Positions 1-64,000 of a DNA stretch of 64,000 bases are shown here, piece after piece. The notes beneath the pieces were generated by a model. That model was not told the DNA's origin. It made no database searches and saw only the letters and a list, made by a program, of their open reading frames with translations. Made by a program: the position numbers and the translations under genes. Within the stretch, counting starts at the first letter, position 1. Every line of letters begins with the position of its first letter. Origin of the DNA: Mycolicibacterium parafortuitum (GTDB taxonomy: Bacteria > Actinomycetota > Actinomycetes > Mycobacteriales > Mycobacteriaceae); assembly GCF_002086815.1 (NCBI RefSeq), contig NZ_MVID01000001.1, forward strand, positions 434,001-498,000, read 5' to 3'.

Positions 1-495
<495 letters not shown>

Positions 496-506
496 TTATT
501 CCCGGC

Positions 507-512
507 TAGGCT
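507..512 (+). promoter_or_regulatory. -10 element (TAGGCT) for leaderless gpsA
   Basis: TAGGCT fits the mycobacterial TANNNT -10 consensus and ends six bases before the gpsA GTG, so transcription should begin at or next to the start codon. There is no room for a ribosome binding site. No good -35 is visible. The 44-bp gap is shared with divergent fbiD. Confidence 0.55.
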
Positions 513-518
513 GAAGCC

Positions 519-1514
519 GTGGTTGACGCGGCGGTGATGGGGGCCGGGGCATGGGGAACGGCACTGGCGAAGGTATTGGCAGACGCCGGGAACAACGTCA
601 CGTTGTGGGCGCGCAGGCCGGAGCTCGCCGACACGATCAATCGCACCCACCGCAACGAGAACTACCTCGAGGCCCCGCTGCCCGAGTCGATCCGCGCCAC
701 CAGTGACGCCGCCGAGGCGCTCGACGGTGCCTGCACCGTGTTGCTCGCGGTGCCGTCGCAGACCCTGCGCACCAATCTGGAGCAGTGGAAAGGACATCTG
801 GGTCCCGACAGCACGTTGGTGAGCCTGGCCAAAGGCATCGAACTGGACTCGCTGATGCGGATGAGCCAGGTCATCGCCCAGGTCACCGGTGCCGACGCGG
901 GACGTATCGCGGCGATCACCGGGCCGAACCTGGCCAGCGAGATCGGCGACGAGCAACCCGCGGCCACCGTGGTCGCCTGCACCGACTCCGGCCGGGCGGT
1001 GGCGCTGCAGCGCGCGCTGGCCACCAAGTACTTCCGGCCTTACACCAACTCCGACGTCATCGGCGCCGAGATCGGCGGTGCGTGTAAGAACGTCATCGCG
1101 CTGGCCTGTGGCATGGCAGCCGGGGTCGGGTTGGGGGAGAACACCGCCGCGGCGATCATCACCCGCGGCCTGGCCGAGATCATGCGGCTCGGAATCGCCT
1201 TGGGCGCCAAGCCGACCACCCTCGCGGGTCTGGCGGGCATCGGCGATCTCGTCGCGACGTGCACGTCGCCGCAGTCGCGGAACCGCTCGTTCGGGGAACG
1301 CCTGGGTAAAGGGGGCACCATGGAGGCCGCGCTCGACGCCACCGGCGGTCACGTCGCCGAGGGGGTGACCTCGTGTCAGTCGGTGCTCGCGCTCGCGTCG
1401 AGCTACGACGTCGAGATGCCGCTGACCGAGGCGGTGCACCGGGTGTGTCACAAGGGCCTGTCCGTCGACGAGGCGGTCGTGCTTCTTCTCGGCCGCACCA
1501 CCAAGCCCGAGTAG
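519..1514 (+). CDS. gpsA: NAD(P)-dependent glycerol-3-phosphate dehydrogenase
   Basis: Reduces dihydroxyacetone phosphate to sn-glycerol-3-phosphate for phospholipid synthesis in the cytosol. The 331-aa product has the usual family length. It begins with the Rossmann motif GAGAWG (residues 8-13), followed by VSLAKGIE (K105) and the catalytic-lysine segment IGGACKN (K190), then [14 protein letters not shown]. The GTG start directly follows a -10 box, suggesting a leaderless transcript. The next gene begins 4 bp after the stop, so the two are probably co-transcribed. In M. tuberculosis this is gpdA2, adjacent to ddlA. Confidence 0.96.
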
Positions 1515-1518
1515 CCCC

Positions 1519-2646
1519 GTGTCCGGCACTTACGGCGACTCCACCCGCAGCGTCAAAGCCGTTGCTTCCGAAGAGATTCCGGGCCAGCCGGTGATCGCCC
1601 CGCCGGTTCCGGCCGCCACCTATCACCTGTCCGCCGACGAGGGTGACGCGCTGGACAGCTATGGCCGCAAATCGAATCCGACGTGGCGCAGACTCGAATC
1701 GGCGCTCGCCGCTCTGGAAGGGGCCGCTGCCGCACTGTGTTTCGGCTCCGGGATGGCGGCGCTCACAGCGGTGCTGCGGGTGCTCGCCGAACCCGGCCGC
1801 ACCCTGGTGGTCCCCGCCGACGGCTACTACCAGGTGCGCGCGTACGCCGAGGAGTTCCTCGCCCCGCGCGGGGTGACGGTCGTCGAGGCGCGGTGCGCCG
1901 AGATGGCCGAGGCCGCCGCACGCGCGGATGTCGTGCTGGCCGAGACACCGTCGAATCCCGAACTCGACGTGGTGGATCTGCACCAGCTGGCGATGGACTG
2001 CCGGTCGCGCGGCACCGTGCTCGTCGTCGACAACACCACCGCGACCCCGCTGGGTCAGCAGCCGCTGTCGCTCGGCGCCGACCTGGTGGTGGCCAGCGCC
2101 ACCAAGGCGCTGTCCGGACACAGCGACGTCCTCGCCGGCTATGTCGCGGGCAGCCACCCCGAGTTGATGGCGCGGGTGGAACGGGAACGACTGCACGCGG
2201 GCCCGATCCTCGGCGCGTTCGAAGCGTGGCTGGTGCTGCGCAGCCTCGGCAGTGCGGGCCTGCGGTTCGAGCGGCAGTGCCAGAACGCCGCGGCCGTCGC
2301 GCTGATGATGCGCGACCATCCCGCCGTGCGGTCGGTGCGCTATCCCGGCCTCGCCGACGACCCGTCCCACGGGGTCGCGGCCAAGCAGATGCGCCGGTTC
2401 GGCGGCATCGTGTCGGTGGAACTGGCCGACGCCGGCGCGGTCCACGACCTCGTCGCGCGCAGCGAACTGCTGGTGGCCTCGACGAGCTTCGGCGGGATCC
2501 ACACCTCGGTGGACCGGCGCGCGCGATGGGGTGACCGGGTGGCCGACGGCTTCGCGCGGATCTCGCTGGGCATCGAGGACACCGACGATCTCGTCAAGGA
2601 CCTGCAGCGGGCACTCGGACCGGGCACAACAACGCCGAGCCGGTAA
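1519..2646 (+). CDS. Cys/Met metabolism PLP-dependent enzyme (cystathionine gamma-lyase/synthase-like)
   Basis: A fold-type I PLP enzyme of 375 aa. Family marks are the SYGRKSNPT segment (residues 47-55), GSGMAA (phosphate contact), VVDNTTATP (D171) and the Schiff-base lysine in ASATKALSGHSD (K196), followed by the C-terminal ARISLGIED carboxylate-binding motif. The reaction (cystathionine gamma-lyase, gamma-synthase or a related lyase) cannot be settled from sequence. It sits 4 bp after gpsA and 12 bp before ddl and reads as part of that operon, although M. tuberculosis has gpdA2 and ddlA side by side. GTG start. Confidence 0.85.
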   Translation: MSGTYGDSTRSVKAVASEEIPGQPVIAPPVPAATYHLSADEGDALDSYGRKSNPTWRRLESALAALEGAAAALCFGSGMAALTAVLRVLAEPGRTLVVPADGYYQVRAYAEEFLAPRGVTVVEARCAEMAEAAARADVVLAETPSNPELDVVDLHQLAMDCRSRGTVLVVDNTTATPLGQQPLSLGADLVVASATKALSGHSDVLAGYVAGSHPELMARVERERLHAGPILGAFEAWLVLRSLGSAGLRFERQCQNAAAVALMMRDHPAVRSVRYPGLADDPSHGVAAKQMRRFGGIVSVELADAGAVHDLVARSELLVASTSFGGIHTSVDRRARWGDRVADGFARISLGIEDTDDLVKDLQRALGPGTTTPSR

Positions 2647-2658
2647 CGTCTCCAGCTT

Positions 2659-3762
2659 GTGAGTCCCCGCATCCGCGTCGCCGTGATCTACGGCGGACGT
2701 AGCTCCGAACACGCGATCTCGTGTGTTTCCGCAGGCAGCATCCTGCGCAACCTCGACCCGGAACGCTTCGAGGTGACCGCGGTCGGCATCACCCCGGGCG
2801 GGGCCTGGGTGCTCACCGACGCCCGGCCGGAGACGCTGGCCATCACCGACGGCAGGCTGCCCGGCGTGACCGGCGAGTCGGGCACCGAACTCGCCCTGAC
2901 CGCCGACCCCGCGCGCCGCGGCCAGCTGCTGTCGCTCGGCGAGGCCGCCGGCGACATCCTTGCCGCCGTCGACGTCGTCTTCCCGGTGCTGCACGGGCCC
3001 TACGGGGAGGACGGCACCATCCAGGGGCTTCTTGAACTCGCAGGCATCCCGTACGTCGGGGCCGGGGTGCTGGCCAGCGCGGCGGGCATGGACAAGGAGT
3101 TCACCAAGAAGCTGTTGACCGCCGCGGGCCTGCCCGTCGGCGATCACGTCGTGCTGCGGGCCGGCGACACCACGGTGGCGCTGGAGGACCGCGAGCGGCT
3201 CGGGCTGCCGGTGTTCGTCAAACCCGCGCGCGGCGGCTCGTCGATCGGCGTCAGCCGCGTCACCAGCTGGGATCAGCTGCCCGCCGCGGTCGAGCTGGCC
3301 CGTCGCCATGACCCGAAGGTGATCGTCGAAGCCGCGATCCCCGGCCGCGAACTCGAATGCGGCGTGCTGGAATTCCCGGACGGGCACCTCGAAGCCAGCA
3401 CGCTCGGGGAGATCCGGGTCGCCGGGGTGCGCGGGCGCGAGGACGGCTTCTACGACTTCGAGACGAAATACCTCGACGACGCCGCCGAACTCGACGTGCC
3501 CGCCAAGGTCGACGACGCCGTCGCCGACGAGATCCGGGCGCTGGCGATCCGCGCGTTCACCGCGATCGACTGCCAGGGGCTTGCCCGCGTCGACTTCTTC
3601 CTCACCGAGAACGGGCCGGTGATCAACGAGATCAACACGATGCCCGGGTTCACCACGATCTCGATGTATCCGCAGATGTGGGCGGCCACCGGGGTGGACT
3701 ATCCGACGCTGCTGGCGACGATGGTCGACACCGCCGTCGCCCGCGGCACCGGCCTGCGCTAA
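2659..3762 (+). CDS. ddl: D-alanine--D-alanine ligase
   Basis: Joins two D-alanines with ATP to supply the terminal dipeptide of the peptidoglycan stem. The 367-aa product has the expected length. It opens with [17 protein letters not shown] (the conserved Ser/Glu/His region), then [14 protein letters not shown], the ATP-grasp lysine stretch [15 protein letters not shown], and the metal-binding end ARVDFF...[20 protein letters not shown] at 2644-2649, overlapping the previous stop, could serve as a local -10 nine bases before the GTG. The last four bases overlap the convergent DUF3515 gene. Target of D-cycloserine. Confidence 0.97.
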
Positions 3763-4307
3763 CCGATCGGCGCCGGCTCCGGACGGCGACGCTCCAGCGT
3801 GTCCGCGATCGCCTTCGACAGCGCCTGGATCGGCGCCGGACCCGCGCCAGGGGGCAACGTCAGCGCGACGTAGACGGGCCGGTCCACCGCGAACCACGTG
3901 CTGCGATCGGGCTCCGTGACATCGCCCACCCGGAACCATGACACCGCGTCCACCACCTGCAGCGGTGCCCCGGCGACAAACTCGGCCGGCCGGTCCAGTC
4001 CGCACCGCAGGATCACCGCCTCACCGCCGTCGGTGCGCCACGCGGCGGTCCCGGCCGGCGCCGGGTCGACGAGCGGCACGCGCCGGTAGTCGCCCAACTG
4101 CTCGGGCAGCGCCTCCACCAGCGCCCGGCAGTCCGGGCTTGCGGCCTGCGGCGCAGGCACTCCGGTGATCGCGACGGCCTCCTGTGCCGGTGTGCGTTGC
4201 GACACCGCCGCGACGACCAGCACCGCGAGCACCGCGACGACGGCGACCACGAGTGCGGCGATCAGTGCTGCGCGCGGCGGTCCGTCTCCGGCCTGGCTGT
4301 CGTCCAC
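3759..4307 (-). CDS. DUF3515 membrane-anchored/secreted protein
   Basis: A 182-aa protein with one N-terminal hydrophobic segment (about residues 13-36, rich in A/V/L), after which the remainder should lie outside the membrane. It contains [16 protein letters not shown]...YRRVPLVDP and [12 protein letters not shown], typical of the actinobacterial DUF3515 family (Rv2980 type); the two cysteines may pair. Function is unknown. GTG start. It begins 11 bases after the stop of the upstream Lrp-like gene and is probably its operon partner. Its stop overlaps the ddl stop by four bases (CTAA read on both strands). Confidence 0.8.
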
Positions 4308-4317
4308 ACGCCAGACT

Positions 4318-4560
4318 CTAGGACGCGGCTTCCCCGGCGATCGGGCAGGTCAGCGTCCGGGTGATACCGGCGACCTGTTGCACGCTGGGCACCACCGTGG
4401 ACCGCAGTTCCTCCAGCGACGGCGCCTCGGCGCGAACCACGACGTCATAGGGCCCGGTGACGTACTCGGCGGACAGCACACCGGACAGCCCGCCGAGCTG
4501 TTTGGCGATCACCTCGGCGCGGCCGACCTCGGTCTGGATCAGAACGAAAGCCTCGACCAC
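4318..4560 (-). CDS. Lrp/AsnC ligand-binding (RAM) domain protein without DNA-binding domain
   Basis: An 80-aa stand-alone RAM (ACT-like) domain: VEAFVLIQTEVGRAEVIAKQL, then EYVTGPYDVVVRAEAP and a C-terminal GITRTLTCPI strand. It lacks the helix-turn-helix of full Lrp/AsnC regulators, as do other small RAM-only proteins that bind amino acids or partner full regulators. I chose the GTG at 4560 because GGAGGGG lies eight bases upstream; a longer reading frame exists but runs across the thiL promoter region. It is divergent from thiL and is followed by the DUF3515 gene. Confidence 0.8.
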   Translation of the reverse strand: MVEAFVLIQTEVGRAEVIAKQLGGLSGVLSAEYVTGPYDVVVRAEAPSLEELRSTVVPSVQQVAGITRTLTCPIAGEAAS

Positions 4561-4635
4561 GCCGTAACCCCTCCATCTGGCTGCATAGACTCCACGCCGC
4601 AGGGACCAAACGTACCGCAGGTGAAAGGAACTGAC

Positions 4636-5595
4636 ATGGCGGCCGATGACGCCGGCGCGACACTGTCGGGGCTGGGGGAGTTCGCCGTCATCGACCGTCT
4701 GGTCGCCGGCCGAACGCAACCGCCGATCGTCAGCGTCGGGCCCGGTGACGACGCCGCCGTGGTCGCGGCCGCCGACGGCAGGACCGTCGTGTGCACCGAC
4801 ATGCTCGTCGAGAAGCGGCACTTCCGGCTGGACTGGTCGTCACCGTACGACATCGGCCGAAAAGCGATCGCACAGAACGCCGCCGACATCGAGGCGATGG
4901 GTGCGCGGTCGACAGCCTTCGTGGTCGGATTCGGCGCCCCGGCCGACAGCCCCGTCGCGGGCGCGGTCGAGTTGGCCGACGGCATGTGGCACGAGGCCGG
5001 CCTGATGGGTGCCGGCATCGTCGGCGGTGACATGGTCGCGGCCCCGCAATGGGTGATCTCGGTGGCCGCGCTCGGTGATCTCGGTGGCCGCGAGCCGGTG
5101 CGGCGCGGCGGCGCGCGGCGCGGGGACAGCGTTGCCGTGGCCGGGGTGCTGGGCCGCTCCGCTGCGGGATATGCGTTGTGGCGCAGCGGTATCGGTGGAT
5201 TCGACGACATCAGGCGCGGGCATCTGGTGCCTGAGCCGCCGTACGGGCAGGGTGCCGCCGCGGCGCAGGCCGGGGCGAGCGCGATGACCGATGTCTCGGA
5301 CGGGCTGCTCGCCGATCTGGGTCACATCGCGACGGCCTCGGGCGTGCACATCGACCTGACCGCCGACGCACTGCGCGCGGACGTCGCCGCGGTCGCCGAC
5401 GCGGCCGCCGCGGCCGGCGTCGATGCAGGCCAGTGCGTGTTCGGCGGCGGCGAGGACCATGCGCTCGTGGCCACGTTCCCCGGTCCTGTGCCGCCGGGCT
5501 GGCGCGTCATCGGCACCGTCGCGGGCGACGGCGCGGCGCGGGTCACCGTCGACGGCGCGGACTGGCGCGGAGACCCGGGCTGGCAGTCGTACTGA
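4636..5595 (+). CDS. thiL: Thiamine-monophosphate kinase
   Basis: Phosphorylates thiamine monophosphate to thiamine diphosphate, the last step of cofactor synthesis. The product is 319 aa. Motifs include GEFAVIDRL, the metal/ATP loop VGPGDDAAV (D38, D39), [29 protein letters not shown] and GGDMV, plus the C-terminal [12 protein letters not shown] and [12 protein letters not shown], all typical of the AIR-synthase-like ThiL fold. The ATG follows GAAAGG by seven bases; a very long upstream extension of the same frame is a GC artefact. TAGACT at 4586-4591 is a plausible -10. Confidence 0.96.
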
Positions 5596-5620
5596 ACCGG
5601 CTGGGCTAAGTTGGCCTCTC

Positions 5621-6298
5621 GTGACAACACGTCCTCTCAATGAGTTGGTGGAGGCGGGGTGGGCTCGCGCCCTCGCGCCGGTCGAGTCCCAGGTGACGCA
5701 GATGGGGGAGTTCCTGCGCGCAGAACTGGCCGCGGGGCACACCTATCTGCCTGCGGGCCCGAACATCCTGCGCGCGTTCACCTTCCCGCTGGAGAAGGTC
5801 AGAGTGCTGATCGTGGGGCAGGATCCGTACCCGACACCGGGACACGCGGTCGGGCTGAGCTTCTCGGTGGCGCCCGAGGTGCGGCCGCTGCCGCGCAGCC
5901 TGGACAACATCTTCAAGGAGTACTGCGAGGACCTCGGTTACCCGAAGCCGTCCACCGGGGATCTCACGCCGTGGTGCGAGCACGGCGTGATGCTGCTGAA
6001 CCGGGTGCTGACGGTGCGGCCGGGCACCCCGGCGTCACACCGCGGAAAGGGCTGGGAAGCGGTCACCGAGTGCGCGATCCGTGCGCTGGTGGCACGCGGC
6101 ACGCCGATGGTGGCCGTGCTGTGGGGCCGCGACGCGTCGACGCTGAAGCCGATGCTCGGGGACACCGCGACGATCGAATCGCCCCATCCGTCGCCGCTGT
6201 CGGCGTCGCGGGGCTTCTTCGGCTCCCGGCCGTTCAGCCGGGCCAATGACCTGCTGACGACGGCAGGCGCCGAGCCTGTCGACTGGCGCCTGCCGTAG
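5621..6298 (+). CDS. ung: Uracil-DNA glycosylase (family 1)
   Basis: Excises uracil from DNA in base-excision repair. The 225-aa product shows the family-1 active-site motif GQDPYP (residues 66-71, D68 activating water) and the DNA-intercalation motif [14 protein letters not shown] (H189). GTG start; TAAGTT at 5607-5612 lies eight bases upstream and could drive a (near-)leaderless message. The last codons form one arm of a 12-bp hairpin that overlaps the stop codon. Convergent with rpmB. Confidence 0.97.
6260..6296. terminator. 12-bp perfect hairpin between convergent ung and rpmB
   Basis: ACGGCAGGCGCC (6260-6271) is perfectly complementary to GGCGCCTGCCGT (6285-6296), with a 13-base loop. 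The 3' arm runs into the ung stop codon. It lies between two convergent genes (ung ends at 6298, rpmB ends at 6329) and has no following T-run, as is common for mycobacterial terminator candidates. It would fold in either transcript, so it may act in both directions. Confidence 0.6.
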
Positions 6299-6328
6299 CG
6301 GAAGAAGTGGTGCTGGTCTGGACGCGAA

Positions 6329-6523
6329 CTAGCCGCGCGAGACCTTGCCGGCCTTCAGGCACGACGTGCACACGTTGACGCGGTGCTTGTTGCCACCGGG
6401 GGCGGACACGGCGCGCACCGACTGGATGTTCGGGTTCCACCGACGGCTGGTCCGGCGATGGGAGTGCGACACCGACTTTCCGAAGCCGGGGCCTTTCCCG
6501 CAGATCTCGCACACGGCAGCCAT
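6329..6523 (-). CDS. rpmB: 50S ribosomal protein L28 (zinc-binding C+ form)
   Basis: A 64-aa large-subunit protein starting [15 protein letters not shown], then [15 protein letters not shown] and [13 protein letters not shown]. The CxxC pairs (C5/C8 and a second near residue 52) mark the zinc-ribbon paralogue rather than the zinc-independent C- form that mycobacteria induce during zinc starvation. GAGGAG lies upstream of the ATG. It is divergent from the FakA-like gene and convergent with ung. Confidence 0.96.
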
Positions 6524-6770
6524 AGTTGAAACTCCTCGAATCGGTACTTAAAGGTCTTGGTCGGGGTCTGGGCCCGTTCGGCCACCCTACTGACTCGGCA
6601 GGTGACACGGACCGACCCGACAACCTGATCAGAATACCGGCCGCGGCATCGATCGCCAAAACCGCCCGAACACGGTGACCGGGGTGTCCACAACCTCGGC
6701 CGGATGGTCTTCGGCGCTGTCGGCGGCAGTGGCTAGGCTGACGCCGACGGCGGCGGCGTGTGGAGGTGTG

Positions 6771-8426
6771 ATGTCGGCTGGGCAGCTCGATGCGTCCACC
6801 CTGCGCCGCTGGGCCCATGACGCGGTCGCGGCGTTGATCAGCCACACCGACGAGATCAACCAGCTCAACGTGTTCCCGGTGGCCGATGCCGACACCGGGA
6901 CGAACATGCTGTTCACCATGCGCGCGGCGTGGGCCCAGGCCGACGCCGTGACCGGTGACGACGTCACCGCGGTCGCCGCCGCGCTGGCCGCGGGCGCCCT
7001 GCGGGGGGCGCGCGGCAACTCGGGGGTGATCCTGTCCCAGATCCTGCGCGCGATCGCCGAGGTCACCGCGGCGGCCGCCGATGAACAGGGCGGCCCGTTG
7101 CGCGACATCGGCCCGGAGCTGTTCAGCACCGCACTGCGGCACGCCGTCACCCTCGTGGTCGCGTCGATGGGCCAGCCGGTGCCGGGCACGATCGTGTCGG
7201 TGCTGCACGATGCGGCCGCCGCGGCCGAGGACGCCGCGGCGGGCGGGGCCGGCCTGGCCGGGACTGTCGATGCGAGCACCCAGGCCGCCGCGACGGCCCT
7301 GGACCGCACCGTCACCGAACTCGACGTGCTGGCCGACGCCGGTGTCGTCGACGCGGGCGGGCGCGGTCTGCTGGTGCTGTTGGATGCGCTGACCCTGACC
7401 ATCACCGGCCACAGCACCCACCGGCCGGTGTACACGCCCGCCCCGAAACAGGGGGCACCGGCGCGGCCCGGGCCGGAGCAACCGCCGCCACCGCGCTTCG
7501 AGGTGATGTATCTTCTCAGCGACTGCGCCGCCGAACACATCGAGACACTGCGCGCACGCCTCGACGAGCTCGGTGACTCGGTCGCGATCGCCGCGTCCGG
7601 CTTCGGTCAGAGCGGCTCCGGGGACGGCCACTACTCGGTGCACGTGCACGCCGATGACGCCGGCGCCGCGGTCGAGGCCGGCCTGGCGGTGGGCACCCTG
7701 AGCCAGATCCAGATCACGTCGCTCACCGGTGACTCCGACCGGCACGGGCCACGCAGCTGGAGCCGCGAACGGGCCGTGCTGGCCGTCGTCGACGGTGACG
7801 GCGCCGAGGACCTGTTCGTCGGAGAGGGCGCCGAGGTGCTGCGCCCCGAACCCGACGTGCCGATCAGCGCCCAACAACTGCTGCACGCGCTGGTGAAGAC
7901 CGGCGCCGGGCAGGTGATGGTGCTCCCCAACGGCTACGTCGCGGCCGAGGAGATCGTCGCCGGGTGTGCGGTGGCCTCGGACTGGGGGATCGACATGGTG
8001 CCGGTGCCCACCGGCTCGATGGTGCAGGGCCTCGCCGCGCTCGCGGTGCACGACGCGCAGCGGCGTCTGGTCGACGACGGCTACACGATGGCCCGGGCGG
8101 CGGCCGCGGCCCGCTTCGGTTCGGTGCGGATCGCCGCCGAGGAGGCGCTGACGTGGGCCGGGGCCTGTAGACCCGGTGACGGCCTGGCCATCGCCGGCGA
8201 CGAGGTGGTGATCGTCGGCGATGACGTCGTCGCCGCCGCGGCCGGCCTGATCGATCTGCTGCTCGCCGCCGGGGGGGAACTGGTCACCGTGCTGACCGGG
8301 GAGGCCGCCGGCGAGGACGTCGCCGCGAGGCTGGCCGACCATGTGCACCACAAGCACCTCGGCGCCGAACTGGTCACGTTCCACACCGGCCACCGCGGTG
8401 ACGCGCTGCTGATCGGGGTGGAGTGA
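6771..8426 (+). CDS. DAK2-domain protein, FakA-like fatty acid kinase catalytic subunit
   Basis: 551 aa. The N-terminal DhaL/DAK2 domain carries the Mg-ADP site NVFPVADADTGTNM (residues 33-46; D39 and D41) and GALRGARGNSGVILSQ. A middle domain and a C-terminal FakA-like domain follow, ending in GQVMVLPNGYVAAEEIV and the GDALLIGVE tail. In Firmicutes FakA phosphorylates fatty acids presented by a DegV/FakB protein; here the role is inferred by homology and no degV lies nearby. The ATG follows TGGAGGTG. TAGGCT at 6734-6739 is a likely -10. recG starts one base after the stop, matching the Rv2974c-Rv2973c pair. Confidence 0.88.
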   Translation: MSAGQLDASTLRRWAHDAVAALISHTDEINQLNVFPVADADTGTNMLFTMRAAWAQADAVTGDDVTAVAAALAAGALRGARGNSGVILSQILRAIAEVTAAAADEQGGPLRDIGPELFSTALRHAVTLVVASMGQPVPGTIVSVLHDAAAAAEDAAAGGAGLAGTVDASTQAAATALDRTVTELDVLADAGVVDAGGRGLLVLLDALTLTITGHSTHRPVYTPAPKQGAPARPGPEQPPPPRFEVMYLLSDCAAEHIETLRARLDELGDSVAIAASGFGQSGSGDGHYSVHVHADDAGAAVEAGLAVGTLSQIQITSLTGDSDRHGPRSWSRERAVLAVVDGDGAEDLFVGEGAEVLRPEPDVPISAQQLLHALVKTGAGQVMVLPNGYVAAEEIVAGCAVASDWGIDMVPVPTGSMVQGLAALAVHDAQRRLVDDGYTMARAAAAARFGSVRIAAEEALTWAGACRPGDGLAIAGDEVVIVGDDVVAAAAGLIDLLLAAGGELVTVLTGEAAGEDVAARLADHVHHKHLGAELVTFHTGHRGDALLIGVE

Positions 8427-8427
8427 G

Positions 8428-10698
8428 ATGGCCACGATCGACGACCGCCTGGACTACGTGCTCGGCAAGAAGGCCGCCGACCCATTGGAGGAGCAGTTCG
8501 GGCTGCGCACCGTCGGCGACCTGCTGCGGTACTTCCCGCGCAAGTACAGCGACGCGATGACGGTGCGCGGCGAGGGCGAGGAACTCGACCTCGAAGAGGG
8601 TGAGCACGTCACGTTCGTCGACGTGATCGCCAAAGCCGAGGTCAAGTGGGCCAAGAATCAGCGGTCGCGCGAGTACCTCGTCGTCACGCTGCGCGACCGG
8701 CGGCCGAAGGTCACCGCGACGTTCTTCAACCCGAAGTATCTGAAGAAGACCCTCATCGAGGGCACCAAGGTGATGTTGTCGGGGGAGGTCGGCTACTTCC
8801 GCGGCACCATGCAGCTGACCCATCCGGCGTTCATGGTGCTCGATTCGCCGTCCGGTAAGACGTTCGGCACGAAATCGCTGACGTCGATCGCGGCCGCCAC
8901 CGACGCCACTGGCGACGACCTGCTCGCCGAGTTCGAGAAGGACTTCTTCCCGATCTATCCGGCGAACTCGAAGGTGCAGACGTGGGACATCTACGCCTGC
9001 GTCCGGCAGGCCCTCGCGGTGCTCGACCCGGTTCCCGAGACGCTGCCCGAATGGTTTGTGCGCGAACACGATCTGATGTCCGAGGACCAGGCGTTGAGGG
9101 CGGTCCACGTCAGCGTCAACGAAGCCGAGCGCAACCGCGCGATCGAGCGGCTGACGTTCGACGAGGCGGCCGGTCTGCAGTGGGGGCTGGTGAGCCGCAG
9201 GCACAGTGCGCTCGCGGCGTCGGGGCCGCCCGCCGCCCGCCGGGACGGCGGGCTGGTCACCCAGATGACGGCTCAGTTGCCGTTCGAACTGACCGCGGGG
9301 CAACGCGAGGTCCTCGCCGTGATCTCCGAGGAGCTCAGCGCCACCAGGCCGATGATCCGGATGCTGCAGGGTGAGGTCGGCTCGGGCAAGACCGTCGTGT
9401 CACTGCTGGCGATGCTGCAGATGATCGACGCCGGCTATCAGTGCGCGTTGCTCGCGCCGACCGAAGTGCTTGCGGTGCAGCATGCTTCGTCGATGAGGGC
9501 GATGCTCGGTGCGCTCGCCGGCGCCGGTGAGCTCGGCGGCGCCGAGAACGCGACCCGGGTGGCGCTGCTGACCGGGTCGATGTCGGCGGCACAGAAGCGT
9601 GATGCCCGCCGGGAGATCACCTCCGGGGCGGCGGGCATCGTGATCGGCACGCATGCGCTGCTGCAGGACGCCGTCGAATTCGACAACCTCGGCATGGTGG
9701 TCGTCGACGAGCAGCACCGGTTCGGTGTCGAGCAGCGAGACCGGTTGCGCGCCAAGGCACCCGAGGGCATCACACCGCATCTGCTGGTGATGACGGCGAC
9801 CCCGATCCCGAGAACGCTGGCGTTGACCGCCTACGGAGACCTGGAGACCTCGACGCTGCGCGAACTGCCGCGCGGACGCCAGCCCATCAAGACCAGCACG
9901 ATCTTCCAGACCCAGAAGCCGACCTGGTTGGCCAGGGCGTGGGAACGCATCAACGAGGAGGTCGCGGCCGGGCGACAGGCCTACATCGTCGCGTCACGCA
10001 TCGACGAGGACGACGAGGACGAGAAGGCGGGCAAGGCCAAAGCGAAGAAGGCGACCGCGAAAGTACGCGACAGCGATGACGACGACAGGCTGCCGCCACC
10101 GGTCACGGTGGTGGACCTCCTCGCCGGGCTGCAGCGCGGCCCGCTGAAGGATCTGCGGTTGGGGCTGATGCACGGCCGGCTCTCCGGCGACGAGAAGGAC
10201 GCCGTGATGGGCGCGTTCCGCGCCGGGCAGATCGACGTGCTGGTGTGCACCACGGTGATCGAGGTCGGCGTCGACGTGCCGAACGCGACCGTGATGGTCG
10301 TGATGGACGCCGACCGCTTCGGGATCAGCCAGTTGCACCAGCTACGCGGCCGGATCGGCCGCGGACAGCACCCGAGCCTGTGCCTGCTGGTCACCAGGCT
10401 GCCCGAGGAGTCGAAGGCGGGGCAGCGGTTGACGGCGGTCGCGGGCACCCAGGACGGCTTCGAGCTCGCCGATCTGGACCTGCGGGAGCGCAGCGAGGGA
10501 GACGTGTTGGGGCTGTACCAGTCCGGGCGCCCGATCACCCTGAAGTTCCTGTCGCTGGCCCAGCATCTCGAGGTCATCCTGGCGGCCCGCGAACTGTGCG
10601 AGACGGTCTACGAGTCCGATCCACTGGACTCCGGGATGGCGGCGCTGTCGGCACCGTTCACCGAAGACGACAAAGTGCAGTTCCTGGACATGTCGTGA
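8428..10698 (+). CDS. recG: ATP-dependent DNA helicase RecG
   Basis: Branch-migrates stalled forks and recombination intermediates. The 756-aa product contains the N-terminal wedge/OB region (VTFVDVIAKAE..., TATFFNPKYLKKTL), Walker A GEVGSGKT (315-322), DEQH box (427-430), motif III TATPIPRTLAL, and the C-terminal helicase QLRGRIGRG with the EGDVLG/RecG TRG-like end. An unusual charged insertion rich in D/E, then A/K, lies near residues 524-556, between helicase motifs. It is translationally coupled to the upstream FakA-like gene (1-nt gap), and the next gene overlaps its stop as GTGA. Confidence 0.96.
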   Translation: MATIDDRLDYVLGKKAADPLEEQFGLRTVGDLLRYFPRKYSDAMTVRGEGEELDLEEGEHVTFVDVIAKAEVKWAKNQRSREYLVVTLRDRRPKVTATFFNPKYLKKTLIEGTKVMLSGEVGYFRGTMQLTHPAFMVLDSPSGKTFGTKSLTSIAAATDATGDDLLAEFEKDFFPIYPANSKVQTWDIYACVRQALAVLDPVPETLPEWFVREHDLMSEDQALRAVHVSVNEAERNRAIERLTFDEAAGLQWGLVSRRHSALAASGPPAARRDGGLVTQMTAQLPFELTAGQREVLAVISEELSATRPMIRMLQGEVGSGKTVVSLLAMLQMIDAGYQCALLAPTEVLAVQHASSMRAMLGALAGAGELGGAENATRVALLTGSMSAAQKRDARREITSGAAGIVIGTHALLQDAVEFDNLGMVVVDEQHRFGVEQRDRLRAKAPEGITPHLLVMTATPIPRTLALTAYGDLETSTLRELPRGRQPIKTSTIFQTQKPTWLARAWERINEEVAAGRQAYIVASRIDEDDEDEKAGKAKAKKATAKVRDSDDDDRLPPPVTVVDLLAGLQRGPLKDLRLGLMHGRLSGDEKDAVMGAFRAGQIDVLVCTTVIEVGVDVPNATVMVVMDADRFGISQLHQLRGRIGRGQHPSLCLLVTRLPEESKAGQRLTAVAGTQDGFELADLDLRERSEGDVLGLYQSGRPITLKFLSLAQHLEVILAARELCETVYESDPLDSGMAALSAPFTEDDKVQFLDMS

Positions 10699-11405
10699 GC
10701 CGCCGAAACACCGTATGGCTGGCGCTCGCGGCGCTGCTCGCGATCATCGTCGCCTACCAGACCGTCGAGCACTCGGCCCAGCGGTCCGCGCAGTACGTGG
10801 CCGACGCCGACGTGCCCACCGTCGTTCCCGGAGCCGACGTGCTTGCCGGCATCGCCGAGGTACCCGCGCGGATCCGCACGGGCGACTACCGGCGCGACGC
10901 GTTCGGGGATGCCTGGACCGACGACACCACCGCCCCGGGCGGACGCAACGGCTGCGACACCCGCAACGACATCCTCGACCGGGACCTGATCGAGAAGACC
11001 TACGTCGCGATCTCGCGGTGCCCCACCGCGGTGGCCACCGGTGTGCTGCTCGATCCGTACACCAACGCCAGCGTGGCATTCACCCGTGGTGCGCAGGTCG
11101 GCGCCGCGGTCCAGATCGACCACATCGTGCCGTTGGCGCTGGCGTGGGATCTGGGCGCGCGCAATTGGACTCAGGAGATGCGGGTGCGGTTCGCCAACGA
11201 TCCGGCCAATCTGCTCGCCGTCGCGGGCGGCGCGAACCAGGACAAAGGAGACAAGCCCCCGGCGTTGTGGATGCCGCCGAACGGGGCGTTCCATTGCCAG
11301 TACGCGATGCAGTTCGTCGAGGTGCTCCGCGGTTACGGACTGCCGGTCGACGCGCCGTCGGCGCCCGTGCTGCGCCAGGCCGCCGAGACGTGCCCCCGCG
11401 GCTGA
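10695..11405 (+). CDS. HNH endonuclease-family (DUF1524-like) exported or membrane-anchored protein
   Basis: 236 aa. An N-terminal hydrophobic segment (residues 8-20) acts as signal or anchor, and the rest is predicted outside. The HNH-type core is visible as GxxVQIDHIVPLALAWDLGARNW (D142, H143), FANDPANLLAVAGGANQDKGDKPP (N172, N181, K184) and the ending WMPP. Such GmrSD/DUF1524-like secreted nucleases are common in actinobacteria; the substrate is unknown. The GTG start overlaps the recG stop by four bases. Matches the position of Rv2972c. Six bases separate it from the convergent efeB-like gene. Confidence 0.82.
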   Translation: MSRRNTVWLALAALLAIIVAYQTVEHSAQRSAQYVADADVPTVVPGADVLAGIAEVPARIRTGDYRRDAFGDAWTDDTTAPGGRNGCDTRNDILDRDLIEKTYVAISRCPTAVATGVLLDPYTNASVAFTRGAQVGAAVQIDHIVPLALAWDLGARNWTQEMRVRFANDPANLLAVAGGANQDKGDKPPALWMPPNGAFHCQYAMQFVEVLRGYGLPVDAPSAPVLRQAAETCPRG

Positions 11406-11410
11406 GCCGG

Positions 11411-12604
11411 CTATTCGAGCAGCGACTGCCCGAGGTATCGGCCCTCGGGCACCCCGGGAAGGATCGCGAACACCGCCGACCCGATGGTGGTGATCCACGG
11501 GTTGAGAGCGTCGGATTGCGCCAATCGCCGTTGCACGGGCACGAACTGGCGTGCTGGATCGCGCTGGTACGCGGCGAAGATCAGCCCGGCGTCGGTGGTG
11601 CCGTGCTCGGGTGGATCGTCGTAGTTGTAGGCGCGCCGCAGGAACTGTTCGTCCTCGTTGCGGTGCCGGGCCAGCGCCACATGCGAATTCGGCGGAATCA
11701 CAAGGATTCCGTTCTCCGATGCTTCGAGGTCCGGTTCGTCGAACTCGTTGCGGCCGGTCAACGGGGCGCCGTTGTCCAGACGCCGTCCGACGGTCAGTTC
11801 CTTGCTGTCACGGTCGAGTTCATCCCAGGTGTCGAGTTCCGCCCGGATCCGCCGCAGCACGAGTACGGTGCCGCCGGCGAACCACGGGTGCACCGACCCG
11901 TCATCCCACACGTGACGCGCGAACTGCGCGGGTTCGCGCAGGTTCACGGTGCCGTCGATCTGACCCATCAGGTTGCGCATCGTCGTGCCGTCGGCAGCGG
12001 CGCCCCGTGCGGTCCGGAATCCGCTCTGCCGCCACCGCACCACGGTCATCGCGCGGACGTTCTTGAGCAGCACCCGCGCGGCGTGTGCGACGACGATCGG
12101 GTCGTCGGCGCAGATCTGCACCAGGATGTCGCCACCGCTGAAGCGCGGTTCCAACCGGTCGGTGCGGAACTCGGGCAGGTCGTCGACCGGGCACCGATGC
12201 CGCAGCCCGATCCGGTCGAATCCGCTGGGCCCGATCCCTACCGTCACGGTCAGTCGCGCCGGCCGGTGAGCGAGTTCGGGTTCGGTGTCGGCCAGCGCCG
12301 GCTCGCCGCGGGTCAACCTCGCCGCGTCGGTGCTCCACAGCTTCAGCACCGCCGCCAGCGTGTCCCGGGCCGATCGGGTCCCGTCCGGCACCAGGTCCAG
12401 GGCGACGAACAGTGCGTGCGCCTGCGGGGAGGTCGCGACACCCGCCTGGTTCGGGCCGTGGAACGGCTCCGTATCCGTCCCGAACTCCGTTGTCGGCGAG
12501 GCGGATTGCGCGGAGCCGCACTGGGTGAGCACGGATGCGGCCGCCACGGCGGCGCCTCCGGTGAAGAGGCGCCGCCGGTTGACCGTCCAGCGGTCGTCAG
12601 CCAT
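11411..12604 (-). CDS. Dyp-type heme peroxidase, EfeB-like, Tat-exported
   Basis: 397 aa. The N-terminus has a twin-arginine motif (VNRRRLFTGG) followed by a hydrophobic stretch and LTQCGSA, which resembles a lipobox, so a Tat-exported lipoprotein is plausible. Family marks are HGPNQAGV, GGDILVQICADD, the catalytic-aspartate motif LMGQIDGTVN (usually GFxDGT), the proximal heme histidine in PPNSHVALAR, and FLRRAYNYDD. EfeB/DypB proteins oxidise dyes or take iron from heme. No efeU/efeO is nearby. The ATG at 12604 overlaps the upstream PCuAC gene by eight bases; a GTG at 12616 is the alternative. Confidence 0.88.
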   Translation of the reverse strand: MADDRWTVNRRRLFTGGAAVAAASVLTQCGSAQSASPTTEFGTDTEPFHGPNQAGVATSPQAHALFVALDLVPDGTRSARDTLAAVLKLWSTDAARLTRGEPALADTEPELAHRPARLTVTVGIGPSGFDRIGLRHRCPVDDLPEFRTDRLEPRFSGGDILVQICADDPIVVAHAARVLLKNVRAMTVVRWRQSGFRTARGAAADGTTMRNLMGQIDGTVNLREPAQFARHVWDDGSVHPWFAGGTVLVLRRIRAELDTWDELDRDSKELTVGRRLDNGAPLTGRNEFDEPDLEASENGILVIPPNSHVALARHRNEDEQFLRRAYNYDDPPEHGTTDAGLIFAAYQRDPARQFVPVQRRLAQSDALNPWITTIGSAVFAILPGVPEGRYLGQSLLE

Positions 12605-13100
12605 GGCCGTGCCCACCGGGGGCGTACTCTTCGTCGGCGCCGACGAAGTCCCGCACCTGCGCTGTGACCGGTATCCGCGTCCCGTCCTCGAAGAGCACCG
12701 TGACGGACACGTCGTCGCCCGGTCGAAGCGGCGCCGTCAGATCCATCAACATCAGGTGATCGCCGCCGGGCGTCAGTTCGTGCGAACCTCCGGCCGGGAT
12801 GGTGATGCCGCCGAGTTTGGGGCGCATCGTCGCAACCCCGTCCGGACCGGCGGCCACCTCGTGGACCTCGACCCGGCCGGCTGTGGGTGAATCCCCGCCG
12901 ATCACGACCGCATCCCGATCTCCGGCATTGGTCAGGTTGCCGAACATCGCCGTCATGCCGGTATCGGTCGCGGCTGCCCACGGATCTTCGACGGTCACGG
13001 CGGCCGCCGGGGTCGGGGCGCCGCTGTCGCCGCCCGCGGTGCACCCGGTGAGCACCACCGCGGCGGCCACGATCAGGGCCGTGATCTTGTTGTCACGCAT
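12597..13100 (-). CDS. PCuAC (DUF461) periplasmic copper chaperone lipoprotein
   Basis: 167 aa with a lipoprotein signal (hydrophobic core then VVLTGCTAGG). The mature part contains VEDPWAAATDTGMTAMFGNLTN and the Cu(I)-binding H...M...H.M pattern: VEVHEVAAGPDGVATMRP followed by GGDHLMLMDL. A His/Gly-rich tail (GGHGHG) closes the protein. PCuAC proteins deliver copper to extracytoplasmic cuproenzymes. The ATG follows AAGGAG and overlaps the stop of the upstream PepSY gene by eight bases; its own end overlaps the peroxidase start, so the three genes are translationally coupled. Confidence 0.9.
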   Translation of the reverse strand: MRDNKITALIVAAAVVLTGCTAGGDSGAPTPAAAVTVEDPWAAATDTGMTAMFGNLTNAGDRDAVVIGGDSPTAGRVEVHEVAAGPDGVATMRPKLGGITIPAGGSHELTPGGDHLMLMDLTAPLRPGDDVSVTVLFEDGTRIPVTAQVRDFVGADEEYAPGGHGHG

Positions 13101-14520
13101 GAGAATTCTCCTTCCGCCGCTTGGTCGCGGCCAGTGTGAGATCGACGACGAGGAACGCCGCCAGAGACAGACCCAGCAGCGGCAGGAACCACCCGATCGC
13201 GACGGCCGCGGCGACGATCCCGACCCGCGCCGGGACGGGGAGACGCCGGAACCCGCCGCGGCGCGGCGCTCTGCCCACCGCCCAGCCGGATCCACGAGTG
13301 GGCCTGCGCTGCCACCACATTCGATAGCCGCGCACGATCACCGTGAGCAGTCCGACCGCGACGGCGAGCAGCAGCGCCTGGTTCAGCCAGCCGAACAGGA
13401 CGCCCATGTGCGCACGGATGCCCCAGTCGGCGAGCTTGGCCATCGTCGAGTAATCCCGGCGGTAGTCGACCACCGCGGTGACGCCGAGATCGACGGCGTC
13501 CACCGCCGCGGCGTTGGTGGTCCACCGGTACGGCCGGTCGATCTCGGTGACGGTGACGGCCTCGCCGTGGGCGGCGGGCAGGGTGAGCTCGACGGGACTG
13601 CGCACCCCGGCATCGGCGGCTGCCGACAGCACGCCCGCGTAATCGACCGATGCCGCATCGATGGCCGGGTGCGTCGCCGGGCCACCGTGCCCGGCGTGCC
13701 CACCGTCTCCTGTGATCACGGTATCCAGTTGCGGCCGTTGCCAATTCATGGCGGCTCTGATGTCGCTGACATGCGCCCCGGCGTACGTCGACCAGGTGAT
13801 CCCGGTCGCCGACAGGAACAGCAACCCGGCCAGCAGCCAGACCCCGGTCGCGCCGTGCCAGCTCAGCGTCCGGGAGCGGCCGCGGGCCGTGAGATCCGGC
13901 ATCACCACGCGGTGCGTGCGTCCGGGCCGGCGATCACGGGCGGCTCTGATCAGCCACAACCACAGCCCGCCCAGCGCAACCACCCACAGCCACGACGCCG
14001 CGAGTTCGCTGTAGATGCGCCCCGGCTCACCGAGGTTGAGATGGCGGTGCAACCCGTCGAGCCAGGTGCTCACCGGCAGGTACCCGAGCCAGGTCTGCTC
14101 GTCGCCGAGTACCCGTCCGGTGTACGGGTCGACGAACACCGCGCGCAGCAGGTCGTCCGCGAGGGCGGGGTCGGCGAAATAGACACGCGTGGAGTCCGCA
14201 GGCTCGGCGGCGGGCCGCAGGCCGGTCATCGTCAGCTGCGGGAACGCCGCTCGGGCCGCGGCCACCTGCTCCTGCAGCGGCAGCGCCGCGGGCGCGGGTG
14301 GCACCGACAGCAGGTCGCGGTACACCACGCGCTCGATCGTCGGCGCCGCCGCGTACAGCGCGCCGGTGACCGCGGCGACCGCGAGGAACGGCCCGATCAG
14401 GATGCCGGCGTAGAAGTGCAGACGCACCAGCAGCGCCCGCCGGTGGTGCGGTGGGGGCGGCGCGTGCCGCGGAGGCGCCGCGGCGGCGCGGGTTTCATGG
14501 ATGTCATCGGGAATGGTCAT
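13093..14520 (-). CDS. PepSY-associated TM helix protein (PiuB/iron-reductase-like)
   Basis: 475 aa. A transmembrane helix follows HRRALLVRLHFYAGILIGPFL; two periplasmic PepSY-like stretches (FVDPYTGRVLGDE and the later TEIDRPYRWTTNAAAVDAV) alternate with further helices (WLWVVALGGLWLWLI, GVWLLAGLLFLSATGITWSTY, LNQALLLAVAVGLLTVI and a final LVVDLTLA). Conserved histidines (LHFYAG, LHRHLNLG, LSWHGATG, HMGVLFGW) could ligate heme or metal. Related proteins sit in siderophore, heme or copper uptake operons. The ATG at 14520 lacks a good SD; a GTG at 14565 is possible. Coupled to the PCuAC gene. Confidence 0.82.
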   Translation of the reverse strand: MTIPDDIHETRAAAAPPRHAPPPPHHRRALLVRLHFYAGILIGPFLAVAAVTGALYAAAPTIERVVYRDLLSVPPAPAALPLQEQVAAARAAFPQLTMTGLRPAAEPADSTRVYFADPALADDLLRAVFVDPYTGRVLGDEQTWLGYLPVSTWLDGLHRHLNLGEPGRIYSELAASWLWVVALGGLWLWLIRAARDRRPGRTHRVVMPDLTARGRSRTLSWHGATGVWLLAGLLFLSATGITWSTYAGAHVSDIRAAMNWQRPQLDTVITGDGGHAGHGGPATHPAIDAASVDYAGVLSAAADAGVRSPVELTLPAAHGEAVTVTEIDRPYRWTTNAAAVDAVDLGVTAVVDYRRDYSTMAKLADWGIRAHMGVLFGWLNQALLLAVAVGLLTVIVRGYRMWWQRRPTRGSGWAVGRAPRRGGFRRLPVPARVGIVAAAVAIGWFLPLLGLSLAAFLVVDLTLAATKRRKENSHA

Positions 14521-14670
14521 GGAGGAATGAACCTTTGGGGACGAGAAAGATGGGGTCGGCGACACAGGCCGACAGAGGATGCCGTCAGCGCGCGACGGCG
14601 CGGCGGCGCAGGCACGACGGCCGCGACGGCACGTCGCGGTCCGGTGAGAGTGTGGTGACGGGTAGGTCCG

Positions 14671-15210
14671 TCAGACGGCGGCAGGCGCCGGGGGAGCGCG
14701 CATTCCGAGCCCGGTGGTCAGAACGGGCCGGGCGACAACGACTTTCGTGACGCGGCGGCGTACCCGCACCGTGGGCCGGGCCGCGCGCAGCGCGAACAGG
14801 CGCAGCCAGCACAGCACTGACGCGCAGACGGCGTACAGGTATTCGACGGCCGCGATCGCGGCGCCGAGCAGTACCGCGGCGGCGAGATGGGCGGCCAGCA
14901 TCGGCGCGCCGGGGATCAGGTCGACGGACGCATGGTGGTGGCCCGTGACCGAAAGCGCCATGTGGCCGAGGTATTGGGCGGCGAACAGCGCCGCGGTGGG
15001 CGCGGCGAAACGGGCCACGTGGCCGTCGGTGCGGGGCCGGCACGACACCGCACCGACCGTCGCGCACAGCAGCAGGGTCAGCACGAGCGCGCTGCCCTGC
15101 GGGAGCATGCCTCCCGCCGCGGCGTGCGCGCCGAGGGTGGTGACCGCCGAAGACACCCCCACGAGGGTGCCGCGCACCCACCGGGCGCGAGTCTTCGGCG
15201 GCGTGGGCAT
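14671..15210 (-). CDS. Conserved multi-pass membrane protein of the metal block
   Basis: 179 aa, with about four or five hydrophobic helices (GTLVGVSSAVTTLGAHAAAG, ALVLTLLLCATVGAVS, FAAPTAALFAAQYLGHMALS, MLAAHLAAAVLLGAAIAAVEYLYAV) and a basic C-terminus. A histidine-bearing loop (VTGHHHAS) and the neighbours suggest a metal-related role, but I do not recognise a named family. It starts eight bases after the AKR stop and ends 150 bp before the PepSY gene, so it may be co-transcribed with either. The 150-bp gap (14521-14670) holds nothing I can name. Confidence 0.7.
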   Translation of the reverse strand: MPTPPKTRARWVRGTLVGVSSAVTTLGAHAAAGGMLPQGSALVLTLLLCATVGAVSCRPRTDGHVARFAAPTAALFAAQYLGHMALSVTGHHHASVDLIPGAPMLAAHLAAAVLLGAAIAAVEYLYAVCASVLCWLRLFALRAARPTVRVRRRVTKVVVARPVLTTGLGMRAPPAPAAV

Positions 15211-15218
15211 GGATCGGG

Positions 15219-16058
15219 TCAGGCGCCGGTGTAGGTCTCGGGGTCGGGACGGAACCGGGTGCCGTCGTCGAGCCCGTTGAGCGTCGCCATCTCCGCGTCG
15301 GTCAGTTCGAAGCTGAACACGTCGAAGTTCGACGCGATGCGCTCCGGCGACGACGAACGGGGGATGACGATGTTGCCCAGCTGCAGGCTCCACCGGATCA
15401 GCACCTGCGCGGGCGTCCTGTCGTGGGCTTCGGCGATCGGGGTGACCGCGGGGTGGCTGAGCAGGTTACCGACGCCGAGCGGACCGTAGGCCTCGGTGGC
15501 GATGCCGTGTTCGGCGTTGACGGCCCGCAGCGCCGCCTGGTTCAGCAGCGGGTGCAACTCGATCTGGTTCACCGCGGGGGTGAAGAAGGACAGACCGATC
15601 AGGTCGTCGAGATGATGCTCGTGGAAGTTGGCCACACCGATCGAGCGGGCGAGACCGATCTCCTTGAGCTTCATCATCCCGCCCCAGCTGTCGACGTACT
15701 TGCCCTGCTCGCCGACGGGCCAGTGGATCAGGAACAGGTCCACGTAGTCCATCCCCAGCCGCTCCAGGCTGACCCGGATCGCATCCTGGGCGGACTGGAA
15801 ACCCGCGTCTGCGGGCGCCAGCTTGGTGGTGATGAACAGTTCGTCGCGGGGGATACCCGACGCGGCGACGGCGCGCCCGACCGCGGCCTCGTTGCCGTAG
15901 GCCGACGCGGTGTCGATCAGCCGGTAGCCGGTCTCCAGCGCCGCCGAGACGGCCTGTTCGGTCTCTGTCTCAGACAACTCGCCCACACCGAGGCCGATGA
16001 CCGGCATGGTGTTGTCGTCGTTGAGTGTGACGGTGGGGATAGCTGCCGCCGACGTCAT
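15219..16058 (-). CDS. Aldo/keto reductase (AKR5-type)
   Basis: NADPH-dependent carbonyl reductase of 279 aa with the AKR tetrad visible: D49 and Y54 in [15 protein letters not shown]79 in TTKLAP and H112 in LIHWPVGEQ. The NADPH end reads [18 protein letters not shown]. It corresponds in position to M. tuberculosis Rv2971; mycobacterial members reduce dicarbonyls such as methylglyoxal. The ATG follows GAAGGTG. It is divergent from lipN across 155 bp. Confidence 0.93.
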
Positions 16059-16078
16059 GTCACCTTCTTTTCTGAAGT

Positions 16079-16105
16079 GGAATGCTGGCGAAGACCATAT
16101 CCGTT
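16079..16105 (+). promoter_or_regulatory. Candidate ECF-sigma (SigH/SigE-type) promoter before lipN
   Basis: GGAATG at 16079-16084, then a 17-base spacer and CGTT at 16102-16105, close to the mycobacterial SigH/SigE form (GGAAYA, N16-17, cGTT). It lies about 110 bp before the lipN ATG, within the 155-bp gap shared with the divergent aldo/keto reductase. Short motifs like this arise by chance, so confidence is low. Confidence 0.33.
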
Positions 16106-16213
16106 AGCTCTTTCGATTACAGGTTGCACCCACCCCCGGCCGATATGCCAACCGGCACGCCGCGTCGGCGCTCCCGGCCGGGCACGCCGACGAACACGGA
16201 CAGGAGTTTCCCG

Positions 16214-17326
16214 ATGACCCAGGTGACTGCGAGTCCCGCCCTCAAGACGTCGAAAAAACGCGGCGGCCGGGCGGCCGAGAAAGCGCTCACCACGATCTCG
16301 GGGGCCACGCTGCGCGCGCTGCCACACATCCCTGACCGGCTCAAACGCGTGATGCTGGGCGGTCGTTCGACCACCGTCGACGGCAACACGCTCGACACCA
16401 CGCTGCAGCTGATGCTGACCGGTCAGCAGATGCTCGGCCTCAACGGGCTCGTCGCCGACGACGACCCCGTCGTCGCCCGCACCCAGCTGGAGGTGCTCGC
16501 CGCGGGATTCCAGAAACACATCCCGGTGGCGTCGGTGACCAACCTCACCGTCGACGGCGCGGACGGGCCGATCAACGCCAGGCACTACCGCACCGACGCC
16601 GAGGACGCCGCGCTGCTGGTGTTCTTCCACGGCGGCGGTCACGTGATCGGCAGCATCGACAGCCACGACGACCTGTGCCGCGAGATCTGCCGGTCCGCGC
16701 GCATCCACGTGCTGTCCGTGGACTACCGGCTGGCCCCCGAACACAAGGCGCCTGCCGGCGCGCAGGACGCCTACGCCGCCTACCTGTGGGCCCGCGAACA
16801 CGCCGCCGAGCTCGGCGCCGATCCGGACCGCATCGCCGTGGGCGGGGACAGCGCCGGCGGCAACCTGTCCGCGGTGCTGACGCAGCGGGCCCGTGACGAG
16901 GGCGTACCGCAACCGGCGCTGCAGGTGCTGCTCTACCCAGCCACCGAGGTCGGCATCGAGACCCGATCGCAGACGTTGTTCTCCGACGGCTTCTTCCTGA
17001 CCGCGCGTGACATGGACTGGTTCATGTCGCAGTTCCTCGACGGCAGCGGCGTCGACGCGACCGACCCGCGGGTGTCGCCGTTGCGCGCCGGCGACCTGTC
17101 CGGGCTGGCGCCCGCGCTGGTGGTCACGGCGGGGTTCGACCCGCTGCGCGACGAGGGCCGGCTCTATGCCGAGGCGATGCGCGCGGCGGGCACTCCCGTC
17201 GACTACCGCGAGTACGGCAGCGTCGTGCACGGTTTCGCGAACTTCTTCCCGCTCGGCGGGGACAGCGCGACAGCCACCGCCGATTTCATCTCCGCGATCC
17301 GCGCGCATCTGACCCGCACCGGCTAA
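16214..17326 (+). CDS. lipN: Hormone-sensitive-lipase family esterase (LipN-like)
   Basis: Alpha/beta hydrolase of 370 aa. The oxyanion-hole motif HGGGH (139-143), nucleophile elbow GDSAGG (S213), a likely catalytic Asp in GFDPLRDEG and His in VVHGFANF define the bacterial HSL family. M. tuberculosis LipN (Rv2970c) hydrolyses short-chain esters and occupies the same place. The ATG follows CAGGAG by seven bases. DsbA and VKOR genes follow after a 32-bp gap with its own -10. Confidence 0.88.
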   Translation: MTQVTASPALKTSKKRGGRAAEKALTTISGATLRALPHIPDRLKRVMLGGRSTTVDGNTLDTTLQLMLTGQQMLGLNGLVADDDPVVARTQLEVLAAGFQKHIPVASVTNLTVDGADGPINARHYRTDAEDAALLVFFHGGGHVIGSIDSHDDLCREICRSARIHVLSVDYRLAPEHKAPAGAQDAYAAYLWAREHAAELGADPDRIAVGGDSAGGNLSAVLTQRARDEGVPQPALQVLLYPATEVGIETRSQTLFSDGFFLTARDMDWFMSQFLDGSGVDATDPRVSPLRAGDLSGLAPALVVTAGFDPLRDEGRLYAEAMRAAGTPVDYREYGSVVHGFANFFPLGGDSATATADFISAIRAHLTRTG

Positions 17327-17345
17327 GCCGCCCCGGCCGCGCCGG

Positions 17346-17351
17346 TAATGT
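17346..17351 (+). promoter_or_regulatory. -10 element (TAATGT) for leaderless DsbA-like gene
   Basis: TAATGT matches TANNNT and ends seven bases before the GTG of the DsbA-like gene, predicting a transcript that begins at the start codon. Confidence 0.5.
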
Positions 17352-17358
17352 GTCACCC

Positions 17359-18129
17359 GTGGCCACCAAACCCAAGAAGAACGCGCGTTACGACCTGAAG
17401 GCAGCGGACCGTAAGCGCAACCTGCTCATCCAGATCGGTCTGACCGCGGTCGTCGTGCTCTTCGCGGTCGCGTTGGTGCTCTACATCGTGGCCTCGGCCG
17501 ACGACAAGCCCACCGCCGGGGAGTCCCGCGGGATCCGGGTCGAGGCGGCCAGCGTGATCAAGAAAGAGGGCACCGACGAGCCCAAGGCGGTCCTGAGCAT
17601 GTACGAGGACTTCCTGTGCCCGCACTGCGGTGTGTTCGAGCAACAGTTCGGCCCCACCATCTCCAAGATGATCGACTCGGGTGCGATCGCCGCCGACTAC
17701 TACATGGTCGGCATCCTGGACCGCCCGCAGAACCAGAACTACCCGGCCCGTGCCGGTGGCGCCGCGTACTGCGTGGCCGATTCCTCCACCGACGCGTTCC
17801 GCCGCTTCCACGCGGCGCTGTACGCACAGCAGCCCAGCGAGACCGGCTCGGCCTACCCGGACAACGCCCGGCTGATCGAGATCGCCCGCCAGTCCGGCGT
17901 GGCCAACGACGAGGTCGCCGAGTGCATCAACAAGGGCACCTATGTCGACATGGTCGGCGGGCTGGCCAAGGCCACCGGCATCCAGTCCACCCCGTCGGTG
18001 CGGATCAACGGTGAGGACTACCAGTACTCCACGCCGGACGCGCTGGTCGCCAAGATCAAGGAGATCGTCGGCGACGTGCCCGGCCTCGAGGCCGCCCCGC
18101 CCGCACCCGCACCCGCGCCCGCGTCATGA
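17359..18129 (+). CDS. DsbA-like thioredoxin-fold membrane protein
   Basis: 256 aa. A cytoplasmic basic N-terminus, one TM helix (about 22-45), then an extracytoplasmic thioredoxin/DsbA domain with the redox motif CPHC (C87-C90) in YEDFLCPHCGVFEQ and the cis-proline strand QSTPSVRING. An Ala/Pro tail ends the protein. It should introduce or shuffle disulfides in exported proteins. Position matches Rv2969c. The GTG at 17359 gives an N-terminus like M. tuberculosis; another in-frame GTG at 17350 is possible. The stop overlaps the VKOR start as ATGA. Confidence 0.92.
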   Translation: MATKPKKNARYDLKAADRKRNLLIQIGLTAVVVLFAVALVLYIVASADDKPTAGESRGIRVEAASVIKKEGTDEPKAVLSMYEDFLCPHCGVFEQQFGPTISKMIDSGAIAADYYMVGILDRPQNQNYPARAGGAAYCVADSSTDAFRRFHAALYAQQPSETGSAYPDNARLIEIARQSGVANDEVAECINKGTYVDMVGGLAKATGIQSTPSVRINGEDYQYSTPDALVAKIKEIVGDVPGLEAAPPAPAPAPAS

Positions 18130-18761
18130 CCGCCACCGCGGCCGACTCGATCGAGCACACCGGTCCGTCGGACGGTGAGCCGACGGAGGTCGCGGTCGCC
18201 CGCAGCAGCGCGCTGTGGGTGCTCATCGCCGGGATCGCCGGGCTCGCCGCCGCGTTGACGCTGACGGTCGAGAAGATCGAACTGCTGATCAACCCGGACT
18301 ACGTGCCGTCCTGCAGCATCAACCCGGTGCTGTCCTGCGGCTCGGTGATGATCACCCCGCAGGCGTCGCTGTTCGGTTTCCCGAACCCGCTGATCGGCAT
18401 CGTCGCGTTCACCGTCGTGGTGGTGACCGGTGTGCTCGCCCTGGCCCGGGTGAACCTGCCGCGGTGGTACTGGGCCGGCCTGGCCGTCGGGACGCTGCTC
18501 GGCGCGGTGTTCGTGCACTGGTTGATCTTCCAGAGCCTGTATCGCATCGGCGCGCTGTGCCCGTACTGCATGGTGGTGTGGGCCGTGACGATCCCGCTGT
18601 TGGTGGTCACGGCCTCGATTGTGGCGGCCCCGCAGCGCAGCGGCAGCGCGGTGCTGCGCACCCTGCACACCTGGCGCTGGTCGCTGGTGACGCTGTGGTT
18701 CACCGCGGTGGTGTTGCTGATCCTCGAACGGTTCTGGAACTACTGGTCGACGCTTCTGTGA
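18126..18761 (+). CDS. Vitamin K epoxide reductase (VKOR) family protein
   Basis: Re-oxidises the periplasmic disulfide catalyst using menaquinone, replacing DsbB in actinobacteria. 211 aa, four to five TM helices, the loop cysteines C63 and C71 (PSCSINPVLSCGSV) and the active CPYC (C145-C148). The fourth helix runs WALVT...WFTAVVLLIL-like. Coupled to the DsbA-like gene by a 4-bp ATGA overlap, so the oxidase and its regenerating partner are made together. Equivalent to Rv2968c. Confidence 0.94.
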   Translation: MTATAADSIEHTGPSDGEPTEVAVARSSALWVLIAGIAGLAAALTLTVEKIELLINPDYVPSCSINPVLSCGSVMITPQASLFGFPNPLIGIVAFTVVVVTGVLALARVNLPRWYWAGLAVGTLLGAVFVHWLIFQSLYRIGALCPYCMVVWAVTIPLLVVTASIVAAPQRSGSAVLRTLHTWRWSLVTLWFTAVVLLILERFWNYWSTLL

Positions 18762-18842
18762 CCAACACTGCTCTGACGGCACGTGAACGCACCCGCGTGA
18801 TCACAGCGCTCAGTCCGGCGGTGTGAGAAAGACCAGCAAGGT

Positions 18843-18848
18843 TAAGGT
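18843..18848 (+). promoter_or_regulatory. -10 element (TAAGGT) for leaderless pyc
   Basis: TAAGGT ends five bases before the pyc GTG, in a 92-bp gap after the VKOR gene, predicting an independent leaderless transcript for pyruvate carboxylase. The AAGG it contains is too poorly placed to act as a convincing ribosome binding site. Confidence 0.5.
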
Positions 18849-18853
18849 GAACC

Positions 18854-21800
18854 GTGGCCGGTCGGATAACCAAAGTCCTCGTCGCCAACCGCGGTGAAAT
18901 CGCGATCCGTGCGTTCCGCGCGGCCTACGAGATGGACATCGCGACGGTGGCGGTCTACCCGTACGAGGACCGCAACTCGCTGCACCGTCTCAAGGCCGAC
19001 GAGTCGTATCAGATCGGCGACGTCGGTCATCCTGTGCGCGCCTACCTGTCGGTCGACGAGATCATGCGGGTCGCGCTGGAGGCCGGTGCCGACGCCGTGT
19101 ACCCCGGGTACGGCTTCCTGTCCGAGAACCCCGAGCTGGCGGCCGCGTGCGCGTCGGCGGGCATCACGTTCGTCGGGCCCAGTGCGCACGTCCTCGAGCT
19201 GACCGGCAACAAGGCGCGGGCGATCGCGGCGGCCCGTGCCGCGGGCCTGCCCGTGCTGGCGTCCTCCGCGCCGTCGGCGTCGGTCGACGAGCTCGTCGAG
19301 GCCGCCCGCGACATGGAGTTCCCCTTGTTCGTCAAGGCCGTCTCCGGCGGCGGCGGGCGCGGGATGCGGCGGGTGGAAGAGCGCGACGCGCTGGCCGAGG
19401 CCGTGGAAGCGGCCAGCCGTGAGGCCGAGTCGGCGTTCGGCGACCCGACCGTCTACCTCGAGCAGGCCGTCCTCAACCCGCGCCACATCGAGGTGCAGAT
19501 CCTCGCCGACTCCACCGGCAACGTGATGCACCTGTTCGAGCGGGACTGCAGCGTGCAGCGACGGCACCAGAAGGTCATCGAGCTCGCCCCGGCCCCGAAT
19601 CTTTCCGAGGACCTGCGGCAGCGGATCTGCGCCGACGCGGTCGCGTTCGCCCGTGAGATCGACTACACCTGCGCGGGCACCGTGGAGTTCCTTCTCGACG
19701 AACGCGGCCACCACGTATTCATCGAGTGCAACCCGCGCATCCAGGTCGAGCACACGGTCACCGAGGAGATCACCGACGTCGACCTGGTGGCCAGCCAGCT
19801 GCGCATCGCGTCGGGGGAGACGCTGGCCGATCTGGGACTGAGCCAGGACGATCTGGTCATCCGGGGTGCGGCCCTGCAGTGCCGGATCACCACCGAGGAT
19901 CCCGCCAACGGCTTCCGCCCGGACACCGGGCGGATCACCGCCTACCGCTCACCCGGCGGCGCCGGGATCCGCCTGGACGGCGGTGCCGTGCTCGGCGGTG
20001 AGATCGGTGCGCATTTCGACTCGATGCTGGTCAAACTCACCTGCCGCGGCCGCGATTTCGGCACCGCGGTGGCCAGGGCGCACCGGGCGCTGGCCGAGTT
20101 CCGGGTCCGCGGGGTCACGACCAACATCCCGTTCCTGCAGGCCGTCATCGACGATCCCGACTTCCGGGCCGGGAAGGTGACCACGTCGTTCATCGACCAG
20201 CGGCCCCACCTGCTCACCTCGTACACCCCCGCCGACCGCGGCACCAAGATCCTCAACTATCTGGCCGACGTCACGGTCAACCAGCCGCACGGCCCGCGCC
20301 CGTCGACGGTGTACCCGCAGGACAAACTGCCCCAGATCGACCTCAACACGATGCCGCCGCGCGGCAGCAAGCACCTGCTCTCCGAGGTCGGTCCAGAGGC
20401 GTTCGCCCGGTGGATGCGGGAGTCGAAGTCGGTGGGGGTCACCGACACCACCTTCCGCGACGCGCACCAGTCGCTGCTGGCGACCCGCATCAGGACGTCG
20501 GGCATGCTGATGGTCGCGCCCTACGTGGCACGGATGACCCCGCAGCTGCTCTCCATCGAATGTTGGGGTGGCGCAACCTATGACGTCGCGCTGCGGTTCC
20601 TCAAGGAGGACCCGTGGGAGCGGCTGGCCGCGCTGCGCGAGGCGGTCCCCAACATCTGCCTGCAGATGCTGCTGCGCGGCCGCAACACCGTCGGCTATAC
20701 GCCGTACCCGGAGTCGGTGACCCATGCGTTCGTGCAGGAGGCGACGGCCACCGGGATCGACATCTACCGGATCTTCGACGCGCTCAACAACGTCGACTCG
20801 ATGCGGCCCGCGATCGACGCGGTGCGCGAAACCGGTACGGCCGTCGCCGAAGTCGCGATGTCCTACACCGGGGACCTGTCGGATCCGGCGGAGAACCTCT
20901 ACACCCTCGACTACTACCTCAAGCTGGCCGAGCAGATCGTCGAGGCCGGTGCGCACGTGCTCGGCATCAAGGACATGGCGGGCCTGCTGCGCCCGCAGGC
21001 GGCGGCCACGCTCGTCGGTTCGCTGCGCAGCCGGTTCGACCTGCCGGTGCACGTACACACCCACGACACCCCCGGCGGGCAGCTCGCGACCTACCTGGCG
21101 GCCTGGCAGGCCGGCGCCAGTGCTGTCGACGGTGCCTCCTCACCGCTGGCCGGCACCACCAGCCAGCCCGCGCTGAGCTCGATCGTCGCCGCGACCGCGC
21201 ACACCGAGTTCGACACCGGACTGTCCCTCGGCGCGGTCTGCGACCTGGAGCCGTACTGGGAGGCGCTGCGAAAGGTCTACGCCCCCTTCGACGTCGCGGC
21301 GGCGGGCCCGACCACCCCGACGGGGCGGGTGTACCACCACGAGATCCCGGGCGGCCAGCTGTCGAATCTGCGCCAGCAGGCGATCGCGCTGGGACTCGGG
21401 GACCGCTTCGAGCAGATCGAGGCCAGTTACGCGGCCGCCGACCGGATCCTGGGCCGGTTGGTCAAGGTCACACCGTCGTCCAAGGTGGTCGGTGACCTCG
21501 CGCTGGCACTGGTCGGTGCCGGCGTGTCCGCCGACGAGTTCGCCGCCGACCCCGAGCGATTCGACATCCCCGATTCGGTGATCGGGTTCCTGCGCGGAGA
21601 ACTCGGCGACCCGCCCGGCGGCTGGCCGGAACCGCTGCGGTCCAAGGCGCTCGCCGGACGGGCGCCGGCCAAGCCGCAGGCCGACGTGTCCGCCGAGGAC
21701 GCCGACGCACTCGCCGAACCGGGCCCGAAACGGCAGGCGACGCTGAATCGGCTCCTTTTCCCCGGTCCCACAAAGGAATTCGAGGCGCACCGGGAGCAGT

Positions 21801-22300
21801 ACGGGGACACCTCGAGCCTGTCGGCCAACCAGTTCTTCTACGGGCTGCGCCACGGCGACGAACACCGGGTCACCCTTGAACGTGGTGTCGAGTTGCTGAT
21901 CGGGCTGGAGGCCGTCTCCGACGCCGACGAACGCGGGATGCGCACCGTGATGTGCATCCTCAACGGCCAGCTTCGTCCGGTGGTGGTCCGCGACCGCAGT
22001 GTGGCCAGCGATGTCCCCGCCGCCGAGAAGGCCGATCGCACCAACCCGGACCACGTCGCCGCACCGTTCGCCGGTGTCGTCACCGTCAACGTCGCCGCGG
22101 GGGACAAGGTCGAGTCCGGGCAGACCATCGCGACCATCGAGGCGATGAAGATGGAGGCGGCGATCACCGCCCCGAAGGCCGGCACCGTCGGCCGCGTCGC
22201 GGTCAGCGCCACCGCCCAGGTCGAGGGCGGAGACCTGCTCGCGGTGATCGGTTCGGGGGGCGCGGACGTCTCCGGCGACACGTCCGGGGAGTCGTCCTGA
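18854..22300 (+). CDS. pyc: Pyruvate carboxylase
   Basis: Biotin enzyme that carboxylates pyruvate to oxaloacetate. The 1148-aa single chain holds the biotin carboxylase ATP-grasp domain (about 1-450; [31 protein letters not shown]), the carboxyltransferase TIM barrel (about 530-810; [38 protein letters not shown]), and a C-terminal biotinyl domain with EAMKMEA (biotinyl-lysine K1099). A leaderless GTG start follows TAAGGT. rsmD begins inside its stop codon. Equivalent to Rv2967c. Confidence 0.97.
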
Positions 22301-22866
22301 CCCGGATCGTCGCGGGCGCTTTCGGGGGCCGCCGGATCACCGTGCCCCAGCAGAAGTCCGGCCTGGGCACCCGCCCGACCACCGATCGCGTGCGCGAAGC
22401 GCTGTTCAACCTGCTGGCCGCCCGCATCGACTTCACCGGCATCAGCGTCGTCGACCTGTTCGCCGGGTCCGGCGCGCTCGGCCTCGAGGCGCTGTCCCGC
22501 GGTGCCCGGTCGGTGCTGTTCGTCGAATCCGATCCGCGTGCCGTCGCGGTGATCGAACGCAACGTCGCCGAGTTGGGGGCGCGCGGTGCCACCGTACGTC
22601 GCGGCAGCGTCGCCACGGTGCTGGCCGGGGGTGCGTCGCGGCCCGTGGACCTGGTGCTCGCCGATCCGCCCTACGAGGTCGATTCGGCCCAGATCGCCGA
22701 GTTGATCGACACGCTGGGCAGCGCAGGGTGGACCGCGGCGGGCACTGTCGCGGTGGTGGAACGCCCCGCGTCAGCCCCCGAGATCGCGTGGCCGGACACG
22801 TGGTCGGCGTGGAAGCCGCGGCGGTACGGGGACACCCGGCTGGAGATGGCCACGGTCAGGGACTGA
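22297..22866 (+). CDS. rsmD: 16S rRNA (guanine(966)-N2)-methyltransferase RsmD, probable CTG start
   Basis: Methylates G966 of 16S rRNA. 189 aa with [18 protein letters not shown] loop [25 protein letters not shown] and catalytic LADPPYEV. No ATG, GTG or TTG fits the family N-terminus ([14 protein letters not shown], matching MTRI... in M. tuberculosis). The frame-appropriate codon is CTG at 22297-22299, overlapping the pyc stop as CTGA in place of the usual ATGA. CTG initiation coupled to pyc termination is my best reading. Its 3' end overlaps the convergent LuxR gene by 11 bp. Confidence 0.86.
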
Positions 22867-23947
22867 CCGATAGCAACAACCGCACCAGTTCGGCCTGACG
22901 GTGCGTGCCGGTCTTGTCGAAGACGTGCTGCAGATGGGTCTTCACCGTCGACACCGACAACGCCATCTCCTCGGCGATCGCACGCACCCCGTCGCCGCGC
23001 AGAACCCGGGCGGCCACAATCGCCTCGGCGCGGGTGAGCCCGAACAGCCGGCACAGCACCGACATCGCCGGCTCCGGGACACGTTCCGGGTCGAGGATCA
23101 CCATCAGTGCCCCCGGCGCCGTGTCGTCGCCACCGGCGGGCGGCACGATGTGCACCACATACGGCCGGCGACCCGACGGCCGTGGGCACAGCAGCGAGGT
23201 GCCGGCGGGGGCGGTGGCGCCGGTCAGGCCGTGGGCCTGGGCGAGCGCCCGGACCAACCGTTTGCCGGTGGCCGGGTCGGTGGCGGCGACGGCGCCGGCG
23301 CGCAGCTCAAGTCCGTCGTGCGCGCGCAAGATCGCCGAAGCGGCGCGATTCATCTGCACCACAGTTGAATTCGTGTCGACGGTGGCGATACCGTGCTCGA
23401 CACAGTCGATCATCATGTGCAGGGTTTCGCGGCTGACGGAGTGCGCGCGCAGGGACCGCTCGGTGCGTAGCGCCTGCTGCAGGTGCGGGATCAGGTTGGT
23501 GAGAAGCCTCGCGCGGTCGGGCGAGTCGAATTCCTCGGCCGCGCAATCCCCGGCGACGAGGAAGCTCGTCGTGCGATCCGCCCCGCAGAGCCGGACGAAT
23601 AGCCCGTCGTTGAGCCGGTGCGGGCGCATCCAGTCGGCGTCGAACTCCGAACGAGGCTGTAGCGCGATGAGCTCACGGCCACCGCGCACCAGACCGACCG
23701 GGCTGTGTTCCACGGCGGCCAGGACGTAGTCGATCTTGCGGTAGTAGCCCGCATACTCGGAAGCCGCGTCGCCGGAGAGATTGGCGCTCTTGACAGCGCG
23801 GATGCCGCCGTCGATCTCGATCAGCGCCGCGGCGAGACTGCCGAACACCGTGCGGATGTCGGCCATCGCATCACCCCAGGTTTCGGGTGCGGTGGCTGCG
23901 CCGTACACCCGCGACACCATGCGGGAGAAGTCCTCGATCGTGGCCAC
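22856..23947 (-). CDS. LuxR-type HTH transcriptional regulator
   Basis: 363 aa. The C-terminal 65 residues are a clear GerE/LuxR helix-turn-helix ([52 protein letters not shown]). The N-terminal ~290 residues (starting [20 protein letters not shown]) form an unrecognised sensor region with a PAS-like middle ([22 protein letters not shown]). GTG start. TAGAGT on the minus strand (23986-23981) is a plausible -10. It is divergent from a P450 gene, a likely target. The pair is absent between rsmD and coaD in M. tuberculosis. Confidence 0.88.
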
Positions 23948-24073
23948 GCAGAACCCCCCGGGACTGCTGATAGTGACTCGACTCTAAAACGTCTCGGCCG
24001 TTGCGGTGCCGAAAGCGCGATCTCAGCCGAACGGATGAGGATCGCGGCGCCTTCCGGGGGTTGGGTAGAGGCC

Positions 24074-25441
24074 ATGACCACCCTGCGAACGGGGGCGACG
24101 CCGGAGGTGAGGTCTCTGCCACCCGCGCCGCTGAACCCGCTGCCCCGTCGAGAACAGATCCGTGCTCTGCGCCGGTTCCACACCGGATGCGAGACGCTGC
24201 GTAATGCCGGCGGTCCGGTGACCCGGCTGCAGCTGGCGCCGCGCTGGCTGATGCCGCCGGTGGTCGTGGCGACCTCGCCGGGGGCCGTGCATGACGTCCT
24301 GAGCCGGCACGGCACGCTGGTGGACAAGACCGTCGTACACGCCGAGATGCGACATCTCATGGGGCGCAACCTCTTCGACCTCCAGCACGAGGACTGGACG
24401 CCGAGGCGCCGCGCACTGCAGCCGGTGTTCACGAAGAAGCGGGTCGAGGAGTTCTCCGGGCACATGGCCGCCGCCGCGGAGTCGGTCACCGACAGCTGGG
24501 CCGACGGTGCCGAGATCGACCTCGACACCGAGAGCCGCCGCCTCACACTGCGTGCGCTCGGGCGGGCGGTGCTCGGCGTCGACCTCGCCGAGCAGGCGTC
24601 GTCGATCGGTGCGCCGATGCAGATCGCGTTGTCGCACATCGCGGATCGCACCGGGGCCCCGGTCAAGCCGCCGCGGTGGTTCCCGACGCCTGCGCGGCAC
24701 CGGGCCCGTGCGGCGGCCGCCGAACTGCAGCGCATCGCTGACCGCATCGTGCGTGCCTGCCGGGCCGATGCCGGGCGGGACGCGCCCTTGGTGCGCGCGA
24801 TGATGGCCGCCGTCGACCCGCAGACCGGGGCGCCGCTGACCGATCGCGAGATCGCCGACGACCTGATCGCGTTCCTGATCGCCGGGCACGACACCACCGC
24901 GACGACGCTGGCCTATGCGCTGTGGCAGCTGGGCCGTCGTCCGGACCTGCATGAGAGGGTGCTGGCCGAGGTTGTCGCGGTGCGCGAGCGTGGCAGTCTC
25001 GGGCCCGCCGACGTGCCGGCACTCGGCTACACGGTGGCGGTGCTGCACGAGGCGTTGAGGTTGTGCCCGCCGGCGCCCGCCACCAGCCGGGAAGCGGTGT
25101 GCGACATCGACGTCGGGGGTCACCTCGTGGAGGCAGGCAGCATGCTCGTCGTCGGCATCTATGCGCTGCACCGCGATCCGCAGCTGTGGGCCGATCCGCT
25201 GACCTTCGACCCCGACCGCTTCACCGGGGGCAAGCGCCCGGACCGCTGGCAATATCTGCCGTTCGGTGCCGGTCCGCGGTCGTGCATCGGAGACCACTTC
25301 GCGATGCTCGAGGCCACCCTGGCGCTGGCGACCATCGTCAGGACGGTCGAAATCGTCTCCACGACAGCCGAGTTCCCGGTCGAGGTGCCGTTCACCGCGG
25401 TCGCGGCGGCCCCGGTCACCGCACGGGTGCGGCACCGCTGA
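24074..25441 (+). CDS. Cytochrome P450
   Basis: 455-aa heme monooxygenase. The I-helix oxygen motif AGHDTTATT (270-278), ExxR (E326-R329), the PERF-like DPDRFTGG and the heme loop [17 protein letters not shown] with axial C404 are all intact. The layout resembles class E-type bacterial P450s; substrate unknown. No ferredoxin or reductase adjoins it. The ATG at 24074 is chosen; an in-frame ATG at 24035 adds 13 residues. Divergent from the LuxR-type regulator across 126 bp. Confidence 0.93.
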
Positions 25442-25481
25442 TCCGCCTGGGCCGCGACCCGCCCTGCTACGGTCAGCTCTC

Positions 25482-25964
25482 ATGAGCGGAGCCGTGTGCC
25501 CGGGATCCTTCGATCCGGTGACCCTCGGTCACATCGACGTCTTCGAACGGGCGGCCGCCCAGTTCGACGAGGTCGTCGTCGCGGTGATGGTCAACCCGAA
25601 CAAGAAGGGCATGTTCACCCTCGACGAGCGGATCGCACTGATCGAGGAGTCGACCACCCACCTGTCCAACCTGCGCGTGGAGTCGGGGCGGGGTCTGATC
25701 GTCGACTTCGTCAAGGAGCGCCGGCTGACCGCGATCGTCAAGGGGCTGCGGACGGGCACCGACTTCGAATACGAACTGCAGATGGCGCAGATGAACAAGC
25801 ACGTCGCCGGCGTCGACACGTTCTTCGTGGCGACCACACCGCAGTACTCGTTCGTGTCCTCGTCGTTGGCCAAGGAGGTAGCGATGCTCGGCGGCGACGT
25901 GACGGCGCTGTTGCCGCCGGTGGTCAACGCGCGGTTGAAGGAGAAGCTGGCCGAACGCGGTTGA
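25482..25964 (+). CDS. coaD: Phosphopantetheine adenylyltransferase
   Basis: Penultimate enzyme of coenzyme A synthesis. 160 aa, with the nucleotidyltransferase motif [37 protein letters not shown] and the ISSTxR-like [25 protein letters not shown] at 25468-25473 lies eight bases before the ATG, so the mRNA may be (near-)leaderless. In M. tuberculosis this is kdtB/coaD, directly after rsmD; here the LuxR-P450 pair intervenes. Confidence 0.97.
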
Positions 25965-26053
25965 GCCGGACCCGCCGGGGTATCCCGGGGGACGACCGGC
26001 GCACAGCCCCTTCGCGCCGCCCGTCCACGACTCCCTACCCGGAGGTGCCGACC

Positions 26054-26620
26054 GTGCCGAAAACCTTTGTCCAATCCACCGACGACGTCGTCTCGTTCCT
26101 CAAGGATCAGCACAACCTGATCAAGGACATGTTCGACGACGTGCTCTACGCGACCGATCCGAAGGCGCGGGAGAAGGCGTTCACCGAACTGCGTCAGCTG
26201 CTCGCCGTGCACGAGACCGCCGAGGAGATGGTCGTGCATCCCCGCATCCGCCGCGAGGTCGACGAGGGCGGCGAGATCGCCGATGCGCTGCTGCACGAGG
26301 AGCACACCGCCAAGGAGCAGCTGGCCGCGCTGGAGGATCTCGACATCGCCTCCGACGAGTTCATCGAGGAGATCACCAAGTTCCGCGAGGTCGTGCTGGC
26401 CCACGCCGAGCACGAGGAGATCGACGAGTTCACCAAGCTGGCCCGCGAGGTCGACGCCGAGGATCTCAAACGGATGGCCGGTGCGGTGCAGGCGGCCGAG
26501 GCGATCGCCCCGACGCGGCCGCATCCCGGTGTGGAATCGGCGACGCTGAACTTCGCCGTCGGCCCGTTCGCGTCCATGCTGGACCGCGCCCGCGACGCGA
26601 TCGCCGCCGCCCTGCGCTGA
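26054..26620 (+). CDS. Hemerythrin-like HHE-domain protein
   Basis: 188-aa, helical, acidic protein with the diiron ligand pattern of HHE proteins: H20 (DQHNLIKDMF), H53/E57 (HETAEEMVVHPRI, plus H62), H81 and H84 (HEEHTAKEQ), H117 and H120 (HAEHEEIDEF). Probably binds O2, NO or peroxide-related ligands in the cytosol. It lies between coaD and sepIVA, where M. smegmatis also carries a hemerythrin-like gene linked to peroxide and erythromycin response. The GTG at 26054 follows CGGAGG by eight bases. Confidence 0.88.
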   Translation: MPKTFVQSTDDVVSFLKDQHNLIKDMFDDVLYATDPKAREKAFTELRQLLAVHETAEEMVVHPRIRREVDEGGEIADALLHEEHTAKEQLAALEDLDIASDEFIEEITKFREVVLAHAEHEEIDEFTKLAREVDAEDLKRMAGAVQAAEAIAPTRPHPGVESATLNFAVGPFASMLDRARDAIAAALR

Positions 26621-26732
26621 TTCCGCGCCTGATTCGTCGATTTTCGACGCGACACACCGGCGACGGAACACCAGTCACAGGCGTAACACCAGGCACACTG
26701 GTCACTAACAACTACGCCTGGAGGGTGTCGCC

Positions 26733-27470
26733 GTGTACCGAGTGTTCGAAGCTCTCGATGAGTTGGGTGCGATCGTCGAAGAAGCGCGCGGCGTGCCGAT
26801 GACGGCCGGATGCGTGGTGCCGCGCGGCGACGTCCTGGAGTTGATCGACGACATCAAGGACGCGATCCCGGGTGAGCTCGACGACGCCCAGGACGTGCTG
26901 GACGCGCGCGACACGCTGCTGCGCGAGGCCAAGGACCACGCCGAGTCGACCGTGTCCACGGCCAACGCCGAGGCCGACTCGATGGTCAACCACGCCAGGG
27001 CCGAGGCCGACCGGCTGCTGGCCGATGCGAAGGCCCAGGCCGACCGCATGGTCGCCGAGGCGCGCCAGCACAGCGAGCGGATGGTCGGTGAAGCCCGCGA
27101 AGAGGCCGCGCGCATCGCCGCGACGGCGAAACGGGAGTACGAGGCCAGCACCGGACGCGCCAAGTCCGAGGCCGACCGCTTGATCGAGAGCGGCAACCTG
27201 GCCTACGAGAAGGCCGTCCAGGAGGGCATCAAGGAACAGCAGCGCCTGGTGTCGCAGACCGAGGTCGTCGCGACCGCGACGGCCGAGGCCACCCGCATGA
27301 TCGACTCGGCGCACGCCGAGGCCGACCGGCTGCGCGGCGAATGCGACATCTACGTCGACAGCAAGCTCGCCGAGTTCGAGGACTTCCTCAACGGCACGCT
27401 GCGGTCGGTCGGGCGGGGCCGTCACCAGCTGCGGACCTCGGCCGGCACCCACGACTACGCCGCGCGGTAA
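26733..27470 (+). CDS. sepIVA: DivIVA-like septation protein SepIVA
   Basis: Essential mycobacterial cell-division and envelope-growth factor. 245 aa: a DivIVA-like N-terminus (MYRVFEALDELGAIVEEARGV...), then a long alanine-rich coiled coil (about 55-225) with repeated EADRL/EADSM heptads, ending in a short tail (LRTSAGTHDYAAR). Equivalent to Rv2927c. GTG start with GGAGGG seven bases upstream. It has its own 112-bp upstream gap, and DUF177 follows after 32 bp. Confidence 0.93.
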   Translation: MYRVFEALDELGAIVEEARGVPMTAGCVVPRGDVLELIDDIKDAIPGELDDAQDVLDARDTLLREAKDHAESTVSTANAEADSMVNHARAEADRLLADAKAQADRMVAEARQHSERMVGEAREEAARIAATAKREYEASTGRAKSEADRLIESGNLAYEKAVQEGIKEQQRLVSQTEVVATATAEATRMIDSAHAEADRLRGECDIYVDSKLAEFEDFLNGTLRSVGRGRHQLRTSAGTHDYAAR

Positions 27471-27490
27471 ACCACTCGCGGAGCTGACCG

Positions 27491-27496
27491 TACGAT
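27491..27496 (+). promoter_or_regulatory. -10 element (TACGAT) for leaderless DUF177 gene
   Basis: TACGAT, six bases, then the ATG of the DUF177 gene. This is the textbook spacing for a mycobacterial leaderless start; it would serve the whole DUF177-rnc-mutM operon. Confidence 0.6.
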
Positions 27497-27502
27497 ACGG
27501 AC

Positions 27503-28093
27503 ATGGCGACGCACGTTAGCGCGGCGGCGCACCGCTCGTCACGGTCGCCGCTCGTGATCGACATCTCTCGGCTCGGCCGGCGACCCGGCTCGATGATCAC
27601 CGTGGACACCACCGTGCCGAGCCCTCTGCGGATCGGCGTCGAACTGATCGCCGTCGAAGAGGGCGCACCATTGACGATGGACCTACGGCTGGAGTCGGTG
27701 TCCGAAGGCGTGCTCGTCACCGGGACGGTGTCGGCCCCGACTTCGGGGGAGTGCGCACGCTGCCTCAAACCGATCACCGGCGAGGTCGAGATCGACCTCA
27801 CCGAGCTGTTCGCCTACCCGGACAGCGCCACCGACGAGACCACCGAGGCCGACGAGGTTCCCCGGGTCGGCCATTACCGTGGTGCCGAGACCATCGACCT
27901 CGAGCAGACGGTGATCGACGCGATCGGGCTGGTGCTGCCGTTCTCACCGGTGTGCGGCCCGGATTGCCAGGGGCTGTGCCCCGACTGCGGGATCGCCCTG
28001 GCGGACGCCGAACCCGGGCACCATCACGAGAAGATCGACCCACGCTGGGCCAAATTGGCCGATTTCCGCGACGGCGGCGAGGACGACAAGTGA
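27503..28093 (+). CDS. DUF177 (YceD-like) protein
   Basis: 196 aa, with the YceD/DUF177 marks [42 protein letters not shown] and a C-terminal cysteine cluster ([14 protein letters not shown]) followed by RWAKLADF. The family is tied to 23S rRNA/ribosome assembly and is usually followed by rpmF (L32); here rnc follows instead, as in other mycobacteria (Rv2926c). Its stop overlaps the rnc start as GTGA. Confidence 0.92.
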
Positions 28094-28794
28094 CGACAGA
28101 CCGGGCGCCCCTGCTCAAAGCGCTGGGGATCGACCTGTCCGAGGATCTGCTGACCATCGCGCTGACCCACCGCAGCTACTCCTACGAGAACGGCGGCGTG
28201 CCGACCAACGAACGGCTGGAGTTCCTCGGCGATTCGGTGCTCGGCCTGACGATCACCGAAGAGCTCTACCACCGTCACCCCGACCGCTCCGAGGGCGATC
28301 TGGCCAAGCTGCGGGCGAGCATCGTCAACACCCAGGCCCTGGCCGATGTCGGCCGCAACCTGTCCCCGGACGGGCTCGGCGCCTACCTGCTGCTCGGCAA
28401 GGGCGAGGAGAACTCCGGCGGGGCGGACAAGTCCAGCATCCTCGCCGACGGTGTCGAATCCCTGCTCGGCGCAATCTATCTCGAACACGGCGGGCCCGCG
28501 GCGCGCGAAGTCATCCTGCGTCTGTTCGCCGACCTGCTGGACACCGCGCCGACGCTGGGGGCCGGGCTGGACTGGAAGAGCAGCCTGCAGGAGCTGACCG
28601 CGTCGCTGGGGCTGGGTGCGCCGTCCTATCAGGTCACCTCGACCGGACCCGATCACGACAAGGAATTCACCGCCGTCGTGGTGGTCGGCGAGAAGGTCTA
28701 CGGCACGGGCGTCGGCCGCACCAAGAAGGAAGGCGAACTCAAGGCCGCCTCGGCCGCCTGGAACGCGCTGAAGTCCGCGCACCCGGATGCCTGA
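28090..28794 (+). CDS. rnc: Ribonuclease III
   Basis: Cleaves double-stranded RNA in rRNA and mRNA processing. 234 aa. The RNase III signature [14 protein letters not shown] and the second acidic site [13 protein letters not shown] form the N-terminal catalytic domain; the dsRNA-binding domain occupies the C-terminal third ([13 protein letters not shown]... [19 protein letters not shown]). GTG start. Coupled at both ends: 4-bp overlap with DUF177 and 8-bp overlap with mutM. Confidence 0.97.
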
Positions 28795-29650
28795 ACTCCC
28801 CGAGGTCGAGGTCGTCCGCCGGGGCTTGGCCGCCCACGTCGTCGGCAGGACGATCACCGCGGTGCGGGTGCACCACCCACGGGCGGTGCGCCGGCACGAG
28901 GCGGGCCCTGCCGATCTGACGGCCCGGCTGCTCGACATGACGATCACCGGGACCGGGCGGCGGGGGAAGTATCTGTGGCTCACCGTCGGGGACGCGGCCG
29001 ATGAATCCGGTGCCGCGGTCGTCGTGCACCTCGGGATGAGTGGGCAGATGCTGCTCGGCGGCGTGCCGAACGAGAACCATCTGCGCATCGCGGTGCTGCT
29101 CGACGACGGTACGACGCTGAGCTTCGTCGACCAGCGGACCTTCGGCGGGTGGATGGTCGCCGATCTGGTGACCGTCGACGGCACCGATGTGCCCGTACCC
29201 GTCGCGCATATCGCCCGTGACCCGCTGGATCCGCTGTTCGACCGCGACGCCGTCGTGAAAGTGTTGCGCGGCAAGCATTCCGAGATCAAAAGGCAGCTGC
29301 TCGACCAGACCGTGGTGTCCGGGATCGGCAACATCTACGCCGACGAGGCGCTGTGGCGGGCGAAGGTCAACGGCGCCCGGCTGGCCTCGAAGCTGACGAG
29401 ACCGAAGCTGGCCGAACTGCTCGATGCCGCGGCCGCGGTGATGACCGATGCGCTCGGGCAGGGCGGCACGTCGTTCGACTCGCTGTATGTCAACGTCAAC
29501 GGCGAGTCCGGGTACTTCGACCGCTCGCTGGACGCGTACGGCCGCGAGGGTGAGCCGTGCCGGCGCTGCGGGGCGATCATGCGGCGCGACAAGTTCATGA
29601 ACCGCTCGTCGTTCTACTGCCCGCGCTGCCAACCCCGCCCCCGGGGCTGA
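28787..29650 (+). CDS. mutM: Formamidopyrimidine-DNA glycosylase (Fpg/MutM)
   Basis: Removes 8-oxoguanine and opens the abasic site. 287 aa. The mature N-terminus [13 protein letters not shown] supplies the catalytic Pro and Glu; [17 protein letters not shown] is the H2TH region; the C-terminal zinc finger reads [24 protein letters not shown]. Overlaps rnc by eight bases (ATGCCTGA), and the two are translationally coupled. The operon seems to end here, with a hairpin-forming repeat downstream. Confidence 0.97.
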
Positions 29651-29665
29651 TCGCCCGCCCGGCTT

Positions 29666-29729
29666 CGCCGAACTGGGATTCCTGGCTGTGATCGGCGCCG
29701 AAACCACGACCGGGAATCCCAGTTCGGCG
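29666..29729. repeat. 17-bp perfect inverted repeat after mutM
   Basis: CGCCGAACTGGGATTCC (29666-29682) and its exact reverse complement (29713-29729) flank a 30-base loop. Wobble and extra pairs on both sides lengthen the RNA stem to roughly 24 bp. It fills most of the 111-bp gap between mutM and the OsmC-like gene. It could be a terminator, an RNA processing site or a copy of a small dispersed palindromic repeat. Confidence 0.7.
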
Positions 29730-29761
29730 GGGCGCCGCGGCCAACGCTGTAGAAATAGGGC

Positions 29762-30178
29762 GTGACCGAACTGTGGGTGGAGCGCACCGGGGTGCGTCGC
29801 TATACGGGGCGCAGCTCGCGCGGCGCCGAAGTGCTGGTGGGCTCGGAGGACGTCGAGGGCGTCTTCACACCGGGTGAGCTGCTGAAGATCGCACTGGCCG
29901 CGTGCAGCGGGATGGCCAGCGATCAGCCGCTGCGCCGGCGCCTCGGCGACGACTACGACACCACGATCCGGGTGTCCGGGCCGCCCGACCGTGAGCACGA
30001 GGTCTACCCGCTGCTCGAAGAGGTGCTGGAGGCCGACCTGTCGGCGCTGTCCGACGACGAGAAGGCCCGGCTGCTCACCGTCGTCGAGCGGGCGATCGAC
30101 CAGGTGTGCACAGTGGGACGCACGTTGAAGCAGGGCACCAAAGTGACATTTGAGGTGAAAGACCTTGGGGGAAAGTGA
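29762..30178 (+). CDS. OsmC/Ohr-family peroxiredoxin-like protein
   Basis: 138 aa. Carries the two family cysteines in LAACSGMASD (C48) and AIDQVCTVGRTLKQG (C116), so it probably reduces organic hydroperoxides. Equivalent in position to Rv2923c. GTG start; TAGAAAT at 29750-29756 may be part of a -10 close to the start. The 3' end overlaps acyP by 14 bp. Confidence 0.88.
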   Translation: MTELWVERTGVRRYTGRSSRGAEVLVGSEDVEGVFTPGELLKIALAACSGMASDQPLRRRLGDDYDTTIRVSGPPDREHEVYPLLEEVLEADLSALSDDEKARLLTVVERAIDQVCTVGRTLKQGTKVTFEVKDLGGK

Positions 30179-30446
30179 CATCCGCCTGACCGCCTGGGTG
30201 CACGGCCACGTGCAGGGCGTCGGTTTCCGCTGGTGGACGCGGTCGCGGGCGCTCGAACTGGGCCTGACCGGCTATGCGGCCAACAAACCCGACGGCCGCG
30301 TCCAGGTGGTCGCGCAGGGCCCGCGGGAGGCGTGTGAACGCCTTCTCGCGCTGCTCACCGGCGGTGACACGCCCGGTCACGTCGACAAGGTGATCTCCGA
30401 CTGGTCCGAACCGTCCGACGCGCTCTCGGGCTTCACCGAGCGCTGA
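30165..30446 (+). CDS. acyP: Acylphosphatase
   Basis: Hydrolyses acyl phosphates; 93 aa, usual family size. Contains VHGHVQGVGFRWWTR (catalytic R22) and GLTGYAANKPDGRVQVVAQG (catalytic N40). The reading starts at a TTG inside the OsmC-like gene, aligning with the M. tuberculosis protein (Rv2922A) N-terminus. Only 26 bp separate it from smc. Confidence 0.94.
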   Translation: MGESDIRLTAWVHGHVQGVGFRWWTRSRALELGLTGYAANKPDGRVQVVAQGPREACERLLALLTGGDTPGHVDKVISDWSEPSDALSGFTER

Positions 30447-30472
30447 GCCCCGCGGCGGTAGGGTAACGCGTC

Positions 30473-33400
30473 ATGCATCTGAAGAGTCTGACGCTGAAGG
30501 GCTTCAAGTCCTTCGCCTCGCCGACGACTCTGCGCTTCGAGCCGGGCATCACGTGCGTCGTGGGCCCGAACGGGTCGGGGAAATCCAACGTCGTCGACGC
30601 GCTGACCTGGGTGATGGGCGAACAGGGTGCCAAGACCCTGCGCGGCGGCAAGATGGAGGACGTCATCTTCGCCGGGACGTCCTCGCGGGCCCCGCTGGGC
30701 CGCGCCGAGGTGACGCTGACCATCGACAACTCCGACAACGCGCTGCCGATCGAGTACTCCGAGGTGTCCATCACCCGCCGGATGTTCCGCGACGGCGCCG
30801 GTGAGTACGAAATCAACGGCAGCCGTTGTCGTTTGGCCGATGTCCAGGAGCTGCTCAGCGACTCCGGCATCGGCCGCGAGATGCACGTGATCGTCGGCCA
30901 GGGCAAGCTGTCGGAGATCCTGGAATCTCGGCCCGAGGACCGGCGTGCGTTCATCGAGGAGGCCGCAGGCGTCCTCAAACACCGGAAGCGCAAAGAGAAG
31001 GCCGTCCGCAAGCTCGACTCGATGGCCGCCAACCTGGCCCGACTGACCGACCTGACCACCGAGCTGCGCCGCCAGCTCAAACCGCTGGGCCGCCAGGCCG
31101 AGATGGCCAGGCGCGCCCAGACCATCCAGGCCGACCTGCGGGACGCCCGGTTGCGGCTGGCGGCCGACGACCTGGTCACCCGCAAGGCCGAGTTCGACAA
31201 CACCAACCACGCCGAGACGACGCTGCGCAGGGAACACGAGGAGCTCACTGAGCGGCTGGAGATCAGGGCCGCCGAACTCGACGAGCACGAGCGCGCGGTC
31301 GGCGAGCTCAGCGAGCGCGCCGATGCGGCCCAGCAGCGCTGGTTCCGGCTCTCGGCGCTGGCCGAACGCGTCGGCGCGACGGTGCGGATCGCCACCGAGC
31401 GTGCCCAGCACCTCGACGCCGAGCCGGATTTCTCGGCCGGACCCGATCCCGACGAGCTCGAAGCGCAGGCCGACGCGGTCGCCGAGCAGGAAGAGCAGCT
31501 GCTCGAAGAGCTCGCCGAATCCCAGGCACGGCTGGAGTCCGCGCGTGCCGAGCTCTCCGAACGCGAGCAGGTCGCCGCGGAGGCCGAACGCGCGCACATG
31601 GCCGCGGCCCGCGCCGAGGCCGACCGGCGCGAGGGGCTGGCCCGGCTGTCCGGTCAGGTCGACACGATGCGCACCCGCGTCGAGTCCGCCGACGAGACGC
31701 TGGCCCGGCTGACCGCGGGCATCGACGACGCCGCGGCCCGCGCGCAGCAGACCCAGGCCGAGTTCGAGACCGTGCAGGGCCGGGTGGCCGAGCTCGACGC
31801 CGGCGAGGTCGGGCTCGACGAGCAGCACGACCGCAGCGTGACCGCGCTGCGACTGGCCGACGAGCGCGTCGCCGAACTGCAGGCCGCGGAGCGCGCCGCC
31901 GAGCGGCAGGTCGCGTCGCTGCAGGCCCGCATCGATGCCCTGTCGGTGGGCCTGGACCGCCGCGACGGTGCCGCGTGGCTGCAGCAGAACCACAGTGGCG
32001 CAGGACTATTGGGCTCCATCGCGAACCTGGTGAAGGTGCGGCCCGGCCACGAGGCGGCGATCGCCGCGGTGCTGGGGGCGGCCGCCGATGCGCTGGCCGC
32101 CGAGGACTCGACCGCGGCCCGCGCCGCCGTCGCCGCGCTCAAGGAATCCGACGGTGGCCGCGCGGCGCTGGTACTCGGCGACTGGCCGGCCCAGGAGCCG
32201 GTGGCCGGACAGCTCCCCGCCGGTGCGGCGTGGGCGGTGGAACTGGCCGAGCCCGCCGCCCGGGTACACGGCGCGGTGACAGCGATGCTCGCGGGCGTCG
32301 CGGTGGTCGCCGACCTGGCTGCTGCGCTGGATCTCGTTGCGGCGCAACCTCATCTGCGTGCCGTGACCGCTGACGGCGACTTGGTCGGCGCCGGCTGGGT
32401 CAGCGGCGGGTCCGACCGCAAACCCAGCACGCTGGAGATCCAGTCCGAGGTCGACAAGGCCCGCGCCGAGCTCACCCGCGCCGAACGCCAGGTCGGCGAA
32501 CTGTCCGCGGCGCTGTCCGGCGCACTGGACGAACAGGCCGCCCGTCAGGACGCCGCCGAACAGGCGCTGGCCGCACTCAACGAATCCGATGCCGCGATCT
32601 CGTCGATCTACGAGCAGCTGGGCCGCCTCGGTCAGGATGCGCGCGCGGCCGACGACGAATGGCAGCGACTGATCCGGCAGCGCGACGAGATGGAGGCCGC
32701 GCGCAACCGCACGGTCGCCGAGCTCGCCGAGCTCGAACAGCGGCTGCATCTGGCCCAGCAGGAGCCGATGTTCGACGTCGAGGTCGTCGACCGTTCGGAG
32801 TCGACGGCCGCCGCCGAGGCCGCGCGGGCCGCGGAGGTGGAAGCACGGCTGGCGGTGCGCACCGCCGAGGAACGCGCCAATGCCGTTCGCGGACGGGCAG
32901 ATTCGCTGCGCCGCGCCGCTGTGGCCGAACGGGAGGCGCGGGCCAGGGCGCTGCGCGCCCGGGAGGCGCGGGTACACGCCGCCGCGGTCGCCGCCGCCGT
33001 CGCCGACGCCGGTCGGCTGGTCGCCCAGCGCCTTGCGGCGGCGGTCGAGGTCGCATCGCGGGTGCGCGACGAGGTCGCCGCCGAGCGGCAGGTCCGCGCC
33101 GGTGCGCTGACGAAGACACGCGAAGAGGTCAACGAACTGACCACGCGGATCACCGCGCTGACCGACGCGCTGCACCGTGACGAGGTGGCCAAAGCGCAAG
33201 CGGCCCTTCGTATCGAGCAGCTCGAAGAACAGGTGCTCGAGCAGTTCGGCATGGCGGCCGACGACCTGGTCGCCGAATACGGTCCCGACGTCGCGTTGCC
33301 GCCGTCGGAGCTGGAGATGGCCGAGTACGAGCAGGCCAAGGAGCGCGGCGAGCATGTCACCGCACCGGCGCCGATGCCGTATGACCGGCCGACCCAGGAA

Positions 33401-34057
33401 CGCCGGGCCAAGCGCGCGGAGAAGGAGCTCAAGGAACTCGGCCGGGTGAATCCGCTTGCGCTGGAAGAGTTCGCCGCGCTGGAAGAGCGCTACAACTTCC
33501 TGTCGACCCAGCTCGAGGACGTCAAGGCCGCCCGCAAGGATCTGCTCGACGTGATCGCCGACGTCGACACCCGGATCCTGCAGGTGTTCACCGAGGCCTA
33601 CATGGACGTGGAGCGCGAGTTCACCCAGGTGTTCTCCACGCTGTTCCCCGGCGGTGAGGGCCGGCTGCTGCTGACCAACCCCGCCGACATGCTGACCACG
33701 GGCATCGAGGTCGAGGCCCGTCCGCCGGGCAAGAAGATCAAGCGGCTCTCCCTGCTCTCGGGCGGCGAGAAGTCGCTGACCGCGGTGGCCATGCTGGTCG
33801 CGATCTTCCGGGCCCGCCCCTCTCCGTTCTACGTGATGGACGAGGTCGAGGCGGCGCTCGACGATGTGAACCTGCGCCGGTTGATCAGCCTGTTCGAGCA
33901 GCTGCGGGAACGCTCCCAGCTGATCGTGATCACCCATCAGAAGCCGACGATGGAGGTCGCCGACGCGCTGTACGGCGTCACCATGCAGGGCGACGGCATC
34001 ACCACGGTGATCTCGCAGCGGATGCGGGGTCAGGAACTGGTCGCCAGCTCGTCCTGA
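30473..34057 (+). CDS. smc: Chromosome partition protein Smc
   Basis: Structural-maintenance-of-chromosomes ATPase that organises and segregates DNA. 1194 aa: head with Walker A GPNGSGKS (31-38), long coiled coils, a central hinge (about 500-640; [24 protein letters not shown]), second coil, then [10 protein letters not shown] signature and Walker [14 protein letters not shown] near the C-terminus. TAGGGT at 30459-30464 lies eight bases before the ATG, a possible near-leaderless promoter. It is convergent with an inserted fni gene rather than leading straight into ftsY. Confidence 0.98.
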
Positions 34058-34063
34058 CGGCTC

Positions 34064-35092
34064 TCAGCCGAGCTCGGTGACGCCGCGCTCGCGCAGCGCG
34101 GCCAGGTCGGCGGCGCCGGACCCGTGCAGGCATACGAGCAGCTCGTCGATGAACCGTTCCAGCCAATCCACCACCGCGTCAACGGATTCCACGGCAGGGG
34201 CGAGCAGCGGCCGGGCGACCGCGACCACCTCGGCGCCCATCGCGAGGGCCTTCGCGGCGTCCATCCCGGTGCGGATGCCGCCCGAGGCGACCAGCGGGAC
34301 ACCGGGCAGTACCCGGCGCACCTCGGTCAGCGCCTGCGCGGTCGGGATGCCCCACTCGGCGAGCGCCGGGTAGCGCACCTCGCCGTAGCGCACGAACTGT
34401 TCGATGCGCGCCCATGACGTCCCGCCCGCACCGGCGACGTCGACGGCCGCGACGGGGCAGTCGACGAGTTGGGCGGCGGCGGCCGCACCGATGCCGTGGC
34501 CGACCTCTTTGAGCATGACCGGATACCCGATCGATTCGACCACCCCGCGCAGCCGGGCCATCGACCCCGAGAAGTCGGTGTCACCGTGGTGCTGCATCGC
34601 CTCCTGCAGCGGGTTGGTGTGCACGGCGAGCCCGTTGGCGCCGACGCGGTCCAGCACCGCCGCCAGCGCCGGCAGCATCGTCGGCTGCACCTGGGCCAGC
34701 CCGATGTTGCCGATCACCAGGATGTCGGGCGCGACCCCGCGCACGTCGAAGCTCTTCGCCGCGACCGCATCGTCGATCATCACCCGCTGTGACCCCAGCA
34801 TCATCCCGACGCCGAGCCGCTGCGCAGCCGCCGCGAGGTTGCGGTTGATGGTCCCCGACAGTTCGGCGCCGCCGGTCATCGCGCCGATCAGCACCGGTGC
34901 GCGAAGTCGGGCGCCGAAGAACTCGGTGCCGAGGTCGACGGTGCCGAGGTCGGTCTGGGTCAGCGCGTTGTAGGGCAGCTGGTAGCGCTCCAGCCCGGTC
35001 GTCACGGTCTGGTAGTCGACGGGCTCGGTCAGGCAGACGTCGATGTGGCGGCGCTTGCGATGCTGCAGGGCTGATGCGGGGTCGGGCGTCAC
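34064..35092 (-). CDS. fni: Type 2 isopentenyl-diphosphate delta-isomerase
   Basis: FMN-dependent interconversion of IPP and DMAPP. 342 aa. Begins with the family's [10 protein letters not shown], followed by [58 protein letters not shown] and the C-terminal [20 protein letters not shown] phosphate-binding loop. Reads against smc and ftsY, which are neighbours in M. tuberculosis, so it appears to be an insertion. M. tuberculosis has a type 1 enzyme instead. GTG start; 28 bp from the divergent ftsY. Confidence 0.95.
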
Positions 35093-35108
35093 CGGTTATG
35101 TCCCCTGA

Positions 35109-35114
35109 GACAAT
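35109..35114 (+). promoter_or_regulatory. Possible -10 (GACAAT) six bases before ftsY
   Basis: GACAAT ends six bases before the ftsY GTG, in the 28-bp gap shared with divergent fni. It departs from TANNNT at the first base but resembles the CACAAT elements before rpsP and rplS in this window. Tentative. Confidence 0.35.
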
Positions 35115-35120
35115 GGCACG

Positions 35121-36536
35121 GTGAGTGAAGGTCTCTGGATCGCGATCGCGGTCATCGCCGTTCTGCTGGTAGTCGCGCTCGTCGTCGGTCTGGTGCGGTA
35201 CCGCCGCCGCCAGATCAAGCTGTCGGCTCCAGACACTGCCACTCCCGTCGATCGGTCGGGCGGCTATACCGCCTCGTCAAGTATCACGTTCTCGCAGTCG
35301 GCTCCGCCTGAAGCCACGCCCAAAGCCCCGCCCAAGGCGCCGGCGCCGCCGAAGGCGCCCGAACGGATCGACACCACCGGCTTACCCGCCGTCGGCGATG
35401 ATGCCACCATTCCGCGCGATGCGCCGAAACGTCCGATCGCCGACGTCAGGCTCCCCGAGCCCCCTGTCGAGGACCGCACTCCGGCGCCGCCCGTCGAGCG
35501 CCCGGCCCCGCCCGCCGAGCCGACGCCCGAGCCCGAGCCCGAGCCCGCACTCGAACCCGAGCCAGAGCCCGAACCCGTCGCCGCGGCGCCCGCGGCCCCC
35601 GACCTGGACAGCATCGCCCCGACCGAGGGGCGCCTGGACCGGCTGCGCGGCCGGCTGGCCAAATCCCAGAACACCCTCGGGCGCAGCATGCTGGGCCTCA
35701 TCGGCGGGGGCGACCTCGACGAGGATTCCTGGGAGGAGGTCGAGGACACGCTGCTGATCGCCGACCTCGGCCCCGTCGTCACCGAATCGGTGATCGCCGC
35801 GCTGCGCGAGAAGATGGCCAGCAGCCGGGTGCGCACCGAAGCCGATGCCCGCGCCGTGCTGCGTGAGGTGCTGATCTCCGAGCTGCATCCCGACCTCGAC
35901 CGCTCGATCAGGGCGCTGCCGCACGCCGACAAGCCGTCGGTACTGCTGGTGGTCGGCGTCAACGGCACCGGCAAGACGACCACCGTCGGCAAGCTCGCCC
36001 GCGTACTCGTCGCCGACGGGCGGCGGGTGGTGCTCGGCGCGGCGGACACCTTCCGCGCCGCGGCGGCCGATCAGTTGCAGTCGTGGGCCTCGCGCGTCGG
36101 CGCGCAGGTGGTGCGTGGACCCGAGGGCGCCGACCCCGCGTCGGTGGCGTTCGACGCGGTCGACAAGGGCATCGCCGACGGCGCCGACGTCGTGGTCATC
36201 GACACCGCGGGCCGGCTGCACACCAAGACCGGCCTGATGGACGAACTCGGCAAGGTCAAGCGGGTCGTCGCCAAGCGCGCCGAAGTCGACGAGGTGCTGC
36301 TGGTGCTGGACGCGACGATCGGGCAGAACAGCCTGCCGCAGGCCCGGGTGTTCGCCGACGCGGTGCACATCACCGGCGTGGTTCTGACGAAGCTGGACGG
36401 GACGGCCAAGGGCGGCATCGTGTTCCGCGTCCAACAGGAACTCGGGGTGCCCGTCAAGCTGGTCGGGCTCGGTGAGGGCCCCGACGATCTGGCGCCGTTC
36501 GAGCCCGCCGCGTTCGTCGACGCATTGCTCGGCTGA
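35121..36536 (+). CDS. ftsY: Signal recognition particle receptor FtsY
   Basis: GTPase that docks SRP-ribosome complexes at the membrane. 471 aa: an N-terminal TM anchor (LWIAIAVIAVLLVVALVVGLV), a proline/glutamate-rich linker (about 55-155) with EPEPEP-type runs, then the NG domain with GVNGTGKTTTVGKLA, DTFRAAAADQL, DTAGRLHTKTGLMDELGK and TKLDGTAKGG. A true TM anchor is an actinobacterial trait. GTG start with GACAAT just upstream. Confidence 0.97.
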   Translation: MSEGLWIAIAVIAVLLVVALVVGLVRYRRRQIKLSAPDTATPVDRSGGYTASSSITFSQSAPPEATPKAPPKAPAPPKAPERIDTTGLPAVGDDATIPRDAPKRPIADVRLPEPPVEDRTPAPPVERPAPPAEPTPEPEPEPALEPEPEPEPVAAAPAAPDLDSIAPTEGRLDRLRGRLAKSQNTLGRSMLGLIGGGDLDEDSWEEVEDTLLIADLGPVVTESVIAALREKMASSRVRTEADARAVLREVLISELHPDLDRSIRALPHADKPSVLLVVGVNGTGKTTTVGKLARVLVADGRRVVLGAADTFRAAAADQLQSWASRVGAQVVRGPEGADPASVAFDAVDKGIADGADVVVIDTAGRLHTKTGLMDELGKVKRVVAKRAEVDEVLLVLDATIGQNSLPQARVFADAVHITGVVLTKLDGTAKGGIVFRVQQELGVPVKLVGLGEGPDDLAPFEPAAFVDALLG

Positions 36537-36585
36537 GGCCCGAATCGCGGTGAACGGCACGGTGTTTTTGCTGGTCGGCGACGGC

Positions 36586-36601
36586 GAAACACGAGCGTAA
36601 C
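36586..36601 (+). promoter_or_regulatory. GlnR half-box upstream of amt
   Basis: GAAAC, six bases, GTAAC: half of the actinobacterial GlnR consensus (GaAAC-n6-GtnAC), with the AC-n9-AC spacing. It lies 17 bp upstream of the full box and 122 bp before the amt start. Confidence 0.5.
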
Positions 36602-36617
36602 GACATCCGCGTGTCCG

Positions 36618-36655
36618 TTCACACCGGCGAAACACAACAGAATCACAGGTGAAAC
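36618..36655 (+). promoter_or_regulatory. Four-part GlnR-type operator upstream of amt-glnB-glnD
   Basis: TTCAC-n6-GAAAC-n6-GAATC-n6-GAAAC, in exact register with the actinobacterial GlnR consensus gTnAC-n6-GaAAC-n6-GtnAC-n6-GaAAC. The deviations are the first base of part 1 and the AC of part 3. GlnR activates ammonium uptake under nitrogen limitation in mycobacteria, which fits the amt-glnB-glnD genes downstream. Confidence 0.7.
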
Positions 36656-36679
36656 GCTCGCAAAAGAGTCTCTTCGGGA

Positions 36680-36697
36680 GGCCGATCATGATCGGCC
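36680..36697. promoter_or_regulatory. 18-bp perfect palindrome in the amt leader
   Basis: GGCCGATCATGATCGGCC is a perfect palindrome between the GlnR box and the amt ribosome binding site (AAGGAGG, 36705-36711). It could be a repressor site or a leader hairpin close to the start codon. Confidence 0.5.
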
Positions 36698-36722
36698 GCC
36701 ATCCCAAGGAGGTTCACACAAA

Positions 36723-38075
36723 GTGCTTTTAGCCTTGCCAGACGAAGCGTTTCTGCCGTTCGGGCCTGACGGCCTGAGCGCAGGAGATACGGCGTGGGTG
36801 CTCACGTCGGCGGCGCTGGTGTTGCTCATGACACCGGGCCTGGCGTTCTTCTACGGTGGTTTGTCCCGTCAGAAGTCCGTCCTCAACATGATGATGATGT
36901 CGTTCGGCACGATGGGTGTCGTCAGCGTCATCTACGTGCTCTGGGGTTACTCGATGTCGTTCGCCTCCGGTCACACCGGTGAGAGCGACTTCTTCGGAGT
37001 CTTCGACAACCCGTTCTCGCTGTTCGGTCTCAGTCAACTGACCGAGGTCCGCGAGATCGACGGGGTCGACACCTTCGTCTCCGGCGGGTTCGGCACGGTG
37101 CCGGCCATCGTCTGGGTGGCCTTCCAGCTGACCTTCGCGGTCATCACCGTCGCGCTGATCAGCGGCGCGGTGGCCGAGCGCATGAAGTTCGGCACCTGGC
37201 TGGTGTTCGGCGGCATCTGGGTCACGCTGGTGTACTTCCCCCTGGCACACATGGTTTGGGGCGGCGGCCTGCTGTCGGGTTCCGAGAGTGGAATCGCGGC
37301 AAAGATTTTCGGTGTCGACGATGAGGGTGTGGCGAACGTGTCGCCGATCGACTTCGCCGGTGGCACCGTGGTCCACATCAACGCCGGTATGGCGGCGCTG
37401 GTGCTGGCGATCCTGCTCGGCAAGCGCGCCGGCTTCGGCAAGACCCCGTACCGCCCGCACAACATCCCGTTCGTGATGCTGGGTGCTGCGCTGCTGTGGT
37501 TCGGCTGGTTCGGCTTCAACGTCGGCTCCGAGGGCGCCGCGGACATGCTCGCCGGCTCGGTGTGGGTCAACACCACCGCCGCGACGGCCGCCGCGATGCT
37601 CGGCTGGCTTCTGGTGGAGCGCATCCGCGACGGTCACGCCACCAGCGTCGGTGCCGCCTCCGGTATCGTCGCCGGCCTGGTCGCGATCACCCCGGCCTGC
37701 GGGTCGCTGAGTGCGATCGGCTCGTTGATCCTCGGTGCGGTCGCGGGTGTGCTGTCCGCGCTTGCCATCGCGCTGAAGTACAAGTTCGGTTACGACGATT
37801 CGCTCGACGTCGTCGGCGTGCACCTGGTCGCCGGTCTGTGGGGCACCGTGGGCATCGGCTTCCTGGCTCTGGAGACCGGTCTGTTCTACGGCGGCGGCTT
37901 CCAGCAGTTGGTGGTCCAGATCGTCATCGCGGTGGTTGCCGTAGTGTTCACCGCAGTCATGACCGCCATCATCGCCTTCATCGTCAAGCCTCTGGGTTGG
38001 CGAGTGTCCAAGGAGGACGAGGACACTGGCATCGATGAGACCGAACACGCCGAAACGGCTTACGAGCTCGCCTGA
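36723..38075 (+). CDS. amt: Ammonium transporter Amt
   Basis: Trimeric NH4+/NH3 channel, 450 aa with about eleven TM helices. Typical stretches are WVLTSAALVLLMTPGLAFFYGG, PLAHMVWGGG, DFAGGTVVHINAGMAALVLA (a twin-His region), FGWFGFNVGS and GVHLVAGLWGTVGIG. A cytoplasmic C-terminal tail (WRVSKEDEDTGIDETEHAETAYELA) could meet PII. GTG start, SD AAGGAGG eleven bases upstream, in a 186-bp regulatory gap. glnB follows after 33 bp. Confidence 0.97.
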   Translation: MLLALPDEAFLPFGPDGLSAGDTAWVLTSAALVLLMTPGLAFFYGGLSRQKSVLNMMMMSFGTMGVVSVIYVLWGYSMSFASGHTGESDFFGVFDNPFSLFGLSQLTEVREIDGVDTFVSGGFGTVPAIVWVAFQLTFAVITVALISGAVAERMKFGTWLVFGGIWVTLVYFPLAHMVWGGGLLSGSESGIAAKIFGVDDEGVANVSPIDFAGGTVVHINAGMAALVLAILLGKRAGFGKTPYRPHNIPFVMLGAALLWFGWFGFNVGSEGAADMLAGSVWVNTTAATAAAMLGWLLVERIRDGHATSVGAASGIVAGLVAITPACGSLSAIGSLILGAVAGVLSALAIALKYKFGYDDSLDVVGVHLVAGLWGTVGIGFLALETGLFYGGGFQQLVVQIVIAVVAVVFTAVMTAIIAFIVKPLGWRVSKEDEDTGIDETEHAETAYELA

Positions 38076-38447
<372 letters not shown>

Positions 38448-38528
38448 TCCGTATCGAGGAATGAGAGGTCGTCTCCCGGCGGTTGCGTCGTGTGAGTACT
38501 GGATCGTCAAGTGCCGGGAGGACAACTC

Positions 38529-41015
38529 ATGAAGGATTCGACATCGAAGCCCGCCGCCGGCGCTTCCCGTTGGGAGCGTCCGGCGGCGGTGTCTTCCCGC
38601 CCTGCAACCGATCTCGTGGCCGCTGCCGAACAGCTGCTGTCCGGCAGTGGTCGCCAGCTCGACTCCGCCGCGCTGCGTGACGCGCTGCTCGATCTGCACG
38701 ACTTCTGGCTCACCACCAAGGCCGCCGAGATCGGGATCACCGCGACCAGCGGTTTCGCGATCGTCGCGACCGGAGGCCTCGGCCGAGGTGAGCTGCTGCC
38801 GTACTCCGATCTCGACCTGATGCTGTTGCACGACAACATGCCTGCCGACGTCGTCAGTGAGGTCGCCGAGCTCTTGTGGTATCCGTTGTGGGACGCCAAC
38901 ATTCGCCTCGACCACAGTGTGCGCACGGTGCCCGAGGCGCTGCGGGTGGCGGGCGAGGACATCTCCGCCGGGTTGGCCATGCTGGAGGCCAGGCACATCG
39001 CGGGCGACGCCGACCTGTCGTCATTGCTGATCGGCGGTGCGCGCAGGCAGTGGCGCACCGGGATCGCCTCGCGCTTCGACGAACTCGTCGAGCACACCAA
39101 GGCGCGCTGGGAGCGCAGCGGCCAGATCGCCCACCGCGCCGAACCGGATCTCAAGTGCGGCAGGGGAGGGCTGCGCGACGTCCAGCTGCTCAACGCGCTC
39201 GCGATCGCCCAGCTCGCCGACGTGTACCCGAGCCGTTCGCTGGCCTCGCCGACCGAGACGCTCGGGGAGGCGAACCTCGCGCTGCTCAACGTTCGCACCG
39301 AACTGCACCGGGTGGCCGGCCGCGGACGGGAACTGCTGCTGGCCCAGCACGCCGACGAGATCGGGTCGTCGCTGCGTATCGGTGACCGCTTCGACCTCGC
39401 CCGCACCCTGTCCGATGCGGCGCGCACCGTCAGCTACTACGTCGACGCCGGAATCCGCACGGCGGCAAACGCTTTACCGCGCCGGGGGCTGGCCGCCCTG
39501 CGCCGGCCGGTGCGGCGCCCGCTCGACGAAGGCGTCATCGAATTCAACGGCGAGGTGATCCTGGCCCGCGACGCCCGCCCCGAACGCGACCCCGGGCTGA
39601 TCCTGCGGGTGGCCGCGGCGTCGGCCACCACCGGGTTGCCGATCGCGGGATCCACGCTCAGCCGTCTTGTCGAGGCCGCCCCCGAACTGCGCACCCCGTG
39701 GCCCCGGCAGGCGCTCAAGGATCTGCTCGTGATGCTCGCGGCCGGGCCGTCGGCGGTCGGCACCATCGAGGCGCTCGATCGCACCGGGTTGTGGGGCCGG
39801 CTGTTCCCGGAATGGGGCGCGGTACGTGACCTGCCGCCCCGCGACGTCGTGCACATCTGGACCGTCGACCGCCACCTGGTCGAGACCGTTTCCCGGGCAA
39901 GCGCTTTCACCACCCGGGTGTCGCGCCCCGATCTGCTTCTGCTCGGTGCTCTGGTGCACGACATCGGCAAGGGGCGCGGTGGCGACCACAGCGTCATCGG
40001 TGCCGAACTGGCCCACCAGATCGGCAGCCGGCTCGGCCTGTGGCCTTCGGACATCAAGATCCTCGCCCAGGTGGTGCGCCACCACCTGTTGCTGCCGCAC
40101 ACCGCCACCCGTCGCGATCTGCAGGATCCCGACACCATCGCCGCGGTCGCCGAGGCGCTCGACGGTGATCTCGTGGTGCTCGAGCTGCTGCACGTGCTCG
40201 CCGAGGCCGACTCGCTGGCCACCGGTCCCGGGGTGTGGGGCGACTGGAAGGCCTCGCTGATCGGCGAACTGGTGCGGCGCTGCCGGCTGGTGATGGCCGG
40301 TGAGCCGCTTCCGCATCCCGATCCCGTCGACCCCCGGTTCATCGCGCTGGCGGGCGAGGTGGGCGTGCACGTCGAGCTGACACCGGCCGACACCGCGCAC
40401 ATCTACCAGGTCACGATGATCGCGCCGGACCGCCGCGGTGTGCTGTCCAAGGCCGCCGGGGTGCTGGCGCTGAACTCGCTGCGGGTGTACTCCGCGTCGG
40501 TGAACGGCCATGAGGGTTCGGCGATCAACAGTTTCGTGGTGGCACCGCATTTCGGCTCGCCGCCCGCGGCCGAACTGCTGCGCCAGCAGCTGATCCTGGC
40601 CATCGACGGTGAACTCGACGTGATGGCCGCACTCGAGAAGAAGGAAGCCGAGAGCATCGCGCTGGGGCGCGCCGGTGAGATCAAGGCCGCCGTCCCGATC
40701 AACCCGCCGACCGCGCCGCCGAAAGTGCTGTGGCACGAGGGATCCAACCCCGGCCAGCTCGTCGCCGAGATCCGGGCCACCGACCGGACCGGACTGCTCG
40801 CGGTGCTGACCCGGGTCTTCGAACGGTCCGGGGTGGACATCGCCTGGGCCAAGGTCACCACGATGGGGTCCTCGGTGATCGACGCGTTCGGGATCGAGCT
40901 GCCCGCCCATGACGAGGGTGCGGAGGACGGCATCCGGCAGAGGCTCGAACGCGAACTGTTCGCGGTGTTGCCCGCCCCGCCCGCGCCGAAGCAGGTTCAC
41001 GACGAGGCCAGCTGA
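38529..41015 (+). CDS. glnD: PII nucleotidyltransferase/hydrolase GlnD
   Basis: Adds or removes a nucleotide on PII Tyr51 in response to glutamine; actinobacterial enzymes are adenylylating. 828 aa: nucleotidyltransferase motif [17 protein letters not shown] (82-98; D94, D96), a middle domain, the HD hydrolase site (H477-D478 in [13 protein letters not shown]), and two C-terminal ACT domains (beginning near [20 protein letters not shown] and [19 protein letters not shown]). The ATG at 38529 has GGGAGG seven bases upstream. Confidence 0.96.
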
Positions 41016-41127
41016 CCGGTGCTCTTCACCTGTGCGGGGGACCGGCGCGGCGCCGCCACCAGCGGCACCGACGCGGCGACGCCGGCCCGCGGACCGGCGC
41101 TGGCCGAACGCGCCCGCCGACCCACGA

Positions 41128-41133
41128 TAGGCT
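41128..41133 (+). promoter_or_regulatory. -10 element (TAGGCT) for leaderless ffh
   Basis: TAGGCT ends six bases before the ffh GTG, the same hexamer and spacing seen before gpsA. The 124-bp gap after glnD otherwise holds only GC-rich sequence without a recognisable feature. Confidence 0.6.
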
Positions 41134-41139
41134 GGCCGC

Positions 41140-42705
41140 GTGTTTGAATCCCTGTCCGATCGGTTGACCGGTGCCCTGTCGGGCCTGCGGGGCAAGGGTC
41201 GGCTGACCGACGCCGACATCGATGCCACCGCGCGTGAGATCCGGCTGGCGCTGCTTGAGGCCGACGTCTCGCTGCCCGTCGTCCGCGCGTTCATCTCGCG
41301 CATCAAGGATCGCGCCAAGGGTGCCGAGGTGTCGGCAGCGCTGAACCCGGCGCAGCAGGTCGTCAAGATCGTCAACGAGGAGCTCGTCGCGATCCTCGGC
41401 GGTGAGACCCGTCAGCTCGCGTTCGCACGGAACCCACCGACGGTCATCATGCTCGCCGGCCTGCAGGGATCCGGTAAGACGACGCTTGCCGGCAAGCTCG
41501 CGAAATGGCTGAAGGCGCAGGGCCACACCCCGCTGTTGGTCGCGTGTGACCTGCAGCGCCCGGGCGCGGTCAACCAGCTCCAGATCGTCGGCGAACGCGC
41601 AGGCGTGCACGTCTTCGCCCCGCACCCGGGCGTCTCGCCGGACGGCGCGACCATCGAGCAGATGACCGCGGGCGACCCGGTCGCCGTGGCCGCGGCCGGT
41701 CTCGCGGAGGCCAAGAACAAGCTCTACGACGTGGTGATCGTCGACACCGCCGGTCGCCTCGGCATCGACGAGGAGCTGATGGCGCAGGCCGCGGCGATCC
41801 GCGACGCGGTCAACCCCGACGAGGTGCTGTTCGTCCTCGACGCGATGATCGGCCAGGACGCGGTCACCACCGCCGACGCGTTCCGTGAGGGCGTCGGGTT
41901 CACCGGTGTCGTGCTGACCAAGCTCGACGGCGACGCCCGCGGTGGCGCCGCGCTGTCGGTGCGCGAGGTCACCGGCCAGCCGATCCTGTTCGCGTCGGCG
42001 GGGGAGAAGCTGGAGGACTTCGACGTCTTCCACCCCGACCGGATGGCCAGCCGCATCCTGGGCATGGGCGATGTGCTCACCCTCATCGAGCAGGCCGAGC
42101 AGGTCTTCGACGCCGAACAGGCGGAGGCGACCGCGGCCAAGATCGGCAGCGGCGAGCTCACACTCGAGGACTTCCTCGAGCAGATGCTCGCGATCCGCAA
42201 AATGGGTCCGATCGGCAACCTGCTCGGCATGCTTCCCGGCGCCGGCCAGATGAAGGACGCGCTGGCCGCCGTCGACGACAGCCAGCTCGACCGCGTGCAG
42301 GCGATCATCCGCGGCATGACCCCGCAGGAGCGCGCGGATCCGAAGATCATCAACGCGTCGCGCCGGCTGCGCATCGCCAACGGCTCGGGTGTGACGGTCG
42401 CCGAGGTCAACCAGCTCGTCGACCGGTTCTTCGAGGCCCGCAAGATGATGTCGCAGATGGCCGGCCAGATGGGGATGCCGTTCGGCCGGAAAAACTCTCG
42501 CAAGGCGGCCAAGGGCAAGAACAAGCAAAAGGGCAAGAAGGGGAAGGGCCCGACGCAGCCGAAGACCCGCAGCCCGTTCGGCCCCGGCATGCCCGGTATG
42601 CCGGCCGGCTTCCCTGATCTGTCCAATATGCCCAAGGGCCTCGACGAGCTGCCGCCCGGCCTCGCCGACATCGACCTGTCGAAGCTGAAGTTCCCGAAGA
42701 ACTAG
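41140..42705 (+). CDS. ffh: Signal recognition particle protein Ffh
   Basis: GTPase that binds 4.5S RNA and signal sequences. 521 aa: N domain, G domain with GLQGSGKTTLAGKLA, DLQRPGAVNQL, DTAGRLGIDEELM and TKLDGDARGGAALS, then the methionine-rich M domain (FLEQMLAIRKMGPIGNLLGMLPG, KMMSQMAGQMGMPFG) and a lysine-rich tail (KAAKGKNKQKGKKGKGP). GTG start from a leaderless promoter. Completes the targeting pathway with ftsY and lepB in this window. Confidence 0.97.
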   Translation: MFESLSDRLTGALSGLRGKGRLTDADIDATAREIRLALLEADVSLPVVRAFISRIKDRAKGAEVSAALNPAQQVVKIVNEELVAILGGETRQLAFARNPPTVIMLAGLQGSGKTTLAGKLAKWLKAQGHTPLLVACDLQRPGAVNQLQIVGERAGVHVFAPHPGVSPDGATIEQMTAGDPVAVAAAGLAEAKNKLYDVVIVDTAGRLGIDEELMAQAAAIRDAVNPDEVLFVLDAMIGQDAVTTADAFREGVGFTGVVLTKLDGDARGGAALSVREVTGQPILFASAGEKLEDFDVFHPDRMASRILGMGDVLTLIEQAEQVFDAEQAEATAAKIGSGELTLEDFLEQMLAIRKMGPIGNLLGMLPGAGQMKDALAAVDDSQLDRVQAIIRGMTPQERADPKIINASRRLRIANGSGVTVAEVNQLVDRFFEARKMMSQMAGQMGMPFGRKNSRKAAKGKNKQKGKKGKGPTQPKTRSPFGPGMPGMPAGFPDLSNMPKGLDELPPGLADIDLSKLKFPKN

Positions 42706-42707
42706 CG

Positions 42708-43793
42708 ATGACGGCGCGTCTGCATGTTCGCGGCCGCGGCCTGCCGGACGGCGAACCCGTCGACTGGTGGATCGTCGACGGGCGGCTGTCCGCCGAACCG
42801 GTCGCCGATGCCGAGACGGTGTTCGGTGCGGACACCGATGACGGCTGGGTGCTGCCCGGCCTGGTCGACGCGCACTGCCACGTCGGTCTGGGCGCACACG
42901 GGGAGATCCCGCTGGACGAGGCGGCCACGCAGGCCGAGACGGACCGCGACGCCGGTGCGCTGTTGCTGCGCGACGCCGGATCGCCGACCGACACCCGCAG
43001 CTTCGACGACCGCGCCGACCTGCCGCGCATCATCCGGGCGGGCCGCCATCTGGCCCGCCCGAAGCGGTACTCGCGCGGTTTCGCCGCCGAACTCGAGGAC
43101 CCGTGGCAGTTGCCCGACGCCGTCGCACAGCAGGCCCGCTGGGGCGACGGCTGGGTGAAGCTGGTCGGGGACTGGATCGACCGCGACACCGGCGACCTGG
43201 CGCCGCTGTGGCCGGACGACGTGCTGGAGGCGGCCATCGACGCGGCCCACGCCAACGGCGCCCGGGTGACCGCGCACGTGTTCAGCGAGGACGCGTTGCC
43301 CGGTCTGATCACCGCGGGCATCGACTGCATCGAGCACGGCACCGGGCTGACCGAGGACACCATCGACCTGATGGTCGAACACGGAACGGCGCTGGTCCCG
43401 ACACTGATCAACATCGAGAACTTTCCCGGAATCGCCGACGGGGCAGACCGCTTCCCGGCCTACCAGAAGCACATGCGCGCGCTGTACGAGAGCTGCCCGG
43501 CCCGGATCGGGGCGGCGCGCGAAGCCGGTGTGCCGATCTTCGCGGGCACCGATGCGGGCAGTGCCGTCGCACACGGCCGGATCGCCGACGAGGTCGAGGC
43601 GCTCAAGGGCATCGGTATGACGCCCACCGAGGCGCTCGGCGCGGCGTGCTGGGATGCCCGCGAGTGGCTGCGGCGCCCCGCGCTGCGGCACGGTGCGTCA
43701 GCGGATCTGGTGTGCTTCGCCGACGATCCGCGGTCCGGTCCCGAGGTGCTGGCCCACCCGACCGTGGTGATCCTGCGCGGCATCGTCCATTAG
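42708..43793 (+). CDS. Amidohydrolase-family protein
   Basis: 361-aa metal-dependent hydrolase of the amidohydrolase superfamily. The metal motif LPGLVDAHCHVGLG (HxH), a mid-chain WVKLVGDW with a probable carboxylated or ligand Lys, AHVFSEDALPGLITAGIDCIEHGTGL (two histidines) and FAGTDAGSAVAHG (final Asp) are all present. The substrate cannot be told. Begins two bases after the ffh stop and is probably co-transcribed, as with Rv2915c in M. tuberculosis. Confidence 0.88.
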   Translation: MTARLHVRGRGLPDGEPVDWWIVDGRLSAEPVADAETVFGADTDDGWVLPGLVDAHCHVGLGAHGEIPLDEAATQAETDRDAGALLLRDAGSPTDTRSFDDRADLPRIIRAGRHLARPKRYSRGFAAELEDPWQLPDAVAQQARWGDGWVKLVGDWIDRDTGDLAPLWPDDVLEAAIDAAHANGARVTAHVFSEDALPGLITAGIDCIEHGTGLTEDTIDLMVEHGTALVPTLINIENFPGIADGADRFPAYQKHMRALYESCPARIGAAREAGVPIFAGTDAGSAVAHGRIADEVEALKGIGMTPTEALGAACWDAREWLRRPALRHGASADLVCFADDPRSGPEVLAHPTVVILRGIVH

Positions 43794-43819
43794 TCGGCCA
43801 GGTCTACCAGCCGGCAGGT

Positions 43820-43847
43820 TTCAGCCCCGCCGCTACGGCTGGCTGAA
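43820..43847. terminator. Weak hairpin between convergent amidohydrolase and carboxypeptidase genes
   Basis: TTCAGCC (43820-43826) pairs with GGCTGAA (43841-43847) over a 14-base loop, at the junction of two convergent genes and overlapping the carboxypeptidase stop codon. No T-run follows. Low confidence. Confidence 0.3.
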
Positions 43848-44669
43848 GCCGTAGTCCAGCAAGCGGATTGCCTGTCCGTAGAGATCGCCGGTGCCGTACA
43901 TCTGCACCACGACGAGGCGACGGTTGCCGCGCTGGGCGGCCCCCACGTAGGTCTTGCGAGCCAGATTGGTGAAGCCCGTCTTGCCGCCGAGGTCCCCGGG
44001 GTAGCGGGACAACAACTCGTTCTGGTTGTGCAGCGTCTTGCCGGGGAACGGCGCGGTCGGTGAGCGCATGATCTGGGCGATCAGCGGATACTTCAGCGCC
44101 GCCCGCATGATCACCGCGAGGTCGTGCGGCGTGGTCACCGATTCCCAGCCCGGCCCGTCGAGCCCGGACGGCGACGACGCCTTGGTGCTGCGCGCGCCGA
44201 CGAGCGCGGCCTTGCGGTTCATCTTCGCCACGGCCATCTGCTGCCCGCCGAGCATGTCGCCCAGCATGTTCGCCGCGTCGTTACCCGACACCATCAGGAT
44301 CGCGGAGAGCAGTTGGGTGGTTGTGTAGGCCTGGCCGGGTTTGAGCCCCACGCAGGAACATTCGACCCGGGTGTGCGATTCGTTGGCCCTGGCGAAGTTG
44401 TCGGGTCGCAGGTGGTCGAGCACCGTCATCGCCAGCAGCACCTTGATCGTGCTGGCCGGGGCGTAGGTGCCGTACGGGTCGCGGCTGGCGAGCACCCGGC
44501 CGGTGTCCAGGTCGGCGACCAGCCACGCCTTCGCCGGTCCGTCCGGAATCGGTTGGGCGGCAGCGGGTTCCACGGGCTGGCCGGGCTGGGCATTCGCCGG
44601 TGCGGCCGACATCGACGCGGGCAGCAGCGCACTCAGGGCGAGCGCCAGCCCCGCGAGTCGTATTCGCAC
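43833..44669 (-). CDS. D-alanyl-D-alanine carboxypeptidase (DacB/PBP5 family), copy 1
   Basis: 278-aa exported penicillin-binding peptidase that trims peptidoglycan stem peptides. A signal peptide ends around SAAPANAQ. SxxK motif STIK (73-76), SGN (128-130) and KTG (230-232) are intact. A conserved Cys pair sits in VECSCVG. It resembles Rv2911 (dacB2). A second copy lies 84 bp upstream on the same strand with the same motif spacing, so the two look like a tandem duplication. GTG start. Confidence 0.93.
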   Translation of the reverse strand: MRIRLAGLALALSALLPASMSAAPANAQPGQPVEPAAAQPIPDGPAKAWLVADLDTGRVLASRDPYGTYAPASTIKVLLAMTVLDHLRPDNFARANESHTRVECSCVGLKPGQAYTTTQLLSAILMVSGNDAANMLGDMLGGQQMAVAKMNRKAALVGARSTKASSPSGLDGPGWESVTTPHDLAVIMRAALKYPLIAQIMRSPTAPFPGKTLHNQNELLSRYPGDLGGKTGFTNLARKTYVGAAQRGNRRLVVVQMYGTGDLYGQAIRLLDYGFSQP

Positions 44670-44753
44670 GAGGGCCGACGCTAGTCGCGCCAGGACTCGG
44701 CCAGGTCTCCGTCAGATATCGACTTCGAGCGAATTCGGCGTGTCGACCGACGC

Positions 44754-45644
44754 TCAGAGCGGGCTGATCCCTGGGTTGGGTCCCAGCGCGAAACCCCAGT
44801 CCAGCAGCGCCGACGCCTGATCCCAGTACGTCGGGCCGCCTTCGGTGACCAGGCCGTACATCATCGCGACCACGAGATGTCTGCCGCCCCGCTCGGCGCC
44901 GGCGACGAACGTCTTGCGCGCCAGATCGGTGTAGCCGGTCTTGCCGCCGAACGTGCCGGGGTAGCGGTGCAGCATCTCGTCCTGATTCACCAGCACCCGA
45001 TCCCCGGTTCGGGTCGGGAACACCGCCGTGGGCTGCGCGGTGATCTGCGCGAACACCGGATAGCCCATCGCCGCGCGGAACAGCACCGCGAGATCGTGTG
45101 GGGTGGACCAGATGTCGATGCCCGGACCGTCGATCCCGGACGGCGAGCCGGCCCGGGTGTTGTGGGCGCCCACCGCCGCGGCCTTGGCGTTCATCTTCGC
45201 CACCGCGACGTCGCGCCCTCCGAGCATGGTGGCCAGGGTGTTGGCGGCGTCGTTGCCCGACACCAGCAGCAACCCCTCCAACAGCTGGCGGGTGGTGTAG
45301 GTCAGGCCGGGGGCGACGCCCGCGCAGTTGCACTCGACCTTCGTGTCGGCGTCGTTCGCGACGATCGTCGCGTCCAGCGGCAGTTCGTCGAGCGCCACCA
45401 TCGCGAGCAGGATCTTGATCGTGCTCGCCGGCGCATAGCGGCCGTGCTCGTTACGGGCGGCCAGCACCGTGCCGGTGTCCATGTCGGCGACGATCCACGC
45501 CTGCGCGGGCCCGTCGGGTGCGGGCACCGAGCCGGTGGGTTGCACGACGCCGGGCACCGGCACGGCGGTCGCCGCCGGGCCGGTGAGGAATCCGCCGGCG
45601 AGCAGGCACAGCGCGGTGCCCAGGCACGCGAGAAGCCGTGTCAT
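44754..45644 (-). CDS. D-alanyl-D-alanine carboxypeptidase (DacB/PBP5 family), copy 2
   Basis: 296 aa, strongly similar along its length to the downstream copy. Signal peptide MTRLLACLGTALCLLAGGFL..., STIK (74-77), SGN (129-131), KTG (235-237), and the same Cys pair (VECNCAG). Both keep every catalytic motif, so both are expected to be active. It sits upstream of copy 1 and is probably transcribed with it. Divergent from the SnoaL-like gene, with 45 bp between. Confidence 0.93.
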   Translation of the reverse strand: MTRLLACLGTALCLLAGGFLTGPAATAVPVPGVVQPTGSVPAPDGPAQAWIVADMDTGTVLAARNEHGRYAPASTIKILLAMVALDELPLDATIVANDADTKVECNCAGVAPGLTYTTRQLLEGLLLVSGNDAANTLATMLGGRDVAVAKMNAKAAAVGAHNTRAGSPSGIDGPGIDIWSTPHDLAVLFRAAMGYPVFAQITAQPTAVFPTRTGDRVLVNQDEMLHRYPGTFGGKTGYTDLARKTFVAGAERGGRHLVVAMMYGLVTEGGPTYWDQASALLDWGFALGPNPGISPL

Positions 45645-45689
45645 GTCGGGTGAGCCTATCGGCGGGGATGATCGTGTTCAATCGATGTC

Positions 45690-46115
45690 ATGCTCAGCCT
45701 CGAAGAGATCTCCGACCGGCTGGAGATCCAGCAACTGCTGATCGACTATTCGACGGCGATCGACGGTAAGCGGTTCGACGACCTCGATGCGGTGTTCACC
45801 CCGGACGCCTACATCGACTACCGCGTCAGCGGCGGCGTCGACGGCCGGTTCCCGGAGGTCAAGGCGTGGCTGAAAGAGGTGCTCCCGAACTTCCCGGCGT
45901 ACTACCACATGCTCGGCAACGTCGACGTGCGCATCGGCGCCGACGGGAACACCGCGACGTCACGGGCGATCTGCTTCAACCCGATGGTGATGGGTGGCGA
46001 TGCCGGGCAGATCTATTTCGTCGGGATCTGGTACGTCGACGAGTTCGTCCGCACCGAGGCGGGCTGGCGGATGAGTAAGCGGGTCGAGGAGAAGGCGTTC
46101 GACAAGCTGGTGTGA
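45690..46115 (+). CDS. SnoaL/NTF2-like protein
   Basis: 141-aa alpha+beta barrel protein (EISDRLEIQQLLIDYSTAIDGKRFDDLDAVFTPDAYIDYR..., WRMSKRVEEKAF). The fold is used by ketosteroid isomerase-like and ring-hydroxylating small subunit proteins; the activity here is unknown. Corresponds to Rv2910c, next to dacB2 in M. tuberculosis. Its stop abuts the stop of a second, convergent SnoaL-like gene with no intergenic base. Confidence 0.85.
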   Translation: MLSLEEISDRLEIQQLLIDYSTAIDGKRFDDLDAVFTPDAYIDYRVSGGVDGRFPEVKAWLKEVLPNFPAYYHMLGNVDVRIGADGNTATSRAICFNPMVMGGDAGQIYFVGIWYVDEFVRTEAGWRMSKRVEEKAFDKLV

Positions 46116-46610
46116 CTACCGCACCGCCCGCCCGGCCAACCGGCCCGCGGCGCGTTTGATGCGATCCGACAGATACAGCGAGAACGCCACGTTGAAGATG
46201 TCCTCGCGCAGCCGGGTCAACGTGGACTCGGTGATCAGCCAGCGTCCGTCGCGCTTCTGGTAGGTCTCGCGGTAGTGCCCGTAGCCGCGCAGGTTCAGGC
46301 CGGGCGCCAGGCGCACGACGTCCTCGAGCGCCCAGATCCCGTCCGCGGTGGTCGCCGACGTCAGGGTGATCTCCGGCGCGTGCACCTGATGCACCGTGGC
46401 GTTGTTGCGCAGGCTGCGCCGGGTGAACGCGACGAAGTCGTCGGCGCCGACGATGACCTTGCCGCCCGCCTGCGAGGTGTCGCTGCGGAAGTCGTCGCTG
46501 AACAACGTCCGCCACGCCTCCCAGTCCTTGGTGTCGAGATAGCGGCAGTAGCGCGCCTTGAGCTGTTTGATCGCCTCGATCTCGTGCGCCTCCACCGCGG
46601 TGTCCGTCAT
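46116..46610 (-). CDS. SnoaL/NTF2-like protein, second, distinct family member
   Basis: 164 aa: EIEAIKQLKARYCRYLDTKDWEAWRTLFSDDF..., VHQVHAPEITLTSATTADGIWALEDVV, GYGHYRETYQKRDGRWLITESTLTRL. Same fold as the convergent neighbour but low similarity, so not a recent duplicate. No catalytic assignment is possible. The ATG at 46610 is chosen; upstream extension of the frame runs into the mgtE promoter region. Confidence 0.8.
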   Translation of the reverse strand: MTDTAVEAHEIEAIKQLKARYCRYLDTKDWEAWRTLFSDDFRSDTSQAGGKVIVGADDFVAFTRRSLRNNATVHQVHAPEITLTSATTADGIWALEDVVRLAPGLNLRGYGHYRETYQKRDGRWLITESTLTRLREDIFNVAFSLYLSDRIKRAAGRLAGRAVR

Positions 46611-46713
46611 CGGTGAAGCGTGACATCCGACGCATGGACTGTAAAGCGTCCGACGGTCGTGCCGTGCTCGCGGCGCCCGGAGTTCACCTCGATGGTGTAG
46701 AGCTGTCGTCGAC

Positions 46714-48072
46714 ATGGCCGATATCACCGCCCCGCCCTCCGAAGCCCAGCTCAAGGAGATTCTGCGGGCCCTCGACAACCTCGACCTACCGGCAGTGACC
46801 GCCTTGCTGCGACCGCTGTCGTCGATCCAGATCGTCGACGTGCTGGAACGCCTCGACCGTCAGGACCGGGCGGTGCTCTACCGCGTCCTGCCCAAGGACC
46901 AGGCGCTGGAGGTCTTCGAGATCCTCGCCCCCAGCCTGCAGGGCGACCTCGTCGGCGCGTTGCAGGACGACGCCGTCGCCGCGCTGTTCGCCGACCTGGA
47001 TCCCGACGACCGGGTGGAACTCCTCGACGAGTTGCCCGCGACAGTGGCCGGGCGGCTGATGCGTGGCCTGCCGCCCGGCGAACGCGAGCTGACCGCTGCG
47101 GTGCTGGGCTATCCGCAGCGCTCGATCGGACGTCGGATGAGTCCGGAGTTCGTGTCGGTACGCCCGGCGATGACGACGGCCGAGGCGCTCACCCGGGTCA
47201 CCGCCGGCTTGGACGACGCCGAGACCATCTACACGCTGCCGGTGGTCGACGACGAACGCGTGCTGATCGGGGTGGTCAGCCTGCGGCGGCTCCTCGCCGC
47301 CGCGCCGGGCACGACGATCGCCGAGGTGATGCGCCCGCCGCACTGGGCGCGCGCCACCGAAGACGCGGAGAAGGCTGCCCGGCGGTGCGCCGATCTGAGG
47401 ATGCTGGCACTTCCGGTCGTCGACAATGAGACGCGGCTGGTCGGCATCCTCACCGTCGACGACGCACTGCAGATCCTGGAAACCGCCGAGTCCGAGGACC
47501 AGGCGCGCATCAGCGGCACCGAACCGCTGCGCCGGCCCTACCTGACCGCGCCGGTGGCCGACCTCGTCCGGTCACGCGTCGTCTGGCTGCTGGTGCTCGC
47601 GATCGGTGCCACGCTGACGGTGCAGGTGCTCGAAGTCTTCGAGGCGACGCTGGCCGAGGTGGTGACCTTGGCGTTGTTCGTCCCGCTGCTGATCGGCACG
47701 GGTGGCAACACTGGAAACCAGGCCGCGACGACCGTCACCCGTGCACTGGCGCTCGGCGACGTGGGGCCCCGGGATCTGGGCAGAGTGCTGTTCCGCGAAC
47801 TGAGGGTCGGGCTGTCGCTGGGTCTGCTGCTCGGCGGCCTGGCGTTCGCGGTGACCAGCCTGGTGTACGACCGCTCCATCGGCATCGTGATCGGGTTGAC
47901 CCTGGTGAGCCTGTGCACGATGGCCGCGACGGTCGGCGGCGCGATGCCGTTGATCGCCCGGGCGATCCGCGTCGATCCCGCGGTGTTCTCGAACCCGTTC
48001 ATCTCCACGTTCGTCGACGCGACCGGGCTGCTGATCTACTTCCTGATCGCCAAGGCCGTGCTGGGGATCTAG
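46714..48072 (+). CDS. mgtE: Magnesium transporter MgtE
   Basis: 452 aa: N-terminal superhelical Mg-sensing domain (ending RLMRGLPPGERELTAAVLGYP), two CBS domains (about 145-265), and five TM helices with the pore signatures GTGGNTGNQAATTVTRALALGD and NPFISTFVDATGLLIYF (the Asp that binds Mg2+ at the pore). The CBS and N domains close the pore at high magnesium. I looked for an M-box riboswitch in the 103-bp upstream gap and saw none. Confidence 0.96.
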   Translation: MADITAPPSEAQLKEILRALDNLDLPAVTALLRPLSSIQIVDVLERLDRQDRAVLYRVLPKDQALEVFEILAPSLQGDLVGALQDDAVAALFADLDPDDRVELLDELPATVAGRLMRGLPPGERELTAAVLGYPQRSIGRRMSPEFVSVRPAMTTAEALTRVTAGLDDAETIYTLPVVDDERVLIGVVSLRRLLAAAPGTTIAEVMRPPHWARATEDAEKAARRCADLRMLALPVVDNETRLVGILTVDDALQILETAESEDQARISGTEPLRRPYLTAPVADLVRSRVVWLLVLAIGATLTVQVLEVFEATLAEVVTLALFVPLLIGTGGNTGNQAATTVTRALALGDVGPRDLGRVLFRELRVGLSLGLLLGGLAFAVTSLVYDRSIGIVIGLTLVSLCTMAATVGGAMPLIARAIRVDPAVFSNPFISTFVDATGLLIYFLIAKAVLGI

Positions 48073-48076
48073 CGCG

Positions 48077-48125
48077 ATTTCCGCGGCACGTGCGTGTTCT
48101 GGCACAATGGGCGGCTGTCTGCCGC
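48077..48125 (+). promoter_or_regulatory. rpsP promoter module shared with rplS, plus 5' hairpin
   Basis: CGATTTCCG around 48075-48083, then TCTGGCACAAT at 48098-48108 (CACAAT as -10), followed by GGGCGGCTGTCTG. GCGGC (48111-48115) and GCCGC (48121-48125) would form a stem at the very 5' end of the transcript. The same blocks, with identical 21-base spacing between ATTTC and TCTGG, occur before rplS. The rest of the 164-bp leader shows only the ribosome binding site (GGAGAG) near 48220. Confidence 0.6.
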
Positions 48126-48236
48126 AGGACTCCGGCTCTGCGTCGGTCACACGCGTAAGGCAAAACCGGGTCCCGGCATCCCGCCGGAGATCGCTCGAAT
48201 TGCAAACGCGGCAATCACAGGAGAGAACGCTCAACC

Positions 48237-48713
48237 ATGGCTGTCAAGATCAAGCTCGCCCGCTTCGGCAAGATCCGCAATCCCCAGTACCGCATCGCCG
48301 TCGCCGATGCGCGCAACCGCCGCGACGGTCGCGCCATCGAGGTCATCGGCCGGTACCACCCGAAGGAAGAGCCGAGCGTCATCGAGATCGACTCCGAGCG
48401 CGCACAGTACTGGCTGGGCGTCGGCGCCCAGCCCACCGAGCCCGTGCTGCAGCTGCTGAAGATCACCGGTGACTGGCAGAAGTTCAAGGGCCTGCCCGGC
48501 GCCGAGGGCACCCTGAAGGTCAAGGAGCCCAAGCCTTCCAAGCTGGATCTGTTCAACGCCGCGCTCGCCGAGGCCGAGGGTGGCCCCTCGACCGAGGCCA
48601 CCACGGCCAAGAAGAAGAAGGCCCCGGCCAAGAAGGAAGAGGCTCCTGCCGAGCAGGCTGCCGACGCTCCGGCTGAGGCCGCCGCCGAGTCCGACGCTCC
48701 CGCTGCCGAATGA
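48237..48713 (+). CDS. rpsP: 30S ribosomal protein S16
   Basis: 158 aa. The first ~95 residues are canonical S16 ([54 protein letters not shown]). The C-terminal ~60 residues are a low-complexity Lys/Ala/Glu tail ([19 protein letters not shown]...) typical of actinobacterial S16. First gene of the rpsP-khpA-rimM-trmD operon; the stop overlaps khpA as ATGA. Confidence 0.97.
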
Positions 48714-48952
48714 GCTCGGTCGTCGTCGACGCCGTGGAGCACTTGGTCCGCGGAATCGTCGACAATCCTGACGACGTCCGCGTCGACATGGTGACCAACC
48801 GCCGCGGCCGCACCGTCGAGGTGCACGTCCACCCCGACGACCTGGGCAAGGTCATCGGGCGCGGTGGCCGCACCGCGACCGCGCTGCGCACCCTCGTCGC
48901 CGGTATCGGCGGGCGGGGGATCCGCGTCGACGTGGTGGACACCGACCAATAG
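48710..48952 (+). CDS. khpA: KH-domain RNA-binding protein KhpA
   Basis: 80-aa single KH domain with the RNA-gripping GxxG loop in [17 protein letters not shown] (50-53). Partners KhpB/Jag in other bacteria and binds many RNAs, with links to ribosome assembly and cell elongation. Rv2908c in M. tuberculosis. ATGA overlap with rpsP; rimM follows after 19 bp. Confidence 0.94.
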
Positions 48953-48971
48953 CGGATCCGAGGCCGGCCTG

Positions 48972-49508
48972 ATGGATCTCGTCGTCGGGCGAGTCGCCAA
49001 AGCACACGGCGTCACCGGAGAACTGTCCGTCGAGGTTCGCACCGACGATCCCGGCGGACGGTTCGTTGCCGGCGCCACGCTGCGCGCACGTGCGCCGCGC
49101 GGCGGCTCCGACCGCAATGTCTCCGACCGCAATGTCGTCGTGGAATCCGTTCGCCCGCACGGCGATCGGCTGCTGCTGCGGCTGGAGGGTGTCGGTAGCC
49201 GCGATGCCGCCGAGGCGCTGCGGGGGACCCTTTTCCTCGTCGACTCCGGCAGTCTGCCGCCGATCGAGGATCCCGACGAGTTCTACGACCACCAGCTCGA
49301 AGGGCTCAAGGTCGTCACGACCGCGGGGCACGACGTCGGCACCGTCGCCGAGGTGTTGCACACCGCCGCAGGCGAACTGCTCGCCGTCCGCGACGCGGAC
49401 AACGCCGAGGTGCTGGTGCCGTTCGTGTCGGCGATCGTGGTGTCGGTGTCGCTGCAGGACCAGCTCGTGACCATCGACCCGCCCGAGGGTCTTCTCGAGC
49501 TGGGCTGA
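48972..49508 (+). CDS. rimM: 16S rRNA processing protein RimM
   Basis: 178 aa. N-terminal RimM domain ([25 protein letters not shown]) and C-terminal PRC barrel ([24 protein letters not shown]... [15 protein letters not shown]). Needed for 30S head maturation. A loop after residue 40 holds an exact 15-bp tandem duplication encoding SDRNV twice (49107-49136). The ATG at 48972 gives MDLVVGRV, matching M. tuberculosis. Confidence 0.96.
49107..49136 (+). repeat. 15-bp perfect tandem duplication inside rimM
   Basis: TCCGACCGCAATGTC occurs twice back to back, adding five residues (SDRNV) in frame to a surface loop of RimM. Confidence 0.85.
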
Positions 49509-49511
49509 CAC

Positions 49512-50228
49512 ATGCGCATAGACGTGGTGACGATCTTCCCCGCGTTCCTCGATGCGCTGCGGCAGTCGTTGCCGGGCAAGGCCATCGAGTCGGGGATCAT
49601 CGAGTTCGCCGTGCACGATCTGCGCCGGTGGACCCACGACGTGCATCGCTCCGTCGACGACGCGCCGTACGGCGGGGGACCGGGAATGGTGATGAAGGCG
49701 CCGGTGTGGGGGCCCGCGCTCGACGAGATCTGTTCGCCGGAAACGCTTCTCGTGGTACCCACGCCCGCAGGCCGGTTGTTCACCCAGAGCGTCGCCCAGC
49801 GCTGGACGCAGGAGAAGCACCTGGTGTTCGCGTGCGGGCGCTACGAGGGCATCGACCAGCGGGTGATCGACGACGCGGCCACCCGGATGCGGGTGGAGGA
49901 GGTCTCCATCGGCGACTACGTGCTGCCGGGCGGCGAATCGGCCGCGGTGGTGATGATCGAGGCCGTCGCGCGGTTACTTCCCGACGTGCTCGGCAACCCG
50001 GAGTCACATCAGGACGACTCACATTCCGATCACGTGGGCGGGCTGCTGGAAGGGCCGAGCTATACGCGGCCGGCGACCTGGCGGGGACTCGACGTACCCG
50101 AGGTGCTGCGGTCCGGCGACCACGCGCGCATCGCCGCGTGGCGGCGGCAGCAGGGGTTGGAACGTACCCGGGAACGCCGCCCGGATCTGCTGCCCGACGA
50201 GTTCCGATCCCCGCCCGGGGAAGGCTAG
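49512..50228 (+). CDS. trmD: tRNA (guanine37-N1)-methyltransferase
   Basis: SPOUT methylase that makes m1G37 and prevents frameshifting. 238 aa: [34 protein letters not shown], knot residues [11 protein letters not shown] and [14 protein letters not shown], and a C-terminal [23 protein letters not shown]. Three bases after rimM. Its stop codon shares CTAG with the stop of the convergent lppW. Confidence 0.97.
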
Positions 50229-51163
50229 ATCGCACCGTCCGGGAACATCGTCCGTACCGCGTCGGTGATGGTCCGGCGGGCGGCGTCGTCGCCGGCGGCC
50301 TGCATCGAGGCGATCACCACCACGTACCGGTGGTCGGCGCCGACGACGCCGGTGGACACATGCATCCAGTCGGCGCCGACGCAGCACATCCAGCCCTGTT
50401 TGACTGCCACCGGTTCGGCGTAGAGCCCTTCAGGAATGCCGAACCGTTGCGGGTACACCCCGCCCGGCGCCATGCCGTCCGGGGCGGTGGGGGTCGACGC
50501 GGCGAGGTTGGACACGATGATGTCGACCTGCTCGGCCGGCAGTCCGCCGGCGCCCGAGAGCAGCATGTCGTAGTAGCGGACCAGATCGGCGGCTGTGCTG
50601 GTGGTGTTGAACCACCGGCCGTCACCGGGTTGGCCGGTCGACTTCAGGCCGTAGCGCCGGACCACCCGGTCGATGATGTCGCTGCCGCCGCTGCGGTTCC
50701 AGAACACCTCGGCGGCGCTGTCGTCAGAGGCCCGCAGCATCACGTCCAGCGCCTCACGGTCCTCGGGTGAGAGCGTGGTGCGCCCCTCTGCCACCTGCAG
50801 CAGCAGGTCGTCGGCGATGAACAGCTTGACCACCGACGCGATCGCGAACGGGCGGTCGTTGCCGTTGGTGATCAGCACGCCGGTGTTGCGGTCGAGGACG
50901 GCGGTGGTGATATCGGCTCCGGCATCAGCGGCGCGCGCGGTCGCGAGTGCCTCACGGTCGGCCAGGCCGAGGAACGACGCCGGCGGCTCGTCGGGCGGGA
51001 TCTCCGGGACCGGGGCCATCGCTCCCAGCGGTGCGATCACCGTCATATGCGGACCTTCGGAGACCGGGGGAGCGCTGCTGCCCGTTGCGGTGCAGCCTGC
51101 AGCGACGGCGACCAGAGCAGACATCGCCGCCTTGGTGGTGAACAGCCGCAACGGCCGTCGCAT
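50225..51163 (-). CDS. lppW: LppW-like lipoprotein with beta-lactamase-type fold
   Basis: 312 aa. Lipobox VAAGC near the N-terminus, then a serine beta-lactamase-like core: [16 protein letters not shown] (SxxK), a following [10 protein letters not shown] in the SxN position and [10 protein letters not shown] near the KTG position. The second and third motifs deviate, so hydrolase activity is doubtful. Located between trmD and rplS as in M. tuberculosis (Rv2905). The ATG at 51163 has GGAGG eight bases upstream. Confidence 0.86.
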
Positions 51164-51202
51164 CGCTGGATCCTCCAAGTTGTGGGCCGGTGAAGAAACG
51201 TG

Positions 51203-51227
51203 GCGTGTAGAAACCCTGCGTGTAGAA
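51203..51227. repeat. Direct repeat GCGTGTAGAA upstream of lppW
   Basis: GCGTGTAGAA at 51203-51212 and again at 51218-51227, start to start 15 bp, 40 to 64 bp before the lppW start. This is compatible with a direct-repeat operator of a response regulator type. The surrounding 351-bp gap (51164-51514) otherwise holds the rplS promoter and leader. Confidence 0.5.
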
Positions 51228-51340
51228 CCGTGCCCCCGAATCCGGGCACGCGCAGCACGCAGCCCGGTGAGACAAGGGTAGCCCCTGAATACCCGTCGCG
51301 TTGCTCACGAACCCCACCAGCCCCACGACCCGATCCGCCG

Positions 51341-51386
51341 ATTTCGGGGATCAGCACTCCGTCTGGCACAATTGGGCAGTTGTCTG
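51341..51386 (+). promoter_or_regulatory. rplS promoter module shared with rpsP
   Basis: CGATTTCGG around 51339-51347, TCTGGCACAAT at 51362-51372 with CACAAT as -10, then TGGGCAGTTGTCTG. It repeats the rpsP promoter with one inserted T and two or three substitutions. The remaining ~125-bp leader up to AAGGAAG (SD) shows no pairing I can name as a known ribosomal leader. Confidence 0.6.
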
Positions 51387-51514
51387 TGCACGGCTGGGGT
51401 GGCATGCCCCGGTATCAGGCGCACGACAAGCCTAAGACGCCCGAATAACACATCGGCTCCGCCACGTCATCAGGACGCGGGTGCGACGCCGCGAACAGCA
51501 AGGAAGTGTCACCG

Positions 51515-51856
51515 ATGAACACGCTGGATTTCGTCGACCAGGCATCGTTGCGCGACGATGTGCCGACTTTCGGCCCCGGCGACACCGTCAATGTGCACGT
51601 CAAGGTCATCGAGGGCTCCAAGGAGCGCATCCAGGTCTTCAAGGGCGTCGTGCTGCGCCGCCAGGGCGGTGGCGTCCGCGAGACCTTCACGGTGCGCAAG
51701 GAGAGCTACGGCGTCGGTGTCGAGCGCACCTTCCCCGTGCACTCGCCCAACATCGACCACATCGACGTGCTCACCCGTGGTGACGTGCGTCGCGCGAAGC
51801 TGTACTACCTGCGCGAGCTGCGCGGCAAGAAGGCCAAGATCAAGGAGAAGCGCTGA
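51515..51856 (+). CDS. rplS: 50S ribosomal protein L19
   Basis: 113 aa at the subunit interface. Contains [35 protein letters not shown], the [24 protein letters not shown] signature and the basic tail [23 protein letters not shown] upstream of the ATG. Separated from rpsP-trmD by the reverse-strand lppW, so it needs its own promoter, which is seen at 51341-51386. Confidence 0.98.
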
Positions 51857-51904
51857 CCCAGGCGCTGACCCTTGGTGGTCGCACAGGCGCGGCGTCGCGC
51901 TGAC

Positions 51905-51910
51905 TAGTCT
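51905..51910 (+). promoter_or_regulatory. -10 element (TAGTCT) for leaderless lepB
   Basis: TAGTCT, six bases (GATCAC), then the lepB GTG: leaderless spacing identical to gpsA and ffh. Lies in the 60-bp gap after rplS. Confidence 0.6.
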
Positions 51911-51916
51911 GATCAC

Positions 51917-52762
51917 GTGACGTCGCCCTCTGAGCCCGCAGGGGCCCCTGGCCAACCCCAGCTTCCGGACGATCAATCCGCCGATCCCACTGTCGAAGAC
52001 CCCGGCGAACGCGCGGACGACAAGAAGGCCGGAAAGAAGCGGGGCGCGCTTCGCGAAGCCGCGATCCTCATCACCATCGCGTTGGTGATCTACTACGTGA
52101 TGCTGACGTTCATCGCGCGGCCCTATCTGATTCCGTCGGAGTCGATGGAGCCGACGCTGCACGGCTGCAACGGCTGCGTCGGCGACCGGATCATGGTCGA
52201 CAAGCTGTCGTACCGCTTCGGTTCGCCGCAGCCCGGCGATGTCGTCGTGTTCAAGGGCCCGCCGAACTGGAGCATCGGCTACAAGTCGATCCGGTCCGAC
52301 AACGCCGCGGTGCGCTGGGTTCAGGATGCGCTCTCTGTCGTCGGCTTCGTCCCGCCCGATGAGAACGATCTGGTCAAACGCATCATCGCCACCGGCGGCC
52401 AGACGGTCCAGTGCCGCGTCGACACCGGCCTGACCGTCGACGGCAAACCGCTCAACGAGCCTTACCTCGATCCCGAGACGATGATGGCCGACCCGGCCGT
52501 CTACCCGTGCCTCGGCAACGAGTTCGGGCCCGTCACCGTGCCGGAGGGCCGGTTGTGGATGATGGGTGACAACCGCACCCATTCGGCGGATTCCCGCACG
52601 CACTGCACCAACGAACCGGCCGACGTGCAGAAGGGTCTGCTGTGCACCGGCGACCCGACGGCCGGGACGATCCCGGTGGAGAATGTCATCGGTAAGGCCC
52701 AGTTCATCGCGTGGCCGCCCGGTCGCTGGGGCGGTGTGCACTCGGTGAACCCGCAGAGCTGA
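51917..52762 (+). CDS. lepB: Signal peptidase I
   Basis: Removes signal peptides from exported preproteins. 281 aa: acidic/proline-rich cytoplasmic N-terminus, one TM helix (about 48-68), catalytic Ser76 in PSESMEPTL and Lys154 in [12 protein letters not shown], plus the box [14 protein letters not shown]. Cysteines in [10 protein letters not shown] are unusual neighbours of the active site but typical of mycobacterial enzymes. GTG start. rnhB follows 16 bp later. Confidence 0.97.
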
Positions 52763-52778
52763 CAGGAGGCGCGCACAC

Positions 52779-53528
52779 TTGCCGGCTGCTTGGCCCCCGC
52801 GAACGGTCATCCGCAGATCGTCGGGCCTGCGCACCCTGGAATCGGCGCTGTACCGCGCCGGTCTGGGACCCGTCGCCGGTGTCGACGAAGTCGGCCGCGG
52901 CGCGTGCGCGGGACCGTTGGTCGTCGCGGCATGCGTCCTCGGACCGAACCGCTTGGAGAGCCTGTCCGCCCTCGACGATTCCAAGAAGCTCAACGCGAGC
53001 GAGCGTGAGCGGCTGTTCCCGCTGATCCGGCGCTACGCGCTGGCGTATCACGTGGTGTTCATCCCATCGCAGGAGGTCGACCGTCGTGGTGTGCACGTCG
53101 CCAACATCGAGGGCATGCGCCGCGCGGTCGCGGGCCTGTCGGTGCGCCCGGGCTATGTGCTCTCCGACGGCTTCCGGGTGCCCGGCCTGCCGATGCCGTC
53201 GCTGCCGGTGATCGGGGGTGACGCGGCGGCGGCCTGCATCGCGGCCGCGAGCGTGCTGGCCAAGGTGAGCCGCGACCGGCTGATGGTCGCGATGGACGCC
53301 GACCATCCCGGATATGGCTTCGCCGACCACAAGGGTTACAGCACCCGGGCGCATTCCGCGGCGCTGAACCGGCTCGGGCCGTCGACCCAACACCGGTTCT
53401 CTTTCATCAATGTGCGACGTTTGGTCGTCGACGGGGAACCCGGGGAGCATGCCGAACTCGAGTGCGGGAAAATATTCGATGACGTCCAGGGAGACGGCGG
53501 ACTACGTGAAGGACAGCTGAGCCGATGA
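52779..53528 (+). CDS. rnhB: Ribonuclease HII
   Basis: Cleaves RNA in RNA-DNA hybrids and at single ribonucleotides. 249 aa with [19 protein letters not shown] (D36, E37), [16 protein letters not shown] and [23 protein letters not shown] supplying another acidic ligand region. TTG start supported by AGGAGG nine bases upstream (52764-52769). The stop overlaps the DUF2469 gene as ATGA. Confidence 0.96.
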
Positions 53529-53830
53529 GTGCCGAAGATCTCGAAAAGTATGAAACCGAGATGGAGCTGTCGCTGTACCGCGAGTACAAGGACATCGTCG
53601 GTCAGTTCAGCTACGTGGTGGAGACCGAACGGCGGTTCTATCTGGCCAACAGCGTGGAGATGATCCCGCGCAACGCCGACGGCGAGGTCTACTTCGAACT
53701 GAGGCTCGGCGACGCCTGGGTGTGGGACATGTACCGGCCCGCGCGGTTCGTCAAGCAGGTGCGGGTGATCACGTTCAAGGACGTCAACATCGAAGAGGTG
53801 GAGAAGCCCGAGCTGCGGCTTCCCGAGTAG
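53525..53830 (+). CDS. DUF2469 conserved actinobacterial protein
   Basis: 101 aa, very conserved in actinobacteria (Rv2901c type): [49 protein letters not shown] and a C-terminal [18 protein letters not shown]. Function unknown. Always linked to rnhB, to which it is coupled here by a 4-bp overlap. Marks the end of the core block; the accessory cluster starts beyond it. Confidence 0.92.
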
Positions 53831-53863
53831 CCGGGTCGGGGCCCGAGGTCCGGCCTGGCGCGG

Positions 53864-55207
53864 TCATGCCCCCCGGACGGCGACCCCGCGGAGCACGGTG
53901 TCGCGCGCGAGGATCAGCGCGCTCCGCACGCCGATCTCCTGCAGGATGTTCTCCGGAATCCACTGCTCACCGATGATGCACCGGGTCAGCATGTCGGTTC
54001 CGGCGTTGTCGACGTGGATCTCGCCGCTGCGTATCCCCTCGGACAAAAGCGCTTTCATCTGACGGATCCGGGTGGTGAACGACCACGCGGGGTTCGCTGA
54101 GTCTGGGGGCGACTGCCGCAACCATGCCAGCTGGATGCGGAACTCGTCGGGAAAATGGTCGAGCGCGTTGATGTTGAGCCAGCTCAGGGCGTCGAGTTTC
54201 TCCAGGGTGCTGGACTCCGAGCGGACGATGTCGGTCCACGCGCCGCCGACCTTGAGGCCGAACTCGAGCATGATCGACATCAGCAGCTCGTCCTTGGAGC
54301 CGATCACTCGATAGACGGTGCCGGTGCCCAGCCCCGCGGCCGAGGCGATATCGCGGATCGTCGTCATCTCGTAGCCTCGGCGGCCGAACTCGGAGCGGGC
54401 GACCGCACGCACGTGCGCGGCCTTCAGATCGGTGTCGCCCTCGGCGTCGTCCCAGCCGGCGATGACCTTCTCGGCGACCGCGAACGCTGCCGATCGGTCG
54501 AGGTCCTCATCGGAGGGCGGTTCGGCGGCGAGCCCCTGCAACGCGATCCGGCACTTGAGGGTGGCCAGTTGGTCGACGGGGGCGTTGTGCCGGATGACGT
54601 CGAGGCCGACATGCAACATGCTCTGGCACAGGCGATCGGCCAGCGTGGGCAGGTCGACGTCGGAGCGGATGTCGCCGCTCCAGCGGCCTGCCCGCAACGT
54701 CTGCAGCATGGCGGCCTGGATCTTCGTCGGCTGGCGCGCGGTCAGTTCGATCAGTTCGGGATCGTTGCTCGGGGCCTCATAGAACGACATCTGCAGCGCA
54801 GCGCGATGTTCGACCGCGCACCGGGCGATCGCGCACCCCAACTCGGTGATCCGGTCGGCCACGGTGCGAGAGTCGGCATCGTCGATCCGTTGCAGCGCGA
54901 GATCCCCGATCCGGTCCAAATCCGTGTGGTAGAGCCGGATCAGCTCGATGAGGATGGCCTCTTTGGAAGCGAAGTGGTGGTACAGGCTGCCGGCGAGAAT
55001 TCCTGCGGCATCGGCGATCTGCTGGAGTGAACTGCGCAGCCCGGAGGTGGCGAAGACGGTGTTCGCCGTTTTGAGGATCTCCGTGCGCCGGGTCGCATCT
55101 GCGGCCGGTGAATCGGACACCGCGGCGAGGTGGGCAGAGGGTTGCCGCTTCCTGGGGGCGGGACGCCCCCGCTTGGAGTTAGGCCCTGCGTTGTCGGCGC
55201 CGGCCAT
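53864..55207 (-). CDS. Tandem TetR-family regulator (two complete DNA-binding domains)
   Basis: 447 aa, about twice normal TetR length. HTH 1 spans residues 59-80 (SSLQQIADAAGILAGSLYHHFASKEAIL) followed by a ligand/dimer domain to ~255; HTH 2 spans 281-302 (TTIRDIASAAGLGTGTVYRVIGSKDELL) followed by a second ligand domain. A basic N-terminal tail (KRGRPAPRKRQ) precedes the first. It is a natural candidate to bind the GAACRAATATTWGGT elements in this cluster. Located 58 bp downstream of an SDR gene on the same strand, so probably autoregulated through the divergent promoter. ATG at 55207 chosen. Confidence 0.9.
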   Translation of the reverse strand: MAGADNAGPNSKRGRPAPRKRQPSAHLAAVSDSPAADATRRTEILKTANTVFATSGLRSSLQQIADAAGILAGSLYHHFASKEAILIELIRLYHTDLDRIGDLALQRIDDADSRTVADRITELGCAIARCAVEHRAALQMSFYEAPSNDPELIELTARQPTKIQAAMLQTLRAGRWSGDIRSDVDLPTLADRLCQSMLHVGLDVIRHNAPVDQLATLKCRIALQGLAAEPPSDEDLDRSAAFAVAEKVIAGWDDAEGDTDLKAAHVRAVARSEFGRRGYEMTTIRDIASAAGLGTGTVYRVIGSKDELLMSIMLEFGLKVGGAWTDIVRSESSTLEKLDALSWLNINALDHFPDEFRIQLAWLRQSPPDSANPAWSFTTRIRQMKALLSEGIRSGEIHVDNAGTDMLTRCIIGEQWIPENILQEIGVRSALILARDTVLRGVAVRGA

Positions 55208-55265
55208 GCCTAGCGGACGCTGCCCGAAGATTGCTGCACGGTGTCCGATCCTACCGAGTCCACGG

Positions 55266-56237
55266 TCATTTCCCCGGTTCGGGGAACGCGACTTCGGCAT
55301 CGTCGGGCATGGCGCTGATTCCGCGCCGGTGGCACACCTGCAGCACCTCGTCGACGATTGAGTCGGGCACGATGAACTTCTCTGTCGACGACACCGCGTC
55401 CAGGTTCGCCTCGATGTCCTCGGCTTTCGGTTCGGCGCCGTCGCCGGCCAGCCATCCGTCGCCGAGACCGACGAACACCCGTGCGTACCGGCCCGCGCAG
55501 GCCGAGTAGTTGCGGTGGCTGAACGGGCAGTTCCGGCTGGCCAGGAAGGTCACCAGTGGGACGACCAGTTCGGGGCGGATGGCGCGCATGAAGCCGGACT
55601 CGGCGAGAAACCTCTCGTCCCTGACCGTCTCGCTGACCATTCGCGAAAAGCCAGTCGGCAAAACCGCATTGGATGCGATGCCGTGCGCCGCGCCCTCGAT
55701 GGCGATGACGTTGGAGAGGCCGACCAGACCGGTCTTGGCGGCGGCGTAGTGTGCCTCCATCGGCTGGCCGAAGTTGCCCGCCGACGAGGAGATGAATACG
55801 AACCGGCCGTACCCCTGTTTCCTCATTACGGTGTAGGCCGGCCGGCTCAGAAAGAACCCCCCGTCGAGATGGACGGCGAGCATACGGCGCCAATCGTCGG
55901 CCGAGAGTTGTTCGAAAGGAATCGAATTGAAGATGCCTGCGTTACTGATGACCACGTCGAGCCGCCCGAAAGTCGCGACGGCACAGTCCACGATCGCCTG
56001 GCCCCCCTCGGGGCTGTCCACCGAATCGCAAGAGGCGACGGCCCGGCCGCCGGCGTCGATGATCTCGTCGACCACGTGATCGGCCACGGCGGCGTCCGAA
56101 CCGGCCCCGTGCATGGTGCCGCCGAGGTCGTTGACCACCACCGCAGCTCCCCGCCTCGCCAAGTCGAGAGCGTAGAGGCGTCCCAGCCCGCGCCCGGCGC
56201 CGGTGACCACCGCGACCTGGCCGGTGAAGTCGATCAT
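55266..56237 (-). CDS. Short-chain dehydrogenase/reductase (3-hydroxyacyl/steroid type)
   Basis: 323 aa. Cofactor motif TGAGRGLG (12-19), VVVNDLGGTMHG (as in multifunctional 17-beta-HSD4-like SDRs), NAG (99-101), catalytic Ser (151/152) and YxxxK (Y164, K168). The C-terminal ~80 residues form an extra segment beyond the SDR core (EPKAEDIEANLDAVSSTEKF). NAD-dependent oxidation of a hydroxyl group on an acyl-CoA or steroid-like substrate is inferred. The ATG follows GGAGG by eight bases. Divergent from the VWA gene; its promoter overlaps that gene's operator. Confidence 0.9.
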   Translation of the reverse strand: MIDFTGQVAVVTGAGRGLGRLYALDLARRGAAVVVNDLGGTMHGAGSDAAVADHVVDEIIDAGGRAVASCDSVDSPEGGQAIVDCAVATFGRLDVVISNAGIFNSIPFEQLSADDWRRMLAVHLDGGFFLSRPAYTVMRKQGYGRFVFISSSAGNFGQPMEAHYAAAKTGLVGLSNVIAIEGAAHGIASNAVLPTGFSRMVSETVRDERFLAESGFMRAIRPELVVPLVTFLASRNCPFSHRNYSACAGRYARVFVGLGDGWLAGDGAEPKAEDIEANLDAVSSTEKFIVPDSIVDEVLQVCHRRGISAMPDDAEVAFPEPGK

Positions 56238-56291
56238 CTGTGCGCCTCCACCAGTCGTCGCCCGGCACTCACCCGGCGACCTCACCGTTGA

Positions 56292-56320
56292 TTGACTCCG
56301 ATGGGTCCGAACCTTACGGT
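56292..56320 (+). promoter_or_regulatory. SigA-type promoter of the VWA-MoxR operon
   Basis: TTGACT (56292-56297), 17-base spacer, TACGGT (56315-56320). Predicted start point about 56327, inside the GAACGAATATTTGGT element. Consensus-quality -35 with ideal spacing, unusual in mycobacteria. Confidence 0.7.
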
Positions 56321-56339
56321 GGAACGAATATTTGGTCAA
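56311..56339 (-). promoter_or_regulatory. SigA-type promoter of the SDR-TetR operon (opposite strand)
   Basis: On the minus strand TTGACC (56339-56334), 17-base spacer, TAAGGT (56316-56311). It faces and overlaps the rightward promoter: its spacer and -35 contain the GAACGAATATTTGGT element, so one bound repressor would block both directions. Confidence 0.65.
56322..56336. promoter_or_regulatory. Candidate operator GAACGAATATTTGGT, copy 1
   Basis: 15-bp pseudo-palindrome with an AATATT core (GAAC-n-AATATT-n-GGTC), one base after the -10 of the rightward promoter. Thirteen of 15 bases are identical to the element at 58993-59007. AT-rich against a ~70% GC background. Confidence 0.65.
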
Positions 56340-56367
56340 CGACGACGAGGCGGACGCGGAGGCGCGA

Positions 56368-58053
56368 GTGGCCGACGAGCCGGATCACAAGGGGTATCCA
56401 GGTCTGACGATGCTGGCCTCCGCGCTCGCCGGGCGGCCGATGTCGGTGGCGGCCACGCCGCCGGGGCAACCGCCGTGGACCGACGGTCAGACGGTCTTCG
56501 TGGACCCCGCCGCCGCGCCGCGGGACACACTGCGCACGGTCGCGGTGCAGGCCTCGCTGATCGCGGCGGGCAGCCTCGACCCCGACGTGCTCGGTGCGCT
56601 GACGCGACGGCCCAAGACGGCGACGCGCTATCTGGCGGTCGAGGGTCACCGCGCACTCGTGGCCAACGAGGATCTGCTGCCGGGCCTCGTCGGCGGCCTC
56701 GCCGACCACCGCGTCGCGGCCCGCAGTGATTCGGCGGCCGCGTCGCTGGCGATCGCATCGGGTAAAGACCTCGTCGACGAGCCGCCCGGGGTTTTCGGCG
56801 TGCTGGCGCCCAAGAAGGTGCTGTCCGCGGGGCGCACGGGCAGGCAGGTCGATCACGAGGCCGCCGGACACGTGCCCCGCAACCGCGACGACAAGCGTGC
56901 GCTCGAGGAACTCGACGACGGCGAGGTCGACGACACCGACGATCCCGACCTGTTCAGCAGCCCGGTCGGCGGCGGCGGATTCATCGGGAAGTGGCTGAAG
57001 AAGATGCTGTCGTCGTCGCGTAAGACGGGCAGCGGCGACGGTCCGCCCGGCGCCGATTCGCCGACGCACCGGGTCAACTCGGTGCGGCGCGGGGCGAACG
57101 CGGTGGCCTCGTTGGCGTCGGCCCCGTCCGAGTCGGGCGCCGACGCCGAGAGCCCCGGCTTCAGCTATCCGGAATGGGATGTCGGGCGCAGGGCCTACCG
57201 ACTGGGCTGGTGCACGGTGCGTGAGGTGCCGCCTTCGGTGAAACCCGCTGCGGCCCAAGACATCGATAGGGTGATCGGGGTGCGCAGGCCGCTCGCGCGG
57301 CTCGGGATGGGACTGCATCGCCGTCACCGGCAGTCGCAGGGCGACGACATCGACATCGACGCGGCGGTCGAGGCACGGGTGGAGGTCAGGGCCGGTTCGA
57401 CACCCGAGGAGAACGTGTACCTCGACAGTCTCCGCCGTCGCCGTGACCTGTCGGTCCTGCTGTTGCTCGACATCTCCGGATCCACCGCCGAGGCCGGCTC
57501 GGCGGGCCGCACCGTGCACCAGCAGCAGCGTGAGGTGGTCGCCCACCTCGCCGTCGCGCTGCACGACCTCGGTGACCGGGTCGCGCTGTATGCGTATTAC
57601 TCGCAGGGTCGCAAGGACGTCACGGTGGTGCCGGTCAAGCGCTTCGACGAGCACCTCGACGCCGCGGTCAGCAGGCGTTTGAACAGCCTTGAACCCGCGG
57701 CATATTCGCGTCTCGGGGCGGCGATCCGGCACGGGTCCGCGGTGCTCGAGGCGCGTGGTGGCACCGCCAGGCGCCTGCTGGTGGTGCTCTCGGACGGGCT
57801 GGCCTACGACCACGGATACGAGCGGGCCTACGGCGCCGCCGATGCGCGGCGGGCATTGACCGAGGCGCGCAGGCGGGGTGTGGGCTGTGTGTGCCTGACC
57901 GTCGGTGCGAGCACCGACACCGCGGCGCTGCGCTCGGTGTTCGGTAGCGCGGCGCACGCGATGATCGGCCACCCCGACCAGCTCGCCGGGGTGATCGGAC
58001 CGATCTTTCGGTCCGCGTTGCGCGCCGCCGAGGTGCGGCGCCGCGTCGCGTGA
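56368..58053 (+). CDS. VWA-domain protein, NorD/CobT-like activator
   Basis: 561 aa from the GTG at 56368 (GGAGG five bases upstream); a TTG at 56332 is in frame but lies in the operator. N-terminal half: helical/low-complexity with a 'FSSPVGGGGFIGKWLKKML' stretch. C-terminal half: von Willebrand A domain with MIDAS DISGSTAEAGS (D368, S370, S372), LSDGLAYDHGYE and TVGASTDTAAL. NorD/CbbO-like VWA proteins work with a MoxR ATPase to insert cofactors into or remodel a metalloenzyme. Here the ATPase follows directly, but no nitric oxide reductase or Rubisco is near, so the client is unknown. Confidence 0.85.
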   Translation: MADEPDHKGYPGLTMLASALAGRPMSVAATPPGQPPWTDGQTVFVDPAAAPRDTLRTVAVQASLIAAGSLDPDVLGALTRRPKTATRYLAVEGHRALVANEDLLPGLVGGLADHRVAARSDSAAASLAIASGKDLVDEPPGVFGVLAPKKVLSAGRTGRQVDHEAAGHVPRNRDDKRALEELDDGEVDDTDDPDLFSSPVGGGGFIGKWLKKMLSSSRKTGSGDGPPGADSPTHRVNSVRRGANAVASLASAPSESGADAESPGFSYPEWDVGRRAYRLGWCTVREVPPSVKPAAAQDIDRVIGVRRPLARLGMGLHRRHRQSQGDDIDIDAAVEARVEVRAGSTPEENVYLDSLRRRRDLSVLLLLDISGSTAEAGSAGRTVHQQQREVVAHLAVALHDLGDRVALYAYYSQGRKDVTVVPVKRFDEHLDAAVSRRLNSLEPAAYSRLGAAIRHGSAVLEARGGTARRLLVVLSDGLAYDHGYERAYGAADARRALTEARRRGVGCVCLTVGASTDTAALRSVFGSAAHAMIGHPDQLAGVIGPIFRSALRAAEVRRRVA

Positions 58054-58104
58054 CGCCGAACGGACTCAGTGCACCGCAACGACGCGGGCGAGGGAAGGAA
58101 CACG

Positions 58105-58965
58105 ATGGGCAGCGACACCCGGTATGAATCCGCGATCGCCGACAAGAACGGCGCGTCCACGCGGGCACAGAACCGGCCGTACTACACGCCGGTGGGCAAC
58201 GAGGAGGCGGTGTTCCGGGCCGCCTACCGGCAGGGCCTATCGATCGTGCTGAAGGGCCCGACGGGCTGCGGCAAGACGCGCTTCGTCGAGGCGATGGCCC
58301 ACGACCTCGGCAGGCCGCTGATCACCGTCGCATGCCACGACGATCTGACCACCGCCGACCTGGTCGGGCGGTACCTGCTGCGCGGCGACGAGACCGTGTG
58401 GGTGGACGGCCCGCTGACCCGCGCCGTGCGCGAGGGTGCGATCTGTTATCTCGACGAGGTGGTCGAGGCCCGCCAGGACACCACCGTGGTGCTGCATCCG
58501 CTCGCCGACTACCGCCGCCAGCTCCCGATCGAACGGCTCGGCGTCACGCTGGACGCCGCGCCGGGATTCGGTCTGGTGGTCTCCTACAACCCGGGCTACC
58601 AGAGCGTGCTCAAGGATCTCAAGGACTCCACGCGCCAACGCATGGTCGCCATCGAGTTCGGTTTCCCCGCACCGGAAATCGAGGAGTCCATCGTCGCCCA
58701 CGAGGCTGGTGTCGGACGCGAGACCGCCGCCGCACTGGTGCGGTTCGGGCAGGCGATCCGCAGGCTGGAGACAGGGGGGCTGCGTGAGGTGGCCTCCACC
58801 CGTGTGCTGATCGCGGCGGGCCGGCTGACCGCCGAGGGGCTGAGCCTCGGCGAGGCGGCACTGGCCGCGATCGCGGGCCCGCTCACCGACGACGCGACGG
58901 TGGGCCGCGGGCTCGCCGAGATGATCGATGTCTATCTCGATACCGGGACCGGCGCCGGTGATTGA
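58105..58965 (+). CDS. MoxR-family AAA+ ATPase (NorQ/CbbQ type)
   Basis: 286 aa. Walker A GPTGCGKT (51-58), Walker B AICYLDEV (D117, E118), ACHDDLTTADLVGRYLLRGD (CbbQ/NorQ signature), VVSYNPGYQ sensor 1 and a C-terminal helical lid. Hexameric remodelling ATPase expected to act with the preceding VWA protein. The ATG at 58105 follows AGGGAAGGA. The stop codon sits within the -35 of the next promoter, so the following genes can be started separately. Confidence 0.92.
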   Translation: MGSDTRYESAIADKNGASTRAQNRPYYTPVGNEEAVFRAAYRQGLSIVLKGPTGCGKTRFVEAMAHDLGRPLITVACHDDLTTADLVGRYLLRGDETVWVDGPLTRAVREGAICYLDEVVEARQDTTVVLHPLADYRRQLPIERLGVTLDAAPGFGLVVSYNPGYQSVLKDLKDSTRQRMVAIEFGFPAPEIEESIVAHEAGVGRETAAALVRFGQAIRRLETGGLREVASTRVLIAAGRLTAEGLSLGEAALAAIAGPLTDDATVGRGLAEMIDVYLDTGTGAGD

Positions 58966-58990
58966 CGCTGCCCGACCGCGCCGCTAGGGT
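58962..58990 (+). promoter_or_regulatory. SigA-type promoter before the binding-protein operon
   Basis: TTGACG (58962-58967, overlapping the MoxR stop codon), 17-base spacer, TAGGGT (58985-58990). Same layout as the promoter at 56292-56320. Confidence 0.7.
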
Positions 58991-58992
58991 CT

Positions 58993-59007
58993 GAACAAAT
59001 ATTAGGT
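58993..59007. promoter_or_regulatory. Candidate operator GAACAAATATTAGGT, copy 2
   Basis: Two bases after the -10, i.e. at the predicted start point, just as for copy 1. Differs from copy 1 at only two of 15 positions. Confidence 0.65.
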
Positions 59008-59059
59008 TTCTGGCCGGGGTATCGGTCCTGACCGAAAACGCGTCTGCCGAGGAGGCCGG

Positions 59060-60175
59060 ATGTCCTACGAGAGCACCGCGGAGCCCATCAAGGTCGGCTA
59101 TCTGATGGACTTCACGCTCCCGCCGGGATTTCCCGACGAGTTGTTCGCGTCGTTCACCCGGACATTCGAGTTGGTGTTCGCCGAGGCGGTCGAACAGGGC
59201 CTGATGGACCGCCCGGTGCAGATGATCTACCGCGAGGTCGAAGGGCTGCCGAAGGGTTCGGTGAAGGCGGTGATCGACGCCTACGGCGAACTCGTCGACG
59301 AGGGTGCCCTGGTGGTGTTCGGGCCGAACATCACCGACAACTGCGTGCCGCTGCGCGAGGCGATCGAGGAGCGGTTCAAGGTGCCCGCGATCAGCGTGAC
59401 CGGAACCGACGACTGGCTCGGCGAGTGGACGTTCGCGTTCCCGCAAGGGTCGATGACCGATGAGCCGATCTTCCTGGCCGACCTCGTCGCCAAGCGCGGC
59501 CTCAGCGAGATCGGCGTGCTCGTCGAACAGAGCCTGATCGGTGAAAGCTATCTGAAGAACCTGCGAACCGCATGCCGACGCAAGGGAATTCGCATCGTCG
59601 CCGAGGTCGAGATCGCACAGACCGCGCAGGACACCGACGCCGCCGTACAGACGCTGCACGAAGCCAAGGCCGAGGCGATCGTCCACCTCGGTTTCGGTTT
59701 CGGCGTCGTGTTCGTCAACCCCGCCCTGGAGAGCCTCGGCTGGGATCCGCCCCGGTTCACCACGACGGCGTTCCAGAACGCATGGGTCAACCCGATCATG
59801 TGGAACGCGTTCATGGGGTGGGTCGGCGTCGACCAGTACGACGAGGAGAACCCGATCGGGCAGGCGTTCCTGGACCAGTACGCCGCGGCCTACGACGGCA
59901 GCCGGCCCGAGTACTGCGTGACCGTCGTGAACCGCGATGTCGCCGCGACCCTGGTGCGGGCCTTCACCGACGCCCATCCACTGAGCCCCCGCGGGGTCAA
60001 GGAGGCACTCGAGCGGGTCAAGATGCTTCCCGCCGCGTCCGGAGCGCCGGGAACCCGCGTGTCCCTGGGTAAATGGACCCGGCGCGCATGGATGGGCGCC
60101 GGCTATCTGGTGGCCCGCACACTCGACGCCGACGGGGTGAACTCGCACCTGGTCGACCGGTTCGGGCAGGCGTAG
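59060..60175 (+). CDS. Periplasmic-binding-protein-fold (Leu/Ile/Val type) protein lacking a signal peptide
   Basis: 371 aa, similar in fold to type I ABC amino-acid/amide binding proteins (IKVGYLMDFTLPPGFPDELFASF, LVVFGPNITDNCVPLREA, VPAISVTGTDDW, EIGVLVEQSLIGESYLKNLR, DAAVQTLHEAKAEAIVHLG). The N-terminus MSYESTAEPIKVGYLMDF has no signal sequence and no lipobox, and no permease or ATPase genes adjoin, so export seems unlikely. A cytosolic sensor or substrate carrier is my inference. GAGGAGG precedes the ATG. Five bases separate it from the AveC-like gene. Confidence 0.82.
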   Translation: MSYESTAEPIKVGYLMDFTLPPGFPDELFASFTRTFELVFAEAVEQGLMDRPVQMIYREVEGLPKGSVKAVIDAYGELVDEGALVVFGPNITDNCVPLREAIEERFKVPAISVTGTDDWLGEWTFAFPQGSMTDEPIFLADLVAKRGLSEIGVLVEQSLIGESYLKNLRTACRRKGIRIVAEVEIAQTAQDTDAAVQTLHEAKAEAIVHLGFGFGVVFVNPALESLGWDPPRFTTTAFQNAWVNPIMWNAFMGWVGVDQYDEENPIGQAFLDQYAAAYDGSRPEYCVTVVNRDVAATLVRAFTDAHPLSPRGVKEALERVKMLPAASGAPGTRVSLGKWTRRAWMGAGYLVARTLDADGVNSHLVDRFGQA

Positions 60176-60180
60176 CGGCG

Positions 60181-61308
60181 ATGACGACCCGGGAGGAGGT
60201 CGACACCGCAAACACCGAGACCACCCCGCGGAAGCGGCCCAACTGGGGGCGCTGGATCTCGCTGCTCGCGTGGCTCGGCTTCCTCGGGTTGTTCGCCGCG
60301 GTCGGGCGCACCGAGGTCGATCCCCGGGTGGCCAACCCGAACGTCGAGGGACGGCCGCGCCCGGTCGAGTTCCTGACCGGCTTCGACCACTGGCAGATCA
60401 TCCCCCAGGTCGGCGCGCTGCTGATGGTCGTGGTGCTGACCATCGTGTTCATCCGCGGCTGGCGCAAGAACCCGGGCAGCCCGGTGCTGTTGATGATGCT
60501 GGTGACCACGCTGATCGTGTGGCAGGACCCGATCATGAACTGGGCGCCGTACGCGGTCTACAACCCGATCCTGGTGCACTGGCCGGAGAACTGGCCGCTG
60601 ATCATGATGTCGCCGACGGTCGAGCCGTTCATCGTGTTCGGCTATGTGACGTTCTACTTCGGCCCGTACTTCCCGGCGATCTGGATCCTGCGCAAGTTGC
60701 AGGCCAAACACGGCCCGGAGTCGTTCGCCAGCAGGCACCCGCTGGTCAGCCTCGGCGGGCTGGTGCTGGTGATCGGCTTCATCTTCGACGCGATCCTCGA
60801 GATCAGCCTGGTCCGCACCGGCCTGTACATCTACTCGCAGGCCATCCCGTTCGGAACGCTGTTCCCCGGCACCACCTTCCAGTTCCCGCTGCTGTGGGAA
60901 TCGCTGTCGGTGACGTTCGTGATGATCCCGGCGGCGATCCTGGTCTACCGCGACGACACCGGTAAATCGGTGGCGGAGAAGCTCGCCGCGAAGGCGCGGC
61001 TGTTCCCGAAGCGACCGGTGCTGGGCACCTTCCTGGTGATGTTCGCGATCATCAACGTGTCGTACTTCGCGTACGGCTCCTGGTTCTGGGCGATCAAGGC
61101 CAGCGGGCTGGCCACCGCCGTCGCGTGCCCGTGGCCCTATCCCGAGGCGAAAGTCTTCGACCCGCAGGGCTATTTCGAGGAGAACGGCGCCGAGGGACCG
61201 TATTCGGTGGGCAAGTGGTCGACGTGGCAGTACGCGCTGCCCGACGGTCGACCCGACGTGGAACGGGGATCCAAGAGCATGAAATGCGCGACCGAGGGCA
61301 ACGAATGA
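60181..61308 (+). CDS. AveC-family (spirocyclase-like) integral membrane protein
   Basis: 375 aa, about seven TM helices: WISLLAWLGFLGLFAAVG, QVGALLMVVVLTIVFI, VLLMMLVTTLIVWQDPIMNW, FIVFGYVTFYFGPYFPAIWIL, LGGLVLVIGFIFDAILEISLV, LLWESLSVTFVMIPAAILVY and FLVMFAIINVSYFAYGSWF. Conserved acidic and aromatic residues (WQDPIMNWAPY, FDAILE) line the helices. AveC acts as a dehydratase/spirocyclase on avermectin; mycobacterial members are uncharacterised and often sit with P450s and dehydrogenases. Coupled to the next gene by an ATGA overlap. Confidence 0.78.
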   Translation: MTTREEVDTANTETTPRKRPNWGRWISLLAWLGFLGLFAAVGRTEVDPRVANPNVEGRPRPVEFLTGFDHWQIIPQVGALLMVVVLTIVFIRGWRKNPGSPVLLMMLVTTLIVWQDPIMNWAPYAVYNPILVHWPENWPLIMMSPTVEPFIVFGYVTFYFGPYFPAIWILRKLQAKHGPESFASRHPLVSLGGLVLVIGFIFDAILEISLVRTGLYIYSQAIPFGTLFPGTTFQFPLLWESLSVTFVMIPAAILVYRDDTGKSVAEKLAAKARLFPKRPVLGTFLVMFAIINVSYFAYGSWFWAIKASGLATAVACPWPYPEAKVFDPQGYFEENGAEGPYSVGKWSTWQYALPDGRPDVERGSKSMKCATEGNE

Positions 61309-62306
61309 CCGGGCAGCGCACGGTGCTGATCACCGGCGCGTCCCGTGGGCTCGGCTTCGCGTCGGCGGTTCGCCTGTATCGCGAGGGCTGGCGGGTGGTC
61401 GCCGCGATGCGTACCCCCGACCGCGGAATGCCGTTGCTGCGCGAGGCGACCGGCGCGGCCGAGGACGACGACCGGCTGATCGGTGTCACCCTCGACCTGA
61501 CCGACGCGTCGTCGATCGTCGCCGCCGCCAAGACGATCGACGAGACGGTCGGGGCGCCCTATGCGATCGTGCACAATGCCGGGATCTCGGCGACCGGGGT
61601 GGTCGAGGACACGGATGTCGCCCTGTGGCAGCAGATGTTCGCCACCCATGTGCTGGGTCCGGTCGCGTTGACGAAAGCGCTGCTGCCGTCGATGCGGGAG
61701 GCGGGCGAGGGCCGGATCGTGCTGGTGTCCAGTGCCAGTGGCGTGCGGGGTCAGCCGTCGATCGCACCGTATTCGGCGGCCAAGGGGGCGCTCGAACGCT
61801 GGGGCGAATCGATGGCCGGTGAGATCGCCCCGTTCGGTCTCGGGGTGACCGTTCTGGTCACCGGCACCTACGACACCGACATCATCACCGACGCGGGCAC
61901 CACCGACGACCGCAACTTCGCCGGCCCGTATGCCCGGATCTACCAGACGATGGATTCGCGGGGCCGGCTCGCGATGCGGATGGCCCGCCCCCCGCAGCGG
62001 TTCACCGACGGTCTGCTCAAGGCGTTGCACGACGACGGGTCGTTTCGCCGGCGCGCCGTCGGCCCCGACGCGGCGATGCTGGTGGTGTGCAACCGGGTGT
62101 TGCCCGCCGCCGGCATGCACCACATGTCGCGGCTCGTGATGGGGATCCCGAAGCAGGGCGCGATGCGCGGCGGGGCGTGGCCGCTGACGACCGCACAGCG
62201 CGCGATGGTGGCTGCGGCGAAAGTCGTTCCGCAGCCGGTGATGACGCGGTTGGCCTACGTCGCAGCGCGGCGAGTCGCGCGACAGAAGGGTACGACCGAT
62301 GGCTGA
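61305..62306 (+). CDS. Short-chain dehydrogenase/reductase with C-terminal extension
   Basis: 333 aa. TGASRGLG (10-17), NAG (90-92), catalytic Ser near 141-143 (VSSASG) and YSAAK (Y155, K159). The C-terminal ~100 residues extend past the SDR core and are basic (MSRLVMGIPKQG..., YVAARRVARQKG), perhaps for membrane or partner contact. Different subfamily from the leftward SDR. Overlaps the AveC-like gene by four and the aldehyde dehydrogenase by eight bases. Confidence 0.9.
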   Translation: MTGQRTVLITGASRGLGFASAVRLYREGWRVVAAMRTPDRGMPLLREATGAAEDDDRLIGVTLDLTDASSIVAAAKTIDETVGAPYAIVHNAGISATGVVEDTDVALWQQMFATHVLGPVALTKALLPSMREAGEGRIVLVSSASGVRGQPSIAPYSAAKGALERWGESMAGEIAPFGLGVTVLVTGTYDTDIITDAGTTDDRNFAGPYARIYQTMDSRGRLAMRMARPPQRFTDGLLKALHDDGSFRRRAVGPDAAMLVVCNRVLPAAGMHHMSRLVMGIPKQGAMRGGAWPLTTAQRAMVAAAKVVPQPVMTRLAYVAARRVARQKGTTDG

Positions 62307-63789
62307 GGGCGCCCACGAGCCGAGGATGCTGATCGACGGCAAGCTCGTCGACGGCAAGCTGGTCGACGGCAAGGCGGGCACATTCGTCAACATCAACCCC
62401 GCGACCGAGGAGGTCCTCGGCGAGGTCGCCGACGCGTCGAAGGCCGATATGCTCCGCGCGATCGACGCCGCGCGGCGGGCGTTCGACGAGACCGACTGGT
62501 CGACGAATCACCAGCTGCGCAAGCGGTGTCTCGAGCAACTCCACGACGCCCTGGAGGCCGAGAAGGAGGAACTGCGTGAGGAACTGATCCGCGAGGTCGG
62601 CGCCCCGCGGGCGGTCACCCACGGCCCGCAGCTCGACGCCCCTCTGGCCGACGGGCTGCGATATCCGGCCCGGCTGATCGAGACCTTCCCGTGGGAAACC
62701 GATCTCGGCGACATGGTGGTCTCGGTCACCGGTGTGAACACCACCAGAAAGGTGTGGCACGAACCCGTCGGTGTGGTCGGCGCGATCACCCCGTGGAACT
62801 TCCCGTTCGAGGTCGCGGTCAACAAGCTCGGCCAGGCGCTGGCGGCGGGAAACACCGTCGTGCTCAAACCCGCCCCGGACACCCCGTTCAACGCCACCAG
62901 GATCGGGCGGCTGATCGCCGAGCAGACCGACTTCCCGGCCGGGGTCGTCAACATCGTCACCGCGTCGGACCATCTCGTCGGCGAGGAGCTGACGCTCTCG
63001 CCGAAGGTCGACATGATCTCGTTCACCGGCTCCACCGCGGTGGGCAAGCGGATCATGGAGAAGGGTGCCGCGACGATGAAGCGGCTCTTCCTCGAGCTCG
63101 GCGGAAAGTCCGCGACGATCGTCCTCGAGGACGCGGATTTCAACACCGCCTGCCTGATCGGTATCGGCCCGCTGATGCACGCGGGCCAGGGCTGCGCCGC
63201 GCCCACCCGAATGCTGTTGCCGCGCTCGCGGTATGACGAGGGCGTCGCGATCCTGAAAGGTATCTACGAGAACATCAAAGCGAGCGACCCGCACGATCCC
63301 GGCACCCTGTGCGGACCGGTCATCTCGGCCAAACAGCAGGCCCGCATCCTCGGCTACGTCGGCAAGGGCGTCGAGGAGGGGGCGACGCTGCTGGTCGGCA
63401 GCACCGAGGCCCCGGCCCGGTTCGACAAGGGCTTCTGGGTCGACCCGACCCTGTTCACCGACGTCGACAACTCGATGACCATCGCGCAGGAGGAGATCTT
63501 CGGACCCGTGCTGGCGGTGATCCCGTACGACGACGAGGACGACGCGGTCCGGATCGCCAACGACAGCGTCTACGGCCTGGCCGGCAACGTGATGTCGAGC
63601 TCGCTGGAGCGGTCGCTGAGCGTCGCACGCCGGTTGCGAGCGGGGTTCATCGGCCTCAACGGCACCGCGGGCTACGGCGCGGACACGCCGTTCGGTGGCT
63701 ACAAGGACAGCGGGGTCGGCCGCCAGAACGGCGTCGTCGGGTTCGGCCAGTACACCGAGATCAAGTCCGTCGCCCACCCGGCCCAGTAG
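62299..63789 (+). CDS. NAD(P)-dependent aldehyde dehydrogenase
   Basis: 496 aa. TPWNFPF (N167), K190, FTGSTAVGK, the general base E266 in LELGGKS and nucleophile C299 in GQGCAAPTR are all present, so it should oxidise an aldehyde to its acid. The N-terminus contains an in-frame 15-bp repeat (LVDGK units at residues 16-25). Translationally coupled to the upstream SDR, suggesting consecutive alcohol-to-aldehyde-to-acid steps. A P450 starts 27 bp later. Confidence 0.95.
   Translation: MAEGAHEPRMLIDGKLVDGKLVDGKAGTFVNINPATEEVLGEVADASKADMLRAIDAARRAFDETDWSTNHQLRKRCLEQLHDALEAEKEELREELIREVGAPRAVTHGPQLDAPLADGLRYPARLIETFPWETDLGDMVVSVTGVNTTRKVWHEPVGVVGAITPWNFPFEVAVNKLGQALAAGNTVVLKPAPDTPFNATRIGRLIAEQTDFPAGVVNIVTASDHLVGEELTLSPKVDMISFTGSTAVGKRIMEKGAATMKRLFLELGGKSATIVLEDADFNTACLIGIGPLMHAGQGCAAPTRMLLPRSRYDEGVAILKGIYENIKASDPHDPGTLCGPVISAKQQARILGYVGKGVEEGATLLVGSTEAPARFDKGFWVDPTLFTDVDNSMTIAQEEIFGPVLAVIPYDDEDDAVRIANDSVYGLAGNVMSSSLERSLSVARRLRAGFIGLNGTAGYGADTPFGGYKDSGVGRQNGVVGFGQYTEIKSVAHPAQ
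62335..62376 (+). repeat. 15-bp in-frame repeat in the aldehyde dehydrogenase N-terminus
   Basis: GACGGCAAGCTCGTC, then GACGGCAAGCTGGTC, then the first nine bases again: two and a half copies encoding DGKLV-DGKLV-DGK. It lies in the variable N-terminal strand, so it is probably tolerated slippage. Confidence 0.75.
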
Positions 63790-63816
63790 CGGCTCAGCGG
63801 ATATTCAGGAGGAACC

Positions 63817-64000
63817 GTGTCCCAATTGTTCGACGATCTGGAGGATTTCGGGTCGTTCGACGACGCCGTGTCCGGCGACGTGCGCGACCCGTACCCGGAA
63901 CTGGCCCGGCTCCGGCGCGAGGAACCGATCCAGCGCATCGACATGTCCGCGATGCCCGGACAGGCCGGTCTACCGGTGTTCATTGTCTACCGCTACGAGG
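63817..64000 (+). CDS. Cytochrome P450, N-terminal part (truncated by window end)
   Basis: 61 codons visible: MSQLFDDLEDFGSFDDAVSGDVRDPYPELARLRREEPIQ..., ending VFIVYRYE. The DPYPELARLRREEPI stretch is typical of the bacterial P450 N-terminus (A helix region). GTG start with AGGAGG at 63808-63813. Heme and I-helix motifs lie beyond the window, so the subfamily cannot be judged. Last visible gene of the cluster and likely co-transcribed with the dehydrogenases. Confidence 0.8.
   Translation, partial: MSQLFDDLEDFGSFDDAVSGDVRDPYPELARLRREEPIQRIDMSAMPGQAGLPVFIVYRYE

Follow-up and report, generated by a model that had tools for sequence, protein, structure and literature searches.

A conserved candidate operator shared by the promoters of a MoxR-VWA and AveC/P450 gene cluster and a predicted double TetR repressor in Mycolicibacterium parafortuitum

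The gene cluster, its promoters and the shared element

The window (the whole stretch of 64,000 nucleotides analyzed here) ends in a cluster in which a short-chain dehydrogenase gene (SDR1) and the gene of a tandem, or double, TetR regulator lie on the minus strand, and genes for a VWA-domain protein, a MoxR-type ATPase and a binding protein (PBP) operon lie on the plus strand (Table 1). SDR1 lies 59 bp upstream of tetR and is likely cotranscribed with it, and the PBP operon extends past the window end to a second cytochrome P450 (P450b) and another SDR (SDR3). For tetR we infer a start at ATG 55207 (447 aa; the longest frame begins at 55300) and for the VWA gene, from a preceding GGAGG, a start at GTG 56368 (the longest frame begins at TTG 56332, inside O1).

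Table 1. Genes, predicted promoters and candidate operators of the cluster, in window numbering
Feature	Position	Strand	Remarks
Tandem (double) TetR regulator	53864..55207	-	Two TetR_N stretches; relatives about 447 aa
SDR1, short-chain dehydrogenase	55266..56237	-	adh_short; order the same in many relatives
VWA-MoxR predicted promoter, TTGACT-N17-TACGGT	56292..56320	+	From sequence; 28/28 relatives
SDR1-tetR predicted promoter, TTGACC-N17-TAAGGT	56311..56339	-	From sequence; 28/28 VWA regions of relatives
Candidate operator O1, GAACGAATATTTGGT	56322-56336	+	1 base past -10 of VWA promoter
VWA-domain protein	56368..58053	+	VWA, DUF58, VWA_CoxE
MoxR-type AAA+ ATPase, CbbQ/NorQ C-terminal domain	58105..58965	+	AAA_5, CbbQ_C
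PBP operon predicted promoter, TTGACG-N17-TAGGGT	58962..58990	+	From sequence; 27/28 relatives
Candidate operator O2, GAACAAATATTAGGT	58993-59007	+	2 bases past -10 of PBP promoter
Peripla_BP_6 binding protein (PBP)	59060..60175	+	Domain match
AveC-like protein	60181..61308	+	PF17198; start read from sequence
SDR2	61305..62306	+	adh_short; start overlaps AveC-like stop in ATGA (from sequence)
Aldehyde dehydrogenase (ALDH)	62299..63789	+	Aldedh; TIGR04284 below its cut-off
First cytochrome P450	63817..64000, continuing to 65043	+	Sequence past window
P450b	65040-66335		Past window end
SDR3	66332-67210		Past window end
Far-end single-domain TetR	67217-67876	-	Same cluster

The initial annotation had described two promoters of the same architecture, each followed by an AT-rich element, and on rereading the window sequence both promoters and elements were found with the sequences, positions and spacings that it gave, as was the identity of O1 and O2 at 13 of 15 bases in a window of 69.5% GC. 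The pattern TTGACN-N16-19-TANNNT occurs three times in the 64 kb, every time at the elements, twice on the plus strand and once on the minus strand through O1. This minus-strand promoter, an addition to the earlier description, has its boxes at 56339-56334 (TTGACC) and 56316-56311 (TAAGGT) and faces SDR1 (ATG 56237) and the tandem TetR. O1 lies within its spacer and extends three bases into its -35, and the promoter overlaps that of the VWA gene, the opposing -10 boxes having 56315-56316 in common. Mycobacterial TANNNT -10 boxes fall outside the E. coli-type consensus, and a stricter scan with that consensus recovered none of these promoters. The -35 of the PBP promoter overlaps the MoxR stop codon, and the stretch between MoxR and PBP showed no terminator-like site, so O2 may act on a promoter internal to a longer transcript.

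At up to 3 mismatches the window holds three matches to the element (one of them O1 read backwards) against 0.32 expected, a number reached in 1 of 100 shuffles. The exact element is not scattered at random, as a scan of the whole 6.1-Mb genome returned 2 exact copies and 4 matches at up to 2 mismatches, counted with a pattern derived from the very sites later counted. Because the backwards-read pattern already gives 21 matches at up to 3 mismatches against 59 for the pattern itself, sites at that level say little. The two additional 2-mismatch sites were considered as further targets in this genome and rejected: one lies within a coding frame, and the other, just upstream of a minus-strand gene, has no recognized promoter. 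The latter (GAACAAATGTTTGGC; L113 8284, G000 C28:18284) lies about 80 bp upstream of a 444-aa frame, is overlapped by a called frame with a doubtful start and is possibly a chance match. Four 13-letter words from the core of the element, the O1 core of the window not among them, had no match in the literature text searched.

Conservation of the element and its linkage to the tandem TetR

We compared 80 loci around relatives of the tandem TetR, searching each gene from 200 bp before its start to 60 bp past it and counting as orthologues genes of at least 45% identity that retain their first 70 residues. The element proved to be conserved upstream of orthologues, being present at up to 2 mismatches before 28/28 VWA genes and 28/29 PBP genes. 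O1-type sites carry 1 to 2 mismatches in all 28 VWA cases, and the 29 PBP regions hold 24 exact O2-type sites, 4 with one mismatch and 1 with three. When intergenic regions were aligned on the element, its columns held 1.75 (VWA) and 1.92 (PBP) bits each, against 0.20 to 0.42 in the distal flanks. Both overlapping promoters recur in 28/28 VWA regions, and the PBP regions have the forward promoter in 27/28 and the reverse promoter in 0/28.

Loci whose TetR is at least 54% identical (group A; L073, with a partial TetR, was left out) contain 129 sites with no more than 2 mismatches, spread over 44 of 47 loci (none in L066, L067 and L077), and 59 of these sites start 0 to 3 bases past the -10 of a TTGAY-type promoter. 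Sixty column-permuted patterns gave a mean of 0.5 sites and a maximum of 3 in the same loci, and no site was found at this threshold in 24 loci around other TetRs (L087-L110 served as controls only).

Before the operon-internal AveC, SDR2, ALDH and P450 genes the best match has 4 to 7 mismatches in 95 of 99 cases, and in the four exceptions (L070, L041, L051 and L063) the gene is positioned first behind a site; P450b likewise has an exact site in L070 and 4 to 7 mismatches in the other seven loci. In nine Mycolicibacter loci the counterpart of SDR3 is an SDR downstream of tetR (86 to 88% identical) preceded at a distance of about 59 bp by a 2-mismatch site of its own in 9/9, and the three remaining loci holding SDR3 (L035, L041, L054) lack an own site for it. 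The element follows genes, SDR3 carrying a site in the loci where it lies separately beside tetR. MoxR is preceded in 18/28 loci, but not in this genome, by a weaker site with 2 to 3 mismatches, mostly GAACAGATGTTTGTT; read by eye in the MoxR direction, the element falls in the spacer of TTGAAA-N17-TAGGGT in L033 and of TTGAAA-N17-TAGGCT in L049.

Several loci merit separate mention. In L175 (G028; 7147-13535) the TetR match is intact, ALDH and P450 match over their full length, and VWA, PBP, AveC-like and SDR2 give partial matches, so that this cluster looks worn down; it keeps one-mismatch and exact elements. Divergent genes in L071 (6106-6239) and L077 (10585-10730) are flanked by variant words, CAACAAAAATTAGGTTAG and AATCAAACATTAGGTTGCC among them, which a related tandem TetR may use as operators. 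The Blastococcus loci L079, L083 and L085 encode tandem TetRs of 31% identity and share the word GAACGAATACTTGCT downstream of them; in L079 it precedes a gene that by eye resembles an Nramp metal transporter.

Of 98 genomes sampled from the genus, 55 have the tandem TetR, 55 have the exact element GAACRRATATTWGGT and 54 have both, and none has the element read backwards; the Fisher value of 1.9e-25 overstates this linkage because the genomes are related. Of the 103 exact sites, 92 have a tandem TetR match no more than 20 kb away. The sole genome with the TetR and without the exact element (G052) has a 1-mismatch site just upstream of its tetR, and the sole genome with the element and without the TetR (G005) is 84% complete, with its cluster on short contigs. 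In 201 genomes of the family, from 31 genera, TetR and element were each found in 15 and were common to 14; around the element of G249, which lacks the TetR, the 15 kb examined held no cluster gene.

Within the genus PBP and the TetR track the element equally well, the PBP gene being present in 54/98 genomes, all with the element (54 of the 55 element genomes), and it is therefore other cases that point to the regulator. Of the 16 group A loci that lack matches to VWA, MoxR, PBP and AveC, 14 still have sites. Outside the order, a scan of the 400 bp preceding the conserved domain, allowing up to 2 mismatches, found the element in 5 of 9 tandem TetR loci (9 of 10 matches, with G508:C209 left out), permuted patterns giving a mean of 0.003; the other four have no site, their best matches showing 3, 5, 6 and 6 mismatches. 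Three of the sites are exact, namely those of L167 and L168 (48% identity), which are surrounded by PBP-AveC-SDR-ALDH-P450 genes, and that of L171 (34% identity), around which no cluster gene was matched within 15 kb and whose site, 89 bp before the conserved domain, may fall inside the 5' end of the frame. The element stays with the tandem TetR even where the neighboring genes differ.

The regulator and related systems

The TetR_N DNA-binding domain was detected in two stretches of the tandem TetR (E 4.5e-24). In its structure model, built from a 37-row alignment (pLDDT 83.9, pTM 0.83), the single chain is predicted to form two TetR units that pack together into one asymmetric repressor. Among the matches listed, DNA-bound Mce3R was the best in both structure searches and alone aligns across both TetR units. 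The candidate operator is short and palindromic or nearly so and lies at the promoters that would be regulated, as is typical of the TetR family: the symmetric pattern RAMCNRATATYNGKTY has 72 exact sites in the 47 loci, 63 of them with unequal arms, and none in 24 control loci. The first recognition helix, SLYHHF, is present in 29/29 proteins listed and the second is variable; exact operators accompany quite different second helices in L167, L168 and L171. In the Aldersonia loci L066 and L067 (about 8240-8445) we noticed GAACAGAAGTTAGGT or GAACAGAATTTAGGT, plus CAACAAAAGTTAGGT, and a changed second helix, NPATVHR, possibly a case of operator-helix covariation.

Mce3R, a double-TetR repressor of M. 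tuberculosis (PDB 9b7y), is described in its report, which presents the structure as the first of its kind, as a single chain whose two unlike heads bind an asymmetric site, homodimers sitting on two duplexes (PMC11667970). The tandem TetR matches it structurally over the whole chain, at 16% identity in the aligned part. Upstream of mce3, Mce3R acts through a pair of asymmetric 25-bp sites that lie 53 bp from each other (PMC11667970), whereas the present system has one 15- to 16-bp near-palindrome per promoter, before VWA/P450-type genes. There is no mce3/yrbE3 operon beside the tandem TetR, its neighbors being SDR1, VWA, MoxR and PBP, and no Mce3R-type pair of 25-bp sites, the conserved block before PBP consisting of the 15 bp and the promoter boxes (the 3 columns after the element hold 0.39 bits). 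The first DNA-binding unit also resembles that of KstR2 (PDB 4w1u, 4w97), and one relative is automatically named KstR2; KstR2 is, however, a single TetR repressor of about 200 aa, and the 447-aa, two-unit tandem TetR falls outside that group. A literature search on AveC in mycobacteria, MoxR/VWA with TetR, and tandem TetRs returned Mce3R as the only natural double TetR, and motifs have been predicted for 30 conserved mycobacterial TetRs (PMC4482099).

The VWA-MoxR pair has the same domain makeup as NorQ/NorD, which NO reductase is reported to require for the insertion of its cofactor (PMC9976466). Unlike the NorQ/NorD setting, no NO reductase was found among the genes examined by domain search. 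By analogy, coregulation of the pair suggests that it may serve a client enzyme of this pathway.

A proposed regulatory switch

Our results lead us to propose, with a probability of about 0.84, that O1 and O2 are operators through which the adjacent double TetR represses VWA-MoxR, the PBP operon and SDR1-tetR together until released by a metabolite. Joint control of VWA-MoxR and the binding protein-AveC-SDR-ALDH-P450 genes, already suggested in the initial annotation, is supported by the conservation and the TetR linkage. The model builds on the computed element, promoter geometry, conservation and linkage, from which we infer binding, repression, autoregulation and ligand release. Three promoters would be repressed together, those of VWA-MoxR, PBP-AveC-SDR-ALDH-P450-P450-SDR and the divergent SDR1-tetR. 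At the VWA and PBP promoters bound repressor would cover the start point, because the element begins 1 to 2 bases past the -10. The position of O1 in the -35/-10 spacer of SDR1-tetR adds autoregulation to the model, as the regulator's own promoter would be blocked. Since two -10 bases are common to both face-to-face promoters, polymerase could occupy just one of them at a time. A pathway metabolite would then release the regulator, switching on the enzymes and the MoxR-VWA pair together. A more elaborate version is doubtful, in which the double TetR bridges O1 and O2, 2.67 kb apart, in a DNA loop around VWA-MoxR, the O1-bound protein picks between the exclusive face-to-face promoters, and the operator stays constant across actinomycete orders despite replaced target genes.

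Binding by another regulator, such as the far-end single-domain TetR, appears quite improbable: this protein belongs to the same cluster and is present in 40 of 55 element genomes, but it is missing from 15 of those genomes, 54 of which have the tandem TetR, it occurs in only 3 of 80 fetched loci, and distant tandem TetRs have the element upstream without it nearby. On this distribution across element genomes and loci we rejected it as the binder. That the double TetR binds the element and instead activates, or has mixed effects from promoter to promoter, is no more probable. TetR-type activators exist, FasR being so named in NCBIfam, but positions just past the -10 or in the -35/-10 spacer suit repressors, and it is there that the element lies, 0 to 3 bases past the -10 at the sites counted above or in the spacer.

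We think it very improbable that polymerase or the early RNA needs the element as part of the promoter or start region, with no dedicated regulator. Its distance from the -10 is fixed in the VWA and PBP promoters, as such a role would have it, but it also lies within the spacer of an opposite-strand promoter, occurs only twice in the genome and tracks one regulator. That the two promoters are alike by chance, or simply through common descent, might be imagined for two copies in the same neighborhood but is hardly credible, as the element columns are constant where the flanks have drifted and permuted patterns score near zero in group A and distant loci. A chance match was rejected on the window shuffles, genome counts and permuted-pattern controls.

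The tandem TetR regulon is well supported, and its regulator is of an already known kind, the double TetR. It represents a second double-TetR subfamily, for which an operator is predicted, the regulon is defined and natural variants are numerous, and DNA reading by two unlike heads thereby becomes testable. Moreover, an uncharacterized AveC/P450/ALDH/MoxR-VWA pathway, which about half of the sampled genomes of the genus possess (54/98 by PBP), is tied to one predicted switch, and its inducer would point to the substrate.
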